From assembly GCF_037023745.1 (NCBI RefSeq), contig NZ_CP146101.1:6526001-6590000 (forward strand): 64,000 bases of DNA, given 5' to 3'. Position 1 is the stretch's first letter; every line of letters begins with the position of its first letter. Made by a program: the position numbers and the translations under genes. The DNA is from Streptomyces sp. SCSIO 30461. Its GTDB lineage: Bacteria; Actinomycetota; Actinomycetes; Streptomycetales; Streptomycetaceae. The notes beneath the pieces were generated by a model that was not told where the DNA came from, ran no database searches, and worked only from the letters and a program-made list of their open reading frames with translations. Shown piece by piece: positions 1 through 64,000 of this stretch.

Positions 1-96
1 GATGACCTCCTCGGCCGCATCGCGGTCGGGCAGCACCAGCACATGTCTCACATCGTCCACCGCAACATTGTGCCGCTCACCGGGAGCCAGGCCCAC
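1..96 (-). CDS. Partial hypothetical protein, cut by the window edge
   Basis: An open minus-strand frame enters from a GTG at 94-96 and runs off the left edge, giving 32 residues (VGLAPGERHNVAVDDVRHVL, then LPDRDAAEEVI). It overlaps the end of the N-acetyltransferase gene by 20 nt, the spacing expected of a coupled downstream gene in the same operon. The acidic, hydrophobic-alternating composition looks like real coding sequence, but the fragment is too short to assign a family. The start codon is a guess. Confidence 0.4.
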   Translation of the reverse strand, partial: MGLAPGERHNVAVDDVRHVLVLPDRDAAEEVI

Positions 97-886
97 CCAC
101 CTGCGGGACCTGGCGGAGCGCGACTCCGAAGTGCTCCCGGTAGGCGGCCAGCACCTCCGCGTCGTCACCGAGCTGCCGCTCCTCGCGCACGCCGTGCACA
201 GTCGTCACCAACTTTCGGCCGGTCAGGGTGATCCGCCCGTCCTCGGTGAGCCGGGAGCAGACGAGTGACTGGGTGAAGTGCGAAGCGGGTGAGGTGCGGT
301 GGTACCAGGCACCGGCTGCAAAGTCCGTCAGTACACGCGGCCTCCGGTCCACCCGGAACTGCGGCTTGCCGTCCCGCAGCACATCCAGGTCGCCATCGGG
401 CGCCTCGGCGACCCGGAAGGTGCCTGCCGGGTCCGGCTGGTCGCCGCGCTCCTCCACCAGAAGGGGACAGCGGCTGTGCTCGCCGAACCCGACATCCGCG
501 AACCAGGGCCCGGTGCCGTCCTCGGTCTCGACGCGCAGGGTGAGATGGTCGTATGGGATCCCCAACCGGCCGTCCTTCCCGAATGTCCGGGCCTGCAGCA
601 GTGCGACCCCGAAGCCCAAAGCGCTCAGCAACACCGCGAAGGCTCCGTTGAGTTCGTAGCAGAAGCCGCCCCGCCGGGCCTCCACCACCTTGTCCAGAAG
701 GGGCTTGTCCTCCAGGACGATGTCCTCGCCCAGATGCACCGAGAGGTTCTCGAAGGGCACCGCGAGCAGATGCCGGTGCTGCAGCTCGCGCAGTGTTCCG
801 GCGTCCAGCCGCTCGGGGCGGGCGGCTCCGATACGGCGCAGATAGGCGTCGACGGCCTCCGGTGGTGTCGGCTGAGTCGTGTCCAT
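77..886 (-). CDS. nat: Arylamine N-acetyltransferase
   Basis: Transfers acetyl from acetyl-CoA to arylamines, hydrazines or related aromatic amines; a soluble cytoplasmic enzyme. The catalytic triad of the NAT family is visible: Cys in RGGFCYELNG (about residue 76), His in PYDHLTLR (about 114) and Asp in WFADVGFG (about 131). The 269-residue length is normal for bacterial NATs. An ATG at 920-922 would add 12 residues with no family look; I chose the inner ATG, but neither has a convincing ribosome-binding site. The upstream region is disrupted: a MITE begins 49 bp upstream of the chosen start and an IS follows, so native expression may be altered. Streptomyces NATs can serve rifamycin-type amide synthesis, but nothing here supports such a role. 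Confidence 0.88.
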   Translation of the reverse strand: MDTTQPTPPEAVDAYLRRIGAARPERLDAGTLRELQHRHLLAVPFENLSVHLGEDIVLEDKPLLDKVVEARRGGFCYELNGAFAVLLSALGFGVALLQARTFGKDGRLGIPYDHLTLRVETEDGTGPWFADVGFGEHSRCPLLVEERGDQPDPAGTFRVAEAPDGDLDVLRDGKPQFRVDRRPRVLTDFAAGAWYHRTSPASHFTQSLVCSRLTEDGRITLTGRKLVTTVHGVREERQLGDDAEVLAAYREHFGVALRQVPQVGGPGSR

Positions 887-934
887 GGCCCCAGTCTCGC
901 CACCCGCCCGCTCGTACGCCATGCGCTCTTGGTC

Positions 935-1115
935 CTAGGGTGTGTTGCGAAAGTAGCTCCGTCCGCCCGCAGGGCGGGGCCTGCGGCGTCTGGTGCGTGC
1001 GATCGCAAGGCGGAGGATCATCCTTGTACTGGACGTACTTGGATGACTCCGACAACGCAGCGAGCGTGCGTGCCAGACGCCGCGGGTCAGGAGGGACTTT
1101 CGCAACACGCCCTAG
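935..1115. mobile_element. MITE-like palindromic element with CTAG junctions
   Basis: A 173-bp core (939-1111) begins GGTGTGTTGCGAAAGT and ends with its near-perfect complement ACTTTCGCAACACGCC (15 of 16 match), with CTAG on each side (935-938 and 1112-1115). The inner sequence continues as an imperfect palindrome: GCGGCGTCTGG near 979 faces CCAGACGCCGC near 1075, and GGATCATCCTTGTAC faces GTACTTGGATGACTCC at the centre. There is no coding capacity. Size, long-range self-complementarity and duplicated CTAG fit a miniature inverted-repeat element mobilised in trans. The termini resemble IS5-type ends by eye only. It sits directly upstream of nat and abuts the IS, sharing one CTAG. Confidence 0.85.
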
Positions 1116-2824
1116 AAGGCTGCTGAAAATCTTGTTGTGGGGGCGGTCCGCCGGTGGCGGGGCCGCCCTCCGTGCTTCACGGTGTGGCCGGGGTCAGGGT
1201 CCAGGTGCCGTCGGCGGCCACTTCGAGGCCGAGGTTGACGAGCCGTCGGAGGTTGAGGGCGGCGGCTCGGTTGCGGAGCCAGGTGTCGTTCTTGAGGGTG
1301 CCGAGGTAGCGCAGTCTGCGGTTGCCTTTGGTGGTCAGCCAGGCGATGCCGCGTTCGACGGGTGGCCGCCAGCGGCGGTAGGTGTCTTTCCAGGCGGGGT
1401 CGGTGGCCTGGGCACGGGCGTCGGCCAGGCGCTGGTGCTGGGGGTGGACTTGCAGGACGCGGCCGGTCTTGGAGGTGGTGCAGCGTTCGCGCAGCGGGCA
1501 GCCGGCACACAGCTTCTTGAACTGAGCCTGCCGCAAGCCGGTCTTCCGGGGCTTGCCGAGGGGGACGATGTGCCCGGCAGGGCAGGTGACCTGGCCGTTC
1601 TCGGTGTCGATGTGGAAGTCGTCGCTGGTGAAGCCGCCGGGCACGGCCGCGCGAAGCGGGGGTGGTTTGAGGACGGCGTCGTGGCCCTGCTGTTCGAGGT
1701 GGTCGCGCAGGTCGGCGGTGCCGTAGGCGGAGTCGCCGAGCACCTCGCACGGCTCGTCCTCGGCGGCGAGGAGGTCCTCGGCGATCTTCGCCTCGTGGTT
1801 CTCGGGGCCGCAGCCCGCGGCGAGGGCGACCTCGGTGAATAAGCCGGTCTCCGGCTCGACGGCGACGTGGCCCTTGAAGCCTTCCTGGTGGCGGGTGCGG
1901 TTCTTGTGGATGTGCCTGGCCTCGGGATCGACGGTGGACACCACGCGGTCGCGGACGGTCCCCTGGGTGATGCGCCAGCGCCCGTCGCGCCCGTCGGAGC
2001 CCTCGGCGGGCTCCACATCCTGGCCCGCGACCAGCGCCAGCAGGCCGACCGCGTTCGCGGCCCGCTCGCCCAGCTCCTGCTCGGGCAGGCGGCCCAACAG
2101 GTTGAGCGCGTCCGTGACCAGCGCGTCCACCAACCCGGCGCGGGCCTGCTCGTCGTCCCAGGCGATCTTCGGCTTGCCCGGGTCGGTGTAGTCGTGAGCG
2201 GTGCAATGCCCGGCGGCGACGCGGCCGGCGCCGGGGACCTCGCGGATCACCCGGCGGATCGCCGAGATCAGCTGGGTGACCGTGTCCTGGGTGGCCACCG
2301 CGTCGTCGAACACCGTGGAGTCCAGCGCGCGGCGCCGCTTCCCGCGCAGGATGCCGGTGGCGGCCACGACCTCCTTGACCCGGGTGAAGATCCGCCCCGG
2401 ATCCGAGGACCGCTGCAGGCGGCGCCGGAAGTAGGTCAGCAGCGACGGGTCGAACGCCGTGTCGTTCAGCCCCAGTCCGCACGCCGCCTTCCACCGCAGG
2501 TCGCACCGCAGCTCCAGCACGGTCTCCACATCCGAGGTCCCGAACAGGCTCTGCAGCACCACCGCCGTCGCCAGCACCTGCGGCGGCAGGCTCGGCCGCC
2601 CGTTGGCCGAGGGGTACATGTCCGCGAACATCTCCGGCGGCAGCAGCCGCTCGCGGTGCTCGGCCAGGAACGCGAACACACTCCCTGCCGGGATCAGCTC
2701 CCGGCAGGTCTCCCACACATCCGGCCCGACCGTCTCCACGGCCCATTCCCCCTGCACACACAGCAGTCTGGCCCCGCGGGGCCACCCGCGGGGCCCAAAC
2801 CCGAGATTTTCAGTGATCTTCTAG
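1112..2824. mobile_element. IS1182-family insertion sequence
   Basis: Imperfect terminal inverted repeats bound this element: the left end (1112-1132) reads CTAGAAG-n4-CTGAAAATCT and the right end (2804-2824) is its complement, matching at 17 of 21 positions. CTAG occurs at both ends (1112-1115 and 2821-2824), so the mobile core may be 1116-2820 with a CTAG target duplication. It carries one intact transposase on the minus strand. Right-end DNA lies immediately upstream of the PPOX gene and has probably replaced that gene's original -35 region. Confidence 0.9.
1177..2757 (-). CDS. IS1182-family transposase
   Basis: A 526-residue DDE transposase that catalyses excision and insertion of the surrounding element. 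The N-terminal DUF772-type region holds the SANGRPSLPPQVL motif (about residues 50-62). Candidate catalytic acids are Asp in ALDSTVFDD, Asp in LGDSAYGTADL, and Glu in PVERGIAWLTTKGNRRLRYLG. A Cys cluster in KLCAGCPLRERC, usual in this family between the second Asp and the Glu, is present. The frame is intact and of full family length, so the element may still be active. The ATG at 2755-2757 gives an N-terminus typical of the family. No partner ORF is present. Confidence 0.93.
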   Translation of the reverse strand: MQGEWAVETVGPDVWETCRELIPAGSVFAFLAEHRERLLPPEMFADMYPSANGRPSLPPQVLATAVVLQSLFGTSDVETVLELRCDLRWKAACGLGLNDTAFDPSLLTYFRRRLQRSSDPGRIFTRVKEVVAATGILRGKRRRALDSTVFDDAVATQDTVTQLISAIRRVIREVPGAGRVAAGHCTAHDYTDPGKPKIAWDDEQARAGLVDALVTDALNLLGRLPEQELGERAANAVGLLALVAGQDVEPAEGSDGRDGRWRITQGTVRDRVVSTVDPEARHIHKNRTRHQEGFKGHVAVEPETGLFTEVALAAGCGPENHEAKIAEDLLAAEDEPCEVLGDSAYGTADLRDHLEQQGHDAVLKPPPLRAAVPGGFTSDDFHIDTENGQVTCPAGHIVPLGKPRKTGLRQAQFKKLCAGCPLRERCTTSKTGRVLQVHPQHQRLADARAQATDPAWKDTYRRWRPPVERGIAWLTTKGNRRLRYLGTLKNDTWLRNRAAALNLRRLVNLGLEVAADGTWTLTPATP

Positions 2825-2827
2825 CTT
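2822..2827 (+). promoter_or_regulatory. -10 element TAGCTT of a putative leaderless promoter
   Basis: TAGCTT fits TAnnnT and ends 7 nt before the ATG at 2835, the spacing expected if transcription starts at the start codon. No Shine-Dalgarno sequence precedes that ATG. The hexamer overlaps the CTAG at the right end of the IS, so any -35 now lies in IS sequence. Confidence 0.45.
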
Positions 2828-2834
2828 GTGCGCC

Positions 2835-3296
2835 ATGACGAGCACAGATCCGGCACGCAGTCGGAGCCGGCGCAAGCAGGACGCCCTGAACCACCTCGCA
2901 CACGATGAGGACGCCTGGGTCGCCACGGCCTCACCATCCGGCGAGGCCTGCCTCGTGCCGCTGTCGTTCATCTGGGATCGGGGCACGCTGCTGATGGCCA
3001 CGCGTCGCACCAACCCGACCGCCGTCAATCTGAGTCTCCGGGCAAGCGCTGTGGTGGCCTTGGGCCACACCCGAGACGTGGTGCACATCGAAGGGACCGC
3101 GGAACTGGTCGAGGGCAGCGATCTCGCGAAGGAGGCTGCCGACCGATTCGCGGCGAAACTCGGTTGGGACCCACGGGGCCGAAAGCCTTGGGTGTACATC
3201 AGTTTCACTCCTGTCGTGGTGAAGGCCTGGCGCGAAGCGAACGAGCAACCGGGCAGGCTGCTCATGCGCGAAGGCCAGTGGCTGGACGGCCCTTAG
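2835..3296 (+). CDS. PPOX-class (pyridoxamine-phosphate-oxidase-like) oxidoreductase
   Basis: A 153-residue split-barrel flavin/F420-binding protein of the PPOX superfamily, which in actinobacteria includes many F420H2-dependent reductases and haem-binding proteins. Seen: WVATASPSGEACLVPLSFIWDRGTL at the N-terminus, typical of the FMN/F420 barrel, followed by the RRTNPTAVNL and VVHIEGTAEL strands. A basic, flexible first 20 residues precede the barrel. I chose ATG 2835 rather than the in-frame TTG at 2826 because the -10-like TAGCTT ends 7 nt before it. The gene is convergent with comEC and overlaps its stop codon by 4 bp. The natural substrate cannot be told from sequence. The IS insertion just upstream may have changed its promoter. 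Confidence 0.82.
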   Translation: MTSTDPARSRSRRKQDALNHLAHDEDAWVATASPSGEACLVPLSFIWDRGTLLMATRRTNPTAVNLSLRASAVVALGHTRDVVHIEGTAELVEGSDLAKEAADRFAAKLGWDPRGRKPWVYISFTPVVVKAWREANEQPGRLLMREGQWLDGP

Positions 3297-5767
3297 GACC
3301 CGGCACCCCGGCGCACCGCGCGCAGCTCGCCACCCGTGCCGGTGACGGCGATCGCCCCGTCCACGTCCGTACGGAGCACGGTGGCACCGTGGGCCCGCAG
3401 CGCGCTGATCGTGCGGGCCGAGGGGTGCCCGTAGTTGTTGTCCCTGCCGCAACTGATGAGCGCGAGTCTCGGCCGGACACCGGCCGACAGACCGCCTTCC
3501 TGGAAGGCCGAGCCGTGATGGGCCACCTTGAGGACATCCACCGGCGGGATGGCTGGACGCCCCCGTATCAGCCGCCGCTGGGCGGGCGGTTCCAGATCTC
3601 CGAGAAGGAGCAGCGAGGGGCCGTCGGCGGCGCGGACGTACAAGACGACGCTGGCGTCGTTGGGCCCGTCCGGTGGTGGCCCCGGGGCGGCGGGCGGCCA
3701 CAGCACGCGCCAGTCCAGCGGCCCCAGCCTGCGCCGCTCCCCCGGTGTCGCGTGCGCCAGCGGCACCCCTGCCCGAGCCGCGGTGCGTCGGACGAACGCG
3801 GCCTGGTCGGCGGGCTCTTCATAGGACGTGGTCTGCACCATGCCGACAGATCTGCCGCGCATGACCCCGGCAAGCCCCGCGACATGGTCAGCGTGAAAGT
3901 GCGTCAGCAGCAGAAGCGGGACACGGGTGATGCCCAGCTCGCTCAGGCACCGGTCGGCCAGCTTCGCATCAGGACCGGCGTCCACGACCACGGCCGTGCC
4001 CCGGCCCGCCGCGAGCACGCTGGCATCGCCCTGGCCCACGTCGCACATCGCGAACGCCCAGCCCGGAGGAGGCCACCCCGTGACCACCCTGGTCAGCGGG
4101 GCGGGTCTGACCACCACGAGCACCATCAGCAGGGCGCAGGCGGCGAGGGTCCAGGCGCGGCGCGCCAGCACACGGACGGCCAGGATTGCCAGTGCGCCCA
4201 CCACCGCAAGCAGCAGCCCGCCTCGCCAGCCTCCGGGCCAGTCGATCTCTGCTCCGGGGAGTGACGCACCGGCGCGGGCGACGCCCGCGATCCACTCGGC
4301 GGGCATTCCGGCGCACCAGGCCAGGCCCTCCGCGACCGGTATGGCCACCGGAGCCATGGCGAGCGCTGCGAAACCGAGGACCGTGGCGGGCGCGACCGCG
4401 AGCTCGGCCAGCAGGTTGCAGGGGATCGCCACCAGGCTGACTCGGGCGGCGAACACCGCCGCGACCGGTGCGCAGAGCAGCTGTGCCGCGCCGGCGGCGG
4501 CCAGGGCCTCGGCGAGCCGCCCCGGCATTCCTCGGCGCCGCAATGCATCACTCCAGCGGGGGGCGATGGTAAGCAGTGCCCCTGTGGCGAGCACGGAGAG
4601 CAGGAAGCCGTAGGTGCGGGCGAGCCTCGGCTCGTAGAGCACCAGCAGCAGTACAGCTGCGGCCAGCGCCGGGATCAGTGATCGTCGGCGACCGGTGCCG
4701 ATGGCGAGCAGTGAGATGAGCCCGCAGACTGCCGCACGCAGAACACTGGGCTCCGGGCGGCACACCACGACGAACCCGAGGGTGAGCAGCGCGCCGGTCA
4801 GAGCCGTCGCCCGCAGCGACAGCCCGAGTCGTGGAGCCAGTCCTCCGCGCTCCGCCAGGAGGGCTCTGCCCGGCGGCCCGACGAGCACGCACAGCACGAG
4901 CGTGAGATTGCTTCCTGAAACGGCCAGAAGGTGCGTGAGGTCCGAGGCCGTGAAGGCGTCGTGCAGTTCGGTTCCGATCCGCGAGGTGTCTCCGACGACA
5001 AGTCCGGGGAGCAGCGCGCGGGCGTCCGAGCCGAGCCCGTCGGTCGCCCGGCGGAGCCCGGCGCGCAGCATCCCGGCCGTGCGCTGGACGGCGGACGGCT
5101 GAGCGATGACCGCGGGCGGTCCGGGGGACCTCACCCTCAGCACCGCGGCGTACCTCCCATCGCCGCCGTGCGGTGGCTCCGCACGGGCCGTCAGCCGCAG
5201 CCGGGTCGAGGGCAGCAGTCCCAGCCACTGGGCGGCTGACCCGCCCGGTCTGATGATGACCAGTACCGGGGCTCGCGTCGCCACCGCAGCTCCGTCCGGC
5301 CCGATGAATGTCGTGGCCTCCGCATCCAGGGCGAGCGTCTGTTCCGCCGAACGGGACGCCCCCGCTCGGGGGCGGATCGTGCGCGGATCACCTGCGACCG
5401 TCACCTCGGCCGTGATCCGGTCGTACCGTCCCGCGGCCTCCGGAATCGGCCCTCGATACAGATCGGCCCCGCTCAGGCCGCCCGCAACGGCCCCCGCCGC
5501 AGCGCACACCAGCACGGCGGCCGCCGCGACCCGATTCCCGGAGATGCCGGAGATCCGCAGCGTCCGGGCCCGCACGGCCGCAAGGCACGCCGGGACGAGG
5601 AGTAGTCCCGCCACAGCGAGGCACAGCACGGCCGCGGTCCCCGGCCAGGGCGGGCGTGCGGTGAGGCTGACGGCCACGGCTCCCCAGGTGGCGAGGGCGG
5701 GGAAGACGAGCCGGAGATCGGCCGGCCCCGCCCGCTCCGGGTCTGCCCCCACGGCGGGGCGCGTCAC
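3293..5767 (-). CDS. comEC: ComEC/Rec2-family DNA-uptake channel protein
   Basis: An integral membrane protein related to the ComEC channel that passes single-stranded DNA across the membrane in transformable bacteria. Of 824 residues, the first ~530 hold many hydrophobic helices with the Competence domain (HLLAVSGSNLTLVL), and the last ~280 form a metallo-beta-lactamase-like domain with the metal motif THFHADHVAGL and a later KVAHHGSAFQ. The GTG start overlaps the comEA stop as GTGA, so translation is coupled. Streptomyces is not known to be naturally competent in the classical way, so the role may differ from Bacillus (uptake for nutrition or in conjugation); that is inference. Confidence 0.92.
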   Translation of the reverse strand: MTRPAVGADPERAGPADLRLVFPALATWGAVAVSLTARPPWPGTAAVLCLAVAGLLLVPACLAAVRARTLRISGISGNRVAAAAVLVCAAAGAVAGGLSGADLYRGPIPEAAGRYDRITAEVTVAGDPRTIRPRAGASRSAEQTLALDAEATTFIGPDGAAVATRAPVLVIIRPGGSAAQWLGLLPSTRLRLTARAEPPHGGDGRYAAVLRVRSPGPPAVIAQPSAVQRTAGMLRAGLRRATDGLGSDARALLPGLVVGDTSRIGTELHDAFTASDLTHLLAVSGSNLTLVLCVLVGPPGRALLAERGGLAPRLGLSLRATALTGALLTLGFVVVCRPEPSVLRAAVCGLISLLAIGTGRRRSLIPALAAAVLLLVLYEPRLARTYGFLLSVLATGALLTIAPRWSDALRRRGMPGRLAEALAAAGAAQLLCAPVAAVFAARVSLVAIPCNLLAELAVAPATVLGFAALAMAPVAIPVAEGLAWCAGMPAEWIAGVARAGASLPGAEIDWPGGWRGGLLLAVVGALAILAVRVLARRAWTLAACALLMVLVVVRPAPLTRVVTGWPPPGWAFAMCDVGQGDASVLAAGRGTAVVVDAGPDAKLADRCLSELGITRVPLLLLTHFHADHVAGLAGVMRGRSVGMVQTTSYEEPADQAAFVRRTAARAGVPLAHATPGERRRLGPLDWRVLWPPAAPGPPPDGPNDASVVLYVRAADGPSLLLLGDLEPPAQRRLIRGRPAIPPVDVLKVAHHGSAFQEGGLSAGVRPRLALISCGRDNNYGHPSARTISALRAHGATVLRTDVDGAIAVTGTGGELRAVRRGAGS

Positions 5768-6882
5768 GGCCGCACCAGGGTGCTCAGCTCTGCGAACCTG
5801 CGGTCACCGATCCCCTTGACCTCGCGCAGCTCGTCCACGGAGCGGAAGCCGGCGTGCTCGATGCGGTAGTCCACGATGTGTCGAGCGAGTACGGGCCCGA
5901 CTCCGGGCAACCCGTCGAGCTGTTCCACGGTCGCGGAATTCAGACTGAGCGGCCCGGCGCCGGGGCCGCCCGGAGTGCCACCGGCCGCCAAGCGCGGCTG
6001 ACCGGAGGCAGGCAGGCCGGGTGGCGGGGTCGCGCCGACGACCACTTGCTCGCCGTCGATGAGCAAACGGGCTCTGTTCAACCCGGTGAGGTCGGTACCG
6101 GACTTCACGCCGCCCGCCGCACGCAACGCGTCGGCCACCCGCGATCCGGCGGGCAGCTGGAGCACGCCCGGTCTGTGCACCTTGCCGCTGACATCGACCA
6201 CGATCCGCGACGCGCCGATTCCCGGGGCGCGCGGAATGCCGGAGGTCGCCCCGGGTTCGATGCTCTGCGGCACTGCCAGGGTGGTACGGCTGTCCCCGAC
6301 GAGCTCCGGAGCGTGTACCGTCTGGGGCCGTCCGGTCCAGAAGTGGTGGGCGGCGAAGCCCACCGCGGCCACGAGTACGATCACGAGCGCGGCGAACGCT
6401 CTCGGCTCCAGCCCGCATCGGAGCTGGAGCCACAGCGGCAGTCGCTGACGCGGGGTGTGCCGCCCGCGTCGTCCCGTCCGGACCGCGGCCCTTGCTGTCG
6501 TCGGCTCGGCATCGGTGGGCCCCTGCGACGGATGGGCCCCGTGTGACCGGGTCCGAGATGACCGGCCTTCGAGTGGCTGGGCTTCCCCCGAGGACACCTC
6601 GGGCCGTGTGAACAGCGCCTCCGCTCGCCGGCGCATCGCAGCCACCGGTGCCTGGGCATCCATCGGGCCGATGAACGCCGCCGCCGTCGGTTCAGCTGAG
6701 CTGAGGGCAGCCGCATACCGGGGCTTCGGCACCTCGGCGTCGGTCGGCGTGGCGGACTGCGCCGTCCGCACGCGCGTCGGAGAGTGCCGGGTGCTCAACC
6801 GGTGCCGGCTGCCGCGGACCCGGCCGTCCGAGCCCGGGACGCGGCCCGGACCGCTGGTCACGGAACATGATCGCTGAGTCAT
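5764..6882 (-). CDS. comEA: ComEA-family DNA-binding protein
   Basis: A 372-residue membrane-anchored DNA receptor partner of ComEC. Order: a long basic, Pro/Arg/Ser-rich N-terminus (to about 190), one membrane helix (AFAALVIVLVAAVGFAAHHF), an SLBB domain (IVVDVSGKVHRPGVLQLPAG to RLLIDGEQVVVG), a Gly/Pro linker, and C-terminal helix-hairpin-helix repeats (LSLNSATVEQLDGLPGVGP, ELREVKGIGDRRFAEL). The N-terminal cytoplasmic region is longer than in Bacillus ComEA. I chose ATG 6880-6882; a TACCGT hexamer ends 8 nt upstream, consistent with a leaderless transcript. The stop overlaps the comEC start. Confidence 0.9.
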   Translation of the reverse strand: MTQRSCSVTSGPGRVPGSDGRVRGSRHRLSTRHSPTRVRTAQSATPTDAEVPKPRYAAALSSAEPTAAAFIGPMDAQAPVAAMRRRAEALFTRPEVSSGEAQPLEGRSSRTRSHGAHPSQGPTDAEPTTARAAVRTGRRGRHTPRQRLPLWLQLRCGLEPRAFAALVIVLVAAVGFAAHHFWTGRPQTVHAPELVGDSRTTLAVPQSIEPGATSGIPRAPGIGASRIVVDVSGKVHRPGVLQLPAGSRVADALRAAGGVKSGTDLTGLNRARLLIDGEQVVVGATPPPGLPASGQPRLAAGGTPGGPGAGPLSLNSATVEQLDGLPGVGPVLARHIVDYRIEHAGFRSVDELREVKGIGDRRFAELSTLVRP

Positions 6883-6890
6883 GCCACCTG

Positions 6891-6896
6891 ACGGTA
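6891..6896 (-). promoter_or_regulatory. -10 element TACCGT, putative leaderless promoter of comEA
   Basis: TACCGT on the minus strand ends 8 nt before the comEA ATG. An AGGTGG in the gap is too close to the ATG to be a good ribosome-binding site, so leaderless initiation is the better reading. No clear -35 is seen. Confidence 0.35.
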
Positions 6897-6983
6897 GACA
6901 CATCCGCATATCCCCGCCGGACAGCCCCAATTCCGGTGGAAAGACAACTCATTGTGGATATCTCGGCCACCCGTACGAGCGAA

Positions 6984-7829
6984 CTACCGGGGCGAGACCA
7001 CGGCCCCCAGCAATCCCGGTCCGGTGTGTGCACCGATCACCGCCCCGACTTCGCTGACGTGAAGCTCGGCGAGGTTCGGCACCCGCGACCGAAGCCGCTC
7101 CGCGAGCGCCGACGCCCTCTCCGGCGCGGCGAGGTGGTGCACCGCGATGTCCACATGCCCCGCGCCGGCCCGTTCGACCGCGATCTCCTCAAGACGGGCG
7201 ATGGCCTTCGACGCCGTGCGGACCTTCTCCAGGAGTTCGATCCTGCCGCCGTCGAGCTGGAGCAGCGGCTTCACGGCCAGCGCCGAGCCGAGCAGCGCCT
7301 GTGCCGCGCCGATGCGGCCTCCTCGGCGCAGATATTCGAGGGTGTCGACGTAGAAGTGAGCCGTCGTGGCCGCCGCGCGCTTCTCGACGGACGCCACGGC
7401 CTCGTCCAGCGTGCCGCCCGCGTCCACGGCATCCGCCGCCGCGAGGGCGCAGAAGCCGAGAGCCATCGCCACCATGCGCGTGTCCACCACGCGCACCGGG
7501 ACGGGGGCGTCCCGCGCCGCCAGCACTGCGGCGTCGTAGGTCCCGGAGAACTCGGAGGAAAGATGCAGAGAAACGATTCCGGTCGCACCAGCCTGCGCCG
7601 TGGCGCGGTAGGTGGCGGCGAAGGTCTCCGGACTCGGCCGCGAGGTCGTCACCGGTCGACGCTTCTGCAGGGCGAGAGCGAGCGCTCGCGCCGAGACTTC
7701 GGTTCCGTCCTCGAGTGCCTGGTCACCGAGGACCACGGTCAGCGGTACCGCCGTGATGTGGTGCCGCTCCATCGTCTGCGGCGGCAGGTAGGCCGTGGAA
7801 TCGGTGACGATCGCGACATGGCGGGACAT
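6984..7829 (-). CDS. DegV-family fatty-acid-binding protein
   Basis: A 281-residue DegV (EDD-fold) protein. Members bind long-chain fatty acids and, in Firmicutes, act as FakB subunits presenting them to fatty-acid kinase FakA. Seen: MSRHVAIVTDSTAYLP at the start with the DST lipid-head motif, TTSRPSPETFAATY (about 75-90), VSLHLSSEFSGTYDAA and VDTRMVAMALGF in the middle, and GGRIGAAQALLGSALAVKPLL, all typical. ATG 7827-7829 is chosen because a TAACCT hexamer ends 7 nt upstream and the family N-terminus starts there. No FakA-like gene is in the window. Confidence 0.9.
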   Translation of the reverse strand: MSRHVAIVTDSTAYLPPQTMERHHITAVPLTVVLGDQALEDGTEVSARALALALQKRRPVTTSRPSPETFAATYRATAQAGATGIVSLHLSSEFSGTYDAAVLAARDAPVPVRVVDTRMVAMALGFCALAAADAVDAGGTLDEAVASVEKRAAATTAHFYVDTLEYLRRGGRIGAAQALLGSALAVKPLLQLDGGRIELLEKVRTASKAIARLEEIAVERAGAGHVDIAVHHLAAPERASALAERLRSRVPNLAELHVSEVGAVIGAHTGPGLLGAVVSPR

Positions 7830-7836
7830 GAGCGGG

Positions 7837-7842
7837 AGGTTA
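7837..7842 (-). promoter_or_regulatory. -10 element TAACCT, putative leaderless promoter of the degV-family gene
   Basis: TAACCT on the minus strand ends 7 nt before the ATG; the gap CCCGCTC has no ribosome-binding site. Confidence 0.45.
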
Positions 7843-8026
7843 CCCGCAGGGGGCGCCGCACGGCAGCCCGACCCCGCCCCGACCACCGTTGCTCTCTGCG
7901 AACGCCCGGTGCCGCCGACTCCCTTCCGGCGGAAGGTACGCGGCCCTGCCCGCGCGCGGGCGCGTCGCGCTGTGCGCCGGGGTTTGTCACCAGAGCGCTA
8001 CCCCAGGCCCTTCGTGCGGACAGTCC

Positions 8027-8797
8027 TCAGTTCGTCGCCTCCGGACGCGGGCTCTTCTGCCATGAGTACGGCTGCTGCCTCGGATCCCGTCCCGTGAGTG
8101 CCTGTGGAGGACGTGCGCCGCCGTCCGCACCCGCCTGGCCGGCCTGCTGTCCCTGGCGTTCCTGGCGTGGCGCCGCCCCCGAGCCGGGCACGGACGCCTG
8201 CGGCCCGGCCGCGGTCGTATCGGCCAGGTCGACAGCCGACCAGTCCGGTTCCGTCCGCGACCAGTCGCGCAGCGCACCCGCCTCCACGTCGATCTGCGCG
8301 CTCAACGTGGCCAGATCCTCCGCGGCGAACGCCTGAGCTCGATCCCTGGCGGCCCAGCGCAGCGAGTCCGCCGAATCCGTGATCCGTTCCACGCGTTCGC
8401 GCAGCTCGGGCAGCTGCCGCGTGACCCGGTTCCGGTCCGGCTCCCGCTCCAGTCGGCGAAGCTGGTCGTCCAGCTCATGCCCGTGCGCGCTCAGCCTCTG
8501 GAAGAGCCCGATCGACTCCTGCAGGGAGGCGTCCTCGGCGGCGCCCGCATGCAGCGCGTCCTGGGTGGCCTTCATCGAAGTGCGCAGGCGCAGCCGCAGC
8601 TGGGCCAGCTCACCGGCCACACCGACCTGCCCGAGGCTCCTCGCACGCAGCGTGGTGTCCTCCACGGTGCGCCTGGCCTGGCTGATGGTGCGGTCCACGC
8701 CCCTCTTGGCCGCGCCGATCGCCTTCACACTCACATACACCCCGAGCGCCACGAAGGCGACGAAGAGCAGCGCCAGGATGACGATGACTTCCAGCAC
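8027..8797 (-). CDS. Membrane-anchored coiled-coil protein of unknown function
   Basis: I do not recognise a named family. The 256-residue product has one N-terminal membrane helix (VIVILALLFVAFVALGVYVSV, residues 4-24), then about 170 residues rich in Arg, Glu, Gln, Leu and Ala with heptad-like spacing (RTISQARRTVEDTTLRARSL, LDDQLRRLEREPDRNRVTRQ), consistent with a coiled coil facing the cytoplasm, and a Gln/Pro/Gly-rich C-terminal tail. The GTG start has GGAGGG 7 nt upstream, which fixes it. It lies between leuS and the degV-family gene on the same strand. A structural or scaffold role is possible but unsupported. Confidence 0.75.
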   Translation of the reverse strand: MLEVIVILALLFVAFVALGVYVSVKAIGAAKRGVDRTISQARRTVEDTTLRARSLGQVGVAGELAQLRLRLRTSMKATQDALHAGAAEDASLQESIGLFQRLSAHGHELDDQLRRLEREPDRNRVTRQLPELRERVERITDSADSLRWAARDRAQAFAAEDLATLSAQIDVEAGALRDWSRTEPDWSAVDLADTTAAGPQASVPGSGAAPRQERQGQQAGQAGADGGARPPQALTGRDPRQQPYSWQKSPRPEATN

Positions 8798-8857
8798 GAG
8801 ACGCCCTCCGGTTCGTATGCGGTACGTACTCCCACGGTAAACGGAGCGGGCAGGCCA

Positions 8858-8876
8858 GGGGTTCCATCGGAACCCC
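8858..8876 (-). terminator. Hairpin after leuS
   Basis: GGGGTTCC and GGAACCCC form a perfect 8-bp stem around a 3-nt loop in the gap between leuS and the next minus-strand gene. There is no clear T-run, as is common in high-GC terminators. Confidence 0.45.
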
Positions 8877-8925
8877 CAACCTGCCCTTAGGGGAAACTCC
8901 AGGGTCCTGGCGGACCCAGTCGGTC

Positions 8926-11799
<2,874 letters not shown>

Positions 11800-11869
11800 G
11801 ATCCCTTAAAGCTCCATCGATCGTCTCTGCCGGCGGTCCCGGAACGGGCTGTGCCCACAAACAAAAGAA

Positions 11870-11887
11870 CCCCTCACACAGGAGGGG
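11870..11887 (-). terminator. Intrinsic terminator hairpin in the leuS leader
   Basis: A 6-bp stem CCCCTC/GAGGGG with loop CTGTGT is followed by TTCTTTTGTTTG on the minus strand, an unusually T-rich tract for this genome. It lies about 70 nt upstream of the leuS start. Confidence 0.7.
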
Positions 11888-11931
11888 ACGCCGCGCCGAC
11901 TCCGACCGGAAGAGTCACCGGTCGGGACTGG

Positions 11932-11970
11932 TCAGCGCGGCCCGCTAAGCAGACGGCGTACGGCACGCAT
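11932..11970 (-). CDS. leuS leader peptide (MRAVRRLLSGPR)
   Basis: A 12-codon ORF whose codons 7-8 are CTG CTT, two consecutive Leu codons, CTT being rare in Streptomyces. Its stop lies just upstream of the first leader hairpin. It has no Shine-Dalgarno; a TACCCT hexamer ends 6 nt before the ATG, so the mRNA probably begins at this ATG. It would sense leucyl-tRNA by ribosome stalling. The peptide is predicted only. Confidence 0.65.
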   Translation of the reverse strand: MRAVRRLLSGPR

Positions 11971-11976
11971 GGCGTC

Positions 11977-11982
11977 AGGGTA
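11977..11982 (-). promoter_or_regulatory. -10 element TACCCT of the leuS leader
   Basis: TACCCT ends 6 nt before the leader-peptide ATG, placing the transcription start at or next to that codon. No convincing -35 is seen. Confidence 0.5.
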
Positions 11983-12294
11983 CCGCAGGGTGCGTACCCG
12001 GTGTGGAGGTCACCAGGAGAGCGCATCGACCGCCGCGGACACGCAGCGTTCACCTGTACACCAGCAGTGATCGCGATCTCGCCATCCGGAAACGTGATTC
12101 CGGCCACGCTCCTGCCGACTTGCGGGCGGTTTCGGGCCTCGAGTTACTCGGCGTATCGACCTGTTCCGGGGCAACCCCAGAGTCAGTTGCCGGTCGGACT
12201 GACCATTAAACGAGCAAAGTGCGTACTGCTTGGTATGGCTCGACCTAGCATGCGATCCACGGGACCGCTTTCCCGCACCATCGGAGTCGCCCCC

Positions 12295-13980
12295 ATGAAC
12301 CCACGTAGCAAGATCCGCTCATCGCCCGGCCAAGACCCGGGACTCAGCCGCCAGGTGCAGGGCGGACTGATCGTGGCCGCTCTTGTCATCCTTCCCGTGA
12401 TCGCCGTCACCGGCAGCGACAGCTTCCGCGCCGCGCTCGATTTCGCCTCCGGTGTCCTCTCGCTGGTGTCGCTGTCCGCCTCGGTCGCCTGGGGCCTCCT
12501 CGCCACGGACCGGCTGCTCCTCAACACGCGCCAGCGGCTACTGGCCCAGGGCTTCCACCGCGGCACCGCGACAGCCTCGCTCGGTTTCCTGCTCCTTCAT
12601 GCCGCCGTCAAGGTTTCGCTCGGTCATGTGTCACTGATAGGCGCGCTCATACCGTTCGGTCTCGGTGTCACCGGGACGTCCGCCCTCATCGGCTTCGGTT
12701 CGCTCGCCGGTCTGCTGATGATCGCCGCCGCGTCCACAGGAGCCGCGCGCAGCGCGCTCGCCGGAAACGTCCAGCTCGCGGCGCGTTGGCGTGCCCTGCA
12801 CATGCTGGCCTACCCGGCCTGGTGCTTCGCACTCGTGCACGGCCTCTACGCGGGTCGCCCCGCCGCCACCTGGGTGACCACGATGTACTGCCTGGCGCTC
12901 GCCGGGGTGGTCGGTGTCGTCTCCCTGCGGCTGCTGCCGCGCCAGACCCAGCGCCAGGTGGCGGAGCACATCGTGAGCCTGATGGGAGGAGACCGACCGG
13001 CGGCCGAAGCCACCGAGGCATCCCTGCGCAACCTCTCCACCTCGCCGCTGCCCGGCACCTCCGGGAGCGGGGCCGAGTTCGAGCGCGAGTTCACGCGTCG
13101 ACGCCCGGAGGGTCCCGACGAGCCGCTTGGGATGCCGTCCGCTCAGCCCCTGGGGTCGCCGCTCACCGCCGCCCTCGGCCAGCCGCTCACCCCGCCACTC
13201 GAGGACACTCCGCGCATTCCCGCGCCCTCACCCGCGCTGTACGAGGCGACGCCGTCGGCGTCGCTTTCAGCCGACGGCGGCGGCCCCGAGTCCTTCCTGG
13301 GCGGCATCCCCTCATCGCGTGGCCCGCTCCCCTCGGAAGGGCCCGGCACCGGGATATCCGCCGCCTATCGCGCGGTGTCCCGGGCCGCCGAGGGACCGGC
13401 CCGCACCACGGGCAGCATGCCGGTGGTGCCGTCCGGCGGTGTCCCCTTCGCCGAGCGGGTCCCGATGACCGAGGAACTGCCCGTCGTCGACGAGTCGGCC
13501 CTCCGGCCCGAGTCATGGCCGACACCCTCCCCGCCGCCGCCCGGTCAGGCCTTCGCCCCACCGGCCCCCGCGACCCGCTACGACACGGCCGGAACCGCTC
13601 CTTACGACACCGGCTCGATACCCGCGTACGACACCGGATCGGTGCCGGGGTACGGCACCGGATCCGTGCCGGCGTACGACACGGGCGCCATGCCCTCGTA
13701 CGGCACCGGCTCGACGCCCGCCCACGACACCGGCGGCATCCCGGCCTACGGCAGTGGCGGTGTGCCCGCGTATGACACAGGAAGCATCCCGGCGTACGAG
13801 ACGGGCGCCACGCCGCAGTACACCGACCCCTATGGCGCCGCTGCCGCCTACGGAAGCGGCGGCTACGCCGACCCGACCGCGCCCCGACCGTCGCTGGACG
13901 ACACGCAACAAGCCCCCGGCCCGCTGTATCCGCCCACGGCCGGGGAGCCCTGGAACACACCCGCAGGAGATCGACCGTGA
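12295..13980 (+). CDS. Six-helix ferric-reductase-like membrane protein with repetitive tail
   Basis: A 561-residue protein. Residues 20-215 form about six membrane helices. His88/His102 and His169/His182 sit in two helices, each pair spaced 13-14 residues apart, the bis-His di-haem pattern of ferric-reductase-like (FRD/MsrQ-type) domains. The rest (220-561) is hydrophilic, Pro/Gly-rich and probably disordered, with octapeptide-like repeats (AYDTGSIP, GYGTGSVP, AHDTGGIP) around residues 435-510. Start: ATG 12295 with GGAG 8 nt upstream; an in-frame ATG at 12235 is an alternative. Its stop overlaps the GTG of the NuoF-like gene, so the two are coupled. Likely role: haem-b membrane anchor moving electrons from or to the flavoprotein; inferred. 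Confidence 0.75.
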   Translation: MNPRSKIRSSPGQDPGLSRQVQGGLIVAALVILPVIAVTGSDSFRAALDFASGVLSLVSLSASVAWGLLATDRLLLNTRQRLLAQGFHRGTATASLGFLLLHAAVKVSLGHVSLIGALIPFGLGVTGTSALIGFGSLAGLLMIAAASTGAARSALAGNVQLAARWRALHMLAYPAWCFALVHGLYAGRPAATWVTTMYCLALAGVVGVVSLRLLPRQTQRQVAEHIVSLMGGDRPAAEATEASLRNLSTSPLPGTSGSGAEFEREFTRRRPEGPDEPLGMPSAQPLGSPLTAALGQPLTPPLEDTPRIPAPSPALYEATPSASLSADGGGPESFLGGIPSSRGPLPSEGPGTGISAAYRAVSRAAEGPARTTGSMPVVPSGGVPFAERVPMTEELPVVDESALRPESWPTPSPPPPGQAFAPPAPATRYDTAGTAPYDTGSIPAYDTGSVPGYGTGSVPAYDTGAMPSYGTGSTPAHDTGGIPAYGSGGVPAYDTGSIPAYETGATPQYTDPYGAAAAYGSGGYADPTAPRPSLDDTQQAPGPLYPPTAGEPWNTPAGDRP

Positions 13981-15572
13981 ACGCCCCTCTCCCCGATGTC
14001 CCCGAAGTCCGTGTCGTCGGCCTCCCCCAACTGACGCAGGGCTTCGACCTGGTCGAGCGCCTCGACCTCCAGATGCACCTGAAGGTGCATGGTCCGCTCG
14101 AGCCCATGACCGGGGAGCGGCTGGCTCAGCTGGCCGAGAACATATCCCTGCGCGGCCGCGGCGGCGCGGGTTTCCCGTTTCACCAGAAGCTGCGGGCCGT
14201 GGCCAAAGCAGCCATCCGGCGGGGCGTACGGCCAGTCGTGGTGATCAACGCCAGTGAGGACGAGCCGGCGTGCCGCAAGGACACGGTGATGGTCAACCGG
14301 GCGCCCCACCTGATCCTGGACGGGGCCCTGCTCGCCGCAGAGGCACTGGGCGCCCGGACCCTGGTCGTGGCGGTGACGCGCAACTCCACCGAGGTCTCGA
14401 TGCGTGCCGCGCTCGCTGAGCGGGGGCTGTCGGACCGGCGCGGCCAGACGCTGCGCGCGCGGGTGCAGCGCAACCCCGAGCGCATGGTCTCCGGCGAGGC
14501 CTCGGCGATCATCCGGGCGATCAACGGCGGCCCCGCGCTGCCCCCTGGCAGGCGTGAGCGCGCCGCCGAGTCCGGTGTCGGCGGCGCGCCGACGCTGCTG
14601 TCGAACGCGGAGACCTTCGCACAGTTGGCGGTGGCGGCCCGCGTCGGCGCCCGCCGCTACTGCCACTCCGGCCTGGAGAGCGAACCGGGCACAGTGATGC
14701 TGACGGTGTCCGGGGCTGTCGCGCGCCCCATGGTGCTGGAGGTGCCGACCGGTGTACCGCTGCGTTATGTGCTTCAGCTCGCGGGTGCTCCGCCGGTCCC
14801 CCAGGGTGTGCTGACCGGTGGTTACCACGGCAACTGGATCGATGCCGCCGCCACGCACGACGCGGTGATCTCGCGTGAGTCGCTGGCCAACGTGGGCGGT
14901 GCGCTCGGCGCGGGCGCGATCCTGCCGATCGGCCCCGAGACCTGTCCACTCGGCGAGGCGCAGCGGGTGGCGAACTGGTTGGCGGCCGAGACGGCCGGCC
15001 AGTGCGGTCCCTGCAAGTTGGGCCTGCCCGCGGCGGCCGGTGGCCTCTCCGATGTCATCAACGGAGGCGGACCGGCCGCCCTGGAGGCTCTGAGAGAGGT
15101 CACACAGGCCGTGAAGGGCCGCGGGGCGTGCAAGCACCCGGACGGCTCCGCGCGCTTCTTCGCGTCGACCCTGTCCGCGTTCACGGACGATCTGGCGGCG
15201 CACGTCCTGCACGGCGGCTGCGGCCGTGAGACGACCGGTGTGCTGCCCCTGCCCCTGCCCGGATACGAGGAGGCGGAGGAGTCGATCCCGAGCGGGGAGA
15301 AGCTCGCCATCGACTGGACACTGTGCAAGGGGCACGGCATCTGTGCCGAGATCGTGCCCGAGCTGATCCGCATGGGCCCCGACGGCTTCCCCACGGTGGC
15401 CGAGGCCGCGGTGCCGATGCATCTGCGGGGCCGGGCACAGCGTGTCGTACGGCGCTGCCCGGCACTCGCGATCCGGCTTGAGCAGGCGCCTGCGGAGAGG
15501 CGCCAGAAGCAGCGCCCGGAGCTGCCGAGTTCCGGTTCCGGACGCAAGGCGCTTGGCAGCGGCCGGGGCTGA
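13977..15572 (+). CDS. NuoF-like NAD(P)H-dependent iron-sulphur flavoprotein with C-terminal ferredoxin domain
   Basis: A 531-residue relative of the NADH-binding 51-kDa subunit of complex I. Seen: the NADH loop as GRGGAGFPFHQK (60-71), the FMN site as NASEDEPACRKD (91-102), an SLBB-like segment (around 240-290), and the N3 cluster region AGQCGPCKLG plus GACKH (Cys343, Cys346, Cys385). The first Cys of the usual CxxCxxC is Ala340. A C-terminal ferredoxin-like domain (445-500) has CKGHGIC and RRCPALAI, three Cys as in 3Fe-4S ferredoxins. Start GTG overlaps the upstream stop (GTGA). No other nuo genes are nearby, so it is not part of a complex I operon. Probable role: NAD(P)H oxidation feeding the neighbouring haem membrane protein. 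Confidence 0.85.
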   Translation: MNAPLPDVPEVRVVGLPQLTQGFDLVERLDLQMHLKVHGPLEPMTGERLAQLAENISLRGRGGAGFPFHQKLRAVAKAAIRRGVRPVVVINASEDEPACRKDTVMVNRAPHLILDGALLAAEALGARTLVVAVTRNSTEVSMRAALAERGLSDRRGQTLRARVQRNPERMVSGEASAIIRAINGGPALPPGRRERAAESGVGGAPTLLSNAETFAQLAVAARVGARRYCHSGLESEPGTVMLTVSGAVARPMVLEVPTGVPLRYVLQLAGAPPVPQGVLTGGYHGNWIDAAATHDAVISRESLANVGGALGAGAILPIGPETCPLGEAQRVANWLAAETAGQCGPCKLGLPAAAGGLSDVINGGGPAALEALREVTQAVKGRGACKHPDGSARFFASTLSAFTDDLAAHVLHGGCGRETTGVLPLPLPGYEEAEESIPSGEKLAIDWTLCKGHGICAEIVPELIRMGPDGFPTVAEAAVPMHLRGRAQRVVRRCPALAIRLEQAPAERRQKQRPELPSSGSGRKALGSGRG

Positions 15573-15584
15573 GGGGACACGGGA

Positions 15585-15627
15585 CAGACGAAGAGGGCCA
15601 TCCGGATCGGATGGCCCTCTTCGTCTG
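15585..15627. terminator. Perfect 20-bp bidirectional terminator palindrome
   Basis: CAGACGAAGAGGGCCATCCG is followed after a GAT loop by its exact complement. It lies between the NuoF-like gene (plus) and the first tRNA-Ala (minus), so it can serve both. Confidence 0.85.
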
Positions 15628-15644
15628 CTCTCAACGAGCCGATG

Positions 15645-15717
<73 letters not shown>

Positions 15718-15877
15718 TTGTTGTGTGTCGGCCTTCGGTTTCCCTCGCGGCGACAGAGAGAACATTACACGGTCACCCCGGTGGTTCAGCAAATCGTTTC
15801 CGGCACCCAAACCTTTAACCCGATATGCCTGCTTTGCAAGCCTCGACGAGTGGTCAACAGGGCGCCATCCGGACCGT

Positions 15878-16111
15878 TCAGGCCCTCGCGAACGAGTAGA
15901 ACCTCTTGAGGGCGCAGTGCTCATCCAGCAGTCGACCGTAGATCGGTTCGCCCTCAAGCTCCCGATATGTCTCGATGGGATCGCCTTTTATGATCAACGC
16001 CCGCGCGCACTCTTCGCACCAGTACTGGTAGTCGGGGTTGACCGGATCCATGTCACGGACGATCGGTGTACCGCTGCCACACCAGTCGCACTTCCGCCTG
16101 TGTGCACCCAT
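15878..16111 (-). CDS. Small zinc-ribbon protein
   Basis: A 77-residue protein with two CxxC pairs, KCDWCGSG and WCEECARAL, the layout of a zinc ribbon, followed by an acidic/aromatic tail (IETYRELEGEPIYGRLLDEH). I do not recognise a named family. Two adjacent ATGs exist (16112-16114 and 16109-16111); GGAG in the upstream gene sits 4 and 7 nt before them, favouring the second. The preceding small gene ends exactly at the first ATG, so the pair is coupled. Located between two tRNA-Ala genes. Confidence 0.7.
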   Translation of the reverse strand: MGAHRRKCDWCGSGTPIVRDMDPVNPDYQYWCEECARALIIKGDPIETYRELEGEPIYGRLLDEHCALKRFYSFARA

Positions 16112-16114
16112 CAT

Positions 16115-16279
16115 TCAGCTCCAGCTGTGGCCGCAAGCGGTGCACACGTACGAAATACCTCCGTTGCCGCCGAGCACTTGGGCGACCTGGGACGAACCAC
16201 ACGAGGGGCAACTGAGGTGAGCACGGGCCTCCACAGAGGCGAGCCGATCATCGCCCTCCTCGAGGCTGCCACCGGGCAT
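16115..16279 (-). CDS. Very small zinc-ribbon protein
   Basis: A 54-residue protein: acidic N-terminus (MPGGSLEEGDDRLASVEARA) then a zinc ribbon CPSCGSSQVAQV-n-YVCTACGHSW. Function unknown; such ribbons often bind nucleic acid or protein partners. The start is decided by GGGAGGAGGGG placed 5 nt before ATG 16277-16279; longer in-frame starts (such as ATG 16333) have no such site. It is coupled to the 77-residue zinc-ribbon gene downstream. Confidence 0.65.
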   Translation of the reverse strand: MPGGSLEEGDDRLASVEARAHLSCPSCGSSQVAQVLGGNGGISYVCTACGHSWS

Positions 16280-16470
16280 CGCCCCTCCTCCCGTTCCGGC
16301 CGTCGTCTCCTCCGGCCGTCCCGATTCTGCCATGGCGCCGCCACGCGGCACGAGAACTGACGGAGACCTGGGAGAGCCGAGGAGGCCGCGCCGACCGGGG
16401 AGGCAGCGGTCGGGCGGCGAAGCACGAAAACCCGCCTCCACAAGGGAGACGGGATCGATGTGCGAGATTG

Positions 16471-16543
<73 letters not shown>

Positions 16544-16748
16544 TTGCGTTCCTTGCGCCTCGCGTTTCGTGCTCCGCGCTGCGAACAAGAAGAACTTTAG
16601 CCTGTGACCAGCCGGAAAGTGAAATCCGGCCGGTCCGGCGGCGTGAGACGGAGCTGGCGGCCAGTCGGTGACCCGGCGGGCCCTGGTGGCCCGGCGGTCG
16701 GCAGCGGCCCGTTGGTCCGCAGTGGACCTGTGGCAGATGGCGTCCCGC

Positions 16749-17408
16749 TCAGTCGTCGTCCCCGAGCACCGGCTCGGGAAGCGTGCCCGCGTTGTGCTCC
16801 AGCAGGCGCCAACCGCGCGCGCCTTCACCGAGCACGGACCAGCAGCAGTTGGACAGCCCCCCGAGGCTCTCCCAGTGGTGCGCCTCAAGGCCCAGCAGCC
16901 GACCGATGGTGGTTCGGATCGTGCCACCGTGGCTGACCACGACGAGCGTGCCGCCGTCCGGCAGCTTGTCGGCGTGGTCCAGCACCAGGGGCGCGGCGCG
17001 GTCGGCGACCTCGGTCTCGAGCTCGCCACCGCCGCGGCGGACGGGCTCGCCTCGCTTCCAGGCGGCGTACTCCTCGCCGTACCGGGCCACGATCTCGTCA
17101 TGGGTGAGCCCCTGCCACACACCCGCGTAGGTCTCGCGCAGGGCCGGGTCGAGGATGATGTCGTGGCCGGTGAGGGCGGCGAGCTGGCCGGCCGTGGCAG
17201 CCGCCCGTTTCAGATCCGACGCGATGATCACGTCGGGTCTGAGCGAAGCGAGCAGGCGGGCGGCACGGCGGGCCTGACCGACGCCGGTCTCCGTCAGCTC
17301 GATGTCCGTCGACCCCTGGAAGCGGCGCTCAAGGTTCCAGGCCGTCTGGCCGTGCCGCCACAGAACGATGCGGCGTTCCCTGCCCCTGCCCTGGTCCGTG
17401 GCACTCAG
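16749..17408 (-). CDS. Histidine phosphatase (phosphoglycerate-mutase-like)
   Basis: About 219 residues. The catalytic RHG is in IVLWRHGQTAWNLERRFQG near the N-terminus; FQGSTDIELTETGVGQA, the ETYAGVWQGLTHDEI acid motif and the second catalytic His in VVVSHGGTIRTT complete the family signature. It dephosphorylates a small phospho-metabolite; substrate unknown. Start is unusual: the frame needed to include RHG has no ATG, GTG or TTG. A CTG at 17406-17408 sits in a CTGA overlap with the rsfS stop exactly where ATGA would be expected, so I take CTG as start. An internal ATG (17229) would remove the active-site RHG and is unlikely. Confidence 0.85.
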   Translation of the reverse strand: MSATDQGRGRERRIVLWRHGQTAWNLERRFQGSTDIELTETGVGQARRAARLLASLRPDVIIASDLKRAAATAGQLAALTGHDIILDPALRETYAGVWQGLTHDEIVARYGEEYAAWKRGEPVRRGGGELETEVADRAAPLVLDHADKLPDGGTLVVVSHGGTIRTTIGRLLGLEAHHWESLGGLSNCCWSVLGEGARGWRLLEHNAGTLPEPVLGDDD

Positions 17409-17845
17409 CTCAGCTCACCATCCGTTTCGACGCCGTCCCCCATGAGACGGGCGTGCTCTGCGCCCTTGCCGCGGGTCTTCAGCGCGTCCTCGGGCAGCGG
17501 CAGCTCGGGGCAGTCCTTCCACAGCCGCTCCAGGGCGTAGAAGACCCGCTCCTCGCTGTGCTGGACATGCACGACGATGTCGACATAGTCGAGGAGGATC
17601 CAACGTGCGTCGCGGTCGCCCTCACGGCGCACCGGCTTGGCGCCGAGTTCCTTGAGGAGCCGCTCCTCGATCTCGTCCACGATCGATTTGACCTGACGGT
17701 CGTTGGGCGCGGAGGCAAGCAGGAAGGCGTCGGTGATCGAGAGGACGTCACTGACGTCGTACGCGATGATGTCGTGCGCGAGCCGGTCGGCCGCCGCCTG
17801 GGCGGCGGCGTTGACGAGCTCCATGGAGCGGTCCGTGGCGGTCAC
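17405..17845 (-). CDS. rsfS: Ribosomal silencing factor RsfS
   Basis: Binds uL14 and blocks subunit joining when nutrients are short. The 146-residue product shows the RsfS/Iojap domain: MELVNAAAQAAADRLAHDI, VLSITDAFLLASAPNDRQVKSIVDEIEE, and the ending DYVDIVVHVQHSEERVFYALERLW. A TTG at 17867-17869 with GGAGG only 3-4 nt upstream is an alternative start adding 8 residues; the GTG at 17843-17845 gives the conserved VTATDRSMEL opening. Gene order nadD, LCP gene, rsfS matches many actinobacteria. It overlaps the histidine phosphatase start. Confidence 0.93.
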   Translation of the reverse strand: MTATDRSMELVNAAAQAAADRLAHDIIAYDVSDVLSITDAFLLASAPNDRQVKSIVDEIEERLLKELGAKPVRREGDRDARWILLDYVDIVVHVQHSEERVFYALERLWKDCPELPLPEDALKTRGKGAEHARLMGDGVETDGELS

Positions 17846-17971
17846 AAGCAGGCTTTCGTCGGCGGTCAAGACCCTCCAAGGATCTCACGGACCGCCGACA
17901 GTCCACGCGGTGATTGATTCGGCGCTCCGCGGCACCTGGCTCCCCTCCTCTGAGCCCGAGGAGCCGCCCTG

Positions 17972-19735
17972 CTACTTCGGGACCTCGTAGTCGCCGCCGA
18001 GCACCACTGTGACATCCGCGTTCGATGCGGCCTTGCCCTTCTTGACGGCCTTCTCAGGCAGCCCGAGCGTCTTGGCGACTTCCACGGCCTTGGGCTTGCC
18101 TGCCTCGTCCGCGTACAAGACCTGCGAGGACGGGACGGCGTCCGACTTGCCCGCGTCCACGAAGGAGTAACCGCCGTTGACCAGGACGATCCGGGCCGCC
18201 TCGGCGGCGTCGGCGTCGCCGGTCGCGTTTCGGACACCCACCCGCACCGCCGCACCCTGCTCGGGGGCACTGACCTTGCCGCCCAGGACGTCCTTGACGA
18301 CTCGGTCGCCGGCTTCCTCGCTGAGTGTCCCGTCCTGCCGGACCGGTAGCAGCGCGGTCTTGTAGTCACCGCCCTTGGCGTACTCCGACAGTGTGGCGAG
18401 CGAGGCTCCCAGGTCCTTCTCGGGCAGTGACGGGTCGAGGATCTGCGCGAGGGTCTCGATGGTCACCGTGGCGGCCTGGGGGTCGCTGGAGAGCTTCCGC
18501 AGCACTCCGTACATGACCTGGCCGAAGCGCTGGAGCTGGGCCGCCTCGGTCTCACCGCTGCCGCGGTAGGTGGCGTAGCCCACGGCCATCCTGCCGTTGA
18601 GGGTCTGGTTCTCGCCCTTCTCGACCAGCGGCTGCTCGCCCTCCTTGGCCCCGGGCACCTCGGTGTCGGTGGTGATGTCGACGCCGCCGACGAGCTCGAC
18701 CAAGTTCTCCAGATAGGGGGTGTCGAGCCGCCAGGTACCGGTGATCTCGGTGCCGAGCAGGTTACCGATCGACTCGCGGGTGCCGGCGGAGCCGTCGTCG
18801 TCGACGGACTTGCCGAGGGTGGTACCGGCGCCCTCGTCGTCCGCGACCGCGAGAGAGTTCGGAAGCAGGACGGTGGTGCCCTGCTTGGTGGTCTCGTTGT
18901 CGACGAGCAGGGCGGTGGAGGTACCGCCCTTCTTGGTGTTGTGCAGGTGGAGCACGATGACGTCGCGCTTCTGCGGGCCCGACGCGGCGGTCTCGGAGCC
19001 ATCGGGGCCGCCGGCGCCGGGCAGCTTGCCCGCGGACCAGAGGTATCCCACGCCGCCGATGAGCGCGAGAGCCAGAACGACGACGAGAGCCACCCCTCTG
19101 TTGCGCCCCCGCCGCTTGGCTTCCTCGCGCCGTTCGGAACGGCTCTCGGTGAACTTGAGCCAGTCGATCACATCTTCGGAGTCCTCGTCAGGCTCCTCGA
19201 TGAACGAGAACTGCTCGGTGCGGTACTCGCGCTGCTCGGCACCAAAGCCCCCGTCGTCGGTGGGGCGGCGCTGACCTGGTACGTGGGCGGTCCGGTCGGG
19301 CTCGTGACGCGGGTCGGGAGCGCCGTAGGCGTCGTACCGGTCGCTGTCGACGCGGTCCGTCTGGCCGTCCTGCCCGCCGTCGTACCCATGAGCGGGCCCC
19401 GGCTCGGGGACGTTCCCGGTGGCGCTCGGTTGCGGGGCGCCCTGCCAGCCGTACGAGTCCTGGCCGTAGGCCCCCTGGCTATGGGCCTCCTGGCTGTACG
19501 AGTCCTGGCCGTGCTGCTGTGTGTAAGGGTCGCTTCCGTGTCCGTACGCGTGGGTGTGGCCGTGACCCGGCTGCTGGGCCTGCTCCGGATACTGCTGCTG
19601 TCCGTACGGGTCGTACCCGCGGGGCTGCGGGGAGTGCTGGGGCTGCTGGTAGACCGGCTGCCCGTACTCGTCGTAGCCGATGATGTGCGGCTGCTGTGAG
19701 TAGTACGGGTCGTACGGGTTGTGCTGGTCGTTCAC
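17972..19735 (-). CDS. LytR-CpsA-Psr-type membrane protein with LytR_C domain, degenerate catalytic core
   Basis: A 587-residue envelope protein. A long Gln/Tyr/Gly/Pro-rich cytoplasmic N-terminus (1-200) leads to one membrane helix (GVALVVVLALALIGGVGYLW), an LCP-like extracellular domain (DVIVLHLHNTKKG to VELVGGVDITTDTEVPGAK) and a C-terminal LytR_C domain (VRVGVRNATGDADAAEAARI). LCP enzymes ligate glycopolymers to peptidoglycan. Here the usual RSDT and SIPRDT motifs read GGTSTALLVDN and LLPNSLAVAD, so key Arg/Asp ligands look absent. From memory, an S. coelicolor LCP protein at a similar position (PdtA) attaches wall polymers; orthology is unverified. GTG start with GAGAGGGG 5 nt upstream. 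Confidence 0.82.
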   Translation of the reverse strand: MNDQHNPYDPYYSQQPHIIGYDEYGQPVYQQPQHSPQPRGYDPYGQQQYPEQAQQPGHGHTHAYGHGSDPYTQQHGQDSYSQEAHSQGAYGQDSYGWQGAPQPSATGNVPEPGPAHGYDGGQDGQTDRVDSDRYDAYGAPDPRHEPDRTAHVPGQRRPTDDGGFGAEQREYRTEQFSFIEEPDEDSEDVIDWLKFTESRSERREEAKRRGRNRGVALVVVLALALIGGVGYLWSAGKLPGAGGPDGSETAASGPQKRDVIVLHLHNTKKGGTSTALLVDNETTKQGTTVLLPNSLAVADDEGAGTTLGKSVDDDGSAGTRESIGNLLGTEITGTWRLDTPYLENLVELVGGVDITTDTEVPGAKEGEQPLVEKGENQTLNGRMAVGYATYRGSGETEAAQLQRFGQVMYGVLRKLSSDPQAATVTIETLAQILDPSLPEKDLGASLATLSEYAKGGDYKTALLPVRQDGTLSEEAGDRVVKDVLGGKVSAPEQGAAVRVGVRNATGDADAAEAARIVLVNGGYSFVDAGKSDAVPSSQVLYADEAGKPKAVEVAKTLGLPEKAVKKGKAASNADVTVVLGGDYEVPK

Positions 19736-19754
19736 CGCTGCCCCTCTCCGTGGC

Positions 19755-20378
19755 TCACTCGCCGCGGTACAACTGGCGCTTGTCGATGTACCGCACCACA
19801 CCGTCCGGCACCAGATACCAGACCGGATCCCCCTCCGCGACCCTCGCCCGGCAATCGGTGGAGGAGATGGCGAGTGCCGGAACCTCGACGAGCGAGACGC
19901 CGCCCTCGGGCAGTCCGTCATCCGTCAGATCGTGGCCTGGCCGCGTGACACCGATGAAGTGGGCGAGCGCGAAGAGCTCTTCGGCGTCCCGCCAGGTGAG
20001 GATCTGGGCGAGCGCGTCCGCACCGGTGATGAAGAAGAGGTCCGCGTCGCTGTTGAGCGCGCGCAGATCTCGCAGGGTGTCGATGGTGTAGGTCGGACCA
20101 CCGCGGTCGATGTCGATACGGCTCACCGAGAACTGGGGGTTGGACGCCGTGGCGATGACCGTCATCAGATACCGGTCCTCGGCAGGGGAAACCGCCTTGT
20201 GGCTCTTCTGCCACGGCTGTCCGGTGGGCACGAACACCACCTCGTCGAGGTGGAAGAGGGCGGCCACTTCACTGGCCGCCACCAAGTGGCCGTGATGGAT
20301 CGGGTCGAATGTCCCGCCCATGACGCCGAGTCGGCGCTTGCCGCCCCTCGTGGGCAGTTCCTGTTTTCCCATACCCAT
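19755..20378 (-). CDS. nadD: Nicotinate-nucleotide adenylyltransferase
   Basis: Converts nicotinate mononucleotide and ATP to deamido-NAD in NAD synthesis. 207 residues with the nucleotidyltransferase motif [18 protein letters not shown] (GxFxPxHxGH) at residues 18-35, [12 protein letters not shown] binding the substrate, and the C-terminal [10 protein letters not shown] motif. ATG 20376-20378 is chosen; an ATG two codons later is possible. A TAGGCT hexamer ends 8 nt upstream and there is no ribosome-binding site, suggesting a leaderless transcript. The stop is 19 bp from the LCP gene start, so the two are likely cotranscribed. Confidence 0.95.
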
Positions 20379-20386
20379 GCGTGCAG

Positions 20387-20392
20387 AGCCTA
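20387..20392 (-). promoter_or_regulatory. -10 element TAGGCT, putative leaderless promoter of nadD
   Basis: TAGGCT ends 8 nt before the nadD ATG; the gap CTGCACGC lacks a ribosome-binding site. Confidence 0.4.
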
Positions 20393-20416
20393 CTGGCACG
20401 GCCGTCCGGCCCCGTA

Positions 20417-20578
20417 TCAGCGGTCGCGGTTGAAGCGGGTGGTGATCCACAGCAGCAGCAGCAGGGCGCCGAATGCCCCGAAGCCGGTGAGGTAGGGGCT
20501 GAGGCTTTCGTGGTTGCCACCGTGCTCTGCACCCTCGGCGAGAGTGACCAGGCTGGCGGCGGTGCTGGCGAGGCTCAT
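20417..20578 (-). CDS. 53-residue single-pass membrane microprotein
   Basis: A 53-residue ORF beginning [20 protein letters not shown], with one C-terminal membrane helix ([18 protein letters not shown]) and a basic end FNRDR. Its position directly before nadD on the same strand and its ordered helix-plus-basic-tail design support a real gene. No Shine-Dalgarno is strong. Function unknown; the His-containing [11 protein letters not shown] segment would face outside if the basic tail stays inside. Confidence 0.6.
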
Positions 20579-20807
20579 CTTCTACAGGACCTATCGATCG
20601 GGGAGTCGGACCGGAGACTTCGCGCACATCGTATGCGCCGGGTGCGGGCACGCTCACGCCGACTCAGTCGTTGGGGCAACCGGGGTTGTCCACAGGCCCG
20701 GCGACATCGCGACCGCAGACCCTAGTCTGGGGTCTGCCAGAGGGGCGGGGCCTGGGACGGACCGCCACCACTGGTGGGAACGGCTGGCTAGGAACAGGGG
20801 GCATACG

Positions 20808-21893
20808 ATGACCGACAGCAATTCCGGCAGCGAGAAAGTGCCGAGCAGGCAACGCCGTCGCTTCCCCGGAATCTCCTCCCGGGCTTACGAGCATCCGGCG
20901 GACCGCTCGGCGCTGGTCGCGCTGCGCAAGCTCAGCGGCTTCGACACGGTATTCAAGGCCCTGAGCGGGCTGCTGCCGGAGAGAAGCCTCCGGCTGCTCT
21001 TCCTGTCCGACTCCGTACGGGTCGGCGACGCCCAGTTCGCCCACCTCAACGACATGCTCCGCGACGCCTGCTACATCCTGGACCTGGAGAAGGTCCCGCC
21101 GATGTACGTCACGCAGGATCCGAAGCCCAACGCGATGTGCATCGGCCTCGACGAGCCGATCATCGTCGTCACGACCGGCCTGGTGGAGTTGCTCGACGAG
21201 GAGGAGATGCGGGCCGTCATCGGCCACGAGGTGGGACACGCCCTGTCCGGCCATGCGGTGTACCGGACGATACTCCTCTTCCTCACCAATCTGGCGCTCA
21301 AGGTGGCGTGGATACCGCTCGGCAATGTCGCGATCATGGCGATAGTCACGGCGCTGCGCGAGTGGTTCCGGAAGTCGGAGCTCTCGGCGGACCGTGCGGG
21401 ACTGCTGGTGGGCCAGGATCTCCAGGCGTCGATGCGGGGCTTGATGAAGATCGCCGGCGGTAACCACCTGCACGAGATGAACGTCGACGCGTTCCTGGAG
21501 CAGGCGGAGGAGTACGAGGCGGGCGGGGACCTGCGCGACTCGGTGCTCAAGATACTCAACCTGCTTCCGCGCTCCCACCCCTTCACCACGGTGCGTGCCG
21601 CGGAGCTGAAGAAATGGGCCGAGAGCCGTGACTACCAGCGGATCCTCGACGGCCACTACCCGCGCCGCACCGAGGACAAGGACACGTCCGTCACGGACTC
21701 CATCCGCGAGTCGGCCGCGCACTACGCGGGTTCGGTGCGGACGAGCAAGGACCCTCTGATGAAGCTGGTCGGAGACATAGCCGGGGGCGCGGGCGACCTC
21801 GGCGGCCGGCTGCGGGACAAGTTCACGGGCGCGGGCGGCACGGGCGGTCAGAGCGGCGAACGCCGGGCGGACGAGGAGGGCGGCAGGGACTGA
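20808..21893 (+). CDS. M48-family zinc metalloprotease
   Basis: A 361-residue HtpX/STE24-like protease. The zinc site HEVGHALSGH (residues 140-149) is followed by two hydrophobic segments (TILLFLTNLALKVAWIPLG, VAIMAIVTALREW) and the third ligand in ELSADRAGLL. A peripheral N-terminus carries the UPF-like SLRLLFLSDSVRVG. The C-terminal 90 residues are Gly/Arg-rich and probably disordered. AGGGGG lies 7 nt upstream of the ATG. It is divergent from the 53-residue membrane gene. Likely substrate class: membrane or cell-surface proteins; inferred. Confidence 0.9.
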   Translation: MTDSNSGSEKVPSRQRRRFPGISSRAYEHPADRSALVALRKLSGFDTVFKALSGLLPERSLRLLFLSDSVRVGDAQFAHLNDMLRDACYILDLEKVPPMYVTQDPKPNAMCIGLDEPIIVVTTGLVELLDEEEMRAVIGHEVGHALSGHAVYRTILLFLTNLALKVAWIPLGNVAIMAIVTALREWFRKSELSADRAGLLVGQDLQASMRGLMKIAGGNHLHEMNVDAFLEQAEEYEAGGDLRDSVLKILNLLPRSHPFTTVRAAELKKWAESRDYQRILDGHYPRRTEDKDTSVTDSIRESAAHYAGSVRTSKDPLMKLVGDIAGGAGDLGGRLRDKFTGAGGTGGQSGERRADEEGGRD

Positions 21894-22054
21894 GACCGGC
21901 CGGGAACGCCCGGACACCGGGCTCGCCGGAGACTGGAGCTCCTGAGGGTCCGTGGGAAGCGGGAAGCCGGGGAAGGCGAGGTCCTTCGCCCTGGCGGGGC
22001 CGCTGGAGGTACGGAGACCGCAGCCGTGATGTGGGGAGGGGTCCCCCGGACATG

Positions 22055-23140
22055 TCAGGTGGTAGGCGGCGCGGTGGGCTGGGCGCCCGGGGCGAGTGAG
22101 CCGCAGAAGGCGGCGGTGGCACGCCCGGTCTGGTAGGGGTCGGTGGCGGCAGGGCCCGTACCGTTCGCACGCCGACCTGCCAGCAGCGGGTCCAGGGCGC
22201 CGGAAGGATCGGCGGAGCAGGCCATCGGGCCGGCCTGGGTGTAGCTGGAGAGCAGCTCCGCCCGGTGGGTGCGCAGATCTTCGAGGTCGAAGCGGAAGCG
22301 CAGTTCACGGCGGACGGTGAAGAGGGAGGAGTCATTCACGCGCGGGCCGGTGTCAGCCGGGCGGAGCGCGTAGGTGAAGGTGTGGTCCGAGGCGACCTCA
22401 AGCGCGTTGGAACCGGCGTCGGTGACCCTGAGGGTGCCATGGACCCGTATCTCGGGGTCGGCGAGTGCGGCCTTCGCGGGGTCGAAGCGCACCAGCCAGC
22501 CGGTCGCCGCGTGGCGGCCGTCGTTGACGGGGGCGTCCACGGAGCGGTCGAACTGCTCGATCTGGTCCGGGTCGAGCAGCACCCGTACCGGTCGCGTGGA
22601 GCTGCCGCCCAGAACGGCGGGGTCGAGCGAGGACTTCACCAGGTAGTCCTTGGCTATGGTCAGCGCGGTCATGACCTGGCTTTGGGAGAAATTGCCGGTG
22701 CGCTCCACCGCCGGAAGGGTGATTCCGGCGGCTCCCGAGCGGTACTGGGCGGCGGGGCTGCGCGCGTACAGCTGGGCGGGGTCTCCACCGGGCACGGTGC
22801 CTAGCGGGGCCAGGGGTATCACCATGCTCCGCAGCGGCTCTGCGGGCTGGGAGGGGGTGGGCTGGTAGGGATGGCGGACGCCCATGTAGATCGCGGTGCC
22901 GAAGGCCACGGCTATCAGCAGCAGCAGGAGGACCACCTGCTTGGCCCCGGTCCACATCCGCCAGCCGGGACGGCTGCGGACGGCCCTGGCGTGGTCGCCC
23001 ATCCGCTCCCGGGCGGAGTACTCCTGAAGGCGGGCAGCACGGACGAACGATTCGTCGAACACGACGGATCCGTATTCGTCGTCGCCTCCGCCGGGGAGCC
23101 CCTCGGGATTCCCCTCAGGTGGGTCTCCACGCCCTGCCAT
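22055..23140 (-). CDS. Single-pass membrane protein, unknown extracellular domain
   Basis: A 361-residue protein. N-terminal cytoplasmic part holds YGSVVFDESFVRAARLQEYS (about 23-42), then a membrane helix (QVVLLLLLIAVAFGTAIYMG, about 68-87) and a 270-residue outer domain (RSMVIPLAPLGTVPGGDP to FCGSLAPGAQ) with a Cys pair near the C-terminus (MACSADP, AAFCGSL). I do not recognise a family. The FDESFVRAA motif recurs in the next upstream gene. ATG 23138-23140 is preceded by TACCCT ending 6 nt away. It is convergent with the M48 protease. Confidence 0.75.
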   Translation of the reverse strand: MAGRGDPPEGNPEGLPGGGDDEYGSVVFDESFVRAARLQEYSARERMGDHARAVRSRPGWRMWTGAKQVVLLLLLIAVAFGTAIYMGVRHPYQPTPSQPAEPLRSMVIPLAPLGTVPGGDPAQLYARSPAAQYRSGAAGITLPAVERTGNFSQSQVMTALTIAKDYLVKSSLDPAVLGGSSTRPVRVLLDPDQIEQFDRSVDAPVNDGRHAATGWLVRFDPAKAALADPEIRVHGTLRVTDAGSNALEVASDHTFTYALRPADTGPRVNDSSLFTVRRELRFRFDLEDLRTHRAELLSSYTQAGPMACSADPSGALDPLLAGRRANGTGPAATDPYQTGRATAAFCGSLAPGAQPTAPPTT

Positions 23141-23146
23141 ATCTTC

Positions 23147-23152
23147 AGGGTA
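23147..23152 (-). promoter_or_regulatory. -10 element TACCCT, putative leaderless promoter
   Basis: TACCCT ends 6 nt before ATG 23140. A TTTACG 16 nt further upstream could be a weak -35. Confidence 0.45.
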
Positions 23153-23240
23153 GGTCTGGAGGGTCGAACGTAAACGCGGAGCCGATCGACAAGTTCGGAC
23201 AAGTGTTCCCTTTGGGGTCTGCTGAGTCGACGCCCGAGCC

Positions 23241-23819
23241 TCAGGGAATCTGAGGGACGACAGAGACGGGGGATGGCATCCGATCGTCCGGGTCGGGTAT
23301 CGCCGATGGCCGGTCGACGCCGGTGGTGGCGGGCTGAGGGACACTGTCCTGCCGATTGCCTGACGCGCCCCGGTAGACGGCGCCAAAGGCGAGAGCGACC
23401 ATGCCGATCCCCATCACCAGCGCGAGCACCCATGCGACGGGGCGGTGCCAGTGCGCGGTGCCGCGGTAGGGGCGCAGTGCGCCGCCGTGCGGGCCGTAGG
23501 GGTCCAGGTCCTGCAGTCCGCGGTCGTCGTAGGCGTCGTACAGGCGGGCGTGGCCGTACGCACCGCCCGGGCCGTAACCATCGTCGTAGAACTCGTCGTC
23601 AGCAGACCCTCCGCCCGCACGCGCCCGCGCGGCCTCGGCTTCTGCGCGTGCTTGGGCGGCGGCAATCAGGCGCTCGGCCGCGGAGAGCTCATGGAAGAGG
23701 GCGGCCCGGACGAAGTCCTCGTCGAACGCCACGGAGGCGAAGTCCTCATCCGCGCCTCCGCGGTCGTCGTCGGGCTCCCAGCCGTCCGGAAACGGCCTGC
23801 CCCCCACGTCGTCCGGCAC
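23241..23819 (-). CDS. Single-pass membrane protein sharing a motif with its neighbour
   Basis: A 192-residue protein: acidic N-terminus with ASVAFDEDFVRAALFHELSAAERL (about 28-51), an Ala/Glu/Arg helix, a Gly/Tyr/Asp-rich stretch, one membrane helix (VAWVLALVMGIGMVALAFGAVY) and a short outer tail rich in Pro. The VAFDEDFVRAA...ELSAAER segment matches VVFDESFVRAA...EYSARER in the neighbouring gene, so the two are related in their cytoplasmic part. GTG start; TACGCT ends 6 nt upstream. Unknown function. Confidence 0.72.
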   Translation of the reverse strand: MPDDVGGRPFPDGWEPDDDRGGADEDFASVAFDEDFVRAALFHELSAAERLIAAAQARAEAEAARARAGGGSADDEFYDDGYGPGGAYGHARLYDAYDDRGLQDLDPYGPHGGALRPYRGTAHWHRPVAWVLALVMGIGMVALAFGAVYRGASGNRQDSVPQPATTGVDRPSAIPDPDDRMPSPVSVVPQIP

Positions 23820-23825
23820 GCCATC

Positions 23826-23831
23826 AGCGTA
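23826..23831 (-). promoter_or_regulatory. -10 element TACGCT, putative leaderless promoter
   Basis: TACGCT ends 6 nt before the GTG at 23817-23819; no ribosome-binding site lies between. Confidence 0.4.
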
Positions 23832-23907
23832 GACCGGGCCGGGGGATTTGGGCAGGGAGTGCGGGGAAGTGCCCGCACTCCCTCACCACCCTGCGATCAC
23901 GTCGGCA

Positions 23908-25191
23908 TCACCTGGTGTGACCGTCACCGGTGACGATGTACTTCGTCGAGGTGAGCTCGGGAAGCCCCATCGGGCCGCGGGCGTGCAGCTTCTGCGTGGA
24001 GATCCCGATCTCGGCGCCGAAGCCGAACTGACCACCGTCCGTGAATCGGGTGGACGCGTTCACAGCCACGGTCGTGGAGTCGACCAATTGGGTGAACCTG
24101 CGGGCCGCGGCCTGGGAGGTGGTGACGATGGCCTCGGTGTGACCGGACGACCAGAGCCGGATGTGCTCGACGGCCTTGTCCAGAGAGTCGACCACCGCGG
24201 CGGCGATGTCGTGGGAGAGGTATTCGGTCTCCCAGTCCTCCGGCGTCGCGGGGACGACGGTGGCCTTGGTGCCCTTGGCGTACTCCGAGGTCCGCTCGTC
24301 GGCGTGGACGGTGACCCCGGCCTCGGCGAGGGCGTCCAGGGCGCGGGGCAGGAAGGCGGCGGCGATGTCCTGGTGCACCAGCAGGGTCTCGGCGGCGTTG
24401 CAGACGCTGACCCGGTGCGCCTTGGAGTTGATGAGGATGTCGACCGCCATGTCGAGATCGGTCTCGGCGTCGACATAGACGTGGCAGTTGCCGGTGCCCG
24501 TCTCGATGACCGGCACCGTGGACTCCTCCACGACGGTCCTGATGAGGGAGGCGCCGCCGCGCGGGATGAGCACATCCACCAGGCCGCGGGCGCGCATCAG
24601 CTCACGGACGGAATCACGGCTCTCACCAGGGACGAGCTGCACCGCGTCGGCGGGCAGCCCTGCTCCGCCGACGGCGTCGCGCAGCACTCGCACCAGCGCG
24701 GTGTTCGACGCGTAGGCGGAGGAGGAGCCTCGCAGCAGCACCGCGTTCCCGGACTTCAGGCAGAGCGCAGCCGCGTCAACGGTCACGTTCGGACGGGCCT
24801 CGTAGATGATGCCGACGACACCGAGGGGAACACGGACCTGCCTCAGATCGATGCCGTTGGGCAGCGTGGACCCGCGTACGACCTCACCGACGGGGTCCGG
24901 CAGCGCGGCCACGTCACGGACGTCCGCCGCGATGGCACGGACCCGCTCAGGCGTCAGGGTGAGCCGGTCGATGATGGCCTCGCTGGTCCCCGCCTCGCGG
25001 GCGCGGGCGATGTCCTCGGCGTTGGCCTCCACGATCTCCGCGGTACGCACCTCGAGGGCGTCGGCAATCGCCAGCAGGGCATCGTCCTTGACCGCGCGCG
25101 GAAGTGGCGCGATCTCTGCGGCGGCTGCGCGGGCCCGGTAGGCGGCCTGGGTGACCGGGGACATGTCGTCGTACGGGGAGAGCGAGGTCAT
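23908..25191 (-). CDS. proA: Gamma-glutamyl phosphate reductase
   Basis: Second step of proline synthesis: NADPH-dependent reduction of glutamyl-5-phosphate to the semialdehyde. 427 residues, normal length. Seen: [32 protein letters not shown] in the cofactor domain, [12 protein letters not shown], the catalytic Cys in [18 protein letters not shown], and the ending [32 protein letters not shown] 25189-25191 has no ribosome-binding site; TACCCT ends 6 nt upstream. proB lies about 1 kb upstream on the same strand, with a hypothetical gene between them. Confidence 0.97.
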
Positions 25192-25197
25192 GCCCGC

Positions 25198-25203
25198 AGG
25201 GTA
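25198..25203 (-). promoter_or_regulatory. -10 element TACCCT, putative leaderless promoter of proA
   Basis: TACCCT ends 6 nt before the proA ATG, implying proA is transcribed on its own rather than only with proB. Confidence 0.5.
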
Positions 25204-25399
25204 ATGCGCCTGCCGCGGACATCCGGCACCGTATCCCGCACTGCGAGACGGACCCCTGGCCCAGCGCCGGTCCACGGCCCGGGAAAGACGGGTCCGATGG
25301 CCGATCCATGCGGTCGCCCGCCACGGATTTCCCGGACCCGCTCCCAGGCTCGGTGCGGAGTTCAGGAGTCCGAGGCGGCGGCCCGGAGACCGCGGAGCC

Positions 25400-25831
25400 T
25401 CAGTACGGGTGGACGCCGACAGGGGCCGCGGGTGGCGGGCCGTACCCCTCCGCGATGCGCTGGTGGTACGTCTCGCGGTCGATGACCTCCAGGCCGACGA
25501 TCTCCCAGGGCGGCAGCTTGGCACTGGAACGGTGCTCGCCCCACAGCCGCAGCGCCACCGCAGCGGCATCGTGCAGATCGCGGGCCTCTTCCCAGTAGCG
25601 GATCTCGGCGTGATCGTTGGCATAGCGGCTGGTCAGCAGGAACGGATGGTCATGGGCCAGTTGCTCCAGACCTCGCCTGACCTCCTTGAGCGGGGTCTCG
25701 GCGCCCGAGACGCACAAGGTGATGTGCCAGAGCCTGGACAGCGCGCCATCGCCCTCGGGCGCCTCCGCGGAGCCCGGCTCGTTGAAGTCCGCGCCTGCCT
25801 CCACGCTGGTGAGGGCACGCGGCTCCCCCAC
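25400..25831 (-). CDS. Conserved small protein of unknown function between proB and proA
   Basis: About 143 residues. The conserved-looking core is [59 protein letters not shown] and [17 protein letters not shown], an alternating alpha/beta pattern; the ending is a Pro/Gly-rich tail. I do not recognise the family. Start uncertain: GTG 25829-25831 and GTG 25802-25804 are both in frame, and the frame stays open to 26164 with low-quality sequence. It sits between the two proline genes on the same strand but need not act in proline synthesis. Confidence 0.68.
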
Positions 25832-26198
25832 CGCCCTGCGGGTCCGTGCGATCGCGCTGCCTCCTGTCCCCCGGGGCGCCGCCCCTGGGCGCGCTCGTCT
25901 CACCGGCGACCTCCTGTTGCTCCGTTGCCGTTCCCGGGCCCCGTCCTGCCCCCTGACGGAAGTCCCTCTGACAAAGTCCCCCGGACAAAGTTGACCAGTC
26001 CCGGGGCGCACGTGTGGCGGTTTTGGTAAACGTCCCCGCCGGAGGGCGGGAGTTTCAGCCGTTTCGCAGCCCGTTCCCCATTTCGTTCCGCACTCGTTCC
26101 GATGCGCCGTTCCGCACTCGCTCCGATGCGGCCCTGTGCCGATCCCGAGAGGCCGAGCGAGCACCGCCCCGGTGCCCGCTCCGACCCCGGGTCAGCGG
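25832..26198. other. Non-coding gap after proB
   Basis: No convincing gene. It holds a hairpin CCCGCC-ggag-GGCGGG (26035-26050), a possible proB terminator, and two 24-bp tandem copies of a CGTTCCGCACTCG-type unit (26084-26107 and 26108-26131, 22 of 24 identical). An open frame crosses the area but reads as low-complexity Arg/Gly/Pro. Confidence 0.5.
26084..26131. repeat. Two 24-bp tandem repeats
   Basis: CGTTCCGCACTCGTTCCGAT followed by GCGC is repeated at once as CGTTCCGCACTCGCTCCGAT followed by GCGG. They lie downstream of proB and might be operator-like or simple slippage products. Confidence 0.6.
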
Positions 26199-27365
26199 TC
26201 AGCGGGTCAGTACGACGAGATCGTCACGGTGGATGACCTCGCGCTCGTAGCCCGGACCCAGCTCCTTGGCGAGCTCCCGCGTGGAGCGGCCGATGAGCTG
26301 CGGGATCTCCCTGGCGTCGAAGTTGACGAGCCCGCGAGCCACCGGTCTGCCCTCGGCATCGCGCAGTTCCACCGGGTCCCCCGCGGTGAACTCCCCCTCC
26401 ACCCCGGCGATGCCGGCCGGCAGCAGGGACTTCCTTCCTTCGACGATCGCCCGTACGGCCCCGGCGTCAAGCGTCAGCGATCCCCGCGGAGTCGAGGCGT
26501 GGGCGAGCCACAGCAGCCGATCGGCGGTGCGGCGCCCCGTACGGTGGAACCAGGTGCCCGTGTCCCGCCCGGCGAGGGCGTCCGCGGCCCGGCTGGCGGA
26601 AGTGAGCACCACGGGCACACCCGCGGCTGCGGCGATCCGAGCCGCCTCGACCTTGGTGACCATGCCCCCGGTGCCGACACCCGCCTTGCCCGCCGAGCCG
26701 ATCGAGACACCCTCCAAGTCGGCGGGGCCCCGGACCTCCTCGATCCTGGAGGTGCCCGGCCTGCCGGGGTCACCGTTGTAGAGGCCGTCCACATCCGAGA
26801 GCAGCACCAGCAGATCGGCGCGCACGAGATGGGCGACCAAGGCGGCGAGCCGGTCGTTGTCACCGAAACGGATCTCGTCCGTGGCGACGGTGTCGTTCTC
26901 GTTGACGACCGGTACCGCGCCCATGGTCAGCAACTGGTCGAGGGTGCGGTACGCGTTGCGGTAGTGGGCGCGCCGGCTGGTGTCGTCGGTGGTGAGGAGC
27001 ACCTGACCGACCCGCACGCCATAGCGGGCGAAGGAGGCGGTGTAGCGGGCGACGAGCAGGCCCTGGCCGACACTGGCGGCGGCCTGCTGGCGGGCGAGGT
27101 CCTTGGGGCGCCGGGCCAGTCCGAGGGGAGCGAGTCCGGCCGCGATGGCACCGCTGGAGACCAGGACGATCTCCTTCTCGCCGCCGCTGCGGGCCTTGGC
27201 CAGCACATCGACGAGTGCGTCCACCCGGTCCGCGTCGAGGCCGCCCGCTGCGGTGGTGAGTGAGGACGAGCCGACCTTGACGACGATCCTGCGGGCGTCC
27301 GCCACGCCCTTTCGGTGTTCCCTGACCACTGACCCCGCCGCCCCTGACTGCCTCGCACCTGTCAC
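26199..27365 (-). CDS. proB: Glutamate 5-kinase
   Basis: First step of proline synthesis, ATP-dependent phosphorylation of glutamate; the target of proline feedback in most bacteria. 388 residues: amino-acid kinase domain (RIVVKVGSSSLTT, IVLVSSGAIAAGL, VPVVNENDTVATDEIRFGDND, VGTGGMVTKVEAARIAAAAGV) and a C-terminal PUA domain (LPAGIAGVEGEFTAGDPVEL, ARGLVNFDAREI). GTG start 27363-27365 has TAGATT ending 6 nt upstream, so a leaderless transcript is likely. Its stop is followed by a long non-coding gap, not by proA. Confidence 0.97.
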   Translation of the reverse strand: MTGARQSGAAGSVVREHRKGVADARRIVVKVGSSSLTTAAGGLDADRVDALVDVLAKARSGGEKEIVLVSSGAIAAGLAPLGLARRPKDLARQQAAASVGQGLLVARYTASFARYGVRVGQVLLTTDDTSRRAHYRNAYRTLDQLLTMGAVPVVNENDTVATDEIRFGDNDRLAALVAHLVRADLLVLLSDVDGLYNGDPGRPGTSRIEEVRGPADLEGVSIGSAGKAGVGTGGMVTKVEAARIAAAAGVPVVLTSASRAADALAGRDTGTWFHRTGRRTADRLLWLAHASTPRGSLTLDAGAVRAIVEGRKSLLPAGIAGVEGEFTAGDPVELRDAEGRPVARGLVNFDAREIPQLIGRSTRELAKELGPGYEREVIHRDDLVVLTR

Positions 27366-27371
27366 AGGGCG

Positions 27372-27377
27372 AATCTA
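27372..27377 (-). promoter_or_regulatory. -10 element TAGATT, putative leaderless promoter of proB
   Basis: TAGATT ends 6 nt before the proB GTG. It lies 27-33 bp downstream of the preceding glycosyltransferase stop. Confidence 0.5.
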
Positions 27378-27403
27378 TGCCAGTGCGTGACCTCGGTGCT
27401 CGC

Positions 27404-28777
27404 TCATTTCGACCGATGGACATACCGCCCACCGTCGACCGCTGTGGGTGCCGGGCCCCGGTCCGCCATCCGACCGGCCAGATGGCGCGCTCGCCGTGCC
27501 GCCCGTCTGAGCAGCGGCAGACGCGGCTCGATCCGCAACTCGCCGATCTGCTCGGTCACCGTGATCTCGTAGGCGGCAGGTGGAATCCCCGGCCCCGGCG
27601 GTGCCGGAGTGTCGAAGTGCGGATACGCCAGATAGATGCGGCCGCGGCGGTGCACCACATCGGGCAGCCGCCCCTCCTGGCAGAAGTCGAGCACGTCCCT
27701 GAGCGGGCCGGGACGGCCCAGCGCCACACTCGTGAGCCGCAGCCGCTGCTCGACCCTGAGCCGGCGCGCCACACCAGGCGTCCAGTAGGCGGCCATCAGC
27801 GGGGCCGCCAGTTCCATCTTGTGCCGCAGATACTCGTCGGGCTGTCGCAATACCACGGGGCCGAACTGGGGTAGCAGGGTGACCGTGAAGGGCCTGACCA
27901 TCAGCTGGTCGCGGCGAGGGCCGGGCGGCAGGTGCGCGGCGATCAGCCCCATCAGGGCACGCGCAGAGTCGAAGCGGGACGTGTAGCTGCCGGTCTTGGT
28001 GAGGTGTTTGCCGTCCTCGCGCCCCACGAGGTAGTAGCAGGCCCGGTCGGCGACTACGGAGATTCCCGAGGCGCGCAGGTACGCCTCCATCGTGAACAGC
28101 GCGTCCTCGCCGGTGCGCAGGGACTCGTCGAACCTGATGCCGTGCCGTACGAGCAGTTCGCGCCGGAACAGCTTCTGCGCGCTCAACGCGTACTTGACGT
28201 TGGAGGTGTAAAGGTCGGCGCGCCGCACGGTCCGGGTGTACATCGACGTGGCGACTCCGCGGTTGACCCCGACCACCTTGCCGGCCACCACGTCGGTGCC
28301 CGCGAGGTCGGCCATGGCGACGAGGGCCGCGAGCGCCTCGTGCCCCAGGTAGTCGTCGGCGTCGAGGAAGAAGACGTACCGGCCGCGGGCCATGGTCAGA
28401 CCGAGGTTGCGCGGACCGCCGGGAGCACCGGAGTTGGGCTGGTGCACCACCCGCATGGGCACCGGAGTCCGGGCGGCGAACCGATCGAGGTACGCGCCCG
28501 TGCCGTCGGTCGAGCCGTCGTCCACGGCGATGATCTCCATGTGCTCCGGAGGCAGCGTCTGGGCTTCGACGGAATCGAGGCACTTCACCAGATAGGGCAT
28601 CGCCTCATAGGCGGCGATGACCACGCTGACATCGGGGTGGGAACCCCTCTCCGGACCCGAGTCGGAGTCCGGGCGGAGAGCCTGCCCCGGGTCCGGTGCG
28701 GGCTCCGGAGACAGAGCGGGCTCGTTGTACGGGACGCGCCCGCTCCCCGCGGCGGGCTCTGCGCGACTGTCGGCCAT
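27404..28777 (-). CDS. GT2-family glycosyltransferase, TarS-like
   Basis: A 457-residue cytoplasmic GT-A enzyme that moves a sugar from a nucleotide donor to a wall-polymer acceptor. Seen after a 45-residue disordered start: SVVIAAYEAMPYLVKCLDSV, AVDDGSTDGTG, HQPNSGAPGGPRNLGL, the DxD metal site in VFFLDADDYLG, the acceptor-site acid in TGEDALFTMEAYL and YYLVGREDGKHLTK. NSGxPGGPRN and EDxLFTMxAY are shared with S. aureus TarS/TarP, which glycosylate ribitol teichoic acid (family knowledge). It sits directly downstream of the CDP-glycerol/ribitol transferase-like gene. Start ATG 28775-28777 lacks a strong ribosome-binding site. Confidence 0.87.
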   Translation of the reverse strand: MADSRAEPAAGSGRVPYNEPALSPEPAPDPGQALRPDSDSGPERGSHPDVSVVIAAYEAMPYLVKCLDSVEAQTLPPEHMEIIAVDDGSTDGTGAYLDRFAARTPVPMRVVHQPNSGAPGGPRNLGLTMARGRYVFFLDADDYLGHEALAALVAMADLAGTDVVAGKVVGVNRGVATSMYTRTVRRADLYTSNVKYALSAQKLFRRELLVRHGIRFDESLRTGEDALFTMEAYLRASGISVVADRACYYLVGREDGKHLTKTGSYTSRFDSARALMGLIAAHLPPGPRRDQLMVRPFTVTLLPQFGPVVLRQPDEYLRHKMELAAPLMAAYWTPGVARRLRVEQRLRLTSVALGRPGPLRDVLDFCQEGRLPDVVHRRGRIYLAYPHFDTPAPPGPGIPPAAYEITVTEQIGELRIEPRLPLLRRAARRARHLAGRMADRGPAPTAVDGGRYVHRSK

Positions 28778-28827
28778 CCGCCCATCGTGCCGAGCACCCG
28801 CCGCCCGGACCGGTCGGCACGCGGAGC

Positions 28828-28868
28828 GGCCCGTGAGTCGGCCCCGGTCGGGGGTGGACTCACGGGCC
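28828..28868 (-). terminator. Hairpin after the teichoic-acid transferase-like gene
   Basis: GGCCCGTGAGTC and its exact complement GACTCACGGGCC frame a 17-nt G/C-rich loop between two minus-strand genes. Confidence 0.6.
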
Positions 28869-28888
28869 GCATGCCGGTGGCGGTGCGA

Positions 28889-31102
28889 TCAGCCGGTGAG
28901 AGTGCCGGTGACCTCCGCACCCTCGGTGTCCTTCGCGCTGTCTTCGGCACCGCTCGCAGAAACGCCGTTCTCCACGCCGCTGTCGACCTCCGGCTCCCGG
29001 TCGAGTTCACCGATGGCCTGGGTGCCGATGCGCTGTACCACACCCGTGTTGCGCGCCTCGGCCTTGGCCGCCAGTGCCTGGACAGCGGCGTCGAACTGCT
29101 CGATGGAGGTGGGCTCGTCGGGACCGAGCAGGTACTTCTTCAACTCGGCTCGCGCACCGGACAGCGGGTCGGCGGCCGGGGCGGACACGGCTGCCAGCAG
29201 TTGGTCGAGCTCCACCGCGCTGTTGGAGAGTATGACGGCGGCCCGCACGGCGGTGTTCTGCCGTTTGAACTCGTCGGCGCCCAGACCGGCGGAGTCCGTC
29301 ACCGCGTACGGCTTGCCGCTCGCGATGAAGTCGGACACGACGCTGGAGATGTCGGAGACCATGCCGTCGGACTCGTTGAAGCAGTCGTAGAGCTTGGGCT
29401 CGGAGCCGGTCACCACCAGGTGCTCCCACCAGCCGGTGGTACGCCAGTAGGCATTGTTCCACTGCCCCCGCAGTGTCTTGACCTCGGCCAGCCGCTGGGG
29501 GTCGGCGAGGGACACCCGTGACACCTCGGCCTCGTCGCCCCCCGCGCGGCCGGGCTTGGCCAGCTCGGCGAGGCGGGCTTCGATCCGGGCCAGCTCGGCG
29601 CGGGCGGTGGCCTGAGCCGGTTGCGCGGCGGTGGCGTCCTTCGCCCACCGGGGGTCGGTGGCACGTTCGGCCGCGGCGTTCCTCACCATCGCCGTGATCC
29701 GCTGGTGGATGGCCAGGGCCTTCTTGTTGCGGATGCCGGTGAACGGGTGCGGTTTGTAGATGAGGCGCACCGGCTGCGCTGCCTCCAGCAGCCGACGGAC
29801 GATGTTCTCTCCGGCGAGCAGCAGGGAGGTGTTGCCGGGGTTGTTGTCCCAGCCTTCCCAGGTGGGGGCGTAGAGGATGGTGGGGATGGGGTTCCTGGTG
29901 GTGGCCCCGGTCGTGTTCCTGTCGGCGGCCGTCTCGATGGGCGCGAGCTGCGGACGTCCCACCTCGACGATGTCCTCGTCGAGGACACCGACGTCGGCGA
30001 GTGCGTAGCGGTCACGGCCGGCCCGTCCGGCGGTCCAGACCTCGTCGTACACCTTGGAGAACGGGTTGACGCTGGCCAACTTGTCGCTGTCGCCATGGCC
30101 GATGAAGACGTGCTTCATGGTCGGCACCCGCAGCATGTGGATGTTCTTGCCGACGTTGGCCGGGTAGAGCGTGACGCGGATCGTGTCCAGGTTCATCGCC
30201 ATGAGGTGCTGCCCGCCGGGGATGCACAGCACGGGCACGGAGGTCTCGTTGAGCTTCCTGACGAGACCCCGCTCGCGCATGATGATGATCGGCCTGCCCT
30301 CCAGTTGTTCCATGGCCTCCAGCCACATGTTGACCTGGTAGGCGGACTCGTTCGAGCCGGAGAAGTACAGCGCGACGGTGGGCTGGTACTCGCCCAGCCA
30401 CTTCTGCACGGCCTTGAGCACGGCGGCCGACGACGGCACCCGGCGACCGCGGCGCAGGTAGGGCACGAGGGCGGCGGTATAGACCAGCCCGAGGCCGATG
30501 GTGACCGCGACACCGACGTATCCGACGAGGTCGTTGCCGGTGGCGGCGGCGATGATCACGCAAGCCATGGCCGGGATGTCCAGGTGCAGCATCTTCTCGC
30601 CGGAGCGGCGCAGCAGGGCGCGCGGCGGGGCGTCGGGGATGCGTACGGCGTGCAGGTCGACATTGCGCGTGACGACCGGCATGGTCCTGCGCAGTCGGAT
30701 CAGGGTGGTCAGCGCGCCCTGCGGGGCCTGAAGGCCGTAGAAGAGCAGGAAGCAGGCGACCGCGGCGTAGAACAGCGGCTGCTCGGCGAGGCCCAGACGG
30801 GCGAGCAGCAGGATCAGCAGCAGTTCGCGGAGCAGGAAGCGGATCGGCAGACCCGCCCTGACCTTGCTCAGTCGGTTGACCAGGTAGCTGCCGCGCTGGT
30901 GCAGATACCAGTCGGCCGCGTAGGTCACGACCGTGGAAACGGCGAACATCCAGAGGTTCGGGATCAGCGCGGCGCCCAGCACGCAGAGATAGCCGAGCGG
31001 CATGAGTACTGCCGCGGTCAGCTCTGACCGGCTGCCTACTCGCGCCAGTCGAATGGCGGTCGAAATCACGAAGAACCTGCCTTCCAAACTGCCGTGGTTC
31101 AC
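28889..31102 (-). CDS. CDP-glycerol/CDP-ribitol phosphotransferase-like membrane protein
   Basis: A 737-residue protein of the Glyphos_transf (TagF/TarL) superfamily, which polymerises polyol phosphate from CDP-polyol. The first ~230 residues hold several membrane helices (AAVLMPLGYLCVLGAALIPNLW and others). The catalytic part shows VPTMKHVFIGHGDSDKLAS (the WHGxxxK-like site), TILYAPTWEGW, LIYKPHPFTG and MVSDISSVVSDFIASGKPYAV. A charged tail (to 737) follows. Membrane helices fused to this domain differ from Bacillus TagF, which is peripheral. GTG 31100-31102 start is tentative; GTG 31069 is possible. Upstream is the CDP-ribitol enzyme gene, a matching donor source. Confidence 0.85.
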   Translation of the reverse strand: MNHGSLEGRFFVISTAIRLARVGSRSELTAAVLMPLGYLCVLGAALIPNLWMFAVSTVVTYAADWYLHQRGSYLVNRLSKVRAGLPIRFLLRELLLILLLARLGLAEQPLFYAAVACFLLFYGLQAPQGALTTLIRLRRTMPVVTRNVDLHAVRIPDAPPRALLRRSGEKMLHLDIPAMACVIIAAATGNDLVGYVGVAVTIGLGLVYTAALVPYLRRGRRVPSSAAVLKAVQKWLGEYQPTVALYFSGSNESAYQVNMWLEAMEQLEGRPIIIMRERGLVRKLNETSVPVLCIPGGQHLMAMNLDTIRVTLYPANVGKNIHMLRVPTMKHVFIGHGDSDKLASVNPFSKVYDEVWTAGRAGRDRYALADVGVLDEDIVEVGRPQLAPIETAADRNTTGATTRNPIPTILYAPTWEGWDNNPGNTSLLLAGENIVRRLLEAAQPVRLIYKPHPFTGIRNKKALAIHQRITAMVRNAAAERATDPRWAKDATAAQPAQATARAELARIEARLAELAKPGRAGGDEAEVSRVSLADPQRLAEVKTLRGQWNNAYWRTTGWWEHLVVTGSEPKLYDCFNESDGMVSDISSVVSDFIASGKPYAVTDSAGLGADEFKRQNTAVRAAVILSNSAVELDQLLAAVSAPAADPLSGARAELKKYLLGPDEPTSIEQFDAAVQALAAKAEARNTGVVQRIGTQAIGELDREPEVDSGVENGVSASGAEDSAKDTEGAEVTGTLTG

Positions 31103-31227
31103 AATCGCAGGAATTTGTGAAGGCAGTGCTTCACGCGATCGGGCCCCCTATCGCCTAAGCACTGAGCCGAGGCAATACAGAGGCCCGATGAGCGATTAAC
31201 GATCTTAGCGGCGATAGCGCTGGATTA

Positions 31228-32727
31228 TTACACATCTTCCTGTCGGTCGAGCACGGACGCCAGGGCCTGCTCGAACCCGCTGGCCTCACTGGCCTCACGG
31301 GTCGGGTCCTGCTGCCGCACGTCGATGACGTGCCCGGTCATTTCGGACAGCAGCACGTCCAGCGAGGTCCGGGCCACGGCCTCGGAGGACAGCAGCGATC
31401 CCTCCGGCTCCTGACCGAACGCCTTGGTGCGCATGGGCGTCGCAGTGCGTTCCGGATTGACGCAATTCACACGGATTCCATCGGTCGCCCATTCGTCGGC
31501 GAGCGCCTGGGTCAGATTCACCATGGCAGCCTTCGTCGACGAGTAAAGGCTGTACTCAGCGCGGCCACGGGTGTAGCTGGAAGAGGTGTAGAGGAGCAGC
31601 TGCCCCTTGGTCTCGACAAGATACTTGTAGGATGCACGCGCAATCTGGACAGGTGCCAGGTAATTGACGTTCAACGCTTCCTGGATAGTCGCGTTGTCGG
31701 TCTCGGCGAGCCTTCCGATGCGCAGGACACCCGCGGTGTTGATGACGTAGTCGACCCGGCCGCTCTCGGCATAGGCGCGGGACAGCGCGTCGTCCACATG
31801 CTCCGGGTTCTCCACATGCGTGCCGGTGGTGGAGCGGCCGAGGGCGTAGACGTTGGCGCCGTACTGCTCGGCGAGCGCCGCGATGTCGGCGCCGATGCCG
31901 TACGAGCCACCGAAGACGACCAGGGTCTTGCCCTGCAGCAGCTCCCGGTACGCGGCCTCGCCGGCTTGGCGCGGGGCGGCGGTCGAGGCCAGTTGGAAGA
32001 GCTTGTCCGCGATGAAGACGTCGACCGGCTGGGTCACCTTCATGTTGTACTCGTCACCCGCGACGACGTAGATCGGCACGTCGGGCAGGTACTTGAGCAC
32101 CACGCTGCAGTCGTCCGTCGCCTGGAAGTTGGGGTCGCCCGCGGCGATCTCGTAGGCCCTGCGGATCGTGGAGAGCTTGAACGCCTGCGGAGTCTGACCG
32201 CGACGCAGCCGGGACCGGTCCGGGACGTCGGTGATGAACTCGCCGTCCTCACCGTGGGTGCGGGTCACGATGATCGTGTCCGCCGAGGGGATGGCGACGT
32301 CCACGGCCTGGTAGCGGTCGAGAGCCTGAACGCAGTCCGCGATCACTCGCTGCGACAGAAGCGGACGCACCGCGTCATGGAAGAGGACATTGGCGTCCTC
32401 GCCGTCGGCGAGACCCTCGCCCAGCGCGGCGATCGCCCGCTCGGTCGTCTCGTTGCGGGTGGCCCCGCCCTCGATGACCTTCCTGACCTTGGTGAGACCC
32501 GCCTTGGCGATGATCTTCTCGACATCAGGCACAAAACCCGGCGCCATCAGCACGATCACATCATCGATGGACTCGGCCTGCTCGAAGATCGTGAGGGTGT
32601 GCTCGATGACGGCCTTGCCCGCGATCTTCAGCAGCTGCTTGGGGATCGCGAGGCCCACCCGCTGACCGGTACCCCCGGCCAGCACGACAGCTGTGGTGCG
32701 GGTCTTGGCTTCATACGGCACGGACAC
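31228..32727 (-). CDS. Bifunctional cytidylyltransferase-SDR reductase (Bcs1-like, CDP-ribitol synthesis)
   Basis: A 499-residue fusion. Residues 12-235 are an IspD/TarI-like cytidylyltransferase (AVVLAGGTGQRVGLAIPKQLLKIAGK, FHDAVRPLLSQ, RRGQTPQAFKL, TDDCSVV). Residues 262-480 are a short-chain reductase (VVFGGSYGIGADIAALAE Rossmann motif, INTAGVLRIG, catalytic YSLYSSTKAAM). The same order is found in Haemophilus Bcs1, which reduces ribulose 5-phosphate and makes CDP-ribitol; the assignment is by architecture. GTG start with GAGG 6 nt upstream. By eye this gene and the gap beside it look slightly less GC-rich than the neighbours. Confidence 0.88.
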   Translation of the reverse strand: MSVPYEAKTRTTAVVLAGGTGQRVGLAIPKQLLKIAGKAVIEHTLTIFEQAESIDDVIVLMAPGFVPDVEKIIAKAGLTKVRKVIEGGATRNETTERAIAALGEGLADGEDANVLFHDAVRPLLSQRVIADCVQALDRYQAVDVAIPSADTIIVTRTHGEDGEFITDVPDRSRLRRGQTPQAFKLSTIRRAYEIAAGDPNFQATDDCSVVLKYLPDVPIYVVAGDEYNMKVTQPVDVFIADKLFQLASTAAPRQAGEAAYRELLQGKTLVVFGGSYGIGADIAALAEQYGANVYALGRSTTGTHVENPEHVDDALSRAYAESGRVDYVINTAGVLRIGRLAETDNATIQEALNVNYLAPVQIARASYKYLVETKGQLLLYTSSSYTRGRAEYSLYSSTKAAMVNLTQALADEWATDGIRVNCVNPERTATPMRTKAFGQEPEGSLLSSEAVARTSLDVLLSEMTGHVIDVRQQDPTREASEASGFEQALASVLDRQEDV

Positions 32728-32902
32728 AGACGACCTCTACCTTGTATTGATGGGAGACCGTGTGATGGTCGCACTCAGCGTGACTGTCCCGCAAGGCAGG
32801 CCTGGCGACCTCCCCACCCTCACGACACCGGCCGTTAACCCCATGGACAGGCGGATTTGGGCGGATTGACCGCACCCACCGGGTGACCGATCCCACACGC
32901 CG

Positions 32903-35068
32903 TCACAGCTGGCCGTCGACGACGTTGATGGCCAGGTCATTCGCCGCTACGTAATAGACACGCACCGTCACAGGCTTCGGGGAAGTCCGACGCATCCAGC
33001 GCATGGCCCGGGCGACATTCCGCGCGAAAAGGCCGGACGAGCCCGCCTTCGGCAGTCTGCTCACCGGATAGGTGAAGACACCGGCCTTGGCGACGACGTC
33101 GTCCAAGACCTTCGCGAGTTTCACCGGATCTGAACCGGGTGTGTACCGGACATACAGATCCCACACCTCGTTCGCCTCGTACAGCCGGGCGACCAGGTCG
33201 TCGAGCGGGAAGCGGAATCGGAAGTGCCCGCTGCCACGGCTGCGACCGGGGAAGACGAGTTCGGCCGGCTCACCGCGCCGACGGAGCAGCAGTCGGGGCT
33301 CGCCGGCGGCACCTTCGGAAGCGGCGACTCCGGCCATGTGCCCGTCGAGGGTGATGGCGCCGCCGACGACGGTGACGGTGTCCACTTCGGCGTGAGCGGG
33401 GCGCAGCCACGCCCGGAAGCCGAGCAGCTTGTCATTCCGGCCCGCGTAGGGGAGCAGATGCCGGACGGGACCGACCCGCTCCCCCGCGCGCATCGCAGCG
33501 CGCAGGTCCAGGGCACGCGCGCGCAGCCGCACCGGCCCCGCCGTGTGCGGCAGTTCGGCGAAGCACTCCCAGACGCCCTCGGCGAACTCCTCTTCCCCGG
33601 CCGCCCCGACCGTGGCGGTGCCGTCGTCCGCGAACGGGTACACACGCTCCTCACCGGCCGCATTCACGCAGAGCAGACGGCTCACCTCGGGTGAGCCGGG
33701 AGCGGTGCTGAAGCGGAGCGTGCCGTCCGCACCGGCGGTGCAGTCGACAACCGGGGTCCTGGGTGCCTTCTCGGCGCCGAAGGCGCCCCTTTCAGGCACG
33801 GCAGGCACGGCACGGGCACCGGTCACGGCAGCCGGTGCGGACGTATCGTCCGCACCGGCTCGCGTGGCATCACCGGTGCCGACGCGGGTGCCCACGCGAG
33901 CACGGGCGCCGGTTCGCTCGTCGGCTCGGACACGTAGCTCGGCGAACAGTTCCTCGTACCGCTCGGCGACCCGCTCCGGGCTGAACCGCCGGGCGTTGCG
34001 CATCGCCGCGGCCCCCATGCTGCGCCGCAACTCCTCGTCGTCGATGAGGAGTACCAGCGCTTTCGCCACCGCCTCGACATCGCCGACGGGTACCAGCAGT
34101 CCGTCGGTCCCGTCCTGCAGAATCTCCCGCGGCCCGTAGTCGCAGTCGGTACTCACCACGGGCAGTCCGCAGCGCATCGCTTCGACCAGGGTCATACCGA
34201 AGGACTCGTGCCGCGAGGTGGAGGCGGCGATCGCGCCCTTGGCCCACTCCGGCTCGATCGGTGAGTGCGGACCCATGAAGTGGACGCAGTTGTAGAGGCC
34301 TAGGCGGTCGGCCAGCCGGCGGAGCTTGTCCCCCTGGTTGCCCCAGCCGTAGATCCGCAACTCCCAGTCGGGACGTTCGGCGACGACCTTGCCGAAAGCC
34401 TCGATGAGCACGTCGTACTGCTTCTCGCCGGCCAGCCTGCCGGCCGCCACGATCGTCCTGCCGGTCCCGTCCGACGGCGGGACCGGGGGCTCGGGCACGC
34501 TGTTGGGGATGGCCAGTATCCGGGTGTCGGGCAGCGGCATCCGCTCGCGCCACACGGCCGCGTCGCCTTCGGATACGGTCACGAAGGCGTCGAGCGCGGC
34601 GAGGTGTTCACGCATCTCGGCGCGCAGCTCCGCCTTGTGGTGGTTGTGCGTCATGTGCTCCTGGCCGATGAGCACGGCGCGCTCGGGCGCGAACCGGGAC
34701 GCATAGGCGACGAGGCCCGGCCTGGTCCCGACGACCACGTCCGCGTCGGATGTCGCGTAGTGGTCGCGCACCCGCTCGTCGGAGAGTTTGCTGTACTCCT
34801 TGAACCGCGCCTCGTGCAGAGGGAAGTGCTCGGCGGGCTGGAGAGCGAGGGGGTGCTTCTTCTCGTTCGTCGGCGACTTGGACCGGGTGTCGATGAGCGG
34901 TACGACGCTGATGCGGGGGTCGATCGCGAACAGCGGCTCGTCCCGGTGCCGGAACACGGAGACGATCTCCACCTCATGGCGTCCGGCGAGCTCCTCCGCG
35001 AGATTCAGCGTGGTGCGGATGGTGCCGCCGATGCCGTAGATCGTATGGATGAGGAAGGAGACCTTCAT
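32903..35068 (-). CDS. GT4-family glycosyltransferase with C-terminal accessory domain
   Basis: A 721-residue enzyme. Residues 1-385 form a GT-B retaining glycosyltransferase: FLIHTIYGIGGTIRTTLNLAEEL for the acceptor side, AAGRLAGEKQYDVLIEAF, and the E-x7-E donor site in SRHESFGMTLVEAMRCGLPVVST. An Ala/Arg/Thr-rich linker follows (390-440), then a ~280-residue beta-rich domain (TLRFSTAPGSPEVSRLLC to VRVYYVAANDLAINV) of unknown type, perhaps polymer-binding. ATG 35066-35068 is chosen over the TTG one codon earlier. Likely decorates or builds the wall polymer made by neighbours. Confidence 0.85.
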   Translation of the reverse strand: MKVSFLIHTIYGIGGTIRTTLNLAEELAGRHEVEIVSVFRHRDEPLFAIDPRISVVPLIDTRSKSPTNEKKHPLALQPAEHFPLHEARFKEYSKLSDERVRDHYATSDADVVVGTRPGLVAYASRFAPERAVLIGQEHMTHNHHKAELRAEMREHLAALDAFVTVSEGDAAVWRERMPLPDTRILAIPNSVPEPPVPPSDGTGRTIVAAGRLAGEKQYDVLIEAFGKVVAERPDWELRIYGWGNQGDKLRRLADRLGLYNCVHFMGPHSPIEPEWAKGAIAASTSRHESFGMTLVEAMRCGLPVVSTDCDYGPREILQDGTDGLLVPVGDVEAVAKALVLLIDDEELRRSMGAAAMRNARRFSPERVAERYEELFAELRVRADERTGARARVGTRVGTGDATRAGADDTSAPAAVTGARAVPAVPERGAFGAEKAPRTPVVDCTAGADGTLRFSTAPGSPEVSRLLCVNAAGEERVYPFADDGTATVGAAGEEEFAEGVWECFAELPHTAGPVRLRARALDLRAAMRAGERVGPVRHLLPYAGRNDKLLGFRAWLRPAHAEVDTVTVVGGAITLDGHMAGVAASEGAAGEPRLLLRRRGEPAELVFPGRSRGSGHFRFRFPLDDLVARLYEANEVWDLYVRYTPGSDPVKLAKVLDDVVAKAGVFTYPVSRLPKAGSSGLFARNVARAMRWMRRTSPKPVTVRVYYVAANDLAINVVDGQL

Positions 35069-35170
35069 CAACGCCCCGTTCAGTACCGGTTGGGGCTCCT
35101 GTCACCCCATCCCCGACTGCAAGACGGTGATCGCGGGCGGCGGGTTGCTCCTCGCGCGGACCCGAACAGA

Positions 35171-35227
35171 TCTGCTGGTTTCGGTCATCGCCTGCGCACT
35201 GCGGCCACGATGACCGAAACCGGCAGA
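35171..35227 (-). terminator. 20-bp inverted repeat after obg
   Basis: TCTGCTGGTTTCGGTCATCG pairs with CGATGACCGAAACCGGCAGA at 19 of 20 positions across a 17-nt loop. It lies in the 188-bp gap between obg and the GT4 gene and should end the rplU-rpmA-obg transcript. Confidence 0.75.
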
Positions 35228-35256
35228 AACCGACCCATCCCGGTGAGCGGACGGAA

Positions 35257-36693
35257 TCAGAACGGTTCGAAGTCGTCGTACTCGCGCTGCGCCTCGTCCC
35301 GCTCCGCATCCCGGTCCTTGCGGCGCTGAGCCGCGGGCCGCGGGGCCTCGAAGCGGTGGTCCTCGCCTCGACGGCCGAGCATCTCGGCCCCCGCCATCAT
35401 CGTGGGCTCCCAGTCGAAGACCACGGCGTTGTCCTCGGGGCCGATGGCCACACCGTCACCCGCACGGGCACCGGCCTTCATCAGCTGCTCCTCGACACCG
35501 AGGCGGTTCAGCCGGTCCGACAGATAGCCGACTGCCTCGTCGTTGTTGAAGTCCGTCTGACGCACCCAGCGCTCCGGCTTCTCGCCGCGCACCCGGAACA
35601 GACCGTCCTCCTCCTGCGTGACCGTGAAGCCGGCGTCGTCCACGGCCTTCGGCCTGATGACGACACGGGTCGCCTCCTCCTTGGGCTTGGCGGCGCGCGC
35701 CTTGGCGACGATGTCTGCCAGCGCGAAGGACAGCTCCTTCAGTCCCGTACGGGCCACAGCGGACGCCTCGAAGACGCGGTAGCCGCGCTCCTCCAGATCC
35801 GGGCGGATCATGTCCGCGAGATCCTGGCCGTCCGGGATGTCGATCTTGTTGAGGACCACGATCCGCGGCCGGTCATCGAGACCGCCGTACTGCTTCAGCT
35901 CCTCCTCGATGACATCGAGGTCGGACACCGGATCGCGGTCGGACTCCAGGGTCGCCGTGTCCAGGACGTGCACCAGCACGGAGCAGCGCTCTACGTGCCG
36001 CAGGAACTCAAGACCGAGGCCACGGCCGTGGCTGGCGCCCGGGATCAGGCCCGGCACGTCGGCGATGGTGTAGACGGTGGAACCCGCCGTCACCACACCC
36101 AGGTTCGGCACGAGCGTGGTGAAGGGGTAGTCGGCGATCTTGGGCTTGGCCGCGGAGAGCACGGAGATCAGGGAGGACTTTCCGGCGCTGGGGTAGCCGA
36201 CGAGGGCCACGTCAGCGACGGTCTTGAGCTCCAGCACGATGTCACCGGCGTCCCCGGGCTCGCCGAGCAGCGCGAAGCCGGGCGCCTTGCGCCGCGCGGA
36301 GGCCAGCGCGGCGTTGCCGAGCCCGCCGCGACCGCCCTGGGCCGCGACATAGGTCGTGCCGTGCCCGACCAGGTCGGCGAGCACATTGCCCTGGCCGTCG
36401 AGGATGACGGTGCCGTCCGGTACCGGCAGCACCAGGTCCTGGCCGTCCTTGCCGGAACGGTTGCCGCCCTCTCCGGGCTTGCCGTTGGTGGCCTTGCGAT
36501 GCGGAGAGTGGTGGTAGTCGAGCAGCGTGGTCACGGACTGGTCGACGGTGAGGATCACATCGCCGCCGCGCCCGCCGTTGCCCCCGTCGGGGCCCCCGAG
36601 CGGTTTGAACTTCTCCCGGTGCACGGAGGCACAGCCGTGGCCTCCGTTACCCGCGGCGACATGCAGCTCGACGCGGTCCACGAAGGTGGTCAT
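35257..36693 (-). CDS. obg: Obg/CgtA-family GTPase
   Basis: Essential GTPase that binds the 50S subunit; in Streptomyces it also influences aerial-mycelium formation. 478 residues: the Gly-rich Obg fold ([34 protein letters not shown]), the G domain with G1 [13 protein letters not shown]3 [17 protein letters not shown]4 LNKIDIPD, and a C-terminal OCT domain ([22 protein letters not shown]). A charged tail ends the protein. GGAGG lies 7-8 nt before the ATG. It is third in the rplU-rpmA-obg operon, with a hairpin in the gap after rpmA. Confidence 0.98.
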
Positions 36694-36752
36694 GGTGGTG
36701 CCTCCAGTACGGAAAAATACGTGCGGGATGTTCTCATACGTAACACGCGAAA

Positions 36753-36789
36753 GGCGGACCCTCTTCCCGTAGGGGAAGAGAGGTCCGCC
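36753..36789 (-). promoter_or_regulatory. Intercistronic hairpin between rpmA and obg
   Basis: GGCGGACC and GGTCCGCC close a long stem with TCTTCCC/GGGAAGA inside and a short apical loop, extendable by outer CGCGA pairs. It lies downstream of rpmA and 60 nt before obg, and probably acts as a partial terminator or mRNA stabiliser that sets the ribosomal-protein to Obg ratio. Confidence 0.65.
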
Positions 36790-36821
36790 CTCGCGAAAGA
36801 GTTCGTTCTACAGGGCCTGGA

Positions 36822-37076
36822 TCAGGCGACCGGAACGATGTTCACGACCTTGCGGCCACGGAACGTGCCGAACTCGACCGCACCGGCCTGCAGCGCGAAC
36901 AGCGTGTCGTCGCCGCCACGGCCGACGCCCGAGCCGGGGTGGAAGTGGGTGCCACGCTGGCGGACCAGGATCTCACCGGCGTTGACGACCTGACCGCCGA
37001 AGCGCTTCACGCCGAGCCGCTGAGCGTTGGAATCGCGACCGTTCCGAGTGGACGATGCGCCCTTCTTGTGTGCCAT
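36822..37076 (-). CDS. rpmA: 50S ribosomal protein bL27
   Basis: An 84-residue protein of the large subunit, near the peptidyl-transferase centre. [20 protein letters not shown] at the N-terminus and [21 protein letters not shown] are diagnostic. The start directly gives AHKKG, without the cleavable Firmicutes-type extension. GAGGAG precedes the ATG closely. It is 14 bp downstream of rplU. Confidence 0.99.
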
Positions 37077-37090
37077 CTCTCCTCAGTCCC

Positions 37091-37411
37091 TTACTTCGCA
37101 GCCGTGGGGATCGCCGTGACCTTGATCGCCGTGTACTGCTGGCGGTGGCCCTGACGACGGCGGTAGCCGGTCTTGTTCTTGTAGCGAAGGATGTCGATCT
37201 TCGCGCCCTTGTGGTGGTCCACGACCTCGGCCGTGACCTTGATCCCGGCCAGCACCCACGGGTCGCTGGTCACGGCCTCGCCGTCGACAACGAGCAGGGT
37301 CGAGAGCTCGACCGTGTCGCCAACCTTGGCAGTGGAAATCTTGTCAACCTCAACGATGTCGCCGACAGCAACCTTGTGCTGGCGACCACCGCTGCGCACG
37401 ATGGCGTACAC
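37091..37411 (-). CDS. rplU: 50S ribosomal protein bL21
   Basis: A 106-residue large-subunit protein: [20 protein letters not shown] at the start and [21 protein letters not shown] near the end are typical. GTG start at 37409-37411. First gene of the rplU-rpmA-obg operon, with a well-formed promoter about 160 bp upstream and a leader that can fold, which may allow autogenous control. Confidence 0.99.
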
Positions 37412-37571
37412 GCGGATCTCACTCTCGCTCGGAACGGGAACCCCTGATGCCAGCCGCCCGCACGGGCCGATGGCCCGGGACTGTTCCGGAGTGGATGGGC
37501 GGCCTCTCCCGACCCGAGGCCGGGAGGGAGGTGCTCAGAAGTTGGTGCGCATGGAAACACACCGAGGGTCA

Positions 37572-37600
37572 AGGGTACGGGGCCGGGTTTGAGGGGTCAA
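37572..37600 (-). promoter_or_regulatory. Promoter of rplU-rpmA-obg
   Basis: On the minus strand TTGACC (37595-37600) and TACCCT (37572-37577) are separated by exactly 17 bp, the best housekeeping-sigma match noticed in the window. The predicted transcript has a leader of about 150 nt before rplU, including a CTCCCG/CGGGAG hairpin at 37506-37526. Confidence 0.75.
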
Positions 37601-37739
37601 ACCGGCCCCCGGGTCACGCTCCGGCGCCGGGATCGTGCACTCGCCCGGGAAGCCCTGGCCCTGGGAGCCGCCTCTGATCTCCCGGCAGCAGAGCGGCCCG
37701 GCCCGCGCCTGCCGACCGCTCGACCACCGACGGAGGTCG

Positions 37740-37745
37740 TATGCT
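37740..37745 (+). promoter_or_regulatory. -10 element TATGCT before the leaderless micro-ORF
   Basis: TATGCT ends 7 nt before the ATG at 37753. No Shine-Dalgarno lies between. Confidence 0.5.
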
Positions 37746-37752
37746 CACGCGG

Positions 37753-37809
37753 ATGACAGCCCGGCCGTGGGATGAGCTGGTGTGGAGCACGAGGGTGGGG
37801 CAGCGGTGA
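37753..37809 (+). CDS. 18-residue upstream micro-ORF coupled to the mannose synthase gene
   Basis: The ORF encodes MTARPWDELVWSTRVGQR. Its TGA overlaps the GTG of the following gene as GTGA, and its ATG lies 7 nt after a TATGCT -10 hexamer. It can bring ribosomes from a leaderless 5' end to the second gene by coupled re-initiation. Whether the peptide itself matters is unknown. Confidence 0.45.
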   Translation: MTARPWDELVWSTRVGQR

Positions 37810-38582
37810 GCGACGACGGCCGGCGGAATCCGGGCGCCATGGGCGATGCCATGGGTCCGGTACTGGTGATCATTCCGACGTACGACGAGGCCGACAGCCT
37901 TGAGATGATCGTCTCGCGCGTGCGCTCGTCGGTGGCCGAGGCGCACATCCTCGTCGTCGACGACAACAGCCCCGACGGCACGGGCAAGATCGCTGATGAG
38001 CTCGCCTCCACCGACACCCATGCCCATGTACTGCACCGCGAGGGCAAGGAAGGGCTGGGCACGGCATATCTCGCCGGCTTCCGCTGGGGTATCGAGCACG
38101 GCTACGAGGTCCTGGTCGAGATGGACGCGGACGGCTCCCACCAGCCCGAGGAACTGCCCCGGCTGCTGGGCGCGCTGCCCGGCGCGGACCTCGTGCTGGG
38201 CTCCCGGTGGGTGCCCGGCGGCAGCGTGGTCAACTGGCCCGCGTCGCGCAAGTTCCTCTCGCGCGGCGGCAGCCTCTACTCACGACTGCTGCTGGGCGTG
38301 CCGATCAGGGACGTCACCGGCGGCTACCGGGCCTTCCGTCGCGAGACCCTGCTGGGGCTGGGACTGGACGCGGTGGCGTCCCAGGGCTACTGCTTCCAGG
38401 TCGACCTGGCCTGGCGATCCGTCACATCGGGTTTCCGGGTCACCGAAGTCCCCATCACCTTCGTGGAACGCGAGCGCGGCGACAGCAAGATGAGTCGCGC
38501 GATCGTCGCGGAAGCCCTCTGGCGGGTCACTGCATGGGGGATCAGCAGCCGCCTCAAGCGCCTCGCGGGCGTGCGCCGCTGA
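37806..38582 (+). CDS. Polyprenol monophosphomannose synthase
   Basis: A 258-residue GT2 enzyme of the DPM1 type that makes polyprenyl-phosphate-mannose from GDP-mannose on the cytoplasmic face. Seen: VLVIIPTYDEADSLEMIVSRV, VVDDNSPDGTGKIADEL, HREGKEGLGTAYLAGF, the DAD metal motif in EMDADGSHQPEEL, RDVTGGYRAFRRE and ITFVERERGDSKMS, all family landmarks. There are no C-terminal membrane helices. GTG 37806 fits the micro-ORF overlap and gives VSDDGRRNP; a GTG at 37782 is possible. The product would supply the PIG-V-like mannosyltransferase encoded next. Confidence 0.93.
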   Translation: MSDDGRRNPGAMGDAMGPVLVIIPTYDEADSLEMIVSRVRSSVAEAHILVVDDNSPDGTGKIADELASTDTHAHVLHREGKEGLGTAYLAGFRWGIEHGYEVLVEMDADGSHQPEELPRLLGALPGADLVLGSRWVPGGSVVNWPASRKFLSRGGSLYSRLLLGVPIRDVTGGYRAFRRETLLGLGLDAVASQGYCFQVDLAWRSVTSGFRVTEVPITFVERERGDSKMSRAIVAEALWRVTAWGISSRLKRLAGVRR

Positions 38583-38648
38583 GCCGGTCTTCACACGACG
38601 AACACGTCGGCCGGCCGCGTCGCAGCGCCTCGCCCGGCCGCACGGCGC

Positions 38649-38681
38649 GCCGAACTCATGGACCCTCGAATCGAGTTCGGC
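38649..38681 (+). terminator. Hairpin after the mannose synthase gene
   Basis: GCCGAACTC and its exact complement GAGTTCGGC flank a 15-nt loop, 67 bp after the stop codon. Confidence 0.55.
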
Positions 38682-38810
38682 GGCAACCCCGCGCTCACCC
38701 GCCCCATTAGGACGCATTCCCGAACCTCAGATCTGTGTGCTATTTCTGTATGCGGGTCTTATTACCAGTGCGTAGCTTGTGTAGGCGCACCTTCCACTTG
38801 TGAAGAGGGA

Positions 38811-40097
38811 ATGTCGGGATCGCAGACCAGGCAGGCCTGGGTGCCTGCCCAGCGCCCCGCACCGCCGCAGGAGCGGAGCCGACCGCAGCATCCTCAACGC
38901 CATCGGAGGGGGCCCAGGCGCAGCGCACCGGCACTCTCCCGTGCGACGGGTGCCCTGCGGCGTGCCTGGCCGGCGCTGGCGGCCTATCTCGTCGTACGCG
39001 CCCTGGGCGTGGCGGCGGTCGCGTATCGCGCCGGCGACGACGGTCCGGGCCTCGGCGCTCTCCTGACCTCGAAGTACGACACCCAGTACTACGTACACAT
39101 AGCCCGGTTCGGCTACGCCGCGCCGATGACCGACGCATGCGGTGTGCAGGGCGAGTTGTGCAAGTACGCGTTCTTCCCCCTCTACCCGGCGCTCATACGC
39201 GGCGCTTCCGCAGTCCTCCCCTTACCCGTCGGCGTGGTGGCCTGGGGCATCGCGATGCTCGGCGCGCTCATGGCGGCATGGGGTGTCTACGCGGTCACCG
39301 AACGCGTGGCGGGCCGCCGCGCCGGTGTGATCGCCGCCGTGCTCTGGGGCATCGCACCGCACGCCATGGTCGAGTCCATGGCGTACACCGAGCCGCTGTT
39401 CACCGCCCTCGCGGCCTGGTCGCTCTTCGCGGCGCTCACCCACCGATGGGCCGTCGCGGGGCTGCTCGCCTGCCTCGCCGGACTGACCAGGCCCTCCGGG
39501 TCCGCGGTCGTCGCGGCGGTGGTCCTGGCGGCCGCATGGACGCTGCTCGCCCGGTCGCGTAGCCGGACACGGCCGGAGACCACGGCGAACCGGCCCCGCA
39601 CCGGTGCGCTGCTGACCGCCGTCGTGGTCGCTCCGATCGGCTGGTTCGCCTGGTTCGGTTGGGTGGGCTATCGCGCGGGGAACTGGCGCGGGTACTTCCA
39701 GGTACAGGAGAAGTGGGGCAGCGCCTTCGACGGCGGTGACTTCACCCTGCACCGGATCGCCGACGTGTTCCTCAAGCTCCCGGTCGGTCTGAACGCCGTC
39801 GTGGGCACGGGCACCGTCCTGCTGTCACTGGTGGTCTTCGCGATCTGCGTCCAGCAGCGGCAGCCGACCGTGCTGCTCGTCTATGTCGGCGTGCTCCTGC
39901 TCATCGCCGTCGGCGGCGCGGGATACTTCCACTCCAAGGCGCGCTTCCTACTTCCGGCGTTCCCGCTGCTCATCCCGGCCGCCAAGGCGCTCGCGGCGAC
40001 CCGGTCCTCGACCATGTACACGCTGCTCGGCGCGGCGACGCTCGTCTCCAGCGGCTACGGCGTCCACCTCATGCTCGTCTGGCCGCACTCCCCCTGA
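38811..40097 (+). CDS. Polytopic GT-C mannosyltransferase, PIG-V-like
   Basis: A 428-residue membrane enzyme. After a 60-residue basic/Pro-rich start come about ten hydrophobic helices. The first outer loop carries YDTQYYVHIARFGY, matching the W/YDxxxY...G motif of PIG-V-like mannosyltransferases, followed by KYAFFPLYPALIRG and AYTEPLFTALAAWSLFA with ARLTRPSG-like AGLTRPSGSAVVAAV. These enzymes use lipid-phosphate-mannose outside the membrane. The gene for the donor synthase is immediately upstream. AGAGGGA precedes ATG 38811 very closely. Acceptor unknown: wall polymer or secreted protein. Confidence 0.82.
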   Translation: MSGSQTRQAWVPAQRPAPPQERSRPQHPQRHRRGPRRSAPALSRATGALRRAWPALAAYLVVRALGVAAVAYRAGDDGPGLGALLTSKYDTQYYVHIARFGYAAPMTDACGVQGELCKYAFFPLYPALIRGASAVLPLPVGVVAWGIAMLGALMAAWGVYAVTERVAGRRAGVIAAVLWGIAPHAMVESMAYTEPLFTALAAWSLFAALTHRWAVAGLLACLAGLTRPSGSAVVAAVVLAAAWTLLARSRSRTRPETTANRPRTGALLTAVVVAPIGWFAWFGWVGYRAGNWRGYFQVQEKWGSAFDGGDFTLHRIADVFLKLPVGLNAVVGTGTVLLSLVVFAICVQQRQPTVLLVYVGVLLLIAVGGAGYFHSKARFLLPAFPLLIPAAKALAATRSSTMYTLLGAATLVSSGYGVHLMLVWPHSP

Positions 40098-40151
40098 CAC
40101 CGTTGCGTATGCTCACCGGACAAAGCCTCCGTGCCGGAAAGAGACAGCAGC

Positions 40152-40754
40152 GTGAACTACAGGGTCCAGCCCACCGCCCAGGTCGACGACACCGCCGAGA
40201 TCGGTGCCGGCAGCAGCGTGTGGGAGCTCGCGCAGATCCGCGAGGGCGCGCGCCTCGGCGAGGGCTGCGTGATCGGGCGCGGCGCCTACGTCGGCACGGG
40301 TGTGCGCATGGGGGACAACTGCAAGCTGCAGAACTACGCCCTCGTCTACGAGCCTGCGGAGCTCGGTGACGGGGTGTTCATCGGCCCCGCCGTCGTGCTC
40401 ACCAACGACCACAACCCGCGGTCCGTCGACCCCGATGGCAAGCAGAAGCGCGGCGGTGACTGGGAGGCCGTGGGCGTGAAGATCGCCGACGGGGCGTCGA
40501 TCGGCGCGCGCTCGGTGTGCGTGGCCCCGATCAGCATCGGCCGCTGGGCGATGGTCGCCGCGGGCGCCGTGGTGACCAAGGACGTGCCCGACTTCGCTCT
40601 GGTCGTCGGCGTCCCCGCCCGGCAGATCGGCTGGGTCGGCCACTCCGGCGCTCGGCTGCACGAGCGCGAGGGCGAACCGGGTCTCTGGGAGTGCCCGCGA
40701 ACCGGGGCACTGTACAGGGAGAAGGACGGCCTCCTGGAGGAGCACACCCGCTGA
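40152..40754 (+). CDS. Left-handed beta-helix N-acetyltransferase, WbpD/WlbB-like
   Basis: A 200-residue hexapeptide-repeat acetyltransferase (TAQVDDTAEIGAGSSVWEL, CVIGRGAYVGTGVRMGDNC, GVFIGPAVVLTNDHNPRSVD, KIADGASIGARSVCVAPISI, AAGAVVTKDVPDFALVVGVPAR). The TNDHNPR...G insertion is typical of enzymes that acetylate the 3-amino group of UDP-2-acetamido-3-amino-glucuronate. With WbpA-, WbpB-, WbpE- and WbpI-like genes nearby, this is the likely role. GTG 40152 gives the family start VNYRVQPTAQV. It precedes the large GT4 gene on the same strand. Confidence 0.88.
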   Translation: MNYRVQPTAQVDDTAEIGAGSSVWELAQIREGARLGEGCVIGRGAYVGTGVRMGDNCKLQNYALVYEPAELGDGVFIGPAVVLTNDHNPRSVDPDGKQKRGGDWEAVGVKIADGASIGARSVCVAPISIGRWAMVAAGAVVTKDVPDFALVVGVPARQIGWVGHSGARLHEREGEPGLWECPRTGALYREKDGLLEEHTR

Positions 40755-40881
40755 GCGCCGGACCGTAACGGGCGCACGCCTTGGATAGTCTGGTGTCTGC
40801 TGCGCCACGTGAAGGTTCCGGTATTGACCGGCAGAGCGGCAATCCGGGCGCTCAGGGAAGTGAAAGTGCGAAGGGATCCAG

Positions 40882-43146
40882 ATGAACAGCCAGGTGCTCT
40901 ATCTCGCGCTCGGTTCATACCGGGTGCGAGCGGCAGTCGAGCATGTGAGACAACTGGCGTCCTCGGGGTCCAGGGTCGATCTCGTCGTCATCGACGCTCC
41001 TGAGTGGTCGGCCGCCGACGGCCTCGCGGAGCTGGACGGCGTGGAGATCCTCAAGCTGCGGGCCGACAAGCACGGTTCCGCATGGGGTGCGGCCAAGAAG
41101 CTGCTCGCCGACAGGTCCGGCCCGTTCACCCGGGCCGGACTGCTGATCGCGGGTGACGCGCAGGCACTGCCGGTGGCCTGGGCTGCCCAGCGCCGCAGGC
41201 CCGATCTGGAGCTGCGGCTCGAGTCCTACGACACCGCGGGCCGCGCCGCCGCCGCAGCTGACGTGGCCATGGTGACACCCTGGTATCCCTCGCCCAACAA
41301 TCCGTATGCCGGGTCGTTCGTGGCGGCCTCCGCCTCGGCTGTGTCCGGGCGCGTCGGCCGGATCCAGGTCATCCACACCGAGGACTGGTCCGGCCGCGCG
41401 GACCCCGCGCTGAACGACGCCATCAAGGTCACCGTGAACCGGCTCCAGGAGCGCCGGGAACTGGTTCCCGTGCTGGACACCCCCGAGGGGGAGCTGCTCC
41501 GGGTGCCGGTGCCGCTCATAAACCGGAAGAACTACGCGCCGTGGGTCACCGCGCAGGAGACCGCCCTGCGCAAGGCGCTGCCCAAGGGCCGGATCGAGGC
41601 CCCCGTCGTGCACGCGCACACCGGAATCTACGGTGGTGTGCTGGCCACTCGGCTCGCGGCGTCCGACGCCCGTGTCGTCGTCACGGAGCACTCCTCGTTC
41701 CTGGCCAAGGTCTTCGAGCAGGCCGCGGCCCGTCGGCTCTACGCCGAGGTGCTGGAACGCGCCGACGTGTTCCTGTGCGTCAGCGAGAAGCTGCTCGGCC
41801 AGATCGCGCAGGAATTCCCCGAGCACGCGCACAAGCTGCGGGTCGTACCCAACGTGGTCGGTTTCGAGCGGTTCTCCGCCGGTCCACGCCGCGACCCCCG
41901 GATGCTGCGCTGGCTGTACGTGGGCAGACTGACCAAGCCGAAGGGCGTCCACCTCGTCCTGGAGTCCTTCGCGCAGGTGGCCCAGCGTGAGCCCGACGCC
42001 ACGCTCACCATGGTCGGCCACGGCGGTCTGGAGCAGGAACTCACCGAGCGCGCAGCCGAGCTGGGTGTCGCCGACAGGTTCCGTCTGCTGCCGCCGGTGG
42101 ACCCGGCCGAGGTCAACGAGCTGATGCACCAGCACGACCTGCTGGTGCACGCCAGCAAGGGCGAGACGTTCGGCATGACGGTGGTGGAGGCGGTCGCCTC
42201 GGGTCTTCCGGTACTGGTGACCCGCAGTGGCGGCCCGGAGGAGAGCCTGGCGGGCATCGAGTCCGCGGCCGGTGCGCTCATGGACGTCAGCGACGATCCC
42301 CGAGTCATCACCGATGCCTACTGGCGGCTTCGTGAGGAAGCCGACGCGCTCGACCTGGCAGGGGCGCGCAAGGTGCTTGAGGAGCGCTACGGCGCGGACG
42401 CCGTGGCCGAGCAGCTCATCGCCGCGTACGAAGGCCGGGACCTGCCCGCGCCCCAGGCCGATGCCGAGAGCACAGCCGTGGCGACCGGTTCCGCAGAGCC
42501 CGTGAAGTCCGTGGAGCCCCAGCAGTCCGTGGCACCCGATGACAGCGCCGGCTCCCCCGGAGCCGCCCATCGGACCGAACCGGTCGGCCGTGCGATCGTG
42601 CTTGCCCTCACACCGGCGAAGCCGCGCCGCATCGTCGACTTCGCCAACCACCTGGTCGAGCAGGGCGTAGAGGTCACACTGGTCACAGCGCGTGCCACGG
42701 CCCAGTGGAAGCGACTCGACCTGAGCCCCGAGATCCCGGTGCTGAGCATCGAGACAGCCGAGAAGAAGCTGCTCATCCCCCGGGGCGAGCGGTTCCTGGT
42801 CTACCGCGCTCCGCGCGCGGTACTGCGCAGGGCACGGCGGCTCGCCGCGAAGAAGCGCGACGCGATCGGTCCCGAGCTGGCGGTGGCGAAGGTGCAGCGC
42901 GTCCACACCCGGTACGCCAACGCCTTCCACAAGAAGGTCTTCAACCGGGGCTACATGGAGGTCCGCCCGCGCGTGCTGGCCAAGCTGACCCGGCGCCACG
43001 CCCAGCCCGAGCTGGACCTCGCACACATCGACCACGTCTTCGTGAGCGACATCAACTCCACGGTGACCGGCTGGAAGTGGGCCAAGGCCCACCCTCATCT
43101 GAAGGTGACCACGCACCTGGACCGCGACACATACGCCGTCGACTGA
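40882..43146 (+). CDS. Three-part GT4 glycosyltransferase with N- and C-terminal accessory domains
   Basis: A 754-residue protein. Residues 1-120 form a Rossmann-like unit (VLYLALGSYRVRAAVEHVRQL). Residues 125-520 are a GT-B glycosyltransferase (MVTPWYPSPNNPYAGSFV, APVVHAHTGIYGGVLATRL, YVGRLTKPKGVHLVLESF, E-x7-E in SKGETFGMTVVEAVASGLPVLV). After a Ser/Ala/Glu-rich linker, residues 565-754 form a further unit (AIVLALTPAKPRRIVDFANHL, FLVYRAPRAVLRRARRLA, VSDINSTVTGWKWAKAHPHL). Middle and C-terminal parts match two separate genes at 45189-46436 and 44625-45179. AAGGGA lies upstream of the ATG. Donor and acceptor unknown. Confidence 0.87.
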   Translation: MNSQVLYLALGSYRVRAAVEHVRQLASSGSRVDLVVIDAPEWSAADGLAELDGVEILKLRADKHGSAWGAAKKLLADRSGPFTRAGLLIAGDAQALPVAWAAQRRRPDLELRLESYDTAGRAAAAADVAMVTPWYPSPNNPYAGSFVAASASAVSGRVGRIQVIHTEDWSGRADPALNDAIKVTVNRLQERRELVPVLDTPEGELLRVPVPLINRKNYAPWVTAQETALRKALPKGRIEAPVVHAHTGIYGGVLATRLAASDARVVVTEHSSFLAKVFEQAAARRLYAEVLERADVFLCVSEKLLGQIAQEFPEHAHKLRVVPNVVGFERFSAGPRRDPRMLRWLYVGRLTKPKGVHLVLESFAQVAQREPDATLTMVGHGGLEQELTERAAELGVADRFRLLPPVDPAEVNELMHQHDLLVHASKGETFGMTVVEAVASGLPVLVTRSGGPEESLAGIESAAGALMDVSDDPRVITDAYWRLREEADALDLAGARKVLEERYGADAVAEQLIAAYEGRDLPAPQADAESTAVATGSAEPVKSVEPQQSVAPDDSAGSPGAAHRTEPVGRAIVLALTPAKPRRIVDFANHLVEQGVEVTLVTARATAQWKRLDLSPEIPVLSIETAEKKLLIPRGERFLVYRAPRAVLRRARRLAAKKRDAIGPELAVAKVQRVHTRYANAFHKKVFNRGYMEVRPRVLAKLTRRHAQPELDLAHIDHVFVSDINSTVTGWKWAKAHPHLKVTTHLDRDTYAVD

Positions 43147-43152
43147 GCGATG

Positions 43153-43203
43153 TGAGACGGCTGAGGCCCGACCGGCATCTCCGGTCGGGCCTCAGCCGTC
43201 TCA
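43153..43203. terminator. Perfect 23-bp bidirectional terminator
   Basis: Two exact complementary 23-nt arms (43153-43175 and 43181-43203, beginning TGAGACGGCTGAGG) flank the loop CATCT. It lies between convergent glycosyltransferase genes. Confidence 0.88.
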
Positions 43204-43218
43204 GGCGCGCGACGCGAT

Positions 43219-44604
43219 TCAGTCGACGATCTCGCGGAGCCGTTCCTCGAACGGGATCAGCACCGCTTCGCGCGTATAGGTGTCGGCGTGCCGGCGGGCG
43301 GCCTCACGCTGCTCCGGGCTCAGATCACGAGCCGCCTTGCCGGCCTCCACCATGGACGCGGCCAGCGCGTCCGCATCCAGGCTGTCGGCGTTGAACCAGA
43401 GCGGATAACCGTCCAGCACGTCCTGGGCCGCGATCCCCGGGGCGTGTACGGAGACGATGGGGTGCCCGAAGGCCATGTACTCGAAGATCTTGCCTGAGGT
43501 GACGTACTTGCCACCGCCCGCGAGGAACACGAGCACATCGGCGTTCTCGTACACCTGACCGACCTCGGTCTTGGAGACCGGACCGCAGTAGCGGAGCCCG
43601 GTGTCCTCGACACCCTCCGGGCGCGGTCCGTCCTGAAGGCCGAGCCGGGCCTTCAGCGCGCCGGGGCTGTTCTTGAAGAAGCCCAGATGCCCATGGATCC
43701 GGAGCTCGGCATCGGCCAGGTCCGGATGGCGCCGTGCGATCTTGAATGCCTCGGCCATCTCCTCGACCGGCTGCTTGGCCGTCAGTGTGCCGAGGTAGGC
43801 GAACCGCAGCGGGCGCTGCACGGTGGGCGGCACCGTGTCGGGCTCGGCACTGGCCACGTCCTCGGGATCCGGGGCGTCCGGGGCCTTCGGCAGTACATCG
43901 GCGTCCCAGCCGTTGGGCACCACCATCATGCGGTCGGCGACCTCGGGATAGCGCTCGGCGTGCCAGCCGCGCAGGGCCTCGTTGACGAACACGGATGCCG
44001 ATGCCTTGTTCAGCATCCGCCGCTCCCAGTCCCAGGCGATATGGCCGTCCGGGAAGGCGGGCTCGTCGTGGAACAGGTCGAGCGTCCAGGAGTCGCGGTA
44101 GTCCATCACGAACGGAACACCCGTGAGCCGGTTGAAGAGCCAGGCTGCGCCGAAGGACGCGAACGGGTTGCCGGTGGCCACGACGACGTCGAAGCGCTTC
44201 TTGGTGTGCAGCTTCAGGGCACGTACGACCGAAGCCCACGCCCAGGACGAGTACCGCTCGGGGAAGAGCTTCGTCTGGCTGAACTGGTACAGCCGTCTGG
44301 CCGCCAGCGGGAAGCTGCGCCGGAGCCAGCTGAACTCCCGCAGGTCCTGCTGCCAGGTGTACAGGTTGAGCGAAGGGCGCTCGACGCGGATACGCGGGTC
44401 GACCGTCTCCGAGAGACCCTCGTCCACCGAGCCGATGACGTTGTAGAGGAAGTCGAGCGGGGCGGCACACACGGTGACGTCCCAGCCCTTCTCGACCAGG
44501 TGGTTGGCGGTCGCCCGGGCGCGGTACACACCGCTCGCTCGTGACGGCGGGAAGTAGAACGCCAGATAGAGCACACGGGGGCGCCGTTCGCTACGGCTTT
44601 TCAT
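43219..44604 (-). CDS. GT4-family glycosyltransferase
   Basis: A 461-residue GT-B enzyme: VLYLAFYFPPSRASGVYRARATANHLVEKGWDV is the sugar-acceptor side, VVVATGNPFASFGAAWLFNR and FVMDYRDSWTLDLF are shared with WcaI/RfaB-like transferases, and the donor domain has FAYLGTLTAKQPVEEMAEAF, then GGGKYVTSGKIFEYMAFGHPIVSV with the conserved Glu. ATG 44602-44604 with GAGGA upstream is chosen over the preceding TTG. It is third in a minus-strand run with the GT4 at 45189 and the 184-residue gene. Confidence 0.87.
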   Translation of the reverse strand: MKSRSERRPRVLYLAFYFPPSRASGVYRARATANHLVEKGWDVTVCAAPLDFLYNVIGSVDEGLSETVDPRIRVERPSLNLYTWQQDLREFSWLRRSFPLAARRLYQFSQTKLFPERYSSWAWASVVRALKLHTKKRFDVVVATGNPFASFGAAWLFNRLTGVPFVMDYRDSWTLDLFHDEPAFPDGHIAWDWERRMLNKASASVFVNEALRGWHAERYPEVADRMMVVPNGWDADVLPKAPDAPDPEDVASAEPDTVPPTVQRPLRFAYLGTLTAKQPVEEMAEAFKIARRHPDLADAELRIHGHLGFFKNSPGALKARLGLQDGPRPEGVEDTGLRYCGPVSKTEVGQVYENADVLVFLAGGGKYVTSGKIFEYMAFGHPIVSVHAPGIAAQDVLDGYPLWFNADSLDADALAASMVEAGKAARDLSPEQREAARRHADTYTREAVLIPFEERLREIVD

Positions 44605-44624
44605 CAACGTTCCTCGGGTGGGGA

Positions 44625-45179
44625 TCAGCGAGCGGCTGAGGACTGCGGGGGTACAAGTGTGTCGACGCTGTAGGAGACCCGCGGGGTTGCAAGACCCGAG
44701 GCCTCCCAGGAACGGATCAGCCCGAGAGCCCGCTGAACGGACAGCGCATCGGCCACCACCAGCATCTCGGGACCGCGGCCGTCCGGGAAGTGGCTCCGCA
44801 CCATCCGGTCACCTATCCGAGGCCACAATCTGCGGTGCAGCGGCACGAAGAGCCTACGGTGGATACGGCCCGCCACTCGGCGTTCGTACGCCTTCAGAGC
44901 GCGCCGCGCCCCGCTGCCGAGTGGTCCACGGCCGACGACGCGGACAACCGCGCGCGGCACCCGGTACAGCACCAGGCGCTCCAGACGCCTCGGGAGATGG
45001 CGCGCGACGAGTTCCTCGGACGTCACCAGCTGCACGCCCGGGGCGAAGGACTGCCCCTCCCAGGACTTCTTCCGGGCGACCAGAACCACCGCCCGGCCGC
45101 CGGCACCGACGACCGCAGCGGTCTCTTCGGCCACAGCCCGTTTGCGCGAGGCGCCGAGGGCCAGGAACAGGACCTGCAT
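44625..45179 (-). CDS. Glycosyltransferase-associated protein, stand-alone form of an accessory domain
   Basis: 184 residues, no named family recognised. It opens with a Rossmann-like strand-helix (MQVLFLALGASRKRAVAEETAAVV), contains LVLYRVPRAVVRVVGRG and a basic helix (RIHRRLFVPLHRRLWPRI), then LVVADALSVQRALGLIRSWE and PRVSYSVDTLV. The same order occurs in the C-terminal 190 residues of the 754-residue protein (FLVYRAPRAVLRRARR, VSDINSTVTGWKWAKAHPHL, THLDRDTYAV). GGAG precedes the ATG by 4-5 nt; the upstream GT4 stop is 9 bp away, so they are co-translated. Probably forms a complex with that GT4. Confidence 0.72.
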   Translation of the reverse strand: MQVLFLALGASRKRAVAEETAAVVGAGGRAVVLVARKKSWEGQSFAPGVQLVTSEELVARHLPRRLERLVLYRVPRAVVRVVGRGPLGSGARRALKAYERRVAGRIHRRLFVPLHRRLWPRIGDRMVRSHFPDGRGPEMLVVADALSVQRALGLIRSWEASGLATPRVSYSVDTLVPPQSSAAR

Positions 45180-45188
45180 GTCACTCCA

Positions 45189-46436
45189 TCAATCGAGGGC
45201 GCCGGCCCGGTCCGCGTCCCGCTCATCGGCCGAGGGGGAATCCGGGAACCAGAGGCGGTAGTGGGTCTCGGCGACAGCTTCGTAGCCGTACCGGGCGGCC
45301 AGCGCCTCCTGCGCCCGCGCCAGGTCCAGCGAACCGGCGTCGAACCTGGCACGCAGGCGGCGGAAGCCGTCGCTGATGTGCTCGGCGTCCTCCTCGACGT
45401 CGAGGAGCTCGCCCGCCGCGTCCTCGATGCCGGCCAGGGTCTTCTCAGGGCCTCCGCAGCGGGTCACCAGAACCGGCATCCCCGCGGCTATGCCCTCGAC
45501 GATGGTCATGCCGAAGGTCTCGTAGCGGCTGGGATGCACCAGGAGGTCGTGCTCCCGCATCAGGTCAAGCGCCTGCTCGTGCGGAATGGAGCCGGGCAGC
45601 CGGACCGCATCGTCCAGGCCCAGCTCGGCGACGCGCTCGGTGAGCGGCTTACGCAGCGGCCCCTCACCGACGAGGGTGAGCGTGAGGGAAGGGTCTTCGG
45701 CGTGGCACTGGGCGAATGCCTCGACCAGCCAGCGGACGCCTTTCAGTTCCACCATGGAACCGAGGTAGAGCCATCTGCGCAGATCCTTGACCGGCGACGG
45801 CCGGGGCTCATCGAAGGAGATCGGATTCGGGATGCGCATGATTCTTTCCGCATGATGCGGGAATTCCCTGCTCAGCACCTCGGTGACCTTGTCCCCCACA
45901 GCAAGGAATCCCGTGACTCGGTACAGCAGCTCGTCGTAGAGCTCGCGCGCCTCGGGGTCCTGGAAGACCCGCTCGAGGAACGAGGCGTGCTCGGTGACGA
46001 ACACCCGCGCGTCAGGTCGGGCGTTCTGCAGGGCGGCCCAGCCGCTCGGAAGGCCCACATGCGCGTGCACGACCGGGGCGTCGATGGGCTTTCCGCCCAG
46101 AGCGTTGCGCAGCTGCCGCTCGTGGTTGCGGGACTGCGCACCGTAGTCCTGGCCCCGGGGGGTGCTCACGGGGAAGTGCACGAGCTCAGCGCCACCGACC
46201 GTGGGGACACGGTGCAGTGCGCTGGCGAACAGCTCGGCGTTGGCCGCCTCCACCGCTTCGGTGGTCGGCTCGTCCATCGGGGAGACCCAGGGGTCGCAGT
46301 GATAAACGACGAAACTGTCGCATCCCGGCGCTGTCGCGCCCACCATTGCCTGGACGAATGATCCCCGGAAGGGCAGCTCACGAGTGGGATACCACGGCGT
46401 GACCACAGCCGCATCCCGGGATGCTGCCTCTTCCAT
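45189..46436 (-). CDS. GT4-family glycosyltransferase, paralogue of the 754-residue protein's core
   Basis: A 415-residue GT-B enzyme: AVVTPWYPTRELPFRGSFVQAM, APVVHAHVGLPSGWAALQ, FVTEHASFLERVFQDPEARELY, YLGSMVELKGVRWLVEAF and E-x7-E in SRYETFGMTIVEGIAAGMPVLVTR. These line up through the middle of the 754-residue protein (TEHSSFLAKVFEQAAARRLY, THE same GxPVLVTRxGGPE ending), so they are paralogues. GGAGGAAG precedes the ATG by about 8 nt. First of three minus-strand genes; divergent from the epimerase gene across 165 bp. Confidence 0.9.
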   Translation of the reverse strand: MEEAASRDAAVVTPWYPTRELPFRGSFVQAMVGATAPGCDSFVVYHCDPWVSPMDEPTTEAVEAANAELFASALHRVPTVGGAELVHFPVSTPRGQDYGAQSRNHERQLRNALGGKPIDAPVVHAHVGLPSGWAALQNARPDARVFVTEHASFLERVFQDPEARELYDELLYRVTGFLAVGDKVTEVLSREFPHHAERIMRIPNPISFDEPRPSPVKDLRRWLYLGSMVELKGVRWLVEAFAQCHAEDPSLTLTLVGEGPLRKPLTERVAELGLDDAVRLPGSIPHEQALDLMREHDLLVHPSRYETFGMTIVEGIAAGMPVLVTRCGGPEKTLAGIEDAAGELLDVEEDAEHISDGFRRLRARFDAGSLDLARAQEALAARYGYEAVAETHYRLWFPDSPSADERDADRAGALD

Positions 46437-46601
46437 TGACGACTTCCTCCCGAATGCGCACGGCCGAAGCCCACATTATCATCGGGCCCAATTCGACCGG
46501 CGTTCAGCGATGCTCCGCCCAGACGGTACGGTCACCTCACGGGCTGCGGTTCCGGACCGCGTCAAGCGCCCGTTCTCCCAGGTCTCAAGGAGCAGCACAC
46601 C

Positions 46602-47690
46602 GTGAAGGTCCTCAGCGTGGTCGGGGCGCGCCCCCAATTGGTCAAGCTCGCACCGATTGCCGCGGCGTTCGCCGGAACCGACCACCAGCATGTGATTGTC
46701 CACACAGGACAGCACTACGATGCAGATCTCTCCGACGTCTTCTTCACCGGCCTGGGCATCCCCGACCCGGACGTCCACCTGGGTATCGGCTCCGGCAGCC
46801 ACGGTGTGCAGACGGGCGGTGTGCTCACGGCCATGGACCCGGTCCTGGACGCGGAGCAGCCCGACTGGGTGCTCGTGTACGGCGACACCAACTCCACCCT
46901 GGCCGGTGCGCTATCCGCCGTGAAGATGCACCTGCCGGTGGCACACCTGGAGGCGGGGCTGCGCTCCTTCAACCGGCGTATGCCCGAGGAGCACAACCGC
47001 ATCCTCACCGACCATGCCGCCGACCTGCTGCTCGCACCGACCGAGGAGGCCATGCGCCACCTGGCGAACGAGGGCCTGAGCGAGCGCTCCGTGCTGGCCG
47101 GCGACGTGATGGTGGACGTGTGCCTGCGCATCCGCGACGCCGTGCTGGCCGGCGAGCATCCGAAGCCGGTGCTTCCCGAGGGCATCGACCCCGAGGCGCC
47201 GTATCTGCTGGCCACCCTGCACCGCCCCGACAACACCGACGGCCCAGAGCGGCTCGCGGCGATCCTCGATGCCCTGGCCGACCTCCCGGTGCCCGTCGCG
47301 CTGCTGGCCCACCCGCGTCTGGTGGCTCGCGCCGAGCAGCACGGGATCAAGCTGAACCGCGGTTCGCTGCACTCCGGGCGTCCGCTGCCGTACGCGGGCC
47401 TGGTCTCCGCCGTGATCGGCTCGGCCGGTGTGGTCACCGACTCGGGCGGGCTGCAGAAGGAGGCCTTCCTGCTCGACCGCGTCTGCACGACGATCCGCCC
47501 CGAGACGGAGTGGGTGGAGACGCTGGAAGGCGACTGGAACCGTCTGGTGCCGAACCCGCACGAGCTCGGCGCGGGTGAGTGGGCCGCCATCGCGACCCGG
47601 CCGGCCCCGGGCACCGACCGCGGACTCCCCTACGGCGACGGCCGGGCGGCCGAGCGTGTGGTGCGGTTCCTGGAGCAGCACAAGCGCTGA
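46602..47690 (+). CDS. UDP-N-acetylglucosamine 2-epimerase family enzyme (WbpI/WecB-like)
   Basis: A 362-residue non-hydrolysing epimerase that inverts C2 of a UDP-GlcNAc-type sugar. Landmarks: VVGARPQLVKLAPI, VHTGQHYDADLSDVFF, VYGDTNSTLAGALSA, HLEAGLRSFNRRMPEEHNR, TLHRPDNTD and TDSGGLQKEAFLL. The family covers both WecB (UDP-GlcNAc) and WbpI/WlbD (UDP-GlcNAc3NAcA); the neighbouring WbpB, E and D homologues favour the latter, or both. GTG start with AAGGAG 8 nt upstream. Confidence 0.92.
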   Translation: MKVLSVVGARPQLVKLAPIAAAFAGTDHQHVIVHTGQHYDADLSDVFFTGLGIPDPDVHLGIGSGSHGVQTGGVLTAMDPVLDAEQPDWVLVYGDTNSTLAGALSAVKMHLPVAHLEAGLRSFNRRMPEEHNRILTDHAADLLLAPTEEAMRHLANEGLSERSVLAGDVMVDVCLRIRDAVLAGEHPKPVLPEGIDPEAPYLLATLHRPDNTDGPERLAAILDALADLPVPVALLAHPRLVARAEQHGIKLNRGSLHSGRPLPYAGLVSAVIGSAGVVTDSGGLQKEAFLLDRVCTTIRPETEWVETLEGDWNRLVPNPHELGAGEWAAIATRPAPGTDRGLPYGDGRAAERVVRFLEQHKR

Positions 47691-47711
47691 CGGCTTCCCG
47701 CACGGGCGAAA

Positions 47712-47753
47712 CGGGGCCCGGTCCCGCCTCATCGGAGGCGGGACCGGGCCCCG
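47712..47753. terminator. Perfect 18-bp bidirectional terminator
   Basis: CGGGGCCCGGTCCCGCCT and its exact complement flank a 6-nt loop between the convergent epimerase and dehydrogenase genes. Confidence 0.85.
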
Positions 47754-47783
47754 GTCCTGTGCGCGGTGGAAGCCCCGGCGGTC

Positions 47784-49067
47784 TCAGCCGCCGATGACGA
47801 CGCGGCGGACGCCCTCCCAGCGGGCCGGGTCCGTGGTGCGGCGGCCGTCCACCAGGACGGTGACGTCCGGCAGGTCGGAGGCGGCCAGCTCGCGGTACTC
47901 GGCGTGGTCGGCCTGGAGGATCGCGGCCGTGACCTGCTCGCCCTGGTGCGGGGTGAGGCCGTGCGCGGTCAGCTCGTCGGCGGTGTACATCGGGTCGGAG
48001 ACGAAAGGCACCGCGCCGCGCGCCTTCAGGGCCTCGACGGTCCCGAAGACACCGGAGAAGGCGGTCTCCTTGACGCCGCCCCGGTAGGCGGCGCCCAGCA
48101 CCAGTACGTTGACGTCCTTCAGGTCGCCGTAGGCGGCGGCCAGCAGGTCGACGGCGTACTCGGGCATCGCCGCGTTGGCCTCGCGGGCGGCGCGCACCAC
48201 GGTCGCCTCGGGGTCGTTCCACAGGTACATCCGCGGGTAGATCGGGATGCAGTGGCCGCCGACGGCGATGCCGGGCTGGTGGATATGGCTGTAGGGCTGC
48301 GAGTTGCAGGCCTCGATGACCTTCTTGACGTCGATGTCGTTCTTGTCGGCGAACCGGGCGAACTGGTTGGCCAGGCCGATGTTGACATCGCGGTACGTGG
48401 TCTCGGCGAGCTTCGCCAGCTCCGATGCCTCGGCGGTGCCCAGGTCCCAGACGCCGTTCGGCTGCGGCAGGTCGGTGCGCTCGTCGAAGTCGAGCACCTG
48501 CTCGTAGAACTCCACGCCGTGCTTGGCGGAGGCCTCGTCGATGCCGCCGACCAGCTTCGGGTAGCGGCGCAGGTCGGCGAAGACTCGGCCGGTGAGGACC
48601 CGCTCCGGCGAGAACACCAGGTGGAAGTCCTCCCCCGCGGTCAGGCCCGAGCCCTGCTCCAGCATCGGGGCCCAGCGGGTGCGGGTGGTGCCGACCGGCA
48701 GCGTGGTCTCGTACGAGACGAGGGTGCCGGGCTTGAGGCCCTTGGCGATGGCCTGCGTGGCGGAGTCCATCCAGCCGAAGTCCGGAGTGCCATCGGCGTC
48801 CACGAACAACGGGACGACGACCACGACGGCATCGGACTGCGCGACGGCGGCGGCGGTGTCCGTGGTGGCGGACAGCAGCCCGGCATCGGTGACCTGCTTC
48901 AGCTTGACGTCCAGGTCGTGCTCGCCGGGGAAGGGCTCGGTGCCGGCGTTGACCAGCTCCACGACCTTCTCGTTGACGTCGGCACCGATGACCTTGTGGC
49001 CCTTGGCGGCGAACTGCACGGCGAGCGGAAGCCCGATCTTGCCGAGCGCGACTACACAGATATTCAT
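47784..49067 (-). CDS. UDP-sugar 6-dehydrogenase (WbpA/WecC-like)
   Basis: A 427-residue NAD-dependent enzyme that oxidises C6 of a UDP-N-acetylhexosamine to the uronic acid in two steps. Seen: the Rossmann start MNICVVALGKIGLPLAVQFA, TTLPVGTTR, the EASELAKLAETTYRDVNIGLANQ helix, the catalytic Cys in VGGHCIPIYP and VLVLGAAYRGGVKET. Substrate is either UDP-GlcNAc or UDP-ManNAc; the co-transcribed WbpB and WbpE homologues favour UDP-GlcNAc. ATG overlaps the upstream GT2 stop (ATGA). Last gene of the wbpE-wbpB-GT2-dehydrogenase operon. Confidence 0.92.
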   Translation of the reverse strand: MNICVVALGKIGLPLAVQFAAKGHKVIGADVNEKVVELVNAGTEPFPGEHDLDVKLKQVTDAGLLSATTDTAAAVAQSDAVVVVVPLFVDADGTPDFGWMDSATQAIAKGLKPGTLVSYETTLPVGTTRTRWAPMLEQGSGLTAGEDFHLVFSPERVLTGRVFADLRRYPKLVGGIDEASAKHGVEFYEQVLDFDERTDLPQPNGVWDLGTAEASELAKLAETTYRDVNIGLANQFARFADKNDIDVKKVIEACNSQPYSHIHQPGIAVGGHCIPIYPRMYLWNDPEATVVRAAREANAAMPEYAVDLLAAAYGDLKDVNVLVLGAAYRGGVKETAFSGVFGTVEALKARGAVPFVSDPMYTADELTAHGLTPHQGEQVTAAILQADHAEYRELAASDLPDVTVLVDGRRTTDPARWEGVRRVVIGG

Positions 49068-50695
49068 CGGGTCAGTTTCCTCTTCACACGGGACATCAAG
49101 TGGCGCAGCCGGCTGCCCTCACGAGGCGCGAGGGACTCCCAGAGCGGAGCCGTGGTGATCACCAGCCGGCCCTTGTCGTTCGCGTTTGCCGCGATGCGGT
49201 ACGGGACCTTCTCCCGCCAGCGGCGGGCCAGGGGCAGCGGTCGGCCCAGGGTCCTCACCGGGACCTCGTACGTCGAGCCTGCCACGTCCAGATAGGCGCG
49301 CACGCCCAGCTTGGCCTTGACGGGCGGGACCGGGATCCGGGCGGTGAGCACCGTGCCCGTGCCGTCCTCCGTCGCAGCGCGGCTCAGCTCGCCCGCCGGG
49401 GCTGGGAGTTCGGTGCCGACGGGCAGCCTGCGGGCGCCGGGCTTGTCGGCACTCTTGGGCATGGCCTTGTTGGCGAGGCGGATCACGGCGTGGTCGGTCT
49501 CGCCCGCGACCGGGACACGGACCGAGAGAGCGAGTGCCAGTTCCTGGCCCTGCTGCTCCCACACCGCGGAGACCAGTCCGGTGCCGTCGGCGAGTTGCTT
49601 GGGTACGGACTCGCCGATGACCTCGAAGAGCCGGTCGGGCAGGCCGAGTGCCGGATCGCGGAAGCCGGGGTAGCGCAGATAGGCCCGCCCGTGCTCCAGC
49701 AGCATCGGCGGAGCGCCTGCCTCGGCCTCATCGGTGATGGCGCGGACCAGTTCGCTGACCGCGCCGCGCTGGGCCAGCGCGATCCGCACCCGCCGCTTGA
49801 CGTCCATCGAGTCGCGCAGCGGCTCGGTGAAGTACTCGTCAGCGAGTGCGCCCACCCCGGCGCAGACCTGCACCTGGAGTGCACGGTCCAGGGCCGGGAA
49901 GTCGTCCTGGACCAACTTGGCCAGCTCCCAGGTGAAGTGGCGCTTGAACACCGCGTCACGCTGGGGACCCGCCTCGATCAGACCGGCCGTGAACTTCATG
50001 ATCTCGGCGGTGCAGCGCAGCCTGGCCAGATGGTCGGCACGGTAGGTGATGTTGCTCGCGTCACCGCGCTTCACCGCGTAGTAGTACGTGTAGTCGGCGA
50101 GTACCGAGATCTTCCTCGCCCGCACGCACGCCTCGATGGTGAACGGCTGGTCGCTGCCGACCGGCACGTCCTCGGGGAAGCGCAGTTCGTACTTCTCGAC
50201 CAGCTCGCGCCGGAACAGCTTGGTGTTGGCCAGCGTGAACGACAGCGCCGAGTCGTAGAGGCTGATGTCCGGGTCGCTCTTCTTGTAGAGCGCCTGGTGG
50301 ACGTAGCGGCCGTTGGTGCCGACCATCTTGCCGACGACGACATCGGAGCCGTGCTCGTCGGCGCAGGCCACCATCCGCTCCAGCGCCTCTTTGCCGAGGT
50401 AGTCGTCGGAGCCGATGAAGTACACGTAACGGCCGGTGGCCACCTCAAGCGCCCGGTTGCTGGGCGCGGCGGGGCCACCGGAGTTGGCCTGGTGGATCAC
50501 CTTCACGGTGCCGGGGTAGCGCTCGGCGAAACGGTCGAGCTCCCGGCCGCTGTCGTCGGTCGAGCCGTCGTCCACGGCCACGACCTCGAGCCGGTCGACC
50601 CCGATGCTCTGTCCCACCAGCGAGTTCAGGCACTCGGTGAGGTACGGCATCGTGTTGTAGACGGCGACGACGACGGTGACGTCGGGGGTGGTCAA
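49064..50695 (-). CDS. GT2-family glycosyltransferase with beta-rich C-terminal region, TarS-like
   Basis: A 543-residue enzyme. The GT-A domain (1-210) shows VTVVVAVYNTMPYLTECLNSL, AVDDGSTDDSG, HQANSGGPAAPSNRAL, VYFIGSDDYLG and a PVGSDQPFTIEACV acceptor-site acid. NSGGPxxPxN and VVGKMVGTNGR are close to S. aureus TarS. A helical linker follows, then a beta-sandwich-like region (350-510, VWEQQGQELALALSVRVPV and others) as in TarS oligomerisation domains. The TTG start at 50693-50695 is set by its overlap with the upstream stop (TTGA). Encoded within the uronic-acid operon, it is the likely transferase for that sugar; inferred. Confidence 0.87.
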   Translation of the reverse strand: MTTPDVTVVVAVYNTMPYLTECLNSLVGQSIGVDRLEVVAVDDGSTDDSGRELDRFAERYPGTVKVIHQANSGGPAAPSNRALEVATGRYVYFIGSDDYLGKEALERMVACADEHGSDVVVGKMVGTNGRYVHQALYKKSDPDISLYDSALSFTLANTKLFRRELVEKYELRFPEDVPVGSDQPFTIEACVRARKISVLADYTYYYAVKRGDASNITYRADHLARLRCTAEIMKFTAGLIEAGPQRDAVFKRHFTWELAKLVQDDFPALDRALQVQVCAGVGALADEYFTEPLRDSMDVKRRVRIALAQRGAVSELVRAITDEAEAGAPPMLLEHGRAYLRYPGFRDPALGLPDRLFEVIGESVPKQLADGTGLVSAVWEQQGQELALALSVRVPVAGETDHAVIRLANKAMPKSADKPGARRLPVGTELPAPAGELSRAATEDGTGTVLTARIPVPPVKAKLGVRAYLDVAGSTYEVPVRTLGRPLPLARRWREKVPYRIAANANDKGRLVITTAPLWESLAPREGSRLRHLMSRVKRKLTR

Positions 50696-51705
50696 CTGGC
50701 CACGTCCTCCGGGCTCAGCTTCACCGTGGTGCCGGTGTTGGCGGAGTCGATGACCGCGGCGGCGACCTCGACGGTCCGCAGACCCTGGCGCAGGGTGCAA
50801 ATGTCATCGGACTTGCCCAGCATGGTGTCCCGGAACAGCTCGTGCTCCACCAGCAGCGGCTCGCGCTTCGGGATGGCGTACCGGATCATGTCGCCCTCCG
50901 AGACACCGCGGAACGCCTGGAGGGCCTCCCACTCGGTGGTCACGGCCGCGTTCGAGTAGAACGTCAGGTCGGCGGTGAGGGTGTCGGCGATGAAGCAGCC
51001 GCGCTCTCCGGTGACCGAGGTGAAGCGCTCCTTGAGCGGGCTCAGCCAGTTGACGAGGTGGCTGACCATCGTGCCGTCGGAGAGCTTGCCGACGGCGGAG
51101 ACCATGTCCTCGTGGGGCCGACCGGACTTGGAGACCGTGTGCGCGGCGATCGAGGTGTACTGCTGACCGGTGACCCAGGCCGTCAGGTCGATGTCGTGGG
51201 TGGCGAGGTCCTTGACCACGCCGACATCGGCGATCCGGTGCGGGAACGGGCCCTGGCGGCGGGTGACGACCTGGAAGACATCGCCGAGCTCACCGGACTC
51301 CAGCCGGGCGCGCAGTGAACGCAGCGCCGGGTTGCAGCGCTCGATGTGGCCGACTCCGGCCACCAGGCCGCGCGACTCGAAGGCCTCGACCAAGCGGCGG
51401 GCACCCGCGACGGTGTCCGCGACCGGCTTCTCGACCAGCGCGCCGATTCCGGCCTCCGCCAGCTTCAGGCCGACTTCCTCGTGCAGCGCGGTCGGGCAGG
51501 CGACCACGGCGTAGTCGATGCCGAGCGCGATCAGCTCCTCGACGGTGGACAGCACGGGAGCACCCTGCGCCCAGCCGTTCTTGTCCCCCATCGGGTCCAC
51601 CACGGCGACCAGCTCGACGCCGTCGAGACCGGCGAGTACGCGGGCGTGGTGGCGCCCCATGGAGCCGAGGCCGATCAGCCCGGCCCGCAGTCCAGCAGCA
51701 GTCAC
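50692..51705 (-). CDS. Gfo/Idh/MocA-family oxidoreductase (WbpB/WlbA-like)
   Basis: A 337-residue NAD-dependent dehydrogenase: Rossmann start [21 protein letters not shown], the EKP motif in [26 protein letters not shown] and [12 protein letters not shown]. WbpB/WlbA enzymes oxidise C3 of UDP-GlcNAcA to the 3-keto sugar for transamination. The GTG start overlaps the aminotransferase stop (GTGA), and the gene overlaps the GT2 downstream, so all are translated together. The family is broad; context makes the sugar assignment. Confidence 0.88.
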
Positions 51706-52820
51706 AGGTTTTCTCCCAGCGCGTTCACGGCGGTGACGATGCGCTCAAGGTCGTTCGCGGTCAGCGAGGGGTGCACGGGCAGCGAGACGACCTCGGCCGC
51801 CGCGCGCTCGGTCTCCGGCAGGTCCCAGGTACGGCCGGCCTTCTGGTCGTGCTCCCAGAACGGCTTCAGGCGGTGGATGGGCGTCGGGTAGTACACCGCG
51901 TTGCCGATCCCGGCCTCGGTGAGCTTCGCCATGGCGGCGGCGCGGTCCCCGCGGACCCGGATCGTGTACTGGTGGTAGATGTGGCGCGCGCCCTCGGCGA
52001 CGACCGGGGTGGCCACGTTCGGCGCGCTGATGTGCTCGGAGAGGTACGCGGCGTTCGCGATGCGCTGCTCGGTCCAGCCCGGCAGCTTGGCCAACTGCAC
52101 CCGGCCGATGGCGGCGTTGACGTCGGTCATGCGTGTGTTGGTGCCGACGATCTCGTTGGCGTAGCGCTGCTCCATGCCCTGGTTGCGCAGCAGCCGCAGG
52201 GTGCGGGCGGTCTCGGCGTCGGCCGTGGAGATCATGCCGCCCTCAAGGCTGTGCATGTTCTTGGTCGGGTAGAAGCTGAAGGTGCCGCCTGCACCGAAGG
52301 CACCGACCGGGGTGCCGTGCAGGGCGGCGGCGTGCGCCTGGCAGGCGTCCTCGACCACGGCGAGCTTGTGCTTGTCGGCGATGGCCATGATCCGGTCCAT
52401 CGCCGACGGGTGGCCGTAGAGGTGCACCGGCATGATCGCGGCGGTGCGGGGGGTGATGGCGGCCTCGACGGCGGCCGGGTCGACGCAGTACGTGTCCGGG
52501 TCGATGTCCGCGAACACGGCCTCGGCGCCGACCAGGCGGACGGCGTTGGCCGAGGCGGCGAACGAGAACGAGGGGACGATCACCTCGTCACCCGGGCCGA
52601 TGTCCAGGGCCATCAGAAGGAGGTGCAGTGCGGACGTGCCGGAGTTGACGGCCACACAGTGGCGCCCCTGCACAAGCTCCGAGAAGCCCTCCTCGAACGC
52701 GGCGACCTCAGGTCCCTGTACGACCATGCCGCTGCGCAGCACGCGCACGGCGGCCTCGATCTCCTCTTCACCGATGACCGGGCGGGCAGCGGGGATGGGC
52801 TGCTCGTTGCTGCTCGGCAT
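51702..52820 (-). CDS. DegT/DnrJ/EryC1/StrS aminotransferase (WbpE/WlbC-like)
   Basis: A 372-residue PLP enzyme that adds an amino group to a UDP-keto-sugar. Seen: [42 protein letters not shown] and the PLP lysine in [28 protein letters not shown] near the C-terminus is typical of the sugar subgroup. GGAGG lies 8 nt upstream of ATG 52818-52820, which fixes the start. First gene of the operon; in the WbpE reaction UDP-3-keto-GlcNAcA becomes UDP-GlcNAc3NA. Confidence 0.93.
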
Positions 52821-53106
52821 TGGGTCGTCCTCCTTGAACACCGCGAGAGCTCTATATGGCAGAGACTCGGGGCCTGCGGGGCGATCTGTGGGCCACGCGA
52901 ACCCCTCGGCACGATGGTGCCGACGCCCTGCCGAGGATTGTTTGGAACCGGTCAGTCCGTACAACCGGGCTGGTCACCGACCGTAATCCTTCGGGATTTT
53001 GTGGGCTGGGCCCCCGACACGGCAGCAACCGGCGTCACATTATCAGGGATTAGCCCGTCGATTTCGGGGCAGTTAACGGCCCCAGGCATCGATTGCGCTA
53101 CGACTA
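52821..53106. other. Non-coding promoter-bearing gap upstream of the uronic-acid operon
   Basis: About 290 bp, visibly more AT-rich than its neighbours (CTCTATATGG near 52850, ATTATCAGGGATTAG near 53038). It must contain the promoter of the wbpE-like operon. I see no confident -35/-10 pair and no gene. Confidence 0.5.
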
Positions 53107-53145
53107 TCCCGTCCCGTCCCCCGCATCGCGGGGGACGGGACGGGA
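53107..53145. terminator. Perfect 18-bp palindromic terminator after rne
   Basis: TCCCGTCCCGTCCCCCGC and its exact complement flank the loop ATC, 26 bp after the rne stop codon. Confidence 0.85.
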
Positions 53146-53171
53146 ACATTCAGCCTGCCGTCACCGGCCGT

Positions 53172-56100
53172 TCAGCTTTCGGCCGCGTCCGGCGCCGAGA
53201 CCGTCACCGACGGCGACGACTGCTCCGCGGCTGCGGTCTTCTTCGCGGTCGCCTTGGTGGCCTTCTTGGCGGTCGTCTTCTTCGCCGCGGTCTTCTTGGC
53301 CGCTGCTGTCTTCTTGGTGACCGCCTTCTTGGTGACCGCCTTCTTGGTGACCGCCTTCTTGGCCGTGGCCTTCTTCGCGGTCTTCCGGACGGCTGCCTTC
53401 TTGGCCGGGGCGCCGTCCGCGGTGTCCTCGGTCGGGGCCTCGGCCGAGGCGACTTCCTCCGCACCGTCGGCCTGCGCGGTCGCCACCACGACGACGGCGG
53501 CGTCGTCCGTGCCCGACGGCGAACCGGCGGGTGCGGTGACCTTGCGCGTCACCCGGCGACGGGCCCGCGGCGGGGCCGCGACCGGAGCCTCGGACTCGGT
53601 GCCGGCCGTGTCGGCGGCGGCCGCCGGTTCGGGGGCTTCGGCCGCCGGTTCGGCGGGCACGGAAACCGTGGCGGCGGGCGCCACGATCTCGGCCTGAGCC
53701 TCATCCACGGCCTTCGGGGAACCCGCCGGAGCGGACACCTTCCGGGTCGCACGACGACGGCCACGGGCAGCCGGAGCCTCCTGCCCCGCGGGCTCCCGCA
53801 CCGACTCCTGCTCCACCACGGCCGGAGCCTCGTCGGCGACACCGGCCACCGACTGCTCGACCTCCACCGCCACAACGGGCTCGGACTGCTGCGGCGAACC
53901 CGCCGGAGCGGACACCTTCCGGGTCGCACGACGACGGCCACGGCCCCGCTTGGCGGCCGCCTCAGCCTCGGCGACGCTCGAGTACAGCTCCTCGTCCGGC
54001 TCGAACGCGGGCTCGGGCAGCGCGGTCGGCGCGGCGGCCTCCGCCGCGACCTCGGCCTCGGTCTCCTCGGCGGGCGACTCCACCCGAGCCTCCTGCACGT
54101 GCTCGTGCTCGGCGCCACCGCGACCGCGCTTCTTACCGCGCTTGCCGCCGCCACCCGAGGTGGCCGGCTGCTCCATGTGCACGACCACACCGCGGCCGTT
54201 GCAGTGGACGCAGGTCTCGGAGAACGACTCCAGAAGTCCCTGGCCGACCCTCTTGCGGGTCATCTGGACGAGACCAAGCGAGGTCACCTCGGCGACCTGG
54301 TGCTTCGTACGGTCCCGGCCCAGGCACTCCAGCAACCGCCGCAGCACCAGGTCCCGGTTGGACTCCAGGACCATGTCGATGAAGTCGATGACGACGATGC
54401 CGCCCAGGTCGCGCAGCCGCAGCTGGCGCACGATCTCCTCGGCCGCCTCCAGGTTGTTCCTGGTGACGGTCTCCTCGAGGTTGCCGCCCTGGCCGGTGAA
54501 CTTACCGGTGTTGACGTCGACCACGATCATGGCCTCGGTCTTGTCGATCACCAGCGAGCCGCCCGAGGGCAGCCAGACCTTGCGGTCCAGCGCCTTCATC
54601 AGCTGCTCGTCGATCCGGTAGGTCGCGAAGACGTCCACCTCGGAGGTCCAGCGGTTCAGCCGCTCCGCAAGATCGGGCGCGACGTGCGAGACATAGCCGT
54701 GGATGGTCTCCCAGGCGTCGTCACCGCTGACGATGACCTTCGAGAAGTCCTCGTTGAAGATGTCGCGCACGACCCGGACGGTCATGTCCGGCTCGCCATA
54801 GAGAAGGGTCGGAGCGTTGCCGCTCTTCGCCTTCTTCTGGATCTCCTCCCACTGCGCCTGGAGCCGCTCCACGTCACGGCGCAGCTCGTCCTCGCTGGCG
54901 CCCTCGGCGGCCGTGCGCACGATGACGCCCGCGTCCTCGGGGACGATCTTCTTGAGGATGGTCTTCAGCCGCGCCCGCTCGGTGTCGGGCAGCTTGCGGC
55001 TGATGCCGGTCATCGAGCCCTCGGGCACATACACCAGGTAGCGGCCGGGCAGTGAGACCTGGCTGGTCAGCCGGGCGCCCTTGTGGCCGATCGGGTCCTT
55101 CGTCACCTGGACCAGGACCGACTGACCGGACTTCAGCGCGGACTCGATCCGGCGCGGGCCGTTGCCCATGCCAAGCGCCTCGAAGTTGACCTCACCGGCG
55201 TACAGGACGGCGTTGCGGCCCTTGCCGATGTCCACGAAGGCGGCTTCCATCGACGGCAGGACGTTCTGCACCTTGCCCAGGTACACATTGCCGACGTACG
55301 AGGTCGACTGCTCCTTGTTGACGTAGTGCTCCACGAGCACGTTGTCCTCGAGGACACCGATCTGGGTGCGGTCCCCGTTCTGCCGGACCACCATCACCCG
55401 CTCGACCGCCTCACGGCGCGCGAGGAACTCGGCCTCTGTGATGATCGGCACCCGACGGCGGCCCTGCTCGCGGCCTTCACGGCGGCGCTGCTTCTTCGCC
55501 TCCAGGCGGGTCGAGCCCTTGATCGACTGCACCTCGTCCGACGGCTCGGCCTTGGGGCGCGGCTCACGGATCTTGACGACCGTGCGGTCCGGGTCGTCGG
55601 CGGCACCGGTCTCGCCATCAGCGGACTCGCCGCTGCGACGACGACGGCGACGGCGACGACGGCTACTGCTGGTACCGGCGGCGGACGGCGTACCGGCCTC
55701 GGCGCCCTCGTCCTCGGCGTCCTCCTCGTCGGTGTCCTCGGCGTCCTCGGACTCGGCGCGCTCGGACTCGGCGCGCTCCGCCTCATCGGCGGCCTCGTCC
55801 TGACCGTCGGAAGCCTCCGCGGCATCGCCACGGCGACGGCGGCGCCCGCCACGGCGACGGCGGCGGGTGGGTCGGTCGTCGTACTCGTCGGACTCCTCGG
55901 ACTCCTCGGCCTCGGCTGCGGCCTCAGGCTCATCGCCGGACTTCTCGGCACTCTCGGGCTCGGGGGTGCCAGCGGCCTGGGGGGGCTCGGCGGCCTCAGC
56001 GCGGCGACGGCGACGGCGACGCGCGCCCGTCTCGGCGACCGGGGCGGGCTGCTCCTCCTCCGCCTCCTCTTCTGCCTCGGCGAGCTCGGCCGCCTCGGCG

Positions 56101-57302
56101 GCAGCAGCGGCAGCCGCCGTCTCCGGGGTCTGGAACATCGGCTCGGTGAACACCGGGGCCTGGAACACCGCGACCGCCGGCCGCGCGGCCCGGCGGGCGC
56201 GCTCCGGGCGCTCGGCGCGCTCCGGGCGCTCCGAGTCCGCGGTGAACTGCGGCGCGGTGGCCCGGCGCCGGGTGCGGGCAGGTGCCGCAGCCTCGGCGGG
56301 AGCCGCGGCCTCGGCGGGCTCAGGGGTCTCCACAGCGGCCTCGGGCGCGGACGGCTTGCGGGTGGCACGGCGACGAGTACGCCCGGCCGGAGCCTGCTCG
56401 GCCTCCGCCGGTGCATCGGCCTCCGCCGGTGCCTCTACCGCGACGGGCACGGCCGCAGCGGCCTCGGTGGGCTCAGGGGTCTCCACGGCAGCCTCGGGCG
56501 CGGACGGCTTGCGGGTGGCACGGCGACGAGTACGGCCGCGCGGGGCCGTCTCCTCTGCCGGCTCGTCGGCCTGCTCATGGGCGGCGACCGGCACGGTCTC
56601 CACCGGAGCCTCCGGTGCCCCGGCGGGAGCGGTGGCCCGACGGCGCCTGCGAGGCGCGGGTGCCTCGGCAGCCTCGGGCTCGACCGCAGGGGCGGCAGGC
56701 GCCTCGGCGGCGGGCTCGACCGCGACCTCGGCCGCGGCAGGCGCACCGGCCGGAGCCGTCGCCTTGCGCGTGGCACGGCGACGGGTACGCGGCGCCGGAG
56801 CCTCGGCGGCAGCCTCGGGCTCGACCGCAGGGGCGGCAGACGCCTCGGCGGCGGGCTCGACCGCGACCTCGGCCGCGGCAGGCGCACCGGCCGGAGCCGT
56901 CGCCTTGCGCGTGGCACGGCGACGGGTACGCGGCGCCGGAGCCTCGGCGGCAGCCTCGGGCTCGACCGCAGGGGCGGCAGACGCCTCGGCGGCGGGCTCG
57001 ACCGCGACCTCGGCCGCGGCAGGCGCACCGGCCGGAGCCGTCGCCTTGCGCGTGGCACGGCGACGGGTACGCGGCGCCGGAGCCTCGGCGGCGGAGGTGC
57101 CCTCGGATGCCGAAGCCGGTACGGCAGCGGCGACGGATGCCGTCACATCGGTGACGGTCTCCACGGACGCGGCACCCACGGGCGAACCCGCGGGGCGCGA
57201 AGCAGCACGGCGGCGACGCGGCGGAAGCGTGTCGCTGGGCGTGGTACTTCCGTTGTTCTCGGTGTTGTCCCCGGCCGTACCGGGGTTGTTCGTCTCGAGC
57301 AT
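53172..57302 (-). CDS. rne: Ribonuclease E/G with long repetitive N- and C-terminal extensions
   Basis: A 1376-residue endoribonuclease. The catalytic core (about 610-1060) holds the S1 region ([25 protein letters not shown]), FIRTAAEG-like [24 protein letters not shown] with DFIDM acids in the DNase-like site, and the zinc link CVHCNGRG. The N-terminal 600 residues are Ala/Glu/Pro-rich with RRRATRK modules, including three 47-residue tandem copies, and acidic then (R)n blocks ([14 protein letters not shown]). The C-terminus ends in [18 protein letters not shown], a histone-H1-like Lys/Ala tail. Streptomyces RNase E type enzymes carry flanking disordered regions on both sides (family knowledge); these scaffold partners such as PNPase. 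Confidence 0.96.
56667..57086 (-). repeat. Three tandem 141-bp repeats inside rne
   Basis: The DNA coding residues 73-212 of RNase E is three nearly identical 141-bp units encoding [20 protein letters not shown] followed by an Ala/Glu/Pro/Val spacer. Equivalent points recur at 56688, 56829 and 56970. Near-identity at the DNA level implies recent duplication or gene conversion. Confidence 0.9.
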
Positions 57303-57615
57303 GCGGGCGGTTCTCCCGTCACGCTCCCGGGCGCCGCGTCGTGGTCCGGTCCGGTGGCCCGTCCGCGAGGGGACGCGACGACCGCCGTCCGGGGCGCGGG
57401 CGCCGCACGGGAGCTGTATGTTCGGCTCGCCGGTTCCGTACGCGATGTACGCACGGCCTGGCGAAAGTCTCCTGGTCCGAGCGCTGCCCGACCCTGGTGG
57501 CTCCCGAGTACAAGGGCGGCGCTTCGACGGCGATCCCTACGCGGGACCGGCACCCTCCGGCTCCCCCGGCAGTCACCGGGGGATTCCGACGCGGCGGGTC
57601 AGGTCAGGCGGCCCC
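57303..57615. other. rne leader and upstream gap
   Basis: A 313-bp stretch with no gene. A hairpin CCCCCGG-cagtca-CCGGGGG (57563-57582) near the DUF2344 stop looks like its terminator; the remainder would form a long 5' leader of rne, where RNase E genes are often autoregulated. No specific element is recognised. Confidence 0.45.
57563..57582 (-). terminator. Hairpin after the DUF2344 gene
   Basis: A 7-bp G/C stem with a 6-nt loop, 34 bp after the stop codon. Confidence 0.5.
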
Positions 57616-58485
57616 TCAGCGATCGGCTGGGACGGCCGTGACTGCCTCGCGGTCGGGCGCGAGCGGGTCGGTCACCGTGCCGGACTCCTCGTCGAAGAGC
57701 CCCTGCGCCAGCCTGGTCACCGCAGCGGGGACCGGCGGCGCCAGGTCGGCCACAGCTCGGAGACCGGACAGGACGTCGTCGGGTCGTACGGCAGGTGTCA
57801 CGTGCCGAACAACCAGCCGCAGTATCGCACAGGGCCGCTCTCCAGGCCTATCAGGCTGTGGATACGCCGTCTCCAGCGCTGCCACGGCGCCCCTGGCGTC
57901 GAAGCTGCGCATGCCGTTCTTGGTCTTCCGCTCGACCTGCACGGTCTCGGCGGCCAGGAACGCCCGCACGGCACGATCCGCGTCGTCCGGGACGACCCCG
58001 TCGAGCCGGAGTTCCCAGACCGACGCCGTGAGCCGGTCCGCGAGCCCCGAGGTCCGTGCCTCCACGGCGTCCGTGATGTCGAGCCCGTCCGGCAGCGACT
58101 CGTCCAGCAATGCACGGAGCCTCTCGGGGTCCCGGGCCTCGGTGAGTGCGATCTCCAGATACTCGGCCTCGGAGCCCGTACCGGTGGGTGCGGCATTCGC
58201 GTACGAAACCTTGGGATGCGGGGTGAAGCCCGCCGAGTACGCCATCGGCACCTCGGCACGGCGGAGCGCACGCTCGAACGCACGCTGGAAGTCGCGATGA
58301 CTGGTGAACCGGAGGCGGCCACGCTTGGTGTAGCACAGTCGGATGCGCTGCACCGCGGGTGCGGGCGGCGGGCCTTCGGGCTGTCGCTTGCCCAGTGGTT
58401 CTTCTCCTCGGTGCGGGGCGGTCGCGGTGGGCGCCGCCCTCTGGCCTGCGTTCTGCTTCCCGGCGGGCGCTCTCCCCCGGCTCAT
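57616..58485 (-). CDS. TIGR03936-family (DUF2344) radical-SAM-associated protein
   Basis: A 289-residue protein. After a 45-residue disordered start comes RIRLCYTKRGRLRFTSHRDFQRAFERALRRAEVPMAYSAGF and PHPKVSYANAAPTGTGSEAEYLEI, the signature of DUF2344. In many bacteria this domain is fused to or next to a TIGR03960 B12-binding radical SAM protein and lies near rne/rng and rplU, as here. The reaction is not established; an RNA-modification role is suspected. ATG overlaps the upstream stop (ATGA). Confidence 0.92.
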   Translation of the reverse strand: MSRGRAPAGKQNAGQRAAPTATAPHRGEEPLGKRQPEGPPPAPAVQRIRLCYTKRGRLRFTSHRDFQRAFERALRRAEVPMAYSAGFTPHPKVSYANAAPTGTGSEAEYLEIALTEARDPERLRALLDESLPDGLDITDAVEARTSGLADRLTASVWELRLDGVVPDDADRAVRAFLAAETVQVERKTKNGMRSFDARGAVAALETAYPQPDRPGERPCAILRLVVRHVTPAVRPDDVLSGLRAVADLAPPVPAAVTRLAQGLFDEESGTVTDPLAPDREAVTAVPADR

Positions 58486-59531
58486 CCCCGCTTGTGGAGG
58501 GAGACCCCGGGCCCGGGCGCCACGTCGGAGACAGTGGTCGATGTACCTCCCAGGTTACGCGCCGGGACCGGCACCGGTCGCCCGCCCCGTACGTCGGTGG
58601 GCCCACCGACCAGCGCGCGCCGTGCGGCCCGCCGCGCCTCCCGCACGGTGTCCCGGGCCGACGCGAGCGCCCCGCGTACGGCCTGACCGGCCGTGACTGC
58701 GACACGCTTGGCGGGGCGCCACACCTGGTCGCGTACGAAGTGACCGACCGGGGAGCACACCTCGCGGTAGCACCAGACCAGCGGACGGCCGAGCAGATTC
58801 CAGCCGAGCCACTTCAGTGCCCGCCCGGCAGCGCGCGAGACATGCCCCGCGATCCGCCAGGCGGCCTTCAGCGCGTCCAGGGTCTCGCGCCCCAGCACCG
58901 CGAGGAAGCCCCCGACGGGCACGACGATCCAGCGGTGGAAGCAGACGACCGGGACGACGATCAGCACCCTCAGCAGCCAGGCCAGGGCGGTCCATCCGGC
59001 CGCCGCCGCGGGGACGACGGCCCGCGCCCACAGCCAGGCCAGCCCCTGTCCGAGCGGGGTGAGCACCCACCGGTACAACGCCGTCCACGGCCACACGAAC
59101 ACCGCCCACAGCAACCACCCCGCACCCCGACCCAACGGGGCGAGCAACGCCCCATACACCCACACCAGCCCGAGCCCCAGCGGAGTCAGCACCCACCGGT
59201 GGAGCCATGCGGCGGCGGGCACGAGCACATACCGCCACAGGGCGATCCACGGCCAGTGGAAGAGGGCCTTGGCGAGGAATGTGACGGCGCGGCCGACGGC
59301 TCGCCCGACGGGGGCCAGCACGGTTTCGTACACATACGCCAGCACCCGGCCAAGCGGCCGCATCAGCACGCGGTGCAGCGTCCTGGCACAGACGACGAGC
59401 AGGTCCCAGACCATGCGTACGGGCACGACGACCAGCAGCACCACGATCCGCACCGGGATCCTGACGGCGACCGTGAGACAGCCTCCGGCCTCGGCCGGCT
59501 GTCGGTGTTTCTCCAGCTCCACGATGTGCAT
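58482..59531 (-). CDS. Membrane protein with internal Trp/Pro-rich repeats
   Basis: A ~349-residue protein of unknown family. Residues 15-230 alternate hydrophobic segments with a repeated pattern: LHRWVLTPLGLGLVWVYGAL, then LYRWVLTPLGQGLAWLWARA, and related WRYVLVPAAAW and HRWIVVPVGGFLAVL, at roughly 30-40-residue spacing. The C-terminal 100 residues are basic (RRAARRALVGGPTDVRG). The repeated RW-V-L/V-x-P-LG unit suggests duplicated re-entrant or amphipathic helices. Start ATG 59529-59531 is tentative. Coupled to the DUF2344 gene by ATGA overlap. Confidence 0.7.
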   Translation of the reverse strand: MHIVELEKHRQPAEAGGCLTVAVRIPVRIVVLLVVVPVRMVWDLLVVCARTLHRVLMRPLGRVLAYVYETVLAPVGRAVGRAVTFLAKALFHWPWIALWRYVLVPAAAWLHRWVLTPLGLGLVWVYGALLAPLGRGAGWLLWAVFVWPWTALYRWVLTPLGQGLAWLWARAVVPAAAAGWTALAWLLRVLIVVPVVCFHRWIVVPVGGFLAVLGRETLDALKAAWRIAGHVSRAAGRALKWLGWNLLGRPLVWCYREVCSPVGHFVRDQVWRPAKRVAVTAGQAVRGALASARDTVREARRAARRALVGGPTDVRGGRPVPVPARNLGGTSTTVSDVAPGPGVSLHKRG

Positions 59532-59574
59532 GGACGCGACAACCGGCACGGGGGTTCCCAGGGGTGCCCTGTTC

Positions 59575-60120
59575 TCAGAGCCCCCCTCGTGCCGCTGACA
59601 CCGCCTCGTCGGCCCGCGCGAGCAGGCGGTCCCGTCTACCGGGCCACCACACGAGGTCGGCCACAAGGAGCACGACCAGGAGCCAGGAGGCGATCATCTC
59701 CCCGGTGGTGCCCTTCACTGTGTCGTACCCGGCGAGAGCGACCGCGCACACGGTCACCAGCACGACGACCCAGCGGCGCAGCCGGTCCTCGTCGGCGGCC
59801 CGGTGGAGGGCGGCGGCGTATCCGCCGACCGCCGGCGCCAGCCGGGGGTCGCCGACGGCCTCACCCTGCCGGGTGGATCGGACCACCGCCGCGCGGTCCG
59901 CGGGTTCCATGCCCTTGGCCTCCGGCCAGAGCCGGTCCATCCGGCGGGCCACCCGGCGCCCGTAGAACAGACTGAGCACCACGAAGACCACCGCGGCGCC
60001 CGGCCACGACTGCGACTCGATGAACACGAACGCCGCGAAGAACACCCCGACACCGAGACCGACGCCCACAGCCCGGGCCGCCGGTCCCCGCTGCCACATC
60101 CAGCCCGGGACGAGGATCAC
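59575..60120 (-). CDS. Small polytopic membrane protein
   Basis: 181 residues with about four membrane helices in two pairs (VGVGLGVGVFFAAFVFI, AAVVFVVLSLFYG; WVVVLVTVCAVALAGY, SWLLVVLLVADLVWW) joined by a polar loop (RLWPEAKGMEPADRAAVVRS) and a basic C-terminus. Family not recognised. GTG start at 60118-60120 has no clear ribosome-binding site; ATG seven codons later is an alternative. It lies between the TIGR03960 gene and the Trp/Pro-repeat membrane gene on the same strand. Confidence 0.68.
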   Translation of the reverse strand: MILVPGWMWQRGPAARAVGVGLGVGVFFAAFVFIESQSWPGAAVVFVVLSLFYGRRVARRMDRLWPEAKGMEPADRAAVVRSTRQGEAVGDPRLAPAVGGYAAALHRAADEDRLRRWVVVLVTVCAVALAGYDTVKGTTGEMIASWLLVVLLVADLVWWPGRRDRLLARADEAVSAARGGL

Positions 60121-60181
60121 CTGTTCACGGTGGCACGTCGCCCTGGTACGCGCACACGGCGCGTGAGAACGCGCCGGTGCT

Positions 60182-60225
60182 CGTGCCTCACCTCAGTGCG
60201 CTTGGCCGTGCCTCACCTCAGTGCG
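60182..60225. repeat. 19-bp direct repeat at the end of the TIGR03960 gene
   Basis: CGTGCCTCACCTCAGTGCG occurs at 60182-60200 and 60207-60225, period 25 bp. The second copy includes the stop codon and last codons of the radical SAM gene, so the 3' end was duplicated. Confidence 0.8.
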
Positions 60226-62176
60226 TGTGACCGCCGGTGGCCGCCGCGGCCGGCTGCTTCACGGTCAGCGGCAGCAGCTTCTTGCCGGTGGGGCCGATCT
60301 GGATCGAGGTCTGCATCTGAGGACAGACGCCGCAGTCGAAGCACGGCGTCCAGCGGCAGTCCTCGACCTCGGTCTCGTCCAGCGCGTCCTGCCAGTCCTC
60401 CCAGAGCCAGTCCTTGTCGAGACCTGAGTCCAGGTGATCCCAGGGCAGGACCTCCTCGTAGGTGCGCTCGCGCGTGGTGTACCAGTCGACGTCGACGCCG
60501 AGCTCCGGCAGTGTCTTCTCGGCGCACTGCATCCAGCGGTCGTACGAGAAGTGCTCGCGCCAGCCGTCGAAGCGGCCGCCGTCCTCGTAGACGGCGCGGA
60601 TGACGGCGCCGACGCGGCGGTCGCCCCGGGAGAGCAGGCCCTCGACGATGCCCGGCTTGCCGTCGTGGTAGCGGAAGCCGATCGAGCGGCCGTACTTCTT
60701 GTCGCCGCGGATCTTGTCCCGCAGCTTCTCCAGGCGGGCGTCGGTCTCCTCGGCGGAGAGCTGCGGGGCCCACTGGAAGGGGGTGTGCGGCTTGGGGACG
60801 AAACCCCCGATGGACACCGTGCAGCGGATGTCGTTCGAGCGGGAGACCTCGCGGCCCTTGGCGATGACGTTGACCGCCATGTCGCCGATCTGGAGCACGT
60901 CCTCGTCGGTCTCGGTGGGCAGACCGCACATGAAGTACAGCTTCACCTGGCGCCAGCCGTTGCCGTACGCGGTGGCGACGGTGCGGATCAGGTCCTCTTC
61001 CGAGACCATCTTGTTGATGACCTTGCGCATCCGCTCGGAACCGCCCTCGGGGGCGAAGGTGAGACCGGAGCGGCGGCCGTTGCGGGTGAGCTCGTTGGCG
61101 AGGTCGACGTTGAAGGCGTCCACGCGGGTGGACGGCAGGGAGAGGCCGATCTTGTCCTCTTCGTACCGGTCGGCGAGGCCCTTGGCGATGTCACCGATCT
61201 CGGTGTGGTCGGCGGAGGAGAGGGACAGCAGACCGACCTCTTCGAAGCCGGTGGCCTTGAGACCCTTCTCGACCATCTCACCGATACCGGTGATGCTGCG
61301 CTCGCGCACCGGGCGGGTGATCATTCCGGCCTGGCAGAAGCGGCAGCCGCGGGTGCAGCCGCGGAAGATCTCCACGGACATCCGCTCGTGGACGGTCTCG
61401 GCCAGTGGGACCAGGGGCTGCTTGGGGTAGGGCCACTCGTCCAGGTCCATCACGGTGTGCTTGGAGACGCGCCACGGCACACCGGACTTGTTGGGGACGA
61501 CCCGGCCGATGCGGCCATCCGGCAGGTACTCCACGTCGTAGAAGCCGGGGATGTAGACCGTGCCGGTCCTCGCGAGCCGGAAGAGCAGTTCCTCGCGGCC
61601 TCCGGGACGGCCCTCGGCCTTCCAGGCGCGGATGATGTCGGTGATCTCCAGGACGGCCTGCTCGCCGTCGCCGATCACGGCCGCGTCGATGAAGTCGGCG
61701 ATGGGCTCGGGGTTGAACGCGGCATGGCCGCCCGCGAGCACGATCGGGTCGTCCATCGTGCGGTCCTTGGCCTCCAGCGGGATGCCCGCGAGGTCGAGGG
61801 CCGTCAGCATGTTGGTGTAGCCGAGTTCGGTGGAGAAGCTGAGGCCGAACACGTCGAACGCCTTCACCGGGCGGTGGGTGTCCACGGTGAACTGCGGGAT
61901 GCTGTGCTCGCGCATCAACTCTTCGAGGTCCGGCCAGACGCTGTAGGTGCGCTCGGCGAGCACGCCCTCGCGCTCGTTCAGTACCTCGTAGAGGATCATG
62001 ACGCCCTGGTTGGGCAGGCCGACCTCGTAGGCATCGGGGTACATCAGCGCCCAGCGGACGTCGCACTCGTCCCACGGCTTGACGGTGGAGTTGAGCTCAC
62101 CGCCGACGTACTGGATGGGCTTCTGCACGTGCGGGAGCAGAGCTTCGAGCTGTGGGAAGACCGACTCGGCAGACAT
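60218..62176 (-). CDS. TIGR03960-family B12-binding radical SAM protein
   Basis: A 652-residue enzyme. An N-terminal cobalamin-binding-like region (VRWALMYPDAYEVGLPNQGV to GGHAAFNPEPIADF) precedes the radical SAM core with the 4Fe-4S motif RGCTRGCRFCQAG (CxxxCxxC), SADHTEIGDIAKGL and FAPEGGSERMRKVINK. A C-terminal Cys-rich end (CRWTPCFDCGVCPQMQ) could bind another cluster. It is the usual partner of the DUF2344 protein, here separated by two membrane-protein genes. AAGG precedes ATG 62174-62176. Product unknown. Confidence 0.95.
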   Translation of the reverse strand: MSAESVFPQLEALLPHVQKPIQYVGGELNSTVKPWDECDVRWALMYPDAYEVGLPNQGVMILYEVLNEREGVLAERTYSVWPDLEELMREHSIPQFTVDTHRPVKAFDVFGLSFSTELGYTNMLTALDLAGIPLEAKDRTMDDPIVLAGGHAAFNPEPIADFIDAAVIGDGEQAVLEITDIIRAWKAEGRPGGREELLFRLARTGTVYIPGFYDVEYLPDGRIGRVVPNKSGVPWRVSKHTVMDLDEWPYPKQPLVPLAETVHERMSVEIFRGCTRGCRFCQAGMITRPVRERSITGIGEMVEKGLKATGFEEVGLLSLSSADHTEIGDIAKGLADRYEEDKIGLSLPSTRVDAFNVDLANELTRNGRRSGLTFAPEGGSERMRKVINKMVSEEDLIRTVATAYGNGWRQVKLYFMCGLPTETDEDVLQIGDMAVNVIAKGREVSRSNDIRCTVSIGGFVPKPHTPFQWAPQLSAEETDARLEKLRDKIRGDKKYGRSIGFRYHDGKPGIVEGLLSRGDRRVGAVIRAVYEDGGRFDGWREHFSYDRWMQCAEKTLPELGVDVDWYTTRERTYEEVLPWDHLDSGLDKDWLWEDWQDALDETEVEDCRWTPCFDCGVCPQMQTSIQIGPTGKKLLPLTVKQPAAAATGGHTH

Positions 62177-62248
62177 CTGGAACCTTCGTGGGCTGGCAGG
62201 GGGCGACTCTCAAGCGTAAGCCATCACCGGATGCTCCCGGTGCGGCTC

Positions 62249-63901
62249 TCACTCGGAGAGTGAGGCCTGCGGTCCCGGGCTTGACGCCTTCGCCCACACC
62301 CCGGGCAACTCGCGTTCCCGACGTGCCGCCAGGGCCTCCTCCTGACCGTGGAGAAGTCCCCAGGTGAAGGAGGGTTCGCCTGCCGCATGGGCCTGGATGG
62401 CGAGGTCGCGCAGGGTGCTGCGGGCGACCACGCTGTCCTGGTGGTCACCGAGCACGGTCTGGACGGCCTTCATCCTGCGGGCGAGCCTCCGGGCGGGTTT
62501 GCCGAGGGCGGGGGTGGCGGCTTCCGCGGCGTAGCGGGCGCGCTTCGCAGCCTTGCGGGCTTCGTGCAGGGCCAGATCGCGGTCGTGGCCGGCGGGGAGT
62601 GCCAGTGCGTGCTCGACCCGGTGCGCCAGTCGCTCGTAGTCCTTGATCACCGCCTTGGGCAGAGCGGTGGACGGGTCGGCGACGGCGGCCTTGAGCAGCG
62701 GTGGTTCGTCAAGCAGGGCGTCGAGTGCGTAGAGCAGTGCGAGGTATCGCTTGCTGTCGAGCACCGCCACGGAACGGCGGCGGGCGCCGGCGCGGTGCGC
62801 GGTACCCCAGGTCCGCAGACGTCCTCGCACGGGGCCGAGGAGCAGGGGCCTGGGGAGCGCCTCGATCCGGCTGAGGAGCCGATCGGCCAGTACTTCCTGG
62901 TCCCGGGCGACACCGAGCTCACCGGCGAGCCATTTGAGCTCGTCGCCGATCGGGTCGGTGACGGCGCGGTCGATGATCTTGCGGTAGGTCTTGAAGCCGC
63001 TGCGCATACGGCGGGTGGCGACGCGCATCTGGTGGACCGCGTCGGGCAGGTCACGACGTACGGCGGGGTCCAGCGCGACGAGGGCGTCCCGCTGCTCCCG
63101 CAGATAGGCGAGCACGAACTCGCCGGCGTGCTTCCGCTTCGATCGGGCCCCTCGGTCCCGTACGGTTTCCGCGGCCTTGGGAGCCTTGGGAGCGGTGCGG
63201 CCCTTGTCCCGGCGGCCGGGCGCCGTGTCCGCCTCGCGGGTGGACCGCAGGGGGGCGGAGGTGTCGGCGACGGGCACGGGCTGTGTCGCGGAGGACCGCG
63301 CCGGACCCGTCTCCGCGAGGGCGCGGGCCAGCTTGGACGCCGACGACGACGGGCGGATGCCCGCCTTGCGCAGGCGCTCACCGATGGCGTCGAGCACCGA
63401 CGGGTCGGCGTCGTCGGCGAGCTCGACCTCGATCTCCGTCCAGGAGGCTGTGCCGCCTTCGCCACCGAGGCGCTCGGCTCGTACGGAGTCGACGCTGAGC
63501 TCGGCGAGCAGCTCGCCATCGGCGTCGGCGAGATGGCTGACCTTCCGGGAGGAGAGTAGCCGGACGACGGGGAGCAGGGCTTCGTCGCGGACCCGGGACC
63601 GGAGCAGTGCGTGGAGGGTGCGCGGCAGGGCGTCGGCGAGCGGGGCCCGGATCTCGTCACGGATGCCGGTGGCGACGGGGAACTTGAGATGCCAGCCCTC
63701 GTCACCGCCTCCGGTGCGGCGCCGCAGCGTGATCCCGTCGGCGGCGAGCCGTAGCCCGGCGGTGTCGTAGTAGACGGCGTCCAGTTCGGCGACGCCCCTG
63801 TCGACGACGTCGGCGACCCCGGCGTGTCCGCTCAGGTCGGGGACTCGGGTGTCTCCGGTGGCTTCGTACTTCCGCTCGATCTCGCGCTTCGTGTCCGCCA
63901 T
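62249..63901 (-). CDS. CYTH and CHAD domain protein
   Basis: A 550-residue fusion. Residues 1-200 are CYTH (EIERKYEATGDTRVPD with the ExExK motif, AVYYDTAGLRLAADGITLRRR, WTEIEVELAD), a tunnel fold that binds triphosphate or polyphosphate. A Thr/Arg/Ala-rich linker follows. Residues 250-530 are CHAD (VLAYLREQRDALVALDPAVRR, VHQMRVATRRMRSGFKTYRK, LHEARKAAKRARYAAEA), a His/Arg-rich helical domain that binds polyphosphate granules. The protein probably acts in polyphosphate storage or inorganic triphosphate hydrolysis. TAGATT ends 6 nt before the ATG. Confidence 0.93.
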   Translation of the reverse strand: MADTKREIERKYEATGDTRVPDLSGHAGVADVVDRGVAELDAVYYDTAGLRLAADGITLRRRTGGGDEGWHLKFPVATGIRDEIRAPLADALPRTLHALLRSRVRDEALLPVVRLLSSRKVSHLADADGELLAELSVDSVRAERLGGEGGTASWTEIEVELADDADPSVLDAIGERLRKAGIRPSSSASKLARALAETGPARSSATQPVPVADTSAPLRSTREADTAPGRRDKGRTAPKAPKAAETVRDRGARSKRKHAGEFVLAYLREQRDALVALDPAVRRDLPDAVHQMRVATRRMRSGFKTYRKIIDRAVTDPIGDELKWLAGELGVARDQEVLADRLLSRIEALPRPLLLGPVRGRLRTWGTAHRAGARRRSVAVLDSKRYLALLYALDALLDEPPLLKAAVADPSTALPKAVIKDYERLAHRVEHALALPAGHDRDLALHEARKAAKRARYAAEAATPALGKPARRLARRMKAVQTVLGDHQDSVVARSTLRDLAIQAHAAGEPSFTWGLLHGQEEALAARRERELPGVWAKASSPGPQASLSE

Positions 63902-63907
63902 GGATAA

Positions 63908-63913
63908 AATCTA
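63908..63913 (-). promoter_or_regulatory. -10 element TAGATT, putative leaderless promoter of the CYTH-CHAD gene
   Basis: TAGATT ends 6 nt before the ATG. CTGACG 18 nt further upstream could be the -35. Confidence 0.5.
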
Positions 63914-64000
63914 GTCCGCTCGGAGGCCGTACGTCAGTACGCACTCGGCCGGTCCGGCACGACTGGTCACGCGGACATGGGTCGCTGCACCTTGATCGAC
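63911..64000 (-). CDS. Possible C-terminal end of a gene cut by the right edge
   Basis: A minus-strand frame entering from the right edge reads VDQGAATHVRVTSRAGPAEC, then VLTYGLRAD, and stops at TAG 63911-63913, ten nt from the CYTH-CHAD start. Codon bias is weaker than in neighbouring genes, so this may be chance; the same DNA may instead be promoter. Confidence 0.28.
   Translation of the reverse strand, partial: VDQGAATHVRVTSRAGPAECVLTYGLRAD

Follow-up and report, generated by a model that had tools for sequence, protein, structure and literature searches.

A probable utr-type teichuronic-acid locus with its own glycosyltransferase set in a Streptomyces genome

The genes lying between a ribosomal-protein pair and rne in this Streptomyces genome very probably form a utr-type teichuronic-acid (TUA) locus that makes a ManNAc3NAcA-containing chain on wall teichoic acid. 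The host genome is a single contig of 8.05 Mb, from which a window of 64,000 nucleotides was analysed; rpmA/rplU (L27, L21) occupy 36822-37411 on one flank and rne (53172) stands on the other, with 12 predicted genes between; obg is a further anchor gene identified in the window. Together, five of the 12 cover every enzyme type of the route to UDP-ManNAc3NAcA, each intact as an open frame of coding-type composition (GC3 0.90-0.96) with a recognizable Pfam or NCBIfam family, which bears out an earlier sequence-only reading that had named five Wbp-type genes here. The other seven encode a TarS-like GT2, three GT4 enzymes, a 184-aa protein, a polyprenyl-phosphate-sugar-synthase-like GT2 and a GT-C membrane transferase. 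The same reading had proposed that the pathway feeds a Gram-positive wall polymer, in agreement with the S. griseus locus, whose product contains ManNAc3NAcA as shown by NMR (PMC13274773). It adds one more locus to the utr family, a kind already published, and brings a glycosyltransferase set of its own. The analysis links the cluster to a family of wall polymers that was lately described in Streptomyces and whose members serve as umbrella-toxin receptors, gives the frequency of the utr core and the epimerase across the genus, and points to a chemotype for which the literature found offers neither a polymer structure nor a receptor role.

The utr TUA locus was described in December 2025 by Zhao et al. 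(Cell 2025; PMC13274773) and, in the open-access literature on Streptomyces ManNAc3NAcA or teichuronic acid, as far as its text was available, such a gene cluster was found described only there. In S. griseus, NMR identified repeating 3)GalNAc-alpha(1-4)-ManNAc3NAcA-beta(1- units on ribitol-phosphate teichoic acid, deletion of utrC abolished the wall-bound chain, and the chain is the receptor for the Umb2 umbrella particle of S. coelicolor; S. antibioticus, without the epimerase, has a beta-1,4 GlcNAc3NAcA chain (PMC13274773). By structural modelling, the authors gave UtrD, A, B, J and H the P. aeruginosa-type route (PMC13274773), the five-enzyme conversion of UDP-GlcNAc to UDP-ManNAc3NAcA being described in PMC10622841. 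The anchors of the published loci are L21/L27 (ribosomal proteins), TarIJ and TagF; in S. griseus, UtrC is SGR_4943, L21/L27 are SGR_4953/4954, TarIJ is SGR_4956 and TagF is SGR_4957 (PMC13274773). Our own results show which genes are present and where, how well the core is conserved among related loci, the diagnostic residues of the epimerase and the GT-C fold; the polymer structure and the requirement for utrC were demonstrated in S. griseus (PMC13274773) and are predicted here.

On the minus strand, a utrA-like sugar 3-aminotransferase of the DegT/DnrJ/EryC1 type (WbpE role; 51702..52841; PF01041, 415 bits), a utrB-like Gfo/Idh/MocA C3 oxidoreductase (WbpB role; 50692..51705; PF01408), a utrC-like GT2 with a TarS-linker domain (49064..50695; PF00535 and PF22181) and a utrD-like UDP-sugar 6-dehydrogenase (WbpA role; 47784..49067) overlap by 4 bases at each junction, taking as the utrC start the TTG at 50695, an inferred start that falls within the utrB stop. 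The utrH/WbpI-like UDP-diNAcGlcA 2-epimerase of the non-hydrolysing type (46602..47690) stands alone on the plus strand, and the utrJ/WbpD-like hexapeptide N-acetyltransferase (40152..40754) sits within a plus-strand group spanning 37782-43146. This strand and spacing pattern fits the earlier suggestion that the five enzyme genes are split over three predicted transcripts. The open frame of the acetyltransferase was called as 40131-40754 (plus strand); the GTG at 40152 looks the better start because a GGAAAGAG stretch sits directly ahead of it.

A UtrC scan of genome contigs yielded 55 loci, of which 52 were kept after exclusion of L055-L057 (24-28% identity, non-actinobacterial). Among the named loci, those whose UtrC is closest come from Streptomyces, and several genomes from the window's genus place UtrC at contig coordinates identical to those of named Streptomyces loci (G006 and L006, for example), on which basis the genus was taken as Streptomyces. 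Matches to utrA and utrB occur in 51 loci each, utrD in all 52, and utrC in all 52 by search design, with utrABCD jointly present in 51, the epimerase in 37 and the acetyltransferase in 42, absences in these counts being less than firm because several loci end early. Where visible, rne precedes utrA in 37/37 loci (in L003, tblastn missed rne and blastp found it) and rplU follows utrD in 16/16. Such recurrence at a fixed chromosomal position, together with the lack of any natural-product scaffold gene among the surrounding proteins scanned, speaks against the idea that these genes make the amino sugar of a secondary metabolite, even though sugar aminotransferases such as 2oga, which we take to be an antibiotic-sugar enzyme, are high-scoring matches to the 51702 product; we accord this idea next to no probability, and it was ruled out on position. 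Among the matches listed for 199 Streptomyces genomes, the host included (best 7 UtrC and best 10 epimerase candidates per genome), a utrC orthologue (at least 67% identity) is found in at least 29 genomes and an epimerase orthologue (at least 71%) in at least 17, the next matches reaching at most 50% and 46%, respectively. Again among the matches listed, 14 of the 17 epimerase-bearing genomes have it and utrC within 8 kb of each other; the remaining three comprise one with the genes on different contigs, one with them far apart and one in which UtrC has just a partial match (50%), located on another contig.

The enzymes were compared with solved structures, in tables that carry other or generic names for 3mqg, 3q2k and 2oga and whose rows were in no case used to exclude a family, and with family models. 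For the acetyltransferase, described as WbpD-like, 3mqg, presumably WlbB, is far in front (E 5e-44; next structure 3e-23). The aminotransferase does match WbpE 3nyu (5e-66), as its earlier name implied, but is outscored by other sugar aminotransferases (7b0d at 9e-88, 2oga, 3frk and perosamine synthases). Similarly, the oxidoreductase is of the expected Gfo/Idh/MocA type, yet lies nearer to 7bvj (2e-20), which we take to be GnnA, a UDP-GlcNAc 3-dehydrogenase, than to 3q2k (2e-13), assumed to be WlbA, with generic Gfo/Idh entries between. A profile of seven sequences left 7bvj closest and 3q2k behind some generic Gfo/Idh entries, and in NCBIfam the UDP-GlcNAc 3-dehydrogenase model came top, under its cut-off. 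The dehydrogenase carries GGHCIP, presumably its catalytic motif, and exceeds the cut-off only of the general nucleotide-sugar-dehydrogenase model TIGR03026 (288 bits). Its closest structures are 4r16 (6e-59) and then Cap5O, and its NCBIfam scores are 248 bits for the archaeal UDP-ManNAc dehydrogenase, 190 for WecC and 103 for TviB, all under their own cut-offs, which puts it nearer by score to UDP-ManNAc dehydrogenase and WecC than to TviB. Since the closest scores lie elsewhere, WbpA-like and WbpB-like are better understood as functional guesses than as closest-family calls. The aminotransferase, oxidoreductase and dehydrogenase, whose best matches in the searched libraries are all to entries other than the Wbp type, are assigned their roles by context more than by sequence.

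The dehydrogenase scores bear directly on an alternative in which this enzyme and the epimerase are a WecB/WecC pair producing UDP-ManNAcA, the remaining three act on the route to a separate diamino sugar, and no ManNAc3NAcA is made. The epimerase, too, exceeds the cut-off of the NCBIfam wecB model, but among solved structures it fits the diNAcGlcA epimerase 8sxv far better (E 3e-100) than 4neq (3e-67) or the UDP-GlcNAc 2-epimerase 1f6d (1e-34), which places it, by score, apart from WecB, in keeping with its description as WbpI-like. In 8SXV, from T. thermophilus HB27, three residues distinguish the diacetamido-uronate enzyme: Trp307 and Tyr96, which are Arg and His/Gln in UDP-GlcNAc epimerases, and Ala18, where Leu is typical of UDP-GlcNAc epimerases and Ala was seen in one enzyme (PMC10622841). 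The present epimerase shares the first two (Trp304, Tyr93) and has Leu16 in place of the T. thermophilus Ala, a feature favoring the WecB side, and all three states are identical in the epimerases of 37/37 related loci. Moreover, utrD is 90-95% identical to the 47784 gene in the 37 loci that have an epimerase and 85-94% in the other 15, where none was detected (some of these loci being cut short); it is thus about equally conserved either way and should therefore act on a gluco-configured substrate independently of the epimerase, contrary to what a WecB/WecC pair implies. Added to this, S. griseus, with the same enzyme types, makes ManNAc3NAcA (PMC13274773). We consider the WecB/WecC alternative very improbable, and reading the epimerase itself as WecB was ruled out by score and two of the three residues; for the dehydrogenase, a WecC-like reading keeps some likelihood. 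Elsewhere in the host genome, what looks like a gene remnant at G000:C1:3808942-3809446 (minus strand) consists of short frames with two partial matches to Epimerase_2, one of them 42% identical to the 46602 epimerase.

On the preferred reading of a utr-type locus, we infer the substrate of each enzyme in the window as follows. UDP-GlcNAc would be oxidized at C6 by the 47784 product and at C3 by that of 50692, aminated at C3 by 51702 and N-acetylated by 40152, after which C2 epimerization by 46602 would yield UDP-ManNAc3NAcA. The TarS-like UtrC homologue (49064) would then place the first diacetamido-uronic acid on ribitol-phosphate wall teichoic acid, itself presumably a product of the adjoining tarIJ/tagF-like genes, and the GT4 enzymes 43219, 45189 and 40882 could extend the ManNAc3NAcA-containing chain.

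The teichoic-acid neighbors are a TarIJ-like cytidylyltransferase/SDR (31228..32727, minus strand; IspD and SDR domains, TIGR00453 and NF001183 just under cut-off) and a TagF-like polyol-phosphate transferase (28889..31102, minus strand), the latter a weak call (PF04464, E 3e-6; NCBIfam gave no match) at a position as in S. griseus. These genes and the TarS linker domain of the UtrC homologue argue for wall teichoic acid as the destination of the sugar, rather than a capsule, exopolysaccharide or glycoprotein. The latter destinations gain some support from the polyprenyl-phosphate-sugar-synthase-like GT2 and the GT-C protein in the same gene group, both being kinds of enzyme found in protein O-mannosylation, and lose it in that no Wzx/Wzy or ABC exporter was recognized among the predicted proteins scanned over 26199-52841 and in that the wall-bound chain disappears in the S. 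griseus utrC deletion (PMC13274773); overall, they appear quite improbable. Other features in the window include an LCP protein with a LytR_C domain (17972-19921, minus strand), which from its position is perhaps a wall-polymer ligase of the PdtA/SCO2578 type (PMC11481543), a DDE-type transposase (1177-2757, minus strand) and a tRNA-Ser called by ARAGORN at 56145-56239 (minus strand) within the rne coding region, perhaps a false positive.

The remaining genes set this locus apart from most of its relatives, the glycosyltransferase block being common in full to only 4/52 loci. Its variable part consists of a GT4 enzyme (45189..46436, minus strand; PF00534; at least 50% identity in 4/52 loci) and the 184-aa protein (44625..45179, minus strand), which is present in 4/52 loci and gave no Pfam or NCBIfam match. 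Next to these lie a GT4 enzyme (43219..44604, minus strand) with 35% identity to the GT4 that adjoins the epimerase in locus L004, and a 754-aa GT4 extended at both its N- and C-terminal ends (40882..43146, plus strand; PF00534 at residues 344-469), matched at 50% identity or more in 7/52 loci and poorly modelled (pLDDT 54.9). Additionally, the plus-strand group contains a GT-C membrane glycosyltransferase (GT39/PIG-V-like; 38811..40097, start inferred from the 428-aa P0001), for which an alignment of 21 homologues out of the best 120 of 1081 was used and a GT-C fold was found, and the polyprenyl-phosphate-sugar-synthase-like GT2 (37782..38582; PF00535). This GT2 is a second copy, 77% identical to the one at G000:C1:5000602; matches to it occur in 196/199 Streptomyces genomes, with two matches (E <= 1e-60) only in the host (G000) and G006. 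We infer that, on the outer side of the membrane, this GT2 and the GT-C protein attach a sugar carried by a lipid.

Several components of other utr loci gave no match among the proteins of the window: the GalE-like protein of L004 (utrE by position only; E 1e-5), its 711-aa glycosyltransferase (utrF by position only) and the UmbA-like protein of L045. Among the window proteins scanned with Pfam and NCBIfam, none was recognized as a utrI-like O-acetyltransferase. Across 51 loci (omitting the Micromonospora locus L051), the epimerase occurs together with a GalE-like match in 20 (doubtfully in L023, where the GalE-like match reaches only 31% identity) and by itself in 17, while 1 locus has just the GalE-like match and 13 have neither. 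Because the window, as distinct from the whole genome, contains no GalE-like gene, the second sugar is perhaps not GalNAc. Together with the rarely shared glycosyltransferase block and the added GT2 and GT-C, this predicts a different TUA chemotype, whose chain probably differs from that of S. griseus in its other sugars and which is perhaps decorated outside the membrane. A more specific proposal, which we offer tentatively as possible rather than likely, is a new chemotype combining a ManNAc3NAcA chain, no locus-encoded UDP-GalNAc supply, a different set of cytoplasmic GT4 enzymes and an external, polyprenyl-phosphate-carried hexose added by the GT2 and GT-C. If true, such two-sided assembly would let Streptomyces vary which sugars lie outermost on the receptor for umbrella toxins.

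Some observations concern accessory genes of this family and of umbrella toxins. The UmbA-like protein of L045 (L045:17714-19384), with Trypsin-like and FG-GAP domains, lies within a utr locus and has an 85% match in L043, and a Glucuronyl C5-epimerase-domain protein in another utr locus (L003:17983-19800) matches 7/52 loci, counting itself and one short match. ALF repeats are linked to the umbrella-toxin protein UmbC, and a cluster of ALF-repeat matches is present in the host genome at G000:C1:878427-888336, far from the window.

Among known systems, the Wbp enzymes of Pseudomonas aeruginosa and the Wlb enzymes of Bordetella share all five enzyme types with the present locus. There, however, the product goes to LPS, and the aminotransferase, C3 oxidoreductase and dehydrogenase found here are nearer to other families in our searches. 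Another parallel is the Cutibacterium acnes polysaccharide, also an actinobacterial surface polymer with ManNAc3NAcA, but from biofilm; its five residues are Gal, Glc, two ManNAc3NAcA and GalNAc, and the words 'gene cluster' are absent from the main text (PMC6598116). The utr locus of S. griseus offers the nearest likeness, with a chromosomal site of the same type (beside L21/L27 and linked to TarIJ and TagF, the last weak here), the five enzyme types, a TarS-like UtrC and the utrA-D core, the S. griseus order being taken from the lettering; orthology to its genes rests on gene type and anchors rather than alignment because S. griseus is absent from the loci compared. What distinguishes the present locus from those of both S. 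griseus and S. antibioticus is another GT4 block and, in the same window, the pair of GT2 and GT-C.
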